NCBI GenBank assembly: GCA_019247695.1
Contig: JAFBAP010000188.1
Span: 1 to 32,465, forward strand
Source: Verrucomicrobiota bacterium
Lineage (GTDB): Bacteria > Verrucomicrobiota > Verrucomicrobiia > Chthoniobacterales > JAFAMB01
Reading direction: 5' to 3'
Length of the DNA stretch: 32,465 nt
Shown: in pieces, positions 1 through 32,465 of the stretch
Layout: every line of letters starts with the position of its first letter
Numbering within the stretch: position 1 is the stretch's first letter
The notes under the pieces: generated by a model
Database searches by the model: none
What the model was told of the DNA's origin: nothing
Seen by the model: only the letters and a program-made list of their open reading frames with translations
Translations under genes and position numbers: made by a program

Positions 1-9
1 GGACCCAGC

Positions 10-210
10 CCTCCTAAGGCGTCAGGCCTGTACGCCCTCCCTAACAAACGCCCGCCCCGCCGGGTTGGGTTTGCTGAAGGGGCGGCAGAAAGCGTCGCTC
101 GCCGGTTCTGCCGCCCCTTCAGGGCTCGATCGTGATTTGACGGTTACCCAGGGTAAACCCTGGGCTAAGATCTCCCGGCCCGTTGGGCCTAAGACCGATT
201 CAACCAACCG
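10..210. repeat. Dispersed palindromic repeat, truncated copy A
   Basis: The stretch matches, in part inverted, copies near 7866-8249, 10768-11076 and 16470-16720. It contains a hairpin at 74-122 with 17-base arms (CTGAAGGGGCGGCAGAA and its complement), a GGTTTACCCTGGG-type palindrome near 150 and the GGCCTAAGACCGATTCAACC block that in other copies leads to the element end. No terminal TACCATT is seen here, so the copy looks truncated. It lies downstream of the alcohol dehydrogenase stop codon. Confidence 0.8.
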
Positions 211-250
211 GATTCGGCCGCGCCCGGGGCCTGAGGCAAGTGCAACGCCC

Positions 251-1267
251 TCACGGCCGCAGCAGCGCCTTGATGGCGCGGCGTTCGTCCATCGCGCGGT
301 AGCCCTCGGCCACCTGCTCCAACGGCAGCGTCAGGTCGAAGACCGTGCCGGGGTTGATTTTCCCGTTCAGCACCAGTTCGATCAGCTCGGGTAGGTAACG
401 CCGCACGGGCGCGGGGCCGCCGTGCAGGTGCACGTGGGCAAAGAACAGCTCCTGGCCGCTGAGTTCCACCCCGTGCGGCACGCCCACGTAGGAGACGTGG
501 CCGCCCTTGCGCGTGCAGCGGATCGCCTGCAGCATCGATTCCGGGGTGCCCACGCACTCCAGCACCGAATCGGCGCCTACGCCCTTGGTCAGCTCAAGCA
601 CCCGGGCCACGCCCTCCTCGCCGCGCTCGGAAATAATATCGGTCGCGCCGAACTCGCGCGCGAGCTGCTGGCGCTGCGCGTGCCGGCTCATCGTGATGAT
701 CCGCTCAGCCCCCCTCTGCCCGGCCGAGAGCACCCCGAGCAGGCCCACCGCCCCGTCGCCGACCACCACCACGGTCGAGCCCGGCCGGACGTTGGCCGCA
801 TCGGCGGCGAACCAGCCGGTGCCCAGCACGTCCGAGGTCGTCAGCAGGCTCGGCACAAAATCCTCCGGCGGCACCTCCGGCGTGGGCACCAGCGTCCCGT
901 CGGCCAGCGGCACGCGCAGCACCGGCGCCTGCGCCCGGACGATCCACTCGCGATGCATGCACGAGGATTGATAGCCGTACCGGCAGTTGGGGCAGGTGTT
1001 GTCGGAGGTGGCAAACGAGCCGACGACGAACTGCCCCGGCTTGAGCGACCGAACCGCCTTGCCTACTTCCTCGACAATGCCGCAGTATTCGTGGCCCATC
1101 GGCGTGGGCCCGTTGAGGGGCTGAATCCCGCGGTAAGGCCATAGGTCCGAGCCGCACACGCAGGTGGCCGCCATCCGGATGACCGCATCGGTTGGTTCGA
1201 GGATCTGCGGCGTTTCGCGCTCCTCAAAGCGGACGTCGCGCGGGCCGTAGAGAACGGTTCCTTTCAT
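251..1267 (-). CDS. Zinc-dependent alcohol dehydrogenase (MDR superfamily)
   Basis: 338-residue medium-chain dehydrogenase/reductase, cytoplasmic, expected to oxidise an alcohol or reduce an aldehyde/ketone with NAD(P). The N-terminal GroES-like half carries the catalytic zinc ligands in CVCGSD (about residue 37) and GHEYCG (about 60). A structural-zinc-like cluster CPNCRYGYQSSC follows near residue 95. The Rossmann half has VVVVGDGAVGL near 170 and ECVGTPE near 240. Full length for the family. The start was chosen at 1267 because AAGGA lies about 8 bases upstream and the homologous part begins with MKGTVLYGPRDVRFEE; an upstream in-frame ATG at 1378 would add 37 unrelated residues. The gene is monocistronic with repeat DNA behind it. 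The substrate cannot be told from sequence. Confidence 0.93.
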   Translation of the reverse strand: MKGTVLYGPRDVRFEERETPQILEPTDAVIRMAATCVCGSDLWPYRGIQPLNGPTPMGHEYCGIVEEVGKAVRSLKPGQFVVGSFATSDNTCPNCRYGYQSSCMHREWIVRAQAPVLRVPLADGTLVPTPEVPPEDFVPSLLTTSDVLGTGWFAADAANVRPGSTVVVVGDGAVGLLGVLSAGQRGAERIITMSRHAQRQQLAREFGATDIISERGEEGVARVLELTKGVGADSVLECVGTPESMLQAIRCTRKGGHVSYVGVPHGVELSGQELFFAHVHLHGGPAPVRRYLPELIELVLNGKINPGTVFDLTLPLEQVAEGYRAMDERRAIKALLRP

Positions 1268-1726
1268 AGTTTGTTTCCTTGTTCGAATGAGGTATCCAGG
1301 TTTTTTGGAGGGGTCGACCGGCCGGTTACGACATCCGGCTGGTCGAGTTTTCCCTCCAATCCCGTGAGCTGACTGCATTCAGGCTCGGCCGAATCCTCGC
1401 CCCTGACGCAAGCGGTTGCTATCAGGATCGTGCGGCCACTGTCGGATTCATGCGGGAAAAGGTAAGTCCGCCTTCCTTCGCCTTGGCCTTGGCCTTGCCC
1501 TTGCCGGAGCAAACCCCATAGGCGCAATCGGCGCCCCCATGCGCACGAACGGCGCCCGGCCGCCCGGCACACGCGCCGCGTGAGCGCCTGCCGTCGAACG
1601 GCGCTTGAATGCTGGACGACGCTCCCCGGCAATCCACGATTCCACCGGGCAAATGCAGAGCGTGGTGTTATGGAAAATCGAATAAAGTACAGTAAAGTTA
1701 ACCCAATCTCAGAAATTTTAAGGCCC
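1268..1726. other. Intergenic region between divergent genes
   Basis: No convincing gene. A short purine/pyrimidine-biased tandem run of CCTTGG-like units lies near 1478-1515. The last 60 bases (1668-1726) become AT-rich, with two similar AGTACAGTAAAGTT-type stretches, and probably hold the promoter of the membrane-protein gene that follows. Reading frames seen here on the minus strand give low-complexity Lys-Ala or Arg-rich peptides and are not genes. Confidence 0.6.
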
Positions 1727-3373
1727 ATGCCCACCGAACCTCCCCAGAAACTCCGCATCCGGTGGATGCCCCGAGGCCCCGTAAGACCCTTCTACGTCGA
1801 CGTAAAAAGCATCGAGGAAGGAGTCAAAATCATGGAAGCCCTCGCGGATTATGACCGGTTCCGGCTCGAAAATGGCCTGAAAGGCGGATACGCCAACGCA
1901 GGTGGGCTTGAGATATTCGAAAACGGCGAATGGGTAAATTGGACCGATCCCGATCGCGAATCCGACCCTCCAACGGTAAAGCCAGCCTGCACGCCAAAGG
2001 GACCGAGCTACTACCGGCTAACGGTAGCCGCGATCATGGGAGTCTGCATTGCCACAAGCACCGCGACAGCCCTGGGATTCGCCTGCCACGGGATCGGCCG
2101 GAGCGCCGCCGCCGGGGCGCTCATCACAGGCTCCGTTGCAGCAATTCTCACATGGTACACCCTGAGGAGCACCCCGACGGAAATACCGGCGGCCGCGTCA
2201 CAAGCGTCACAAAAGAGCCCGAAGTGGCTGACCTGGCTCGTAGCCGGCGCCTTCGCCGCATTCGCTCTCAGGGCCTTCTCACAAGCGCTCTTCATCAAGC
2301 ACGGAATCCTGTACGCAAACGATCCCTATGACACGCCGATGCACGTCAGTTACGTCAACTACCTGGCGAGCGGTGTCGCCTTCTGGCCGGCGGATTGCAT
2401 CTTTTCCAGGGAACCCCTTCACTACCCGATAGGGGTCGACCTCTTTACCAGCCTGTTCGTCGTCGAGGGGATACCCATCCAATGGTGCTTCCTCGTCTTG
2501 GGAATACTTGCCTCCGCCGCAACGGCCACATCCCTCTGGAAATGGGGAGGAACCTTCACGGTCGCCGGATTTCTCTTTAACGGAGGGCTGGAGGGCTTCA
2601 AATTCCTCGCAGGAAAAGGGCTGGAACAAATCACCTACGAAGTGGACTGGAAAAGCATTCCTATCATTATGTTCGCTCTGCAACGAACCTTGCTCTATGC
2701 CCTGCCCGCAGGACTCATCCTGCTCATCAGCTGGAGAAAGCGCCTCCTCAGGAACGAGAAAGGGCTCCCCATTTGGATCGAATGGTGCCTGTACACTACC
2801 ATGCCGCTCTTCCACATCCACACTTTCATGTTCCTCTCCGCCATGCTGGGCATCTGGGCCCTTACAGGCCCCAAAAGGAAGGAAGCCGGCAAGCTCATCC
2901 TGCTCTCAATTCCTCTTGCAACCCTCCTTGTCAAACTCGTGGCAGGATTCGGAAACGCAGGAATCATCCACCTGCAATGGGGATGGTGCCAAGGGGACAA
3001 GGAATTCTGGCGGTACTGGCTGGCCAACTTCGGAATCCTTCCCATCCTTATGGCGCTGCTGCCGCTGTGGTTATCGGCGGCGAAAAAAGTTAGACAGGCG
3101 GACACCGGAATCACTATCCCCTCCATCCTGCTCTTCCTGGTTTTCCTCAACGTGATGTTCGCACCTTACGCCTGGGACAATACGAAACTGCTCCTTTGGT
3201 GCTACCTCGGAATCCTGCCCGCAATCGGAGAAATGCTCTTATGGGCGAAAACATGGTTGGAAAACAAATACGCAAAAACCACGGCGGGATGGCCGCTCGC
3301 GCAATGCGGCTTCGCCACAGTCCTGACCGCCCTCTTTTTTTTCCGGAGCCATTACGCTTTGGAGCTACATTGA
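1727..3373 (+). CDS. Multi-span membrane protein, GT-C-like; frameshifted N-terminal part
   Basis: 548 residues as read. Residues 1-90 form a soluble domain (IRWMPRGPVRPFYVDVKS, then an ENGLKGG...GEWVNW segment). About 11-12 hydrophobic segments follow from residue 100. A conserved-looking loop between early helices contains DPYDTPMHVSYV and FSREPLHYPIGVD, the kind of Asp/His-rich loop found in integral-membrane GT-C glycosyltransferases; that assignment is by resemblance only. The frame closes at 3373, just after eight T's at 3335-3342. The next frame, entered by a +1 shift there, runs on as SGAITLWSYIENGPRTWE and into the ORF ending at 3767, giving one 679-residue protein. Base composition is less GC-rich than in the neighbours, suggesting transfer. 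The ATG at 1727 has a weak AAGG; 1670 is an alternative. Confidence 0.75.
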   Translation: MPTEPPQKLRIRWMPRGPVRPFYVDVKSIEEGVKIMEALADYDRFRLENGLKGGYANAGGLEIFENGEWVNWTDPDRESDPPTVKPACTPKGPSYYRLTVAAIMGVCIATSTATALGFACHGIGRSAAAGALITGSVAAILTWYTLRSTPTEIPAAASQASQKSPKWLTWLVAGAFAAFALRAFSQALFIKHGILYANDPYDTPMHVSYVNYLASGVAFWPADCIFSREPLHYPIGVDLFTSLFVVEGIPIQWCFLVLGILASAATATSLWKWGGTFTVAGFLFNGGLEGFKFLAGKGLEQITYEVDWKSIPIIMFALQRTLLYALPAGLILLISWRKRLLRNEKGLPIWIEWCLYTTMPLFHIHTFMFLSAMLGIWALTGPKRKEAGKLILLSIPLATLLVKLVAGFGNAGIIHLQWGWCQGDKEFWRYWLANFGILPILMALLPLWLSAAKKVRQADTGITIPSILLFLVFLNVMFAPYAWDNTKLLLWCYLGILPAIGEMLLWAKTWLENKYAKTTAGWPLAQCGFATVLTALFFFRSHYALELH

Positions 3374-3767
3374 GAATGGCCCAAGAACCTGGGAACTGGC
3401 CGGCGTGAAAGAACTGAAAGAAATCAAAACAGCCACGGCCGGCATCCCACCGGAGCGGACCTACGTCTGCTTGCGGAATGAGGCCAATCATCCGCTGCTG
3501 CTGATCGGACACAAAATCCCAGCCGGATTCGGAGTTCACCTCTGGTCCCACGGCTACAAACGCACCGGAGAAACAGAGGAAGCGGTGGACGACATTCTCA
3601 AAGGAGCGCCCGGCTGGGAAAGATGTGCCGGCGACCTGAAAGCGGACTACGTCTTCTGGGGAAAAGAGGAAAAGGAAAAATTCCCGAATTCCACGACCCC
3701 ATGGGCCAAAGAACCCGTCAAAGCCGAAGGCAAAGACTGGGCCCTCTACGATTTGCGAGGACACTGA
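3343..3767 (+). pseudogene. C-terminal domain of the preceding membrane protein, in the next frame
   Basis: Open frame of about 140 residues reading SGAITLWSYIENGPRTWE..., a hydrophobic helix end followed by a soluble domain with IPPERTYVCLRNEANHPLL, LIGHKIPAGFGVHLWSHGY and VDDILKGAPGWERC, and closing with WALYDLRGH. Such a globular tail after the last membrane span is what many GT-C-like proteins carry. The stretch has no ribosome binding site of its own; the first possible start is a GTG at 3405, inside the domain. I therefore read it as the displaced 3' end of the 1727 gene, joined by a single-base shift at the T8 run, and not as a separate gene. It could still be expressed through slippage on the T run. 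Confidence 0.7.
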
Positions 3768-4083
3768 ATACTCCGGAACGGAACCACGTTTGGCCTCAGC
3801 CGGGCAGGCGTGAAAGTGGAAAACGGCTTGGTTTGCGCGGACGAGGCAGCGTAAAGCGGGATGTGGTATTCAGGTGCGACAAACACGGCGGGAACGCATG
3901 CTCATCGGCATTGACTGGGGTGGCCTTTATCTTCGACCATGAGCACCGTCAGGCGTGGATCGCCGGCGTATAGGTGGCCCGCGATGAGGATTCCGGTAAA
4001 AACCGGTTCCCGCACACGCCTATGGTTTTATCCGAACGTTGCAACATCATCCTCCGTCTGGCAGCAAGATTCAGGAACACCGG
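3768..4083. other. Intergenic region, nothing recognised
   Basis: No supported gene. A small inverted repeat (CCGGT AAA AACCGG) lies at about 3993-4007, just upstream of the cation transporter gene, and could be part of its regulatory region. Frames crossing the stretch are short and lack family features. Confidence 0.5.
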
Positions 4084-4704
4084 ATGCATCACCTGTTTGC
4101 CACGCTTGCCTGGGCGGCCGCCGCCTTCATCTCGACCAATCTCGATGACTTATTGCTGCTGGCGAGCTTGTTTATAGGGGCTGAATTCAGTCCGGGCTCC
4201 GTCATTGTTGGTCAGTTCGTCGGGATGGCCGTCCTGGTGCTCGCCAGCGTGGCGGCGGCATGGCTTGCGGTGGCTGCCCCAAGGGGGTGGCCGGCGTTAC
4301 TCGGGCTTGTTCCCCTGCTGTTGGGACTGAAACGAGGCTGGACCTGGTGGCGCGGGCGCCAAGGCAGGTCTGGTGTTCCAAATCAAGGGTTCATCGGAAC
4401 CGGCCAACTTCAAGCCTCGCATTCACCTTACGCGACTTGGACTGTGACCCTCCTCACCATTGCCAACGGCGGGGATAATCTGAGCGTCTACATCCCGTTG
4501 CTCGCCGCTGATCGAGCCTTGATCCCCGTCTATGCGGCGGCCTTCATTTTCCTGACGGGCATTTGGTGCCTGATCGGCTACGGGTTAACGCATCAGCCGC
4601 TGCTGCGTGAGCGTTTAACCAGGTACAGCCCGGTCGTGACGCCGGTCGTCCTGATTGGCATGGGCCTGAAGGTCCTGGCCGGCGCACGGATTACCTGGCC
4701 GTAA
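4084..4704 (+). CDS. CadD-like cadmium/cation resistance transporter
   Basis: 206-residue integral membrane protein with five or six hydrophobic segments, matching the CadD cadmium-resistance family in size and in two signatures: FISTNLDDLLLLASLF (residues 14-29), with paired acidic residues in the first helix, and TIANGGDNLSVYIPL at about residue 125. The family is known for cadmium efflux or sequestration in Gram-positive bacteria; the ion handled here is inferred. ATG 4084 was chosen because the conserved first helix starts directly behind it; an upstream in-frame ATG at 4039 would add a non-hydrophobic tail. The gene stands alone, with no metal-sensing regulator beside it. Confidence 0.88.
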   Translation: MHHLFATLAWAAAAFISTNLDDLLLLASLFIGAEFSPGSVIVGQFVGMAVLVLASVAAAWLAVAAPRGWPALLGLVPLLLGLKRGWTWWRGRQGRSGVPNQGFIGTGQLQASHSPYATWTVTLLTIANGGDNLSVYIPLLAADRALIPVYAAAFIFLTGIWCLIGYGLTHQPLLRERLTRYSPVVTPVVLIGMGLKVLAGARITWP

Positions 4705-4884
4705 TCTTGATCGGTTCTGGGGTGCGGACTTGACGCACTCCCACGGATAAAGCGCGTGGGATTCAGCCGTGACGAAGCGGGCGCGCAAGATAAATGCTGC
4801 ATCGAAGGGATTGCGGTCAGGGTACCGGGTCCGCGTACGCCCCTGGCCAGGAGCGTGGAGCTGGTCTTTGCCCCGGGGGGCGAT

Positions 4885-4974
4885 TGGGCCTAAGACCGAT
4901 TCAACCGGGGACGGAGCATCCGCCGCCGCCACCCCCTGAGCCGGCATTCTACCGGGATAACCATCTGAATGGTA
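4885..4974. repeat. Dispersed repeat, end fragment (copy F)
   Basis: Contains GGGCCTAAGACCGATTCAACC, the CCCCCTGAGCCGGCATTCTACCGGG block and the terminal CTGAATGGTA, in the same order as at 11000-11076 and 19120-19215. It is an outer end of the MITE-like family without the palindromic core. It occupies most of the otherwise empty gap 4705-5028. Confidence 0.75.
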
Positions 4975-5028
4975 TTACTGATTTTTGTGCTTGGAAGCTC
5001 TGCGTGCTCCTGAAGCGCAAAAACATCA

Positions 5029-5244
5029 TCAGGCCCCGGCCGGCGCGTCCCTCATGGAAACATGGTCGATGGCGTGAAACGGCACATACAGGATGATGCC
5101 CTCGGCGTTGACAATCGTGCAGGCATTTTTACCCACGCTCATGCGCTCCACGGTCTCAATGGCGCAGACCTGGCCGTCCCGCGTTGTGACCACAAAGGGC
5201 ACGAACGGAACTCGGCGTAAGAACTGGGTCAACTCTTCTCGCAT
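5029..5244 (-). CDS. Small protein with PFxPF motif, function unknown
   Basis: 71 residues: MREELTQFLRRVPFVPFVV, then a small beta-rich body with DGQVCAIETVERMSVGKNAC and LYVPFHAIDHV. Short proteins beginning with an amphipathic helix and an (R)PFxPF motif, followed by two or three predicted strands, recur as orphans in soil bacteria; no function is established to my knowledge. The start at 5244 follows a 13-codon leader reading frame (5246-5287) by one base, so the two may be translationally coupled. A region upstream is shared with the Uma2 gene at the right end of the window. Confidence 0.7.
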   Translation of the reverse strand: MREELTQFLRRVPFVPFVVTTRDGQVCAIETVERMSVGKNACTIVNAEGIILYVPFHAIDHVSMRDAPAGA

Positions 5245-5245
5245 G

Positions 5246-5320
5246 CTAGCCGGCGTCCTCGGTCAGTACTGAAATATAGTTGGTCATTCTCAGAGCGCAT
5301 CTTCTAAACCGGGGTGTCCA
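5246..5320 (-). promoter_or_regulatory. Conserved leader region with 13-codon reading frame
   Basis: On the minus strand the segment reads through GATGCGCTCTGAGAATGACC to a short frame MTNYISVLTEDAG that stops one base before the start of the 71-residue gene. A closely similar segment (32139-32215, minus) precedes the second Uma2 gene, where the same frame begins MTRYVSV. Shared parts include TATATTTCAGTAC versus TATGTTTCAGTAC. It may be a mobile promoter/leader or a coupling leader; the sequence alone does not decide. Confidence 0.5.
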
Positions 5321-5612
5321 GTATGGCCAGGTGGCCGCCTCGGCGTCTTCTCTTTTGAGGGCGCCGGTCTGGTTGGCTTTGCCTTCTTGGCGATTTTGAC
5401 CGGCGCTTTCCAGGTCTCCTCCGGGGTTCCTCCGGGGCCAGCATGAAAAATGCGAGCTGTCGACGCCCGGCTGATTCAAGGCCACCTGGATCACCACCGG
5501 AGCGTCCGGATTCGACGTTCTGTGCGCCTTACCGGAATCGTTAGTTACGGCCATCGAAGCGCGTCGGTGCAGGGCCGGCGCACTTTGGGTTACGGGGTTG
5601 TCGCCCCACTTA

Positions 5613-5712
5613 CCCGCGCGACGGCGCGGGATTGAACACAGTATGGGGCGAAGCGGACGCGGAGCCCACCGCCGAGAATGGGCCGGTTCCGAGTTCGCCG
5701 GAGGCGGTTGTC
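5613..5712. repeat. Dispersed hairpin repeat H, copy 1
   Basis: Begins with CCCGCGCGACGGCGCGGGATT, a perfect hairpin with 7-base arms and a GACG loop, followed by a diverged stretch that still aligns with 11901-12002 (GCGGACGC, ACCGCCG, TTGTCA or CTGTCA blocks in order). No coding potential. It sits downstream of the 63-residue minus-strand gene. Confidence 0.65.
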
Positions 5713-5736
5713 AATACCCCCCGCGGCGGTCTGGCT

Positions 5737-5928
5737 TCAGCCGCGTCCGCCGTTGAGCCGGCGCCAGCGCTCGCGGACCTCGGGCCACTGCTCGCCGTAA
5801 AACATCCGGCCAACGTCGTCGTGCATCCGGTCGAGTTGGGCCTTTTCGTCGGGCGTCAGGTCACGCCCCTTGGGAACCTTCCACTCACGGGAATCCGTCC
5901 CGGGCGCCTCCCACTCGCGGGAATCCAT
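5737..5928 (-). CDS. Small hydrophilic protein, unknown
   Basis: 63 residues starting MDSREWEAPGTDSREWKVPK: a DSREW(E/K)xP unit is present twice in tandem, and the DNA shows the matching repeat CCACTCRCGGGAATCC. The remainder, LTPDEKAQLDRMHDDVGRMF followed by a basic helix, is strongly helical and charged. I do not recognise the family. The start at 5928 was chosen because the residues encoded upstream (to the ATG at 6021) look unrelated; support is limited to composition and the absence of anything better on either strand. Confidence 0.45.
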   Translation of the reverse strand: MDSREWEAPGTDSREWKVPKGRDLTPDEKAQLDRMHDDVGRMFYGEQWPEVRERWRRLNGGRG

Positions 5929-6071
5929 GGGCCAAAGGTAACACGCAACACGCCAAACGGGTCGACTCCTCCCAAATGGCGCGTGAAAACTGTTTTCGGT
6001 TCCCCAATACGTCATAAGCATGAGTGTTTTTGAACCGGTCGAGCTATCGTGATCGACGTAATGGAGTGGTC

Positions 6072-6506
6072 CTAACGCCCCGGCAGGCCAGCCACCCTCG
6101 TTGGCCCGCTGAGGCGGTAGGCCCGTCCGTTTGCAATCCGATAGCGAATCATTACCGCCACGTGCCGATCCGCCCGATAAGTGATGGAGACCTGTCGGGA
6201 GTCAGCCGACCAGTGCGCATAAAAGGCATCGGCCCCGGTGTCGAGGGTCTCGCTGACCTCTTCGAGGGGACCGATCTTTCTGTTGGTCTGGGCGTCCATC
6301 AGGTAGAGGTGAAAATTGTCGTCGCCAAGCTCACCCTCACCGTGGGCCGCGATGGCGTAGTGGCCATCGGGCGACTGACCGTCGACGATCACGACGTATT
6401 CCCCGGGTTGGTAAGCATAGTTTGAAGTCGCACGCGCGGAAGGCAAGAGCGGCCCAAAGCCGATCGATGCAAAGGCGATTGCAGGAAGCAAGAAGCGGAG
6501 GTTCAT
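6072..6506 (-). CDS. Secreted small protein, beta-propeller-like fragment, unknown
   Basis: 144 residues with a clear signal peptide (MNLRFLLPAIAFASIGFG, likely cleavage after about residue 26, ...SARA). The mature part has a GEYVVIVDGQSPDGHYAIAA segment and, later, HWSADSRQVSITYR, each resembling the SPDG.../WS.DS... turns of WD40-like PD40 repeats. At this length only about two blades are present, so it is either a small variant or a remnant. A lipobox is not seen. ATG 6506 begins the hydrophobic leader; an in-frame ATG at 6569 would add 21 polar residues. No operon partner. Confidence 0.65.
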   Translation of the reverse strand: MNLRFLLPAIAFASIGFGPLLPSARATSNYAYQPGEYVVIVDGQSPDGHYAIAAHGEGELGDDNFHLYLMDAQTNRKIGPLEEVSETLDTGADAFYAHWSADSRQVSITYRADRHVAVMIRYRIANGRAYRLSGPTRVAGLPGR

Positions 6507-7168
6507 TCCAGGTGATGCGTTGATGGTGGCTGATGGCCTGGCCTCCCGTATGGGGGCCCCCAAGTTCACGTGTCAACCCGGAGGCAAGGGTGGGGTTGCA
6601 CAACATGTTGGCGGTGAAAGCGGCCATCTTTGTGGACTGTTTTTCGGTCGGTTCCGGTTGCGGCAGGGCCGTGCCGTCGCTTACATTTCAGCCTCAGCTC
6701 AGCCGAGCGTCCGTCCCCGTTTTAATAGACTCCGCCCGAACCAAAATCCATACCTTATTCAGGTGAGGCTTTCGCTTTTCGCCCCGTTCAATGAGCGCGT
6801 TGAAAGGTCTTTGTAACAACCGCGCGCCAGGTACCTTGGAACTCGCTATGTGATGCGGTTCAGAATTTTGTAAGAAATCCGGGTTCGGGGAACGCATAAC
6901 GTTTCGTGGTGGGGTTAACTTCGGGTTGCTGAGGGCGTCACTCCGCTGCCAAAATCAAACGTGCCGCGCCGCAAGATCCCCGCCCGACCAGGGCGGGCGG
7001 ATGGCTGCCCCGGTGCAGGAAGGAATGGGTTGACGAGGCGATCCGAACATCACTCACGTTAAGGCTTCTGATTGGATTGTCACACTCGCTTCAATGTCCG
7101 GGACTGTGGAAAGATTTCGCCTCAGGACTAACGTACTTTGCCTCGGAGAGTTTAAGCGGCGCAGGCGA
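6507..7168. other. Long intergenic region without a recognisable gene
   Basis: Frames on both strands are short and atypical. A GC-rich inverted repeat (CCGCCC...GGGCGG) lies at about 6980-7000; the same motif type recurs at 18761-18770 and inside the ATPase gene near 25360. No repeat-family end is present. The upstream region of the secreted-protein gene is at its left edge. Confidence 0.5.
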
Positions 7169-7771
7169 TCAGAAGAGGTAAGGCACCAGGGCTGCGGTCT
7201 GATGCGCATAGGTGGCGTATGTCTCCCCGAACTGGGAGCGCATCCATTGCTCCTCTATGCGGAGCTTGACCCAGAGTATGAGGACCATGAGGACGAAAGC
7301 AATAAATCCGCGCACCTGGGAGAGGGCGATCGCGGTGCCAAGCAACCCGGCCAGAATGCCGGTGTAGATGGGGTGACGAACCACTGCATAGGGCCCGGTG
7401 GTGATCAGTTCGTGGCCCTGCTTAATCGTCACGGAGCTGCTCCAGTTCCTGCCGAGGTGCTCTCGCGCCCAGACGGCGAAGAGAAGGCCGGCGACCATGA
7501 CCGTAGCTCCCAGCCAGAAAGGCCAAAACCCGGCCGGCCAGGGCTGGAGGTAGAGCCAGCGCAGCGGGATGCGAGTTGTCGAGAACAGGGCGATCGCGAT
7601 CAGGAAGGTGATGGCGCGCAGGATGCGCGAGGCGACGGGCTCGAGACGCCGGGTCGTTTTCGTAGCGACGGCTTTGATCTGCCAGTAGATGAGAAAGGCG
7701 ATCCAGAAAACGGGAAACAAGGATTCGTAAAACCAGAGCACGCAGTACCTCCAGGCGTTGAGGATAAACAT
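7169..7771 (-). CDS. Isoprenylcysteine methyltransferase-like membrane protein
   Basis: 200 residues with four to five hydrophobic segments. The C-terminal third has the signature of the ICMT/PEMT-like methyltransferases: GHELITTGPYAVVRHPIYTG (about residues 121-140) and then RIEEQWMRSQFGETYATY, i.e. the RHPxYxG and E-x(n)-F-G-x-x-Y elements that form the S-adenosylmethionine site. Bacterial members methylate lipid or unknown acceptors at the membrane; the substrate here is unknown. The start at 7771 follows the conserved first helix. A 265-residue plus-strand frame over the same DNA is a shadow. A complete repeat element lies just upstream (7866-8249). Confidence 0.86.
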   Translation of the reverse strand: MFILNAWRYCVLWFYESLFPVFWIAFLIYWQIKAVATKTTRRLEPVASRILRAITFLIAIALFSTTRIPLRWLYLQPWPAGFWPFWLGATVMVAGLLFAVWAREHLGRNWSSSVTIKQGHELITTGPYAVVRHPIYTGILAGLLGTAIALSQVRGFIAFVLMVLILWVKLRIEEQWMRSQFGETYATYAHQTAALVPYLF

Positions 7772-7865
7772 GGATCCACCACAGGATTCGGGAAAGGCGA
7801 CGCACGACCACAAAACGGAAGTCGGCCGGAAGCCGGTCGGCGCGTTGCACGGCGGCGCTCTCTGA

Positions 7866-8249
7866 TACCATTTCGCCGGCCATGGAGGTAAAGATTTTGC
7901 CTTCCTTCTCAGGGATTAGGTGCGCTGCCGGCTTTAAACCTGTTAAACCGTATAAACGGTCTTGGCCCGACGGGCCGGCAGAGATTAGCCCAGGGTTCCA
8001 CCCTGGGAACGCACCCCTCCCCAGATCGAGCCCTGAAGGGGCGGCAGAAGGCGTCGCTCGCGGGTTCTGCCGCCCCTTCAGCAAATCCAACCCGGCGGGG
8101 CGGGCGTTTGTTAGGGAGGGCGTACAGGCGTGACGCCTTAGGAGGGCTCAATCGTTATTTTACGGTTATCCAGGGTAAACCCCGGGCTAAGTTTCGCCGG
8201 CCCGTTGGGCCTAAGACAAAATTTTACCTCGATGGTCATCGAAATGGTA
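7866..8249. mobile_element. MITE/REPIN-like element, apparently complete (copy B)
   Basis: 384-bp non-coding element. Its ends are inverted repeats of about 35 bases: TACCATTTCG...CCATGGAGGTAAA at the left and the complement of TACCATTTCG...CCATCGAGGTAAA at the right. TGA flanks both ends (7863-7865 and 8250-8252), a possible 3-bp target duplication. Inside are GGCCCGACGGGCC, CCCAGGGTTCCACCCTGGG and the CTGAAGGGGCGGCAGAA hairpin (8033-8081) shared with copies A, C and D. No transposase is encoded, so mobility would depend on an enzyme elsewhere. Confidence 0.7.
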
Positions 8250-8411
8250 TGAGTTGCAGGATTCTTTTTTCAACGACCGCTTGCCGGACGCCGAGCGGAC
8301 CGTCAAAACGCCCCGCTTCGGCTTGTTCTCCTTGGGCGGCCGGTACTGTAGGCTTTGCTTTTGCCGCTAAAGCCGCGCCCCAGGCATCCGAGTTTAGCAG
8401 GATCGTCAACG

Positions 8412-8636
8412 ATGAGGGCTAAAGACTTAATGCCAGGGAAAACGCCCGGCCGGTGGACCGCCGAGGAGATCAAACCGCAGCTACTGCCGCGCATGTGGCA
8501 CGAGTTGGTCGCCTACGTGGCCGTCAAGACGTTCGACTTTGACGCGGGTCGCAGCGCGGTCAACCTCGATAAACGTCCGGATTACCCCCTTTCGGGTTTT
8601 GACCTGGACGCGTTTTTCCAGGCCACCGGCAACTAA
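8412..8636 (+). CDS. Small orphan protein, doubtful
   Basis: 74 residues, MRAKDLMPGKTPGRWTAEEI... ending GFDLDAFFQATGN. The segment MWHELVAYVAVKTFDFDAGRS looks helical and protein-like, but I recognise no family and see no strong ribosome site. Its stop overlaps that of the convergent 131-residue gene by four bases. It may be real, or the remnant of a longer gene; confidence is low. Confidence 0.35.
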   Translation: MRAKDLMPGKTPGRWTAEEIKPQLLPRMWHELVAYVAVKTFDFDAGRSAVNLDKRPDYPLSGFDLDAFFQATGN

Positions 8637-9028
8637 AGGCGCCAAAAGCTGACGCCGAGACCACGTCCTGGCCCCCGGCGGCGTTTTCGGGCCGGGTCGA
8701 CCTTCTCGGCGCGCCGGGCGCGCCGTTCTTCTTGGGTCAGGATTCCGGCGAAGGGCGTCGATTGGCGAAGCCGCCGGGCGTTTTTGCCCGGATCGACCCA
8801 CCGCTGTAGGGGTTGTTCGAGGGAGTTCGCGTCGAACAGGCCGAGCCACTCCTGCATCGCGTCCATCACCGAACGGGAAAAGCGGCCACCGTTGATGTCG
8901 TTGGCCAACCGCTCGCGCATGCCGGCCAAGACCTCCGGGTTTTGCCTCGGCCGCCGCGCGATTTCGCGGTGCAAAGCGAGGCTTCGCTCCTCCAGCCTGG
9001 CATGACGCGTTGGCATCCCTTCGCTCAA
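8633..9028 (-). CDS. Orphan helical protein with LRQSTPFAGIL motif
   Basis: 131 residues. It has ERSLALHREIARRPRQNPEV at the N-terminus, a helical middle (DAMQEWLGLFDANSLEQPL), and RRLRQSTPFAGILTQEERR at residues 89-107. Short proteins with the pattern LHR-x-IA...L, W...LL and R-x-LRQ(S/T)(S/T)PFAGIL-x-x-x-ER recur in bacterial genomes, often next to nucleotidyltransferase-like or HTH genes in toxin-antitoxin-like pairs. No such partner is seen here apart from the doubtful convergent ORF. The C-terminus (KRRRGPGRGLGVSFWRL) is unusually basic and may be an altered end. An alternative start is the ATG at 9016. Confidence 0.65.
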   Translation of the reverse strand: MSEGMPTRHARLEERSLALHREIARRPRQNPEVLAGMRERLANDINGGRFSRSVMDAMQEWLGLFDANSLEQPLQRWVDPGKNARRLRQSTPFAGILTQEERRARRAEKVDPARKRRRGPGRGLGVSFWRL

Positions 9029-9190
9029 AGCAAGCGCACCATCGCCGTTTACGGGGGGGGTATTGAAATGTGACGCGAAGGCCCCCTCTATAAGGAAAAT
9101 GGGGGAAAAGAAATGTATGTGCGGGGGATTTCCGGGAAAAGAGGAGACGGATTACCGGCATCGTCTTACCCCCCGGAACGCAAAAAACTT

Positions 9191-9751
9191 TCAGCCAAAC
9201 AGATGACTCAGGGCCAGTTCAAACCCCGGTAACAAACCGGTCGACAGCACGTCACCCGGTTTGAGCACCTTCGGCGGTCGCCCGACATCTGCGCTGAACC
9301 GGTATACCTCGGCGGTCTTGCGCTTCGGATCGATGATCCAAAGCTCCGCCGCCCCGTTTTGGGCGTAACCAAGGCGTTTCTCGTTCCGGTCGTAACGCGC
9401 CGTTTTGGGCGAGAGCACCTCAATCACCAGGTCAGGAACCCCCACCGCGCATTGGTCGGTAAGCCGGTCGAGGTGAGCACGGGCAAAAAACATCACGTCG
9501 GGTTGGTAACGTTCTTCTCCCTCGGGCCCCTTTAGCCTCACCTCGAAAGGGGCTTGGTAAACCTCCCCCAGAGCTGGATGGGCCCTCAGGAACAGGGAGA
9601 TTTCGACAAAGAGCTCCCCCGCAAGGCGTTGGTGGAAGCGGTTCGGTGGGGGCGACACAATCAGGTGACCTCGAATGTATTGGTGAGGCAGCACGCTCTC
9701 GGGCAGGGCGTCGAACGCCTCTACAGTCATGGGTTGCTCGATGGTGTGCAT
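9191..9751 (-). CDS. Uma2 family (DUF820) endonuclease-like protein
   Basis: 186 residues, the usual Uma2 length. Family order is complete: MTVEAFDALPE near the start, RGHLIVSPPPNRFHQRLAGE, APFEVRL, the acidic YQPDVMFF, VPDLVIEVLSPKT (Asp and Glu of the PD-(D/E)XK-like core), YDRNEKRLGYAQNGAAELWIIDP with the core Lys, and a C-terminal GFELALSHLF. The fold belongs to the restriction-endonuclease superfamily; biological role and target are unknown. These genes typically multiply in cyanobacteria and some soil phyla; a second one lies at 31563-32138. The start at 9751 gives a standard N-terminus. Confidence 0.92.
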   Translation of the reverse strand: MHTIEQPMTVEAFDALPESVLPHQYIRGHLIVSPPPNRFHQRLAGELFVEISLFLRAHPALGEVYQAPFEVRLKGPEGEERYQPDVMFFARAHLDRLTDQCAVGVPDLVIEVLSPKTARYDRNEKRLGYAQNGAAELWIIDPKRKTAEVYRFSADVGRPPKVLKPGDVLSTGLLPGFELALSHLFG

Positions 9752-10225
9752 CGCGGACCTCCGGGGTTTACAGCGGAGGATACACCGGCCTGACGTTGCT
9801 GAGAAGGCCGGTGTCGATCCCGCCAGCGACCTGGGCCCCAGCTGCCATCTGGCTCAAGTCGTCCATTTCAGGATGCGCGCAAACGGACCCCTCCCGCTCG
9901 TACCTCGCGGGCTCCCTCCCATTCAAGCGGTGGCCTGCCCTGACGCCCGAACGAGGCCTCGACGGCAAGGGGTGGGTATCGATCGCGAAAAGAAATGCTC
10001 ATTTCCCTCCTGGTGCCCACTCGCTCAGCCGCCGCCGAACAGGGAGGATACGTCAACGTCCGTTCTTCCGGAGCGCAAAACCGGGGTGAAATGCTTCACT
10101 CCCCCCTCACCGTAGAAAGAAGATGCGCCCACGGCGCCGGCGTACGTCAGACATCCGATCGCCTGATTGCGGGGAGGCTTTTCTGACCAGCTCTCCATGT
10201 CGCTGTAGCCTAACCGGCTAATCGG
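9752..10225. other. Intergenic region, no gene recognised
   Basis: Several overlapping short frames exist on both strands, none with a recognisable domain, start signal or consistent codon use. No repeat-family block was found. The right end, near 10195-10225, is the downstream side of the DoxX-like gene. Confidence 0.45.
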
Positions 10226-10672
10226 TCAATACCGAGCCGTGATGGCCCAGGCAAGCAGGAGGATCAGGAGGGCTTGCATCGGGCCACGGACCCATAAGGG
10301 GGTCACGGGCCGGTCCCCGAGCTTCACGCCGGTTTGGGCCGCGTGAATGTTCGCGGGAAACACCGCGATGAGGAAAGCAATCAGGCAAATGCCGGCCGGT
10401 TGACGCATCTCCGGAAGCAGCAAGCCGATGGCACCGAGCATTTCCAGCAGGCCGGCCACCCACACCGCCCGTTTCGGGTCAGGCACCCAGGGGGGAACCA
10501 TCTTTTCAAGGTCGGTGCGCATTCGGCCAAAATGAGCGGCCCCGGTGAAGCAGAACATGACGGCTAACGCATAGGCGGTCGACTCATGCCAAGTACGAAA
10601 AAGCGGAATGCCCCATGAGCCGAGGAGTCGAAAAAGGATCAAACTTCCCAAAAGCACGAACAGGACGATCAT
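10226..10672 (-). CDS. DoxX-like membrane protein (COG4270 type)
   Basis: 148 residues with four hydrophobic segments: MIVLFVLLGSLILFRLLG, YALAVMFCFTGAAHFG, AVWVAGLLEMLGAIGLLLPE and a final ALLILLLAWAI. The AHF after helix 2, MVPPWVPDP in the loop and FPANIHAA after helix 3 are the hallmarks of this small DoxX-related family of uncharacterised membrane proteins. The start at 10672 begins at the first helix; a longer reading frame to 10750 would add a polar tail and run toward repeat copy C. Function unknown; relatives are sometimes linked to stress or sulfur metabolism. Confidence 0.83.
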   Translation of the reverse strand: MIVLFVLLGSLILFRLLGSWGIPLFRTWHESTAYALAVMFCFTGAAHFGRMRTDLEKMVPPWVPDPKRAVWVAGLLEMLGAIGLLLPEMRQPAGICLIAFLIAVFPANIHAAQTGVKLGDRPVTPLWVRGPMQALLILLLAWAITARY

Positions 10673-10767
10673 CGACGCAGCAATACATGAATCAAGCGCC
10701 GCCCGCGAGCAAGGTTTAGCCCAAAGCGGGGGGACGCGTGCGAGGCGCAACTTTGGCGCGGCGCAGG

Positions 10768-11076
10768 ATCCCTCCTAAGGCGTGACGCCTGTACGCCCCC
10801 TCTAACAAACGCCCGCCCCGCCGGGTTGGATTTGTTGAAGGGGCGGCAGAAAATGCGAGCGACACCTTCTACCGCCCCTTCAGGGCTCATCGTTATTTTA
10901 CGGTAACCCAGGGTAAACCCTGGGCTAAGTTCTACCGCCCCTTCGGGGCTGAAATCCGGTCGAAATTCCACCAAAACAACCATCTAAATTGGTGTAAGAC
11001 CAATTCAACAAGGTGCGCAGCATGCTCCGGCGCCCCCCTGAGCCGATATTTTATCGGAATAACTGTTTGAATGGTA
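10768..11076. repeat. MITE/REPIN-like repeat, left-truncated copy C
   Basis: Carries the CCTCCTAAGGCGTGACGCC block, the GGGGCGGCAGAA hairpin (10835-10883, one mismatch), the GGTAACCCAGGG palindrome and the outer end with CCTGAGCCGATATTTTATCGG and terminal TTGAATGGTA. The left terminal repeat is missing. It fills most of the gene-free stretch 10673-11343; from 11090 to 11343 I see nothing. Confidence 0.78.
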
Positions 11077-11343
11077 TAAGTCGATCCCGGCCGGCCCACG
11101 CAGAATGCGGATCGCGTTACCGGCGAACGGTCCTTCCTGGGCACGGCTCTACCTCGATGCCCTTCCTTACTGCTTGATCCGCATTCAGGGATAAAGGTTT
11201 CCCGGCACATTGGGTACAGCCTGGGGAGACGGTCGGGACAGGGGTTGGCTGGCCGCCCTGGCTTAGGAGCGGTCATGAGCGGCGGGCTCCGCTCGCTCCT
11301 CGCGGTGGTCCAGACAACCGAAACCTGACTGCTGCCGGGGGAG

Positions 11344-11834
11344 CTACTCATGAGGCGAAGGCGCCATAGCCTTCAGGTCGATCGTTTCGGCCATCGCCTG
11401 GTAGCCCACCCGGTTAGGGTGCAACAGCTCCCCGGGGCCGCCGGTCGTCTGGTTCGGCTGCATGGGCGCTTTCATGGCGCCGGTGGCCGGGTCCAGCGTC
11501 GCCGCATCCATGTCCGCCACCGCATCAAATAACCTGCTGGTGCGGATGAAGTCGTTCACTTTCTTGCGTTCGGTGTCCACTTTGGGAAACCCATAGCTCC
11601 CGATCGGGCTGCCGAAACTCGACGGCAGCGTTGCCCCGATGACTTTGATGTTTTTAGCGTGCAGCCGCCCCACCACGTCCTTAAAGCCGTTGATCACGTC
11701 GTCGCCCGAAACGAGGCAGGCACCCAAGTCATTGATGCCTTCCAACCAGACGACGTAACGCAGGCCCGCCACACCGAACACGTCGCGCTCGAGGCGGACC
11801 GGGCACGGTTTACCGCCGGTGGCCAGTAAAAATT
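11344..11834 (-). pseudogene. SGNH/GDSL hydrolase, 5'-truncated
   Basis: The frame encodes the C-terminal half of an SGNH-type esterase/lipase: LERDVFGVAGLRYVVWLEG then INDLG (block III region), a VIGATLP strand, DTERKKVNDFIR, and the catalytic block ELLHPNRVGYQAMAE with its His. The homologous reading extends upstream to about 11834 (LLATGGKPCPVRLERDV) and then meets an in-frame TAA. The N-terminal half with the nucleophile motif GDSI/GDSL is absent, so the protein cannot be an active hydrolase. The break lies next to repeat H copy 2, suggesting a rearrangement. A GTG at 11781 is the first start-like codon but is internal to the domain. Confidence 0.8.
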
Positions 11835-11900
11835 GCGATTACGCGCTAACCGCAACGGGCCGAAAGATTTTGGATCGCCGGGGGAGTATCGACCCCCTGG

Positions 11901-12002
11901 CCCGCGCGACGGCGCGGGATTCCAAAAACGCGGGGCGGAGCGGACGCTCCAGCCAACCGCCGGGAAGGGGCTTTTTGCTCAGCTCGTCTGAGGCAGCTGT
12001 CA
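11901..12002. repeat. Dispersed hairpin repeat H, copy 2
   Basis: Starts with the same 21-base hairpin CCCGCGCGACGGCGCGGGATT (without flanks) as position 5613 and continues with diverged but collinear sequence. It lies some 70 bases upstream of the truncated SGNH gene end. The remaining stretch 12003-12239 shows no gene. Confidence 0.65.
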
Positions 12003-12239
12003 CTAGCCCGGCCCGGTCGGGTCACGGCCATAGTCGCCGTGGAGGATGGCCGATCCTGGGGAGATCACCTTCCGACGTGGAGTGCGCCTATTTCCGCAGG
12101 TACGGACCCGGGTGCCGGACGAGGAATGGAAGATCACCTTCGGCGCTGTTATCTGGTTTTCCGCCCTGAAGGCCGGCCAGCCAAGATAGCGGCTTACCCC
12201 CTGGAAACCTCCCGAATATCGGCTAAGGAGGTGTCGGCG

Positions 12240-12300
12240 CCGGAGCATGCTCCGTACCTGGCTGAATCGGTCTTAGGCCCAACGGGCCGGGAGAACATAG
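12240..12300. repeat. Dispersed repeat, fragment G
   Basis: GGAGCATGCTCCG followed by CTGAATCGGTCTTAGGCCCAACGGGCCGGGAG corresponds, inverted, to the outer part of copies C, E and F. Only this fragment is present; it abuts the 3' end of the MarR gene. Confidence 0.6.
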
Positions 12301-12308
12301 TCTCCGGT

Positions 12309-12770
12309 TTACGCCGGCCTCTCGGCGGCGTGCTTGCCCAGTTTCTTCAACAGCCGCAGCAAGGTCAGCCGCTCGCCGGTCGAAAGGACGCTGGCGGCCT
12401 GCTCCATCGCTGCGGCGTGCTCGCGGAACCCCGCCGTAATGAGCGCCCGCCCTTCGGCCGTTAGTTCAACCCGGCGCACCCGCCGATCACCGGCTTCGTC
12501 CCGGCGCGCCACAAGTCCTTTCCGAACCAGCCGGTCCACGGCGATACTGATCGAGCCGGGGGTAAGCCAGACCTTCGGTCCCAAGGCGTTGACCGGCAGG
12601 GGACCCTTGTGCAGCAGCGCCTCGAGGATGCGGAACTCGGAGTCGCCCAGTTGGGTTCCCTCGATGCTCTGCTGGGCCTGGGCGTTCAGCGCGTGGAAGG
12701 TTTTCATCAAGACCAGCCAGACGTGAACGCCGCGGTGGTCCGGGGGCAGGGGGGTCGTCTTTCGCCTCAT
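12309..12770 (-). CDS. MarR family transcriptional regulator
   Basis: 153 residues, standard MarR length. N-terminal dimerisation helix VHVWLVLMKTFHALNAQAQQ, then a winged helix-turn-helix: LGDSEFRILEALLHKGPLPV, LGPKVWLTPGSISIAVDRLV (recognition helix) and the wing AGDRRVRRVELTAEG, closing with a dimerisation helix. Such proteins repress neighbouring genes and are released by small phenolic or oxidising ligands. It is divergent from a DoxX-like gene and shares with it a 50-bp AT-rich intergenic region containing a 40-bp imperfect palindrome, so it very likely regulates both itself and that gene. Confidence 0.92.
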   Translation of the reverse strand: MRRKTTPLPPDHRGVHVWLVLMKTFHALNAQAQQSIEGTQLGDSEFRILEALLHKGPLPVNALGPKVWLTPGSISIAVDRLVRKGLVARRDEAGDRRVRRVELTAEGRALITAGFREHAAAMEQAASVLSTGERLTLLRLLKKLGKHAAERPA

Positions 12771-12780
12771 CAGATTAACC

Positions 12781-12820
12781 TTGACTTAAATTATATTGAT
12801 GTAAATACATTTTAAATCAA
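12781..12820. promoter_or_regulatory. MarR-type operator and divergent promoter
   Basis: The only AT-rich stretch in the region, occupying the space between divergent marR-like and doxX-like genes. The outer arms TTGACTTAAA and TTTAAATCAA are complementary at 9 of 10 positions; an inner inverted repeat ATGTA-AA-TACAT lies off-centre. On the minus strand a perfect TATAAT (12790-12795 complement) with TTGATT 19 bases upstream can serve the regulator gene. The palindrome ends directly at the ATG of the doxX-like gene, leaving no Shine-Dalgarno there, so that transcript may be leaderless. Confidence 0.7.
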
Positions 12821-13222
12821 ATGAACAGGACCTCTATCAAACTCGTCCCCACCTTCGCCCGCTGGCTGCTCGGCCTGGTCTTCCTGGTTTTCGGGCTCAA
12901 CGGTTTCCTGCATTTTATTCCGATGCCGCCCCCGCCCGGCGTCGCCGGTCAATTCCTGGGGGCGCTCTTTGTCTCCCATTATCTGGTCGTGGTGTTTCTG
13001 CTCCAGTTAATTCCGGCCGCCTTGCTGCTGCTGAACCGGTTTGTCCCGCTCGCGCTGACCCTGCTGGGTCCGCTCATCGTAAACATCGTGCTGTTTCACG
13101 GGCTTATGGCGCCCGGCGGGCTGCCGCTGGCGCTCCTGGTCACCGCGCTCTGGCTCCTGGTGTTCTGGAGCATCCGTTCGGCCTTCGCGGGCCTGTTCCG
13201 GCCGCACGTCCCAACGCAGTAA
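12821..13222 (+). CDS. DoxX family membrane protein
   Basis: 133 residues, four hydrophobic helices: LVPTFARWLLGLVFLVFGLN, a VSHYLVVVFLLQLIPAALLL pair, FVPLALTLLGPLIVNIVLFH and PLALLVTALWLLVFW. The pattern RxLLGLxFxxFGLNGFLHF(I/L)PMPPPP and GPLIVNIxxFH is typical of small DoxX-like proteins that often stand beside MarR/HTH regulators. Physiological role unknown. Located directly behind the shared operator and ahead of the flavin oxidoreductase gene by 34 bases, so the two are probably co-transcribed and both under MarR control. Confidence 0.86.
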   Translation: MNRTSIKLVPTFARWLLGLVFLVFGLNGFLHFIPMPPPPGVAGQFLGALFVSHYLVVVFLLQLIPAALLLLNRFVPLALTLLGPLIVNIVLFHGLMAPGGLPLALLVTALWLLVFWSIRSAFAGLFRPHVPTQ

Positions 13223-13256
13223 ATGAGGCGCTTGCACTTCAAGGTCTGACAAAGGT

Positions 13257-14339
13257 ATGGAGATTGGCGTTGATAGTTTTCTGGCCGCCACCCTCGAGCC
13301 CGCCACGGGCCGGCCGGTCGACCCGGCGCGCGACCTGCGCCGGTGGCTCGAGGCGATCGTGCGGGCCGACGAGGTTGGCCTGGACGCGTTCGGCATCGGC
13401 GAACATCACCGGCGGGAATACCTGGATTCCGCGCCGGCGGTAATCCTGGCGGCGGCCGCGGCGCGCACCCGTCGCATCCGGCTCACCAGCGCCGTAACGG
13501 TGCTGAGTGCCGCCGATCCGGTCCGCGTGTTTCAAGAATTCGCCACGCTCGATCTGCTTTCGGAGGGCCGGGCGGAACTCGTGGCGGGGCGGGGCTCGTT
13601 TATCGAAGCGTTTCCGCTCTTCGGGCTGGACCTCAACGACTACGATTCGCTGTTTGCCGAAAAGCTGGAGTTGCTCCTGAAGCTGCGCGATGAGACCCAC
13701 GTCCGCTGGTCGGGACGGCACCGGGCGGCCTTAAGCGGGCAGGCCGTCTACCCGCGGCCGTTGCAGGACCCGTTGCCGGTCTGGCTTGGGGTGGGGGGCA
13801 GTCCGGGCTCGTTTGTGCGCGCCGGCACGCTGGGGCTTCCGTTGATGGTGGCCATCATCGGCGGCGAACCGCGCCGCTTTCGTCCCCTGATCGACTTGTA
13901 CCGAAAGGCGGGCCTGCGCGCGGGCCATTCCCTGGAGCAGCTAAAGGTTGGCCTCCACGCCTTAGGCTACGTGGCGGAGGATGCCGCCGCGGCCGTCGAC
14001 GACTTCTTCCCGGGTTATGCGCAGAGCTTCACCGAGATTGGGAAGGAGCGCGGCTGGCCACCCGTTACCCGCGCGCACTATAACGCCCAACTGGGGCCGG
14101 ATGGAGCGTTGCTGGTGGGCGATCCCGAAACGGTCGCCGAAAAGATCTTGCGCTTGGACGCAGCTTTGGGCGGCATATCGCGCCTTAACTTCCAGATGAG
14201 CGTCGCGGCCTTGCCGCACGCCAAGCTGCTGCGCGCGATTGAACTGCTTGGGACGCAGGTCGCCCCTCGGGTGCGAACCGCGCTCGGGTCCGGCTCCGGG
14301 GAGGCGCCGCTACGGAGACGGTCAGATCGTGCGGCGTGA
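13257..14339 (+). CDS. LLM class flavin-dependent oxidoreductase
   Basis: 360 residues, bacterial-luciferase-like TIM barrel. Visible family elements: ADEVGLDAFGIGEHHRREY (residues 37-55), ILAAAAARTRRIRLTSAVTV, VRVFQEFATLDLLSEGRAEL and VAGRGSFIEAFPLFG, then LPVWLGVGGSPGSFVRAG and LVGDPETVAEKILRL near the C-terminus. These enzymes use reduced flavin and oxygen to oxidise varied organic substrates. The C-terminal 25 residues (GSGSGEAPLRRRSDRAA) are low in complexity and outside the domain. It follows the doxX-like gene closely and is probably in the MarR-regulated unit. Substrate unknown. Confidence 0.92.
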   Translation: MEIGVDSFLAATLEPATGRPVDPARDLRRWLEAIVRADEVGLDAFGIGEHHRREYLDSAPAVILAAAAARTRRIRLTSAVTVLSAADPVRVFQEFATLDLLSEGRAELVAGRGSFIEAFPLFGLDLNDYDSLFAEKLELLLKLRDETHVRWSGRHRAALSGQAVYPRPLQDPLPVWLGVGGSPGSFVRAGTLGLPLMVAIIGGEPRRFRPLIDLYRKAGLRAGHSLEQLKVGLHALGYVAEDAAAAVDDFFPGYAQSFTEIGKERGWPPVTRAHYNAQLGPDGALLVGDPETVAEKILRLDAALGGISRLNFQMSVAALPHAKLLRAIELLGTQVAPRVRTALGSGSGEAPLRRRSDRAA

Positions 14340-14567
14340 ATCGCATAGCCAGGCCGCCAGCGGCCACGGTAGAGGACCAGGATCACGGGCCCTTGACGCA
14401 ATCGCGACTGCAGCCGGACGCAGCGTCCTTGAGCACTGAGTCGGAGGAGTGGGGGGGCGCCCTAAAACGCTGCTCCCGCGCCATCAACGGAAAGGGGCCA
14501 TCTCCCTCCAATGGGTAGTTGACGCCTCGCGACCCCATAAAATAGATTGCGAAGGTAATCGACGGCT

Positions 14568-15443
14568 ATGGCAAACTCCAGCATTCCTGGGTCCCTTGGG
14601 CACGATGTTCAGTTGGCGGACGCTCACGGAAGCTTGTGGCGCGACGTCGACTGTCACCGGGGGCATACGCCGGGGCCCATCCGCGTGGCAGACGCACCGG
14701 CGGACAAATCTAACAAGAAAGCGGTTAAAGCGCCTCCCGCTGCGACCAAAGTCGATACCATCATTCTACATATTTACGCGCCCATCATACCGGTGGGCCA
14801 GACACCGGGTAACAAGGGTTTCTCGCAGCAGGATTTTATCGACTGGTTCAAAGCTCCTGATGACGCGCGTCTCCCGGACGTTGGTAAATGGTCGGCAGAG
14901 AACATCAACCTGGAGTTTTTTACCAACACCAAATCGGGGGTTAAAGACTTCGAAAAATCGCTGCAACGGAAAGGGGCGATCGTGGCGTACATCGGACATT
15001 CGACGCTGACGCCTCCCAGGTCGGCAAAAGACCCGGAGGGTCCCTCTCGCGGCCTAAGTCCTGACAATCCAAGAAAGGGGCCTGAAATCCCAAACGCCAC
15101 CCTCAGAGCCTTACTGAGCAAATCCGCGGCCTCCCTCGTGATCATTGCCGCCTGCGATTCGAAAACCGCGGTTGGGAATCTGAGCGCCGGACCACCCATC
15201 ATCGTCACGAACTCAGGAACCGATCGCGTGACCCTCATCCCGAGGATGGCCAATGCGGTGGCCACTTTTTTATTTCTCCTCATCGGCTGGGAAAGGGATG
15301 GGCAGGAACAGCCGAACCAGCCGCATCAGGGCGGCCACGGCACGATAAACGAGGCCTTGGCGGCATCGGCGGCTGAGTTCAAGGGAATGGACGACCGGTT
15401 TGAGCTGGTCCATGGGGATGGCTCGATAAAACTTTTTCCTTAA
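14568..15443 (+). CDS. Candidate CHAT/caspase-like (clan CD) protease
   Basis: 291 residues. A 60-residue N-terminal part is poorly ordered and Lys/Pro-rich, followed by VDTIILHIYAPI, an amphipathic region, and then a core that looks like a caspase-haemoglobinase fold: AIVAYIGHSTL with a candidate catalytic His at residue 144, and SLVIIAACDSKTAV with candidate Cys at 196, each at the end of a hydrophobic strand. Further on, PPIIVTNSGTDRVTLIPR and GTINEALAASAAEF match the way CHAT domains close. No signal peptide, so probably cytoplasmic. No sensor or substrate gene is adjacent; upstream is an oxidoreductase, downstream a TonB-receptor relic. The family call rests on the His/Cys strand context only. 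Confidence 0.5.
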   Translation: MANSSIPGSLGHDVQLADAHGSLWRDVDCHRGHTPGPIRVADAPADKSNKKAVKAPPAATKVDTIILHIYAPIIPVGQTPGNKGFSQQDFIDWFKAPDDARLPDVGKWSAENINLEFFTNTKSGVKDFEKSLQRKGAIVAYIGHSTLTPPRSAKDPEGPSRGLSPDNPRKGPEIPNATLRALLSKSAASLVIIAACDSKTAVGNLSAGPPIIVTNSGTDRVTLIPRMANAVATFLFLLIGWERDGQEQPNQPHQGGHGTINEALAASAAEFKGMDDRFELVHGDGSIKLFP

Positions 15444-15598
15444 CGGGGCGGCGGGCATCCGATCCGCCAGGCCTCACCTGCCGGGCCATCCGGAAACGCT
15501 TCTCAGTGCCAAGGGAGGTAAGGACGGCCCGTGCAAACGCACGGAATGAAGGCCGGCACTCGGCCGGGAACTCCAATCCTCCAGCAGCATCGAGCTGA

Positions 15599-16369
15599 CC
15601 GTTCATCGACGGGGTGCCCATCAACCAGGTCTCCTCGCTTCAGACCTGCGGGTACACCGACCTGAACCTGCTGATCCCGGAACTGCTGGGCAGGGTGGAA
15701 CTGGTTCGCGGGCCCTTCACCGTGAGGGCGGGCGACTTTTCCTACGGGGGCTCCGTTTTCTAAACGACGACGGATCAACCCGCACCGGGCCTTTACCTGT
15801 CGGGCGGAAACTTTTCCACGGGACGGGCCCTCGGCATTTACTCATTTGCCGCCGGGCCGCTGAACGGGTATGCGTCGCTGGACGCGGAAACCACCTCCGG
15901 GTACCGCGATAACCAGGATTTCAAGCGCACCAACAGCTTCGACAAATTATTTTTCCACCTGCTGGGTGGAACCGCGTCGGTGCGCTTCCGGGTGTACTCG
16001 AGCGATTTTGACGCCCCGGGTTATCCGGACCGCAGTTTGTTGCTTGCGGGCAAGCTCAGGCCTCAGAGCGCCGTCAATCAGACCGACGGGGGCAGCGTCG
16101 CACAGCAAAACGCGGTGCTCACGTACCGTCAAGACGACACCGAGGAGCCGATCATCGCCACGGCGTACCTCCTGCACAACGCCTTTAAACGCTGGGCCAC
16201 GTTCAACTTGGTGCCGCAGGGCGAGGGGGCCGTGGTGATCCGATTCGGCCACCCCCCGGGGAGTACGAACCTGCCGACCTGCCGCGCCTCGTCAGGTTGG
16301 ACGCTTACGCCGAGGGTCAAGCGACGGCCGTTTCGCTCCTCGGAGCGAAACCCGTCCGAACGGGGGTAG
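15599..16369 (+). pseudogene. TonB-dependent receptor remnant
   Basis: In frame from 15602 the translation reads FIDGVPINQVSS, LLGRVELVRGPFTVRAGDFS and YGGSVF, i.e. the end of a TonB-receptor plug domain. A TAA at 15761 interrupts it, and the same frame continues with GLYLSGGNFSTGRALGIYSF, GYRDNQDFKRTNSFDKLFF and AYLLHNAFKRWATFNL, the first beta-barrel strands. An in-frame TGA at 15596 closes it upstream, and the barrel fades near 16260-16300. The signal peptide, TonB box and most of the barrel are missing, so it is a decayed fragment of an outer-membrane uptake receptor. Confidence 0.82.
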
Positions 16370-16469
16370 ATTGGCTTGAAGAAAACGTTACGCAATGCAC
16401 CGGTGGTCATGCGGTCGGGGATGATCACGGGGAGGACGACAACGGTTACTGGACCTCGGTCACGCAATC

Positions 16470-16720
16470 GGTTTTAGGCCCAACGAGCCGGGAGAACCTA
16501 GCCCAGGGTTTACCCTGGGTAACCGTAAAATCACGATCCAGCCCTCAAGGGGCGGCAGAAAGCGTGGCTCACGGGTTCTGCCGCCCTTTCAGCAAATCCA
16601 AACCGGCGGGGCGGGCGTTTGTTAGGGAGGGCGTACAGGCGTGACGCCTTAGGAGGGCTCGATCGTGATTTGACGATCTCCCAGGGTAAATCCTGGGCTA
16701 GGATCTCGCGCCCCTTCGGA
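16470..16720. repeat. Dispersed palindromic repeat, copy D
   Basis: Same core as copy B and in the same orientation: TTAGGCCCAACGAGCCGGGAG, GCCCAGGGTTTACCCTGGG, the hairpin with GGGGCGGCAGAA arms (16543-16592), GGCGGGGCGGGCGTTTGTTAG and GGCGTGACGCCTTAGGAGGG. Neither TACCATT end is present. It fills the gap between the TonB-receptor relic and a small secreted-protein gene. Confidence 0.78.
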
Positions 16721-16851
16721 ACTCAAAGCGGCCCGGGGGTCCGTCCGCCTAAGGGTGCGGGGAACCATCGACCAGAAGAAAGTATTTCCTGCATTGCTTG
16801 GCGTTGCCTTTTCGATTTGCTTTTCAATCCCTCATCGGTAGAAACCAAACG

Positions 16852-17205
16852 ATGAGAGCGCACCTTACCGCCCTGTTGATCCTCGCGGCCTTTGGCATCA
16901 CTTCCTTTGCAGGCGAGATTCGAGAGGGGGCCACCATGGAAGTGAAACCAAACTCCATCTGGTTCAAGGACGTCGCCAAATTAGCGCATTGGCAAGCGTT
17001 GAAAAAAAGTGGCCATGCCGCCGCCCTTGCCGCTTACCAGGAGCAAGCGCTTTCCCATCGGGATGCGTGGCAGTTTCTAAATCAACTCACCGTCAAAATC
17101 CTCCGTTATGATCCGGCAAAAAACCAGGTCAACATCGAAATGGAGACCCCGGGTCGGATGCTTGGCAGCACCTGGTTTCTGGACGCCAACGCCCTGGTGC
17201 GATAG
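16852..17205 (+). CDS. Small secreted protein, unknown
   Basis: 117 residues with a signal peptide (MRAHLTALLILAAFGITSFAG, cleavage probably after about residue 20). The mature part includes IREGATMEVKPNSIWFKD, a helical LAHWQALKKSGHAAALAAYQ and a beta-like VKILRYDPAKNQVNIEMETP. I do not recognise the family; nothing catalytic is visible. ATG 16852 begins the signal peptide directly; an in-frame ATG at 16798 adds 18 residues and seems less likely. The gene is separate from the riboswitch unit 160 bases downstream. Confidence 0.65.
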   Translation: MRAHLTALLILAAFGITSFAGEIREGATMEVKPNSIWFKDVAKLAHWQALKKSGHAAALAAYQEQALSHRDAWQFLNQLTVKILRYDPAKNQVNIEMETPGRMLGSTWFLDANALVR

Positions 17206-17325
17206 CGCCGCCGCAGTGAGGGGCGATCCGGTGACGAAAAGACGAGGCGGCGGGTGGCGAAGGCCCTTGCAGGAGACGGGCCAGTTCGGGACGGTTTACG
17301 GCAGCGCCGGCGGTGACGGCGGGGC

Positions 17326-17355
17326 TTGACAATGCCGGCGCCGAGCCAATAGTCT
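17326..17355 (+). promoter_or_regulatory. Probable promoter of the cobalamin riboswitch transcript
   Basis: A perfect TTGACA (17326-17331) is followed after 18 bases by TAGTCT (17350-17355), a weak -10. The riboswitch aptamer starts about 14 bases further on, the expected place for a leader transcript. Confidence 0.45.
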
Positions 17356-17368
17356 ACGCAGCCTTACC

Positions 17369-17475
17369 GCCACAAAGCGAGGAAGCCGGTGAAACCCCGG
17401 CGCGGTCGCGCCACTGTGATCGGATCCCGGCCTCCCATGGGCAGCAGGTTCGAAAGCCAGACCTTCCTTCGTGGC
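17369..17475 (+). ncRNA. Cobalamin (B12) riboswitch
   Basis: The leader of cbtB contains the class I cobalamin aptamer core in order: GAAGCCGGTGAAACC (17382-17396), the B12 box CGCCACTGTGA around 17409-17419 and the 3' element AAAGCCAGACC (17453-17463). Closing stem P1 can pair GCCACAAAG (17369-17377) with CTTCGTGGC (17467-17475), 8 of 9 positions. The Shine-Dalgarno AGGAG (17507-17511) lies 45 bases downstream, allowing translational control. High adenosylcobalamin would be expected to shut off the cobalt transporter genes. No separate terminator hairpin with a U-run is seen. Confidence 0.92.
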
Positions 17476-17519
17476 CCACGTAGCTTCCACCGGACGCAAG
17501 ATCCTCAGGAGACCAAAAC

Positions 17520-17732
17520 ATGTCAGATACGGTTTTAAACCCGACCGCAACCGCCGAGCCCGTTCCGATTCCCGTTGGTGAACTGTTGCCCTGGCTCATT
17601 TTCGCGGCCGTGCTGCTGCTGGCGATCTACTTTGTCGGCGTGGAGGAAGGCGCCACAGCAATCTTCCCCGGAATGTATGTGCACGAATTTGTGCACGATG
17701 GGCGCCACCTCCTCGGCTTCCCCTGCCACTAA
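17520..17732 (+). CDS. cbtB: CbtB, cobalt transporter small subunit
   Basis: 70 residues: one transmembrane helix (LLPWLIFAAVLLLAIYFVGV) and the diagnostic C-terminus VHEFVHDGRHLLGFPCH, whose clustered His and terminal Cys-His are likely metal ligands. CbtB together with CbtA forms a predicted cobalt uptake system found under cobalamin riboswitch control in proteobacteria and others; that matches the aptamer just upstream. The ATG has AGGAG eight bases before it. cbtA starts 19 bases after the stop, so one transcript carries both. Confidence 0.95.
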   Translation: MSDTVLNPTATAEPVPIPVGELLPWLIFAAVLLLAIYFVGVEEGATAIFPGMYVHEFVHDGRHLLGFPCH

Positions 17733-17751
17733 GTCCGAAAGGGACACCGTT

Positions 17752-18471
17752 ATGGTTCGAAGCCTCCTCATCTGGGGAATGCTCGTCGGCATTGTGGCCG
17801 GGTTGTTAGCTTTCGGGTTCGCCAAGGCCTTTGGTGAAGCGCAAGTCGAGCGCGCCATCGCCTTTGAAGAGAAGCAGGACCGGGCTCAGGGGGACCCTCC
17901 TGAGCCGGCGTTGGTCAGCCGCGAAGTGCAAAGTGGGGTGGGACTGTTCACGGGGACGGTGGTCTACGGCACGGCGTTGGGCGGCTTGTTTGCGTTGGGG
18001 TTCGCCTTTGCTTACGGACGGGTCGGACCCCCAAGCGCCCGGGTGATGGCCGCGCTGCTGGCCGGGGCCGGTTTCCTTGCGCTCGTCTTGGTGCCGCAGT
18101 TAAAATACCCCGCCAACCCCCCGGCCGTGGGCCAGCCGGGGACCATCGGCTATCGAAGCGAATGGTTCTTTTTCATGCTTCTGATCTCGCTCGCCGCGTT
18201 GGTTACGGCGCTGATGATCGGCCGCAGTCTTGCGGGCCGGTGCGGGGGCTGGAACGCCGGGCTTCTTGCCGCAGCTGCCTTTGTCGGCCTCATTGTGGTC
18301 GCGCAATTTCTTCTACCGGACATTAACGAAGTCCCGGACCAGTTCCCGGCGGTGGTCCTGTGGCGTTTCAGGATCGCCTCGTTGGGCATGCAGCTAATCC
18401 TGTGGTCAACGCTCGGGTTATTGTTCGGCGCTGCGGCGGAGCGCGTGCTCTCGAAGCAAGGGCAAGCGTAG
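17752..18471 (+). CDS. cbtA: CbtA, cobalt transporter membrane subunit
   Basis: 239 residues with five to six membrane segments: LLIWGMLVGIVAGLLAFGFA, then the conserved soluble stretch FGEAQVERAIAFEEKQ, GLFTGTVVYGTALGGLFAL, a loop with LVPQLKYPANPPAVGQPGTI, and later LPDINEVPDQFPAVVLWRFR. These loop motifs are specific for CbtA. The partner CbtB, which contributes the His-rich tail, is encoded directly upstream and both lie behind the cobalamin riboswitch, indicating cobalt supply for B12. The start at 17752 begins the first helix; a longer open frame upstream overlaps cbtB and is not credible. No other cobalamin genes are in the window. Confidence 0.94.
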   Translation: MVRSLLIWGMLVGIVAGLLAFGFAKAFGEAQVERAIAFEEKQDRAQGDPPEPALVSREVQSGVGLFTGTVVYGTALGGLFALGFAFAYGRVGPPSARVMAALLAGAGFLALVLVPQLKYPANPPAVGQPGTIGYRSEWFFFMLLISLAALVTALMIGRSLAGRCGGWNAGLLAAAAFVGLIVVAQFLLPDINEVPDQFPAVVLWRFRIASLGMQLILWSTLGLLFGAAAERVLSKQGQA

Positions 18472-18584
18472 CGACCTGAACACGTAAACGGTCTAGCCCG
18501 AAGCTGTCTCTCATTTCCGGCCCACAGGGGCTGAGGATATGGGAGCGCTCGGGAAGTTCAGGCGCAGCATGCGGGATGGAATCA

Positions 18585-19215
18585 TACCATTTCAACGGCC
18601 ATGGAGGTAAGATGTTGCCTTCCTTCGCAGGCGCCCTGCCGGTGTTACACTCATTAGACCGTATAAGCGATCCGGGCCCAACGGGCCGGGAGACGGTTTG
18701 ATGGCCTGAAGGGCGAAAGGAACATAGGCCAGGGTTTGCCCCACTGCCATCTAGTTAAGGGCGGGCGGATGGGGGCGCTTTCGTCCCGCAGGGACGGCTG
18801 AGGTTAGCCAGGGACTTCAGTCCCTGGACGGGGCATTTAAGAGCGATCGCGTCCCGTCGGGACGCCTGAAACGCTGGCCCGCAGGGTGCCGGCTCCCAAA
18901 CGGCCGGCCAAACCCGGCGCGCCGCTTCGGGCGTCCCGAGGGGACGCAACCTTTGGGGGACGCCCGCACAGGTGCAGGCGCTAAAGTACCTGCCTAACCT
19001 CAGCCGTCCCTGCGGGACGAAAGCAATACCCGGCCTTGTATCCTTAACTAAATGGCAGTGGGGTAAACCCTGGGCTAAGTTCCTTTGGCCCTTCAGGCCA
19101 TCAAACCGTCTCCCGCCCGTTCGGCCTAAGGCCGATTCGACCAGCTGCGGAGCACCCTCCGGCGCCCACACCCCCCCTGAGCCGGCATTCTACCGGGCTA
19201 ACTGTCTGAATGGTA
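18585..19215. repeat. Large nested inverted-repeat element (copy E)
   Basis: A 631-bp non-coding structure bounded by TACCATTT at the left and AATGGTA at the right. Outer arms of about 85 bases (18675-18760 and 19042-19130) are nearly exact complements; an inner pair of 30 bases (18777-18806 and 18995-19024) is perfectly complementary. Between them are compact hairpins such as CCAGGGACTTCAGTCCCTGG (18808-18827) and GGGACG-type palindromes. The right half recurs at the window's right end. The element stops exactly at the stop codon of the DUF2182 gene. It could be two head-to-head copies of one repeat. Confidence 0.78.
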
Positions 19216-20007
19216 TTATCCGAGGCCGGCTGCTCGCGCGATCAGGAACAAACCTGCCCCAACGACGACGGCTCCGACGGCTCGCGCGACGCGATCACCG
19301 GCCGGTGCGAGGCGTTCGATGGTGACGGCCGCCGTCACCACCGTCATTGCCCGCAGGTCCATGACTCCGAGGATGAGAAGAACCATCGTCAGGCCGGCAC
19401 AGCAGCGGCTGCAGTGGAGGCCCAGGCGCAGGCCGTATTGCCAGGCCGCTCCGGCATTTGCCGGGAGCGTAAGATCGCGCGCCGACGCTTCCCGGCAACA
19501 GGCAAGGTGATGCGCTTTCCACGCCGTGAACTGGAGCGCGCCGGCGATCAGGATGATCACGCCGGCCGCGGTCGGAATGGCGCGCGCCAGCGCCGGAAAT
19601 TTCATCTCGGCTGCCGCCAGCGCGGCGCCCGAGGAAAATGCGGCGATTCCGAACACGGTCCACACGACGAAGTACCCCGCGCCCACGAGCGCGGTCAACC
19701 GGCCCGGGCGCGTCTCGCCTGTCCTGCCGACGGCCTGGCGGTAGCGCAACAGGATCGGCAGCAAGGATGGCAGCATCATTGCCACCATCATCACGACCCA
19801 CATGCCGAGGAAAGAAGCCGCGGCGCCGGGCCACGTCTGTCCGGGCATCCGCATCCATGCCATCGACATCGTCCACCCGCCGGGCATCGGCATCCCGCCC
19901 ATGGCCGACATGGACGCGCACCCGTCAACCGTCACCGCCGCGCTGGCGGCGAAGATCAGCGCCGAGATGCCAACGAACGATCGCCGGGAAGCTCGCTCGC
20001 AACTCAT
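19216..20007 (-). CDS. DUF2182 integral membrane protein (predicted metal-binding)
   Basis: 263 residues, six or so hydrophobic segments. After an N-terminal helix comes a Met-rich loop (MSAMGGMPMPGGWTMSMAWM) and the family signature FLGMWVVMMVAMMLPSLLPILLRYR. Later HHLACCREA and GLRLGLHCSRCCAGL carry paired Cys and His, matching the predicted metal-binding membrane family DUF2182. Function unproven. The ATG at 20007 has AAAGGGAG 12-13 bases upstream. The gene lies 52 bases after the DUF899 gene and is probably in the same operon. Its TAA is immediately followed, on the coding strand, by the TACCATT end of repeat E. Confidence 0.88.
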   Translation of the reverse strand: MSCERASRRSFVGISALIFAASAAVTVDGCASMSAMGGMPMPGGWTMSMAWMRMPGQTWPGAAASFLGMWVVMMVAMMLPSLLPILLRYRQAVGRTGETRPGRLTALVGAGYFVVWTVFGIAAFSSGAALAAAEMKFPALARAIPTAAGVIILIAGALQFTAWKAHHLACCREASARDLTLPANAGAAWQYGLRLGLHCSRCCAGLTMVLLILGVMDLRAMTVVTAAVTIERLAPAGDRVARAVGAVVVGAGLFLIARAAGLG

Positions 20008-20059
20008 GCGTCGTGAGATCTCCCTTTCCCGACTGCGCCGATGACACCCACCGCCCGGC

Positions 20060-20821
20060 TCAGCGCTGGTTGTACTCGTCATGAAGCCGCCACCAAATGC
20101 CGGTCTCGTTGCGACCTTTGGGGGCGCGGTCGAGCCATTGGTACATGCCCCAAAGGCCGTCCAGTCCGCGCGCATACGTGGAATAGGTGTGGTAGACCAC
20201 GCCGTCCTCAAGCGCAAACGCGCTCATGCCCGGCGCTTCGCGCGAATAGGTGGCCGCGTCGATTCCGGCCATGGCCGCGCACTGGTCACGCCCCGGGTTC
20301 GGCGTTGCACTATCTTCGCCATCCTCCCGCCGGTAGTTGTACTCGACGCGCCCCTCACGCTCTTGCTCCTCAGTGAACGAGACGTTGAAGTCGAAGTTAA
20401 AGTCGCTGCTGAGTGACGAGGCCCAAGGAAAGTTCCAGCCCATCCGCTGCCTGTACGCCTGCAGCTTCGCCAGCGGCGCCCGCGAAACCGCCCAGAGCAT
20501 CACATCATGGTTGGCCAGGTGCACGGCGAATCCATTAAAGCCGTCCGCGATCGCCGAGCAGGAGGGGCACCCCGCCGTGTAGTCGGGCCCGAACATGAAG
20601 TGGTAGACCAGGAGCTGCGAGCGCCCTCTGAAGAGGTCTGCCAGCGAGGCCCTCCCCTCATCGGTCTCGAATCCGAACTGTTTGTCAACCCGGATCCACG
20701 GCAACTCCTGGCGTCGCCGCGCCAGTTCGTCGCTGCGCCGCGTTAGCTCCTTCTCCGCCTCGAGCAGCTCAAGCCGCGCGGCGAGCCACTCTTGACGTGT
20801 CCCGGTCATGTGTCTTGTCAT
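20060..20821 (-). CDS. DUF899 family thioredoxin-like protein
   Basis: 253 residues. N-terminal helical region ARLELLEAEKELTRRSDELA, then RRQELPWIRVDKQF, the thioredoxin-like core LADLFRGRSQLLVYHFMFGP, and CPSCSAIADGF with a CxxC pair (about residue 95), followed by VMLWAVSRAPLAKLQAYRQR and a C-terminal AFALEDGVVYHTYSTYARGL and GLWGMYQWLDRAPKGR. This is a complete DUF899 protein; members are annotated as dithiol-disulfide oxidoreductase-like. The start at 20821 has GGAGAG about 11 bases before it. Followed by the DUF2182 gene; the 123-bp region to the divergent HTH gene likely carries both promoters. Confidence 0.92.
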   Translation of the reverse strand: MTRHMTGTRQEWLAARLELLEAEKELTRRSDELARRRQELPWIRVDKQFGFETDEGRASLADLFRGRSQLLVYHFMFGPDYTAGCPSCSAIADGFNGFAVHLANHDVMLWAVSRAPLAKLQAYRQRMGWNFPWASSLSSDFNFDFNVSFTEEQEREGRVEYNYRREDGEDSATPNPGRDQCAAMAGIDAATYSREAPGMSAFALEDGVVYHTYSTYARGLDGLWGMYQWLDRAPKGRNETGIWWRLHDEYNQR

Positions 20822-20944
20822 CGTTTTCTCTTTCTCTCCGTTGAGTGTTCTGCGTCGTTCGTTTGTGTGTTCCGTTTGGCAGTCGTCAGTTAGATTAGGG
20901 CCCGGCCTCAAACGGTGGGAGTGACAAGTGTGACGGGATTTCAG

Positions 20945-22165
20945 ATGGACTCGCCAATCATGGCAGCGGCGCGTTCGCTTGCGGCGGGTGATCCTCTCGG
21001 CGCACTGAACCGGGTCGCCTTGCGTGACGACGCGCCTGCGCTAGCGCTTCGAGGCATCGCGATGGCGCAACTCGGCGACCTGGTGCGAGCGAGAGCCCTC
21101 GTGCGGCGCGCGGCGCGCGCCTTCAGCCCGAAAGAGGCCGTGGCCCGCGCGAGGTGTATCGTCGCCGAGGCCGAGATTGCGCTCGTCTCCCGCGACCTGG
21201 GCTGGCCCGCAAAAGCGCTCGATGCAGCGCGGGCGACGCTCGAAGAACACGGCGACCGGTTGAATGCCGCGCACGCGCGGTACCTCGAGGTCCGCCGCCT
21301 CCTCCTGATCGGGCGTCTCGACGAGGCGGAACGCAGCCTCGCCGGGCTGGACCCCGGGCCCTTGCCGCCCGCGTCGAGAGCCGTCCATGAGTTGGTCGTT
21401 GCGGCGATCGCCCTGCGACGCCTCCGGACGAAGACGGCGCGCGACGCGCTCGCGCGGGCCGGGCGCGCCGCGCTCCATGCCCGTATCCCTGCGCTGACGG
21501 CAGAGGTCGAAAACGCATCCCTCGCCCTGAACACGCCCGCGGCGCGCCTGATTGCGCATGGCGAGCAGCGCCCCCTCCTGCTCGAAGAGGTTGAAGCGTT
21601 GCAGGCGTCGAAGGCGCTCGTGGTTGACGCGTGCCGTTACGTCGTGCGTGATGCGGGCACGGTGGTCTCGCTCGCAAGGCGTCCGGTGTTGTTCGCGCTC
21701 GCACGCGCGCTGGGCGAAGCGTGGCCGGGCGACGTGCCGAGGGGCACACTCATCGCGCGGGCATTCCGGGCGAAGCTCGCCGATGAGTCGCACCGCGCCC
21801 GGTTGCGAGTCGAACTCGCGCGGCTTCGGACGGTGCTTCGGACGCTGGCCGGCGTGACCGCGACGAAGCGCGGATTTGCGCTGGTGCCCCGTCGCGCACG
21901 CGAGGTCATCGTCCTGGCGCGGCCCGTTGAGGAGGAGCATGCGGCGGTGCTTGCCTTCCTCGCCGACGGTGAATCGTGGTCGAGTTCGGCCCTCGCACTT
22001 GCCCTTGGGACCAGCCAGCGCACCGTCCAGCGGGCCCTCGACTCGCTTGCGAACGCAGGCAAGGTGCAGGCGTTTGGTCGCGGGCGAGCGCGCCGTTGGA
22101 TAACGCCGCCCCTGCCGGGATTCACGACGACCTTGTTACTCCCTTCTCCACTACCGAGTGATTAG
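20945..22165 (+). CDS. HTH transcriptional regulator with TPR-like helical repeats
   Basis: 406 residues. The first 220 are Ala/Leu/Arg-rich helical hairpins of TPR type (PLGALNRVALRDDAPALALR, GDLVRARALVRRAARAF and so on). Residues 250-330 contain a second helical region. A winged helix-turn-helix lies near the C-terminus: SSSALALALGTSQRTVQRAL followed by DSLANAGKVQAFGRGRARRW. No signal peptide. I infer a regulator that senses through its helical repeats; the specific family is not recognised. It is divergent from the DUF899-DUF2182 pair and 9 bases ahead of a beta-propeller gene, which suggests it controls this local set. Start ATG 20945 was preferred; an earlier GTG at 20915 also fits. Confidence 0.72.
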   Translation: MDSPIMAAARSLAAGDPLGALNRVALRDDAPALALRGIAMAQLGDLVRARALVRRAARAFSPKEAVARARCIVAEAEIALVSRDLGWPAKALDAARATLEEHGDRLNAAHARYLEVRRLLLIGRLDEAERSLAGLDPGPLPPASRAVHELVVAAIALRRLRTKTARDALARAGRAALHARIPALTAEVENASLALNTPAARLIAHGEQRPLLLEEVEALQASKALVVDACRYVVRDAGTVVSLARRPVLFALARALGEAWPGDVPRGTLIARAFRAKLADESHRARLRVELARLRTVLRTLAGVTATKRGFALVPRRAREVIVLARPVEEEHAAVLAFLADGESWSSSALALALGTSQRTVQRALDSLANAGKVQAFGRGRARRWITPPLPGFTTTLLLPSPLPSD

Positions 22166-22174
22166 GATGAACGT

Positions 22175-22813
22175 ATGAACGAATCACCGGCCGAAATCCT
22201 CCGTGAATTTGGACCTTTTCCGGGTATCGACGGCGTGCATGGCGTCACGTATGACGGCCGGCACGTCTGGTTTGCGTCCGGAGACAAGCTGAACGCCTTT
22301 GATCCGGCGAGCGGCCGGATACTGCGCTCGATCGAGGTCGCCGCGGATGCAGGAACGGCCTTCGACGGCCAGCACTTGTTTCAGCTTGTCGAGGATCGCA
22401 TCCAGAAGATCGACCCGAAGACCGGCCGCGTGCTCGCGGCGATTCCGGCCCCCGGCGGCGGCGGTCACTCGGGACTCGCGTGGGCCGAAGGGACGCTCTG
22501 GGTGGCGCAGTATCACGACCGGAAAATCCATCAGATCGATCCCCAAACGGGGGCGATTCTTCGCACAATCGAGTCCAGCCGTTTCGTTACCGGGGTCACC
22601 TGGGTCGACGGAGAGCTCTGGCACGGCACCTGGGAAGGTGAGGAGAGCGATTTAAGGCGCGTCGATCCTCGAACCGGAGAGGTCCTGCAGAAGCTCGACA
22701 TGCCCCCCGGGGCGGGCATTTCGGGCCTCGAGTCCGACGGCGGCGATCGGTTCTTCTGCGGAGGAGGAAGCGGCGGCAAAATCCGAATCGTCCGCCGGCC
22801 CGCGCGTTCTTGA
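22175..22813 (+). CDS. Beta-propeller protein, glutamine-cyclotransferase/YncE-like
   Basis: 212 residues built from about four or five blades, each with a DGRHVWFAS..., DPASGRILRSIE or DPKTGRVLAAIP signature: YDGRHVWFASGDKLNAFDPA, GQHLFQLVEDRIQKIDPKTG, AEGTLWVAQYHDRKIHQIDP, VDGELWHGTWEGEESDLRRV. The repeats resemble glutamine cyclotransferase and PQQ-like propellers. No signal peptide is seen, so a cytoplasmic protein of unknown role. It follows the HTH regulator by 9 bases and must be co-transcribed. The C-terminus (FFCGGGSGGKIRIVRRPARS) completes the last blade. Confidence 0.83.
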   Translation: MNESPAEILREFGPFPGIDGVHGVTYDGRHVWFASGDKLNAFDPASGRILRSIEVAADAGTAFDGQHLFQLVEDRIQKIDPKTGRVLAAIPAPGGGGHSGLAWAEGTLWVAQYHDRKIHQIDPQTGAILRTIESSRFVTGVTWVDGELWHGTWEGEESDLRRVDPRTGEVLQKLDMPPGAGISGLESDGGDRFFCGGGSGGKIRIVRRPARS

Positions 22814-22858
22814 TCACAGTATGCAGCGATAAACCAGAAGCCCGCCCGTATTGCCCCC

Positions 22859-22888
22859 GCCAAAGGAAAACACCAGGCGGCCTTTGGC
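22859..22888. terminator. Possible hairpin between the propeller gene and the ABC operon
   Basis: GCCAAAGG and CCTTTGGC form a perfect 8-base inverted repeat with a 14-base loop, 46 bases after the propeller stop codon. A T-run follows only 27 bases later (22915-22920), so it is not a classic intrinsic terminator; a protein-binding site is equally possible. Confidence 0.3.
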
Positions 22889-22914
22889 CCGTCACCTTCC
22901 CGCAGCCGTTAATA

Positions 22915-22940
22915 TTTTTTCGTTTCGATGTTATTTTATC
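22915..22940 (+). promoter_or_regulatory. Candidate DeoR-family operator
   Basis: TTTTTTCGTTTCGATGTTAT followed by TTTATC is the only AT-rich island in the intergenic region and resembles direct-repeat operators of DeoR-family repressors, for example the TTTCGTTTCGTTTC-like AgaR sites. It sits about 95 bases before the binding-protein start; the DeoR-type gene closes the same operon at 30745. Assignment is by resemblance, not by a comparison of several sites. Confidence 0.45.
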
Positions 22941-23034
22941 ATTGATCTTCACAGGCCCATTCGTGTACCTGTCTCCCCTGTTCCTGCCCCCCCGCAACCA
23001 AGCGCAGGTAACCGTCTAAAATTCCCCCCAAAAC

Positions 23035-24309
23035 ATGAAAACCATGCGCACGCCGCGCACCCGAAACGTCGTTACGCCGAAGCAAACTGGCTTATTCGTC
23101 GTTGGAACGCTGACCTTGACGTGCCTTCTGCTGTCCGTCCTATCCCTCCGAGCCGATGAAGCGCCGCTCAAGATCGGTGTCCTCGTGACCCTCACCGGAC
23201 CGTTCGCCCAGTTGGGTGCGGACGGCGCTGACGGAATCAAGATCGCCGTTGATGAGTTCGGCGGGAAAGTCGCCGGACGTCCCATTCAGATTTTCACGGA
23301 GGACAGTGCGGCCGATCCGGATAAGGCGATCGAGAAGACTCGCGCGTTGGTGAAACGTGACGGCGTTCAGCTCATCCTTGGCCCCCTGAGCGGCGCCGAA
23401 GGGGAAGCCGTGAAGAAGAACGCCGATGAATGGTCCAACACCACGATTGTAGTTGCCGGCGCGGCGGCGGAGGATATCACGATGCGCGGGGTGAAGCCGA
23501 ATGTCTGGCGCACGTCGTACACCGGTGCCCAGCCAATGTTTCCGCTGGGCGAATGGGCTTTTAAAAACGGCTACAAACGCGTGGCGATCGTGGCCGAAGA
23601 TTATGCTTTCCCTTACGCCCAGGTCGGCGGCTTTATGCTGACCTACTGCCATGCCGGCGGAAAGGTCGCGAAGAAATTTTGGATTCCCCTGGGAACGAGC
23701 GATTACAGCGCGATTTTCCCCCAGCTTCCTCCGGACATTGACGCCCTCTACGTGGCGTTGGGCGGCACCGATGCCGTAAACTTTGTTAAGCAGATGCAGG
23801 AGTTCGGCCTGCTCGGGAAGGTCAAGCTCCTGGGCGGCACGGTAACCGTCGATGCGAGCCAGCTCGCGTCTGTCGGTGAATTGATGGACGGCATCGTCTC
23901 CGGCTCGATCTTCAGCGGCGACCTGACGACCCCGGAATTCAAGGCGTTCGACCAGGCCTTCGAGAAGCTGCGCCAGCGGCCGCCGTCGCTGTTCGCGGAA
24001 AACTACTATCGCGCGGCTAAGTGGGCATTTCTGGCCCTGCAGAAGGTTGGCGGTAAGATTGAAGACCAGCAGGCGTTCCGGGACGCGCTGCAAGGAACGT
24101 CTTTCAACGCCCCGGCCTCACCCGTCTCCTTTGACCAGTACCATAACGTGGTTACTGACGTTTACCTCAACCAGGTCAAAAAGATCGGCAATGAATACCG
24201 CAACTCGGTCATTCAGGTTTACCCCAAAGTCAGTCAGTTTTGGAACATCAGCCCGGAAGAGTACCAGAAGCAGCCATCCTACGGGAGGACCTTTCCGGAT
24301 TGCCCATGA
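23035..24309 (+). CDS. ABC transporter substrate-binding protein, Liv type
   Basis: 424 residues. A basic N-terminus and hydrophobic core (TGLFVVGTLTLTCLLLSVLS) form a signal peptide ending near ...LRADEA, about residue 43. The mature part is a type I periplasmic-binding fold: LKIGVLVTLTGPFAQLGADG, ADGIKIAVDEFGGKVAGRPI, a TEDSAADPDKAIEKTRALVK region, ILGPLSGAEG (ligand loop) and VWRTSYTGAQPMFPLGEWAF. No lipobox, so it is soluble periplasmic. Such proteins feed Liv-type importers for branched amino acids, amides, aromatic or carboxylic acids; the ligand cannot be told. The stop overlaps the next gene by four bases (ATGA). Confidence 0.93.
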   Translation: MKTMRTPRTRNVVTPKQTGLFVVGTLTLTCLLLSVLSLRADEAPLKIGVLVTLTGPFAQLGADGADGIKIAVDEFGGKVAGRPIQIFTEDSAADPDKAIEKTRALVKRDGVQLILGPLSGAEGEAVKKNADEWSNTTIVVAGAAAEDITMRGVKPNVWRTSYTGAQPMFPLGEWAFKNGYKRVAIVAEDYAFPYAQVGGFMLTYCHAGGKVAKKFWIPLGTSDYSAIFPQLPPDIDALYVALGGTDAVNFVKQMQEFGLLGKVKLLGGTVTVDASQLASVGELMDGIVSGSIFSGDLTTPEFKAFDQAFEKLRQRPPSLFAENYYRAAKWAFLALQKVGGKIEDQQAFRDALQGTSFNAPASPVSFDQYHNVVTDVYLNQVKKIGNEYRNSVIQVYPKVSQFWNISPEEYQKQPSYGRTFPDCP

Positions 24310-25055
24310 GCGCCGTTCTCCTGGACCGGGTTTCGCGGCGGTTTGGGGGGCTTTTCGCGGTAAAGGAAATCTCGCTCAAGGTGGAACCCGGTGCACGCCT
24401 CGCCATCCTGGGCCCGAACGGTGCCGGCAAATCGACGCTGTTTAACCTGATTACGGGCGACCTGCGGCCGACCTCGGGCCGGATCGAGCTCTTCTCGCGC
24501 GATGTCACGCGGCAGCCTGCGTTCCGCCGGTCGCGGGCGGGCATCGCGCGCACCTACCAGGTATCGGCCCTGTTTACGGACCTCGACGTAGCACATAACC
24601 TGTACCTCGGAATCCTGGGCAACTCGAAGCGGCGCTACGATTGGGTCCGCCTGGTCCGGCGTGATAAGGAGCATTTGCGGCGCGCCGAAGAGATTGCCAG
24701 AACGATGGGACTGGAAAGCCGGTTCCGGTCCCCCGTGGCTGAACTCTCGCACGGGGAGCGCCGCCAGTTGGAGTTAGGCCTGGCCCTCGCTGGAAACCCG
24801 CGGCTCATCCTGCTTGACGAGCCGGCTGCCGGGCTCTCCCCCGCTGAGCGCAACCACTTGCGAGAACTGCTTTCCGACCTGCCGAGGGCGGTGACGCTGG
24901 TGTTGGTCGAACACGACATGGACATCGCCCTTCGCGTGGCGGATCGCGTCGCGGTGCTGGATAACGGGCGGCTGGTTGCCGAAGGCGATCCGCAGGGAAT
25001 CACGACCAATCCCCTGGTGCAGGAGATTTACCTTGGTACAAAGCACGGAGCCTGA
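24306..25055 (+). CDS. ABC transporter ATP-binding protein, LivG-like
   Basis: 249 residues. Walker A GPNGAGKST (about residue 37), Q-loop region ARTYQVSALFTDLDVAHNL, signature ELSHGERRQLELGLALAGN, Walker B LILLDEPAAGL and switch His in VLVEHDMDIAL. The C-terminal GDPQGITTNPLVQEIYLG is the typical LivG tail. It supplies one of the two nucleotide-binding subunits of the importer, at the inner face of the membrane. The start ATG overlaps the binding-protein stop (ATGA). A longer frame beginning at 24240 reads over that gene and is rejected. Confidence 0.96.
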   Translation: MSAVLLDRVSRRFGGLFAVKEISLKVEPGARLAILGPNGAGKSTLFNLITGDLRPTSGRIELFSRDVTRQPAFRRSRAGIARTYQVSALFTDLDVAHNLYLGILGNSKRRYDWVRLVRRDKEHLRRAEEIARTMGLESRFRSPVAELSHGERRQLELGLALAGNPRLILLDEPAAGLSPAERNHLRELLSDLPRAVTLVLVEHDMDIALRVADRVAVLDNGRLVAEGDPQGITTNPLVQEIYLGTKHGA

Positions 25056-25779
25056 GCCCTTGCTGACGGTTGACGACGTCCACGTCTACCTGGATTCTGC
25101 GCACGTTCTGCAGGGGACCTCGCTGACGCTAACCCAAGGCGTGGTCGGGATTGTCGGCCGGAACGGCATGGGCAAAACCACGCTCGTGCGCACGATCATG
25201 GGACTCACGCCGGCCCGGCGCGGTCACATTCGTTTTGCCGGTCAGGACATTACGAATTTAAGAACCCACCAAATTGCCACGCGGGGAATCGCTTACGTTC
25301 CGCAAGGGCGTGCGGTATTTCCTTCGCTAAGCGTGCATGAACACCTGAAAGTGGCCGCCCGCGGAGCAAGGGCGGGCGGTTGGACCCCGGACCGGGTTTA
25401 CGACCTGTTCCCGCGTCTGGCGGAACGGCGCAGGTTCGGTGGCGGATCGCTTTCCGGCGGCGAACAACAGATGCTGGCGATCGGCCGCGCCCTGGTCACC
25501 AACCCGAAACTGCTGGTGATGGACGAGCCCTCCGAAGGCTTGTCCCCGGTCATCCTTGCACACCTGATTGAGACGTGCGGGGTTCTCATCAACCAGCAGA
25601 TGCACATTTTGATCGTTGAGCAGAATCTGCACTTTGTAAGTTCGCTCGTGCGTGACGAACTCCTGATCATGCTCTCCGGCCGAATCGCCAACCGCGTTTC
25701 GGGTCAGGTACTGCTCAAAGACCAGGCGCTCCGGGAGCGCTTCCTGGGGGTGGCCCTCGGTACCGGCACCGGTCATTAG
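25033..25779 (+). CDS. ABC transporter ATP-binding protein, LivF-like (TTG start)
   Basis: 248 residues. Walker A GRNGMGKTT (about residue 41), THQIATRGIAYVPQGRAVFP (LivF Q-loop region), signature GSLSGGEQQMLAIGRAL, Walker B LLVMDEPSEGL and the switch in LIVEQNLHFV. It is the second ATPase subunit. The start is best placed at TTG 25033: AGGAG ends 7 bases upstream and the protein then begins MVQSTEPEPLLTVDDVHVYL; the nearest in-frame ATG is 57 bases further upstream, deep inside the preceding gene. The gene overlaps that gene by 23 bases. Near 25356-25380 the coding sequence contains a GC-rich palindrome encoding AARGARAGG. Confidence 0.94.
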   Translation: MVQSTEPEPLLTVDDVHVYLDSAHVLQGTSLTLTQGVVGIVGRNGMGKTTLVRTIMGLTPARRGHIRFAGQDITNLRTHQIATRGIAYVPQGRAVFPSLSVHEHLKVAARGARAGGWTPDRVYDLFPRLAERRRFGGGSLSGGEQQMLAIGRALVTNPKLLVMDEPSEGLSPVILAHLIETCGVLINQQMHILIVEQNLHFVSSLVRDELLIMLSGRIANRVSGQVLLKDQALRERFLGVALGTGTGH

Positions 25780-25813
25780 TTCTGCAACCCTCATCCATCA
25801 CCGAATCAGCCCC

Positions 25814-26662
25814 ATGAAACAGTATTCACGCAGTGAATTTCTCGATCGCCTCAACCAAAAGCGTCGCCGCGGTGAGCCGCTGGTCATGGGCGGCGCCGGC
25901 ATCGGCCTGGTGGCAAAGGTCGCCGACCGGGCAGGCATTGACGCCATCTTCATCTACAATACCGGCCCGTTTCGGATGGACGGTCACGGCTCTTTGTCGG
26001 GTTACCTGGCGTACGGCGATTCCAATCAGATGACCTTGGATCTTGGACGGCACGTGCTCCGCGTCGTGGAAGAATCCCCCGTCATCGGCGGGATCGGCGC
26101 CGCGGATCCTTACCGCGACATCGACCAGCTACTCGATGAAATGATGCGGTTAGGCTTTTCGGGCATCACTAACGTACCCACGGCGGGGTTGTACGACGGA
26201 ACCTTTCGTAAACACATCGACGCCACGAACCTGGGTTACCCGGAAGAAGTCAAGCTCATCGAGCGCTGCCGCCGGCGAGACATCTTCACCTCAGCGTACG
26301 CCTTCGCTCCCGATGAATGCCGGATGATGGCTGATGCGGGCGCCGACATCATCAGCCCGCACGTGGGCCTCACCAGCGGCGGCCTGATCGGTGCGAAAGA
26401 AGTTCCGGATCTCGACCAGGCGTGTGAGAAGCTGTCAGCGATGTGCGAGGCAGCCCGGGCCGTTCGATCCGACGTGATCGTTTTAGCCCACGGCGGCCCG
26501 TTCGAAGATCCCGCTTCCGTGCAGGTCGCGTTCGACCGGACGCCCGTGGACGGTTTTCTCGGAGCATCCTCCATCGAGCGATTGCCCGTCGAGCGCGCCA
26601 TCACGGACATCGTGCAAGGATTCCGGGCCCTCAAACTGGGCCGGCGCCAGCCTGCGGGTTAG
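25814..26662 (+). CDS. TIM-barrel enzyme, PEP-hydrolase-like family (COG5564 type), paralogue 1
   Basis: 282 residues, cytoplasmic. Motifs in barrel order: LVMGGAGIGLVAKVADRAGI (residues 23-42), DAIFIYNTGPFRMDGHGSLS, PVIGGIGAADPYRDIDQLLD, FSGITNVPTAGLYDGTFRKH, YAFAPDECRMMADAGADIIS, and AHGGPFEDP with His 226. These define the predicted TIM-barrel family annotated as phosphoenolpyruvate hydrolase/ possible dioxygenase, related to PEP mutase; its true reaction is unproven. In plants this barrel forms the C-terminal domain of the Tm-1 protein, and in bacteria it is usually a neighbour of UPF0261, as here. It lies 34 bases after the second ATPase gene, on the same transcript. Confidence 0.92.
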   Translation: MKQYSRSEFLDRLNQKRRRGEPLVMGGAGIGLVAKVADRAGIDAIFIYNTGPFRMDGHGSLSGYLAYGDSNQMTLDLGRHVLRVVEESPVIGGIGAADPYRDIDQLLDEMMRLGFSGITNVPTAGLYDGTFRKHIDATNLGYPEEVKLIERCRRRDIFTSAYAFAPDECRMMADAGADIISPHVGLTSGGLIGAKEVPDLDQACEKLSAMCEAARAVRSDVIVLAHGGPFEDPASVQVAFDRTPVDGFLGASSIERLPVERAITDIVQGFRALKLGRRQPAG

Positions 26663-26695
26663 GGCGGAGGGGGGATTGCTTTTCCTGGCAGGTTT

Positions 26696-26714
26696 AAAGG
26701 AGGAATAAAGGAGG
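26696..26714 (+). promoter_or_regulatory. Tandem Shine-Dalgarno sites before the Tm-1-like gene
   Basis: AAAGGAGG occurs twice, at 26696-26703 and 26707-26714. The second has a 7-base spacing to the ATG at 26722; the first could serve as a standby site. This is the strongest ribosome-binding signal in the operon and suggests the Tm-1-like protein is needed in larger amounts than its neighbours. Confidence 0.75.
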
Positions 26715-26721
26715 AAAACCG

Positions 26722-27972
26722 ATGCCCACCGTCGTTCTCGCCGGAACTCTGGACACCAAGGGCCCGGAATACGAGTTTGCCCGCGCCCGCCTTCTCGAAC
26801 ACGGGGTCACCCCGTTGGTCGTCGATTTCGGTATCCTTGGTGAGCCCGCCTTCGCGCCGGATATTCCGGCGGACGAGGTGGCGCGGGCCGGCGGCAAACC
26901 GCTGTCGGAGCTGCGGTTTGCGCGGGAAGGTTCCGACACCCGCGTCGTGGCCCTCGAGACCATGGCCAGGGGCCTGATCCGGATCTTTGCGCAGCTCCGC
27001 GCCGAAGGAAGGTGCGACGGGGTGCTGGGACTCGGCGGCTCCGGCGGGACCACGGTCATCAGCGCGGCCATGCGAACGTTGCCGTTGGGACTCCCCAAAG
27101 TGATGGTTTCCACGCTGGCTTCCGGCAACGTCGCCGGCTTTGTGGGGACAAAAGACATTTACATTGCAAACTCGGTTACCGACATTGCCGGCCTGAACCG
27201 GGTGTCGCGCAAGCTCATCGCCAACGCCGTCAATGCGATCGCCGGCATGGCCCTCGGGGCGGCGGCGTCGCCCGTGCAAGATCATCGACCGCTCGTTGCG
27301 ATCACGATGTTTGGCGTTACGACCCCCGGTGTCCTCCGGATCGTTCGACGGCTCGAGCAGCACGGGTTGGAGACGATCGTCTTTCATGCCGTCGGTTCAG
27401 GCGGCCGGTCCATGGAAGCGATGATTGACGAGGGCCTGATTGATGGCGTGATCGATTACACCACCAGCGAACTGACCGACAATTACCTCGGCGGCATCTT
27501 TTCGGCCGGGCCTCATCGGCTCGAGGCGGCCGCCCGGCGCGGAATCCCTCAGGTGGTGGTTCCGGGTGCATTGGAAGTTATCAACTTCGGCCCGCGACAC
27601 ACCCTCCCGGCCGTGTTCGACGTTCCCGAACGCAAGCTGATCGTGCACAACGCCAACGTGTGCGCGGTAAGGGCAAACGCGCAGGAGTGCGCGGAACTGG
27701 GGCGCATCTTCGCTGAGAAGGTTAACCGCGCAACCGGCCGAACGGCCGTCCTCCTGCCGTTGAGAGGGAAGGACAAATATGAACAGCCGCCGGACGGGTT
27801 GTGGATCGATCCCGCGGCCGATAAAGCGATGTACGACCAGATCCGGCAGAACCTTCGCGCCGACATTCCCCTCCGGGAGATAGACGCCAACATCAACGAT
27901 CCGGCGTTCGCGGATGCGACCACCGACGTATTCCTGGACTTGTGGCACGCGGCCCATCCCGCGGCGGCCTGA
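26722..27972 (+). CDS. Tm-1-like ATP-binding protein (UPF0261)
   Basis: 416 residues, full length for the family. N-terminal Rossmann-like half: VVLAGTLDTKGPEYEFARAR (residues 4-23), VDFGILGEP, GVLGLGGSGGTTVISAAMR, KVMVSTLASGNVAGFVGTKD. The second half contains ITMFGVTTPGVLRIVRRLEQ, AVGSGGRSMEAMIDEG, VIDYTTSELTDNYLGGIFSA, VVVPGALEVINFGPRHTLPA and ERKLIVHNANVCAVRANAQE. This family is named for the N-terminal domain of tomato Tm-1, which binds ATP and tobamovirus replication protein; the bacterial function is unknown. It sits between two TIM-barrel genes and inside an importer operon, implying a catabolic role with them. Start ATG 26722 follows tandem Shine-Dalgarno sites. Confidence 0.95.
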   Translation: MPTVVLAGTLDTKGPEYEFARARLLEHGVTPLVVDFGILGEPAFAPDIPADEVARAGGKPLSELRFAREGSDTRVVALETMARGLIRIFAQLRAEGRCDGVLGLGGSGGTTVISAAMRTLPLGLPKVMVSTLASGNVAGFVGTKDIYIANSVTDIAGLNRVSRKLIANAVNAIAGMALGAAASPVQDHRPLVAITMFGVTTPGVLRIVRRLEQHGLETIVFHAVGSGGRSMEAMIDEGLIDGVIDYTTSELTDNYLGGIFSAGPHRLEAAARRGIPQVVVPGALEVINFGPRHTLPAVFDVPERKLIVHNANVCAVRANAQECAELGRIFAEKVNRATGRTAVLLPLRGKDKYEQPPDGLWIDPAADKAMYDQIRQNLRADIPLREIDANINDPAFADATTDVFLDLWHAAHPAAA

Positions 27973-27976
27973 TCCT

Positions 27977-28804
27977 ATGAACGTGCGCGAATTTCTCGAG
28001 CGGATGGTAGAAGGGCGCCGGCAGCGGCGGCCGATGATCTGCGCCGGGGTGGGCAGCGGCGTCACGGCAAAAGGCGCCGTGGACGGCGGGGCGGACCTTC
28101 TCGCCGTTTACAACACGGCCGTCTACCGCATCATGGGGTTACCGACTGCGCTGGCCTTTTTACCGTACGATGATGCCAACCGGTTGACCTTTGATGTCCT
28201 GCCGCAAGTGATTGCCGCGGCCGGATCCACCCCGGTGCTTGCGGGCATCGGCGTCCATGACCCGCGCGTAGATCTTGACAGGGTGCTCACCCAGGTGGCC
28301 GATCTGCGCGTCGCGGGCGTTACCAACGAACCGTTCATCGGCATTTATTCCCCGGACCTGCGGGCCCACCTGGAAGCGGCAGGACTCGGTTTCGGGCGCG
28401 AGGTGTCGTTGGTTCGTCAAGCGGTCAAGCGTGGTCTGCTAACTCTGGGCTGGGTATTCGATTCAAGCCAGGCCGCCGCGATGGCGGAGGCCGGCGCTCA
28501 TCTCCTGGGAATCAACCTGGGCTTGACCACGTTTGGCTCAAACGATCCAAACCGCCTTGACCAGGCCATCGGAGCGCTCCGGGAAATCGCCAACGCTGCG
28601 CAGAGCGTCCGCCGCGACGTTTTCACCCTGATCCATGGCGGCCCTTTCAACGACCCCGAAGCCGTTGCAGCCGCGCTGCGTGCGACCGGCGCTGACGGCT
28701 ACGTCACCGGATCGACGGCCGAAGCCGGCCCGGTCCGTACCGCCGTCGCCGACGCGATCCGGCGCTTCAGGACAGCCTCAACCTCGCCAGCAAGCCGAGA
28801 ATGA
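27977..28804 (+). CDS. TIM-barrel enzyme, PEP-hydrolase-like family, paralogue 2
   Basis: 275 residues, same family as the gene at 25814 but clearly diverged. Motifs: MICAGVGSGVTAKGAVDGGA, DLLAVYNTAVYRIMGLPTAL, PVLAGIGVHDPRVDLDRVL, VAGVTNEPFIGIYSPDLRAH, LGWVFDSSQAAAMAEAGAHL, and IHGGPFNDP with His 220. Shared with paralogue 1 are GxG, YNT, the GIG-x-x-DP and the HGGPFxDP loops; the loop after YNT (MDGHGSLSG in paralogue 1) is replaced by IMGLPTALAF, so the substrate pocket may differ. It starts 4 bases after the Tm-1-like gene and its stop overlaps the permease start (ATGA): tight translational coupling of enzyme and transporter. Confidence 0.9.
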   Translation: MNVREFLERMVEGRRQRRPMICAGVGSGVTAKGAVDGGADLLAVYNTAVYRIMGLPTALAFLPYDDANRLTFDVLPQVIAAAGSTPVLAGIGVHDPRVDLDRVLTQVADLRVAGVTNEPFIGIYSPDLRAHLEAAGLGFGREVSLVRQAVKRGLLTLGWVFDSSQAAAMAEAGAHLLGINLGLTTFGSNDPNRLDQAIGALREIANAAQSVRRDVFTLIHGGPFNDPEAVAAALRATGADGYVTGSTAEAGPVRTAVADAIRRFRTASTSPASRE

Positions 28805-29652
28805 ATAACACGTTTTTATTGATCATGAACGGCCTCACTTACGGGGCCCTGCTTTTTATCGTCTCGAGTGGTTTCACCCTCATTTTCGGCCTGATGAGGA
28901 TCGTCAACATGAGCCATGGGGTCTTCTACATCCTGGGGGCGTACGTAAGCTATACCGTTCAGAGCAAGACCGGCAATTGGGTTGTCGGCACGCTCGCCGG
29001 CACCGCGGCTGTCGGGCTGATGGCGCTCATCGTCTATCAACTGATCAACCGCGTAAACGGGGACCTGCCGCGTACGTTATTGACGGTCGGCATTGCCATG
29101 ATCCTGGCCGACTTCTGCCTTTGGGCATGGGGCGGCCTACCGCTTACTTTGCAGGCGCCTGCGCAGTTGCGGAGACCCGTCATTCTCGGTAGCTTCATTT
29201 ACCCGGGATTTCGGTCCTTCGTCCTTGTCACGGCCGTCGTCATCGGCTTGGCGCTTTGGGTACTGCTGCACCATACTAAGTTCGGCGCCATCGTCCGCGC
29301 GGGAGTCGACAACCGGTGGATGGTTGCCGCGTTAGGAATTAACATCGAACGCATCTTTGCGCTGACCTTTTTGTTAGGCGGCCTCCTGGCCGGGTTCGGG
29401 GGCGCGATCGGTGGCTCTTACCTTGCCTTCGGTCCCGGAACGGATTTCATCATTTTGACCTACGCACTCGTGGTCGTGATCCTCGGCGGGATGGGGAGCC
29501 TGGCCGGCTCGGCCGTCGGGGCCGTCGTCGTCGGCCTGGTGGACAGCTTCGGCCGGACTTACTTCAGCGAACTCGCCATTTTCCTCCTGAGCGGCACGTT
29601 GATTCTGGTGTTGGCCTTCCGGCCTCAAGGTCTCTTCGGGAGGCCCGGTTGA
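28801..29652 (+). CDS. ABC transporter permease, LivH-like
   Basis: 283 residues, about eight membrane helices. N-terminal LIMNGLTYGALLFIVSSGFT and LIFGLMRIVNMSHGVFYILG are characteristic of LivH; IVRAGVDNRWMVAALGINIE corresponds to the cytoplasmic coupling loop, and FIILTYALVVVILGGMGSLA with GSAVGAVVVGLVDSF to the late helices. With the LivM-like partner it forms the membrane channel of the importer. The start overlaps the stop of the second TIM-barrel gene, and its own TGA overlaps the next ATG by one base (TGATG). Confidence 0.96.
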   Translation: MNNTFLLIMNGLTYGALLFIVSSGFTLIFGLMRIVNMSHGVFYILGAYVSYTVQSKTGNWVVGTLAGTAAVGLMALIVYQLINRVNGDLPRTLLTVGIAMILADFCLWAWGGLPLTLQAPAQLRRPVILGSFIYPGFRSFVLVTAVVIGLALWVLLHHTKFGAIVRAGVDNRWMVAALGINIERIFALTFLLGGLLAGFGGAIGGSYLAFGPGTDFIILTYALVVVILGGMGSLAGSAVGAVVVGLVDSFGRTYFSELAIFLLSGTLILVLAFRPQGLFGRPG

Positions 29653-30635
29653 TGCGAAAAGAATTCTCACCGTTAGTCGCCGGTCTCGTGGTGGCGCTCA
29701 TCGCGATGACCGTCCCCGTATGGCTGGGCGGCTACTACGTGCAGTTAGCTACCCGCAGCCTGATCATCAGCATGGTAACGATGAGCTTTGTTCTGCTGGC
29801 CGGCTACAGCGGCATGGTATCTCTCGCGCAAATGGCTTTTTTCGCCATGGCCGGGTACGTGATCGGCGTCGGCGTAAAGACCCACCAGTCGTCATTCGCA
29901 GTCGCGATTCCGCTGGCGGTCTTCGGGGCAACGCTGCTGAGCGCCCTTTTCGCAACCGTCGCAATCCGAGCTCAGGGGAATTACTTTCTTATGATGACCC
30001 TGGCTTTGGCCCAGTTGTTTGAGGGCGTCGCGATGCAGTGGGCCTCCGTGACGAACGGCTACAACGGAATCGCCGGCATACCGCGTCCGGTTCTGTTCGG
30101 CCGTTGGTCCTTGCAGGATACGACGCCGTTGTACTACGCCGGCCTGGTTTGTACGGCCGGCTGCTTTGCCCTGCTTCGCCATTTGTTAGGTTCACCGCTC
30201 GGACTTTGCTTTCGGGGCGTCCGGGAAAACCCGCGCCGGCTGGCCGCTCTTGGGTTTAACGTGCAGATGTACCGATTCATCGCGATCGTGGTTTCAGGTG
30301 CCGTGGCCGGTGTAGCGGGGGTCCTGGGCGTTTTTCAGAGCGGGGTGATTGCGCCGCACACCGCCAATCTGCAAAGCGCCGTCATGGTGGTAATGGCAGC
30401 CCTGGTTGGGGGCGTATCCCGACTCGAGGGCGCGATCCTGGGCTCGTTCGTGACTGTATTTCTGATTGCGGTGACGAGTTCTTTAACGCCTCGCTACTGG
30501 ATGATCGTCGGGGCGATCTTCACCGCCGTCGTGATTTTTTTGCCGAACGGCTTGTTAGGGAAGCGGCTCCGCCGAAAGCGGCGGGATGAACGCCTTGTGG
30601 ATCGCCCGGCGAGCGCCGATGGATTAGCCAAGTAG
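29652..30635 (+). CDS. ABC transporter permease, LivM-like
   Basis: 327 residues with about ten hydrophobic segments. Family marks: VLLAGYSGMVSLAQMAFFAM and AGYVIGVG, YFLMMTLALAQLFEGVAMQW, NGYNGIAGIPRP, CFRGVRENPRRLAALGFNVQ (coupling loop) and GGVSRLEGAILGSFVTVFL. The C-terminus (LRRKRRDERLVDRPASADGL) is basic and cytosolic. It completes the importer. The ATG at 29652 is preferred to the TTG one codon earlier because of the one-base overlap with the LivH-like stop. No fused ATPase domain, consistent with the separate ATPase genes upstream. Confidence 0.95.
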   Translation: MRKEFSPLVAGLVVALIAMTVPVWLGGYYVQLATRSLIISMVTMSFVLLAGYSGMVSLAQMAFFAMAGYVIGVGVKTHQSSFAVAIPLAVFGATLLSALFATVAIRAQGNYFLMMTLALAQLFEGVAMQWASVTNGYNGIAGIPRPVLFGRWSLQDTTPLYYAGLVCTAGCFALLRHLLGSPLGLCFRGVRENPRRLAALGFNVQMYRFIAIVVSGAVAGVAGVLGVFQSGVIAPHTANLQSAVMVVMAALVGGVSRLEGAILGSFVTVFLIAVTSSLTPRYWMIVGAIFTAVVIFLPNGLLGKRLRRKRRDERLVDRPASADGLAK

Positions 30636-30662
30636 TGAAGTTAAGGCCACGGCTGCCCCCAA

Positions 30663-30690
30663 GCGGGATTCAGGGCTGGCCGGATCCCGC
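30663..30690. other. Inverted repeat between permease and deoR-like genes
   Basis: GCGGGAT and ATCCCGC are perfect 7-base arms around a 14-base loop, 28 bases after the permease stop. No T-run follows. It may stabilise or attenuate the transcript ahead of the regulator gene. Confidence 0.35.
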
Positions 30691-30744
30691 CGCCATTTGC
30701 GCCCGTGCAGGAAGGTTGATCCAGGTTCGACTAAGCCAAAGTTC

Positions 30745-31560
30745 ATGGAAGCTCTAAACGGATCGCCAACGACCGATCCGCCTTTTTCCAGGGCGGTTCG
30801 CCAGGAACGAATCGCCGAATACGTGTTGCAACATTCTTCCGTTCGGGTCCAGGAACTTGCTGTGAGGTTCAACGTCAGCATCATGACGATCCACCGGGAC
30901 CTCGAAGACCTGAAACGGCAGGGCGTACTGCGCAAAGTACGAGGCGGCGCCACCGCCCGACCGTCGAGCCTTTTCGAGAGCGACATCCGTTACCGGATCA
31001 GCGTAACCCCATGCGAAAAGGCGGCCATCGCGCGCGCGGCCTCCCGGCTGGTCGAACCCGGACAGGCGGTGATGCTCGATGACTCAACCACCTCGCTCGC
31101 ATTCGCGAAGCTCCTACCTGCGTTCGAGTACCTGACGGTTATCACCAATTCGCTTTCCGTCCTGCGCGAGCTCAGCCCTCACAAGCACGTTCATTTGGTG
31201 GCGCTCGGGGGTGACTACCTGCCCCAATACGACGCGTTTGCGGGCATCCTGTGCGAGCAAGCGATCACTTCTCTTCGGGTCAACTTGCTCTTCACCTCCA
31301 CGTCGGCGGTGCTCGACCTGGTGGCTTATCACCAGGAACAAGGAATCATTCAGGTAAAGCGCGCAATGATAAATTCAGCCGAACGCTCCATCCTGCTGGT
31401 CGACAGTACGAAATTCGGACGGTCCGCGCTCCATCAGTTAGCACGGTTGCAGGATTTTGACCTGGTGATCGTGGACGACCGGTTGGCAAGCCCGGCATTG
31501 CAGGGCATGCGCAATGCCGGCGTAAACGTGGAATTGGCGACGGTCGACGATTCGACGTGA
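30745..31560 (+). CDS. DeoR family transcriptional regulator
   Basis: 271 residues. N-terminal HTH: RQERIAEYVLQHSSVRVQEL, AVRFNVSIMTIHRDLEDLKR, QGVLRKVRGGATAR (residues 17-70), the DeoR signature with the recognition helix SIMTIHRDL. The C-terminal sensor has MLDDSTTSLAFAKLL, LTVITNSLSVLREL, VALGGDYLPQYDAFAG and ILLVDSTKFGRSALHQLARL. DeoR regulators usually respond to phosphorylated sugars or sugar acids, which hints that the pathway passes through such an intermediate. It lies 109 bases after the permease gene in the same direction and probably represses the operon from the TTTCG-rich site near 22915. ATG 30745 was preferred over a frame start at 30697. Confidence 0.94.
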   Translation: MEALNGSPTTDPPFSRAVRQERIAEYVLQHSSVRVQELAVRFNVSIMTIHRDLEDLKRQGVLRKVRGGATARPSSLFESDIRYRISVTPCEKAAIARAASRLVEPGQAVMLDDSTTSLAFAKLLPAFEYLTVITNSLSVLRELSPHKHVHLVALGGDYLPQYDAFAGILCEQAITSLRVNLLFTSTSAVLDLVAYHQEQGIIQVKRAMINSAERSILLVDSTKFGRSALHQLARLQDFDLVIVDDRLASPALQGMRNAGVNVELATVDDST

Positions 31561-31562
31561 GC

Positions 31563-32138
31563 TTAATCGCCGCTGAACAGGAAGGACGCATCGATCTCGA
31601 CGCCGGGCAAAGCCTGCGGCGATACTTTGCCTTCCCTTACGATCGCCGTTTCGTAACGGTCAGCGTGAAGCGTAAAGACGCGCAGGCAGCGGTTCCGAAC
31701 GTCCACCACCCAGTATTCCGGGATTCCGGCCTGCCGGTAGAGGTCAGCCTTAAAACCCAAGTCGCGGGTGAGGGTGCTATCGGAAATTTCAATGACCAAC
31801 AGCACATCCGTTGCGGTGAGGTGCCGCCGGCGGCTAACGCCGGAGCGGTAAATCACCAGGTCCGGTTCGGGTACGTTGTGCCGCGGGATGGGCAAGGAAC
31901 GTCCGGGTCCCACCCCGAAACGGTCGTCCTCCCGGCGATTGAAGGTTCTGGTTAGGGTATCCAGGATCCAGTGGTGTTCGGGGCCGATGGGCGCCATGGG
32001 GATGAGTTGACCGTCCAGCAGTTCGACGCCCGCATCCTCCTCAAGAATGCCGGCCTCGACCAACCGGTAATACTCCTCAATGGTAAAGCGGCGCACGGCG
32101 TCGAAGTGGACCGGCGGCGTTTGAGTACGGGTGGTCAT
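31563..32138 (-). CDS. Uma2 family endonuclease-like protein, second copy
   Basis: 191 residues. Family elements: FTIEEYYRLVEAGILEEDAG, VELLDGQLIPMAPIGPEHHW, a VPEPDLVIY strand, DVLLVIEISDSTLTRDLGFK with the core acid and Lys, and LYRQAGIPEYWVVDVRNRCL. The ISDSTL and EYWVVD parts mark a different Uma2 subgroup from the 9191 gene. The start is ambiguous: ATG 32138 gives the usual N-terminus, while ATG 32186 adds MTRYVSVPIAEATACP, a leader that is shared with the 5' region of the 71-residue gene. It converges on the deoR-like gene with a two-base gap. Confidence 0.92.
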   Translation of the reverse strand: MTTRTQTPPVHFDAVRRFTIEEYYRLVEAGILEEDAGVELLDGQLIPMAPIGPEHHWILDTLTRTFNRREDDRFGVGPGRSLPIPRHNVPEPDLVIYRSGVSRRRHLTATDVLLVIEISDSTLTRDLGFKADLYRQAGIPEYWVVDVRNRCLRVFTLHADRYETAIVREGKVSPQALPGVEIDASFLFSGD

Positions 32139-32215
32139 AGGGCAGGCGGTCGCCTCTGCAATTGGTACTGAAACATACCTGGTCATACGCCAGGGCGCAT
32201 TCTTTAAACTTGAAG
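32139..32215 (-). promoter_or_regulatory. Conserved leader region, second copy
   Basis: Similar, on the minus strand, to 5246-5320: GTTTAAAGAATGCGCCCTGG corresponds to GTTTAGAAGATGCGCTCTGA, followed by ATGACCAGGTATGTTTCAGTA. Here the short frame MTRYVSV is in phase with the Uma2 gene, whereas at 5246 it ends just before the gene. It may act as promoter and leader for small accessory genes. Confidence 0.5.
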
Positions 32216-32229
32216 GTGCCCGGTGTTAA

Positions 32230-32465
32230 TACCATTCAGGCCCCTTCTCAGGATGGTTGAGCCGGCTTCAGCCCCAAAGGGGCGGCAGAACATGGGCCGG
32301 GGTTTACCCCCACAGGCACTAAAGTGCCTGCCTAACCTCAGCCGTCCCTGCGGGACGAAAGCAATACCCGGCCTTGTCTCCTCAACTAAAGGGCAGTGGG
32401 GTAAAACCCTGGGCTAAGGTCTGCCGGCCCGTTGGGCCTGAGACAACATTTTACCTCGATGGCCA
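32230..32465. repeat. MITE/REPIN-like repeat, runs off the window
   Basis: Left end TACCATTCAGG at 32230; then GGGGCGGCAGAA, CTAACCTCAGCCGTCCCTGC, GGGACGAAAGCAATACCCGG and CAGTGGGGTAAAACCCTGGG, the same order as the right half of copy E (18975-19080). The final bases ATTTTACCTCGATGGCCA match the right terminal repeat of copy B but are cut by the window edge. The combination of ends differs from both B and E, so copies are mosaics. Confidence 0.75.

Follow-up and report, generated by a model that had tools for sequence, protein, structure and literature searches.

A Liv-type importer operon with UPF0261 and TIM-barrel genes suggests uptake, phosphorylation, and breakdown of a small, possibly phenolic molecule

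Gene content and layout of the operon

We analyzed a 32,465-nucleotide stretch of DNA from a Verrucomicrobiota genome, referred to here as the window. Nine genes on its forward strand encode a binding protein (SBP), two ABC ATPases, a TIM barrel (TIM1), a UPF0261 protein, a second TIM barrel (TIM2), two permeases, and a DeoR-family regulator (Table 1). These same-strand genes had been assigned to the same families in a preliminary description, and profile searches recovered all of them. The Liv/HAAT importer set is complete, with a Peripla_BP_6 SBP, two ATPases, and two BPD_transp_2 permeases.

Table 1. Genes of the operon, with gene starts corrected from the sequence
Feature	Position	Strand	Remarks
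SBP, Liv/HAAT type (Peripla_BP_6)	23035..24309	+	PF13458, E 7.6e-64; N-terminal signal-peptide-like stretch
ABC ATPase, LivG/UrtD type (G-type)	24306..25055	+	PF00005 and BCA_ABC_TP_C
ABC ATPase, LivF/UrtE type (F-type)	25033..25779	+	TTG start; PF00005; best NCBIfam matches UrtE/LivF
TIM1, PF09370 "PEP hydrolase-like" barrel	25814..26662	+	PF09370, E 2.6e-95
UPF0261, Tm-1 N-terminal-domain homologue	26722..27972	+	PF06792 and PF23189
TIM2, divergent PF09370 paralogue	27977..28804	+	PF09370, E 6e-71
Permease H, LivH type	28801..29652	+	PF02653, E 7.7e-37
Permease M, LivM type	29652..30635	+	PF02653, E 1.8e-28
DeoR-family regulator	30745..31560	+	PF08220 (HTH) and PF00455 (DeoRC sensor domain)

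The SBP and G-type ATPase genes share an ATGA overlap, and the two ATPase genes overlap by 23 nt. TIM1 follows the F-type ATPase gene after 34 nt, and UPF0261, which is preceded by a strong Shine-Dalgarno sequence, follows TIM1 after 59 nt. The TIM2 start lies 4 nt past the UPF0261 stop ("TGATCCTATG"), with no overlap; TIM2 is joined to permease H by another ATGA overlap, and the permease genes meet at a TGATG. The ATG start of DeoR is 109 nt past permease M, with an alternative TTG start possible at position 30697. This pattern indicates that the SBP and ATPase genes are tightly coupled, as are TIM2 and the permease genes, whereas the ATPase-TIM1, TIM1-UPF0261, and permease M-DeoR junctions are just close. 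Hence, the earlier suggestion that overlaps tie the enzyme genes to the transporter is borne out for TIM2 and permease H but not at the ATPase-TIM1 gap or the UPF0261-TIM2 gap. Promoter- and terminator-like sites in the window were no commoner than in shuffled sequence.

Recurrence of the importer linkage and the binding-protein clade

A contig from the same genus keeps the order ATPase-ATPase-TIM1-UPF0261-TIM2-permease, and its G-type ATPase, TIM1, UPF0261, TIM2, and permease are 85 to 92% identical to the window proteins. This interleaved order was found in this genus only. The order permH-permM-SBP-ATPase-ATPase-UPF0261-TIM occurs in Chloroflexota, in Thermomicrobium, and in three Verrucomicrobiota of the same family; the G-type ATPase is 52 to 56% identical to the ATPase of the Chloroflexota and Thermomicrobium operons. 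The TIM1-UPF0261-TIM2 trio also occurs in one Chloroflexota genome, and looser linkage of UPF0261 to importers was seen in the haloarchaeon Haloarcula and in Bradyrhizobium. Since the gene order is kept within the genus and the linkage extends to other phyla, we conclude that the nine genes are a real operon and not a chance arrangement.

UPF0261 homologues were surveyed by family searches; a pattern scan with a single protein yielded just six relatives. Among 78 UPF0261 loci chosen regardless of transporters, a Liv SBP adjoined UPF0261 in 6, compared to 1.3 expected, in a count made without phylogenetic correction. The Liv-linked UPF0261 proteins required 5 to 6 label changes on the UPF0261 tree, and their grouping as one clade was rejected (AU P = 2e-76). 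The preliminary description had proposed this comparison of neighborhoods and had asked whether the linkage might be unique to this genome; it proved to be recurrent, in several UPF0261 lineages and multiple phyla. Literature searches for UPF0261 together with transporters returned a comparison of Brucella genomes, a list of virulence genes, and a fungal study, and a text search with the family accession was empty.

The nearest solved relatives of the SBP are 4zpj from Sphaerobacter (172 bits) and the R. palustris proteins 4ey3 (139 bits), 4evq (119 bits), and 4f06 (106 bits), the last three of which we take to be aromatic-acid binders. The SBP is not close to LivJ/LivK: of the classical solved Liv binders, the Leu/Ile/Val binder 1z15 scored only 39 bits and the leucine-specific 1usg 30 bits, and the branched-chain amino-acid SBP model scored 49 bits (cut-off, 477). 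Judged by its sequence, then, the SBP is probably not an ordinary leucine/isoleucine binder. Thirteen UPF0261-linked SBPs from Verrucomicrobiota and Chloroflexota formed a single clade (support, 100/98) that excluded every other sampled SBP, although most of those came from these very genomes, and was sister (94/95) to the clade of 4zpj, 4ey3, and 4evq. These SBPs form one clade, yet their UPF0261 partners fall into several, which fits the dedicated importer that had been proposed. The window shares all five importer subunit types with the Liv/HAAT importers to which the R. palustris SBPs belong; the UPF0261-linked SBPs are nevertheless a clade of their own, and their ligand is predicted by kinship.

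The UPF0261 protein and the TIM barrels

The window UPF0261 protein matched PF06792 in its N-domain (190.7 bits) and PF23189 in its C-domain (265.1 bits; cut-off, 27). Its structure model resembled Tm-1 (3wrw; Z, 39) and PDB 9MPY (Z, 31), which is Saro_1862, a UPF0261 family member with acetovanillone bound. The full-length UPF0261 architecture and the near-universal polar residues are common to Saro_1862 and the window protein, which keeps 18 of the 19 positions, with one change of D to E.

Acetovanillone is the substrate of the kinase HpeHI in the validated HpeHI-HpeCBA-HpeD pathway (PMC9618137) and, in N. aromaticivorans, of the single-component kinase MarK (Hall et al. 2025, as cited in PMC13101465). 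MarK is probably Saro_1862. Plasmid relatives of Saro_1862 lie directly upstream of biotin carboxylase subunits and an HAD phosphatase; because this is the slot that HpeHI occupies, the context points to a kinase. Several members of a second UPF0261 clade have an HAD hydrolase gene directly after UPF0261, and aromatic gene contexts recur around UPF0261 genes. By analogy, we presume that the window UPF0261 is an ATP-dependent small-molecule kinase. However, neither the kinase activity nor the preference for phenolics need carry over to the window protein, because Saro_1862 falls in a separate clade (100/100 for each), its type had no TIM partner in the loci seen, and the two proteins are 34% identical (structural alignment). 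The native role of these proteins had earlier been described as not known. For UPF0261 that view is now outdated by the acetovanillone-bound crystal, the MarK paper, and the kinase-slot context; no demonstrated reaction was found in bacteria or plants for a TIM-paired UPF0261 or for the TIM-barrel partner. A role of UPF0261 in converting an aroylacetate, like that of VceA, was considered and dropped, since the carboxylase-phosphatase context is the kinase slot.

Both barrels matched PF09370 (319.1 and 239.2 bits; cut-off, 33.8). TIM1 keeps 58 of 66 family-conserved columns, among them K35, Y48, N49, R54, N71, D98, N120, H183, H226, S252, and E255, and is presumed to be an active enzyme. It is a full-length homologue of PDB 2p10, the putative phosphonopyruvate hydrolase Mll9387 of Mesorhizobium (E = 5e-77; model Z, 31.5; 39% identity), from which TIM2 is far more divergent. 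The next matches to the TIM1 model were PanB, IGPS, TrpA, and a barrel titled "conserved phosphate binding site" (Z, 17 to 19). At the level of the fold, such likeness to phosphate-binding barrels is common to many TIM barrels. TIM2 keeps 41 of the 66 columns, with the changes H183N, T123F, D128S, Y162W, and R256A; it retains K35, Y48, N49, D98, H226, and E255, and perhaps has an altered pocket or acts as a partner subunit of TIM1.

UPF0261 and the TIM barrel co-occur in 97% of TBST-bearing bacterial genomes and coevolve (Yang et al. 2016, PMC5028733). The Tm-1-like pair described there comprises the same two families as the window (PF06792/PF23189 and PF09370); the window differs in having an extra TIM copy and in placing these separate genes within an importer operon, a linkage not given in the available portion of that paper. 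Plant Tm-1 fuses UPF0261 and TIM in one chain, whereas the window has separate open reading frames with stops between them. On Mesorhizobium plasmid pMLa, a PF09370 gene adjoins UPF0261, as in the window.

A proposed pathway and its alternatives

Together, these data suggest that the operon proteins import a small molecule, possibly a phenolic, phosphorylate it, and then degrade it. In the model that we infer, the importer would take up a hydroxylated small molecule, for which a phenolic or aromatic compound is likelier than an amino acid, and UPF0261, as a kinase of the broad Saro_1862/MarK type, would phosphorylate it with ATP. TIM1 would then act on the product of this step, probably cleaving a C-C bond or an ester/enol, with TIM2 perhaps providing a second specificity or a partner subunit, and DeoR would bind the phosphorylated intermediate, derepressing the operon. 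We give the whole model a little better than even odds (probability, about 0.55). Its kinase-first logic, with subsequent conversion of the phosphorylated form, resembles that of the Hpe/Acv hydroxyphenylethanone pathway (PMC9618137); unlike that pathway, the window operon has no carboxylase, HAD phosphatase, or PEP-synthase-like kinase.

If the SBP is dedicated to the operon, the compound that it holds is likely to be the substrate or a close precursor, so that the function of the TIM and UPF0261 proteins becomes a ligand screen. The UPF0261-linked SBP clade, spanning two phyla, offers several screenable proteins, including that of the cultured Thermomicrobium roseum. More tentatively, UPF0261 and PF09370 may form a general module of a kinase and a phosphate-dependent lyase that serves many importers in bacteria and archaea and acts on small phenolics or similar molecules; in that case, the plant Tm-1 protein would be a metabolic enzyme of this kind, with both activities fused in one chain, that was recruited against viruses. 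A virus-resistance protein would thereby be linked to the recently described phenol-kinase chemistry.

A phenolic or aromatic substrate is favored by the kinship of the SBP, whose clade is sister to the presumed aromatic-acid binders, and by several gene contexts; no aromatic catabolic genes were recognized in the window. DeoR sensors usually bind sugar phosphates, and the window DeoR protein matched AgaR/DeoR-type models, below their cut-offs. UPF0261-TIM pairs in rhizobia and elsewhere adjoin sugar ABC importers and Gfo/Idh, cupin, and ThuA genes. Sugar acids are thus possible substrates: UPF0261 would phosphorylate an imported sugar acid or polyol, and the TIM barrels would split it in the manner of an aldolase, a reading that the fold-level likeness of TIM1 to phosphate-binding barrels also favors. 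We regard this as a possibility of some weight but doubtful, given the SBP kinship, the acetovanillone in the UPF0261 crystal, and the recurrent aromatic contexts. UPF0261 and TIM1 could also form a different two-subunit enzyme, perhaps a dehydratase or a hydrolase, with ATP serving a structural or regulatory purpose. This is compatible with the fact that we found no measured activity for a TIM-paired UPF0261 and with helicase complexes among the Tm-1 crystal entries, in which ATP presumably bridges the partners. The N-domain also bears a weak likeness to dihydroxyacid dehydratase, with a Z score of 12.3 that hardly exceeds those of unrelated folds; we set this and a likeness to cutinase aside, since Z scores of 10 to 12 are common to several unrelated alpha/beta folds. 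The HpeHI-slot context, the MarK kinase as cited, and the conserved core shared with Saro_1862 make such an enzyme unlikely.

The import-phosphorylate-convert model also has to be weighed against chance insertion of the enzyme genes into an ordinary branched-chain amino-acid importer operon. Every transporter part is indeed of the Liv/Urt type, and the precise interleaved order is confined to one genus; however, a second phylum has these enzymes, in a different order, next to SBPs of this clade, and the solved proteins closest to the SBP outscore leucine binders by a wide margin, so that chance insertion is very improbable. Compatible with the model, although rather unlikely, is a role of TIM2 as a sensor or pseudoenzyme resembling PF09370-sigma-54 activator fusions, which would make the trio partly regulatory. 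Such fusions occur near UPF0261 genes, and TIM2 has lost 25 of the 66 conserved columns, H183 among them. This early hint found no support in the tree: TIM2 lies outside the sigma-54-fusion clade (100/99) and groups, weakly, with TIM1, and K35, Y48, N49, and H226 are kept in TIM2 but lost in most fusions.

Gene order and TIM barrels of the operon

ORF and family matches confirmed the nine-gene observation. The preliminary description had named a Liv-type binding protein (SBP), two ATPases, a PF09370 barrel (TIM1), UPF0261, a second PF09370 barrel (TIM2), two permeases, and DeoR, and all are present on one strand. It had also described ATGA or TGATG overlaps; these hold between the SBP and first ATPase genes and from TIM2 through the two permease genes, whereas the remaining joints are short gaps (34, 59, and 109 bases). 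An identical order, ATPase-ATPase-TIM1-UPF0261-TIM2-permease, was found on a Verrucomicrobiota MAG contig (L018). The window makes up one of the 191 contigs of the 5.2-Mb assembly, and promoter- and terminator-like sites within it showed no excess over shuffled sequence.

Features of the window and of loci elsewhere
Sequence	Position	Strand	Feature
Window	1583-3370		596-aa ORF; residues 56-114 match phage family "superinfection exclusion gene product 17" (PF17420, E 9e-16)
Window	9194-9751	-	Uma2-family gene
Window	22175-22813	+	Short beta-propeller protein (glutamine cyclotransferase/SMP-30-like), 221 bases upstream of SBP gene
Window	23035-31560	+	Nine-gene operon
Window	27977	+	Corrected TIM2 start, four bases past UPF0261 stop
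Window	30745	+	Most likely DeoR start, judged from sequence
Window	31566-32186	-	Second Uma2-family gene, just downstream of DeoR
G000:C185 (L024, window's genome)	1-3948		Second UPF0261 + PF09370 pair
L036	6304-8103		PF09370 barrel associated with sigma-54 activator
L141 (Bradyrhizobium plasmid)	10036-13523		UPF0261-TIM pair, then FAD dehydrogenase and pyruvate kinase gene
L163 (Bradyrhizobium plasmid)	10048-13303		As L141

Using columns from 100 family members, we found that TIM1 keeps 58 of 66 conserved columns. Its model matched 2p10 with a Z score of 31.5, followed by PanB, IGPS, TrpA, and a barrel whose title mentions a conserved phosphate site (Z 17-19), a fold likeness that would fit a phosphorylated substrate. 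Of the same 66 columns, TIM2 retains 41; H183 is gone, as are several pocket residues, but K35-Y48-N49-D98-H226-E255, mostly lost in sigma-54-fused PF09370 domains, are still present. We read TIM2 as a putative second specificity or partner subunit. At other loci (L036, L047, L048, L049, and L163), UPF0261-TIM pairs have as neighbors PF09370 barrels that either are fused to sigma-54 activators or cluster with them. Because many presumed catalytic residues are gone from these barrels, each seems to be the enzyme's barrel turned ligand sensor for its own operon. TIM2 was considered as a member of this sensor clade and lies outside it in the tree.

UPF0261 as a candidate kinase

The preliminary description called UPF0261 an orphan family, as it still was in the Tm-1 origin paper (PMC5028733). 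That view is overtaken by PDB 9MPY (released September 2025), in which the Novosphingobium aromaticivorans UPF0261 protein Saro_1862 has acetovanillone bound, and by loci where UPF0261 occupies a kinase slot. The first slot of the Hpe/Acv pathway is filled by the two-component kinase HpeHI; acetovanillone is phosphorylated, and carboxylation and dephosphorylation follow (PMC9618137; PMC12167813). Close relatives of Saro_1862 on plasmids of Sphingobium yanoikuyae, Sphingomonas bisphenolicum, and Pseudomonas putida YC-AE1 match this arrangement, with UPF0261 in the place of HpeHI and genes for a biotin carboxyl carrier, biotin carboxylase, carboxyltransferase-like protein, and HAD phosphatase downstream. 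We infer that MarK, the reported single-component acetovanillone kinase of N. aromaticivorans (cited in PMC13101465), is Saro_1862. In another UPF0261 clade, several members are directly followed by a HAD hydrolase gene, and two lie beside homoprotocatechuate genes. Taken together, the bound acetovanillone, the Hpe/Acv kinase slot, the MarK assignment, and the adjacent HAD hydrolases make small-molecule kinase the preferred reading of the family.

On bisphenol/phenolic-degrader plasmids (L165, L166, and L167), UPF0261 replaces the PEP-synthase-like kinase ahead of Hpe/Acv-type carboxylase and phosphatase genes, and a BKACE or acyl-CoA ligase gene adjoins it. Neighbors in a TIM-less UPF0261 clade (L135, L136, L137, L139, L142, and L168) include HAD hydrolase, class-III aminotransferase, and aldehyde dehydrogenase genes along with APC or TTT importers; some members also have homoprotocatechuate genes nearby.

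The kinase reading would transfer to the window UPF0261 better than the phenolic substrate would. In the structural alignment the window protein is 34% identical to Saro_1862. Of 19 near-universal polar positions it retains 18, and the other has changed from D to E. The two fall in different clades: the window protein groups with a Chloroflexota protein (L113; 67% identity) also flanked by TIM1 and TIM2, and no TIM partner was found in the loci seen of the Saro_1862 clade. The second pair in the window's genome (L024) comes from different UPF0261 and TIM lineages (44-46% identity to the window pair) and adjoins a divergently placed gene clustering with PF09370-sigma-54 activators.

Liv-type linkage and the binding protein

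We inspected the neighbors of UPF0261 loci from relatives, the window's phylum, the phyla of one Chloroflexota and one Actinomycetota genome (family search), and annotated plasmids. Liv-type linkage was found in other genomes and hence is not particular to this one. The cassette permease-permease-SBP-ATPase-ATPase-UPF0261-TIM occurs in two Chloroflexi MAGs, Thermomicrobium roseum, four more genomes of that phylum sample, and three genomes from the same family as the window, and is partial or contig-cut in two further genomes. Liv-type genes also adjoin the UPF0261-TIM pair, in differing orders, on one haloarchaeal and one Bradyrhizobium plasmid. Since most surveyed loci nevertheless have no Liv-type neighbor, the linkage is recurrent, not universal; several rhizobial loci adjoin sugar ABC importers and have Gfo/Idh and cupin genes nearby, and a Rubrobacter locus adjoins a sodium symporter. 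Among 78 loci chosen without regard to transporters, 6 had an adjacent Liv SBP, compared to 1.3 expected from SBP density (p = 0.002, which is optimistic because the six fall in few lineages).

The UPF0261-linked SBPs were set against unlinked Liv-type SBPs, most of them encoded in the same genomes. In the tree, 13 linked proteins of Verrucomicrobiota and Chloroflexota formed one clade (100/98) that included no unlinked SBP among those sampled; its sister group contains PDB 4zpj, 4ey3, and 4evq, and the haloarchaeal and Bradyrhizobium SBPs fell outside it. A single clade for the UPF0261s of the three Liv-linked lineages, a group picked with knowledge of a quick tree, was rejected (log-likelihood loss, 278; AU p = 2e-76). 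Because the linked SBPs form one clade and their UPF0261s do not, importer and enzymes have separate histories yet have been kept together, as a shared substrate class would predict. The proposal of a dedicated importer is thus supported. The system is a new variant built from known parts: the UPF0261-TIM pair, whose coevolution is already published, a kinase reported recently, and a Liv-type importer with a clade of binding proteins linked to both.

Substrate of the operon

A phenolic or aromatic substrate has a probability of about 0.5. The window SBP scored 172, 139, 119, and 106 bits against 4zpj, 4ey3, 4evq, and 4f06, versus 39 and 30 bits against the classical leucine binders 1z15 and 1usg, and so is by score much nearer to 4zpj and to Rhodopseudomonas palustris proteins, which we take to be binders of hydroxybenzoate-type acids. 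This kinship favors a phenolic substrate, as do the acetovanillone bound by Saro_1862 and the Liv-linked clusters of Chloroflexota. These clusters carry molybdenum hydroxylase subunits, FAA hydrolase, and a two-protein PEP-synthase-like pair (a 343-aa PPDK_N protein and a 579-aa PEP-utilizer-domain protein) echoing the HpeI/HpeH build. A sugar acid or polyol, to which the DeoR gene and the sugar-importer contexts of the rhizobial loci point, is a less probable substrate, and a smaller share of the probability falls on other compounds.

The Chloroflexota Liv-linked clusters (L022, L040, and L079-L084) extend into GntR, cyclase, PPDK_N-type, PEP-utilizer-type, FAA hydrolase, and molybdenum hydroxylase genes, possibly a heteroaromatic or phenolic catabolic island.
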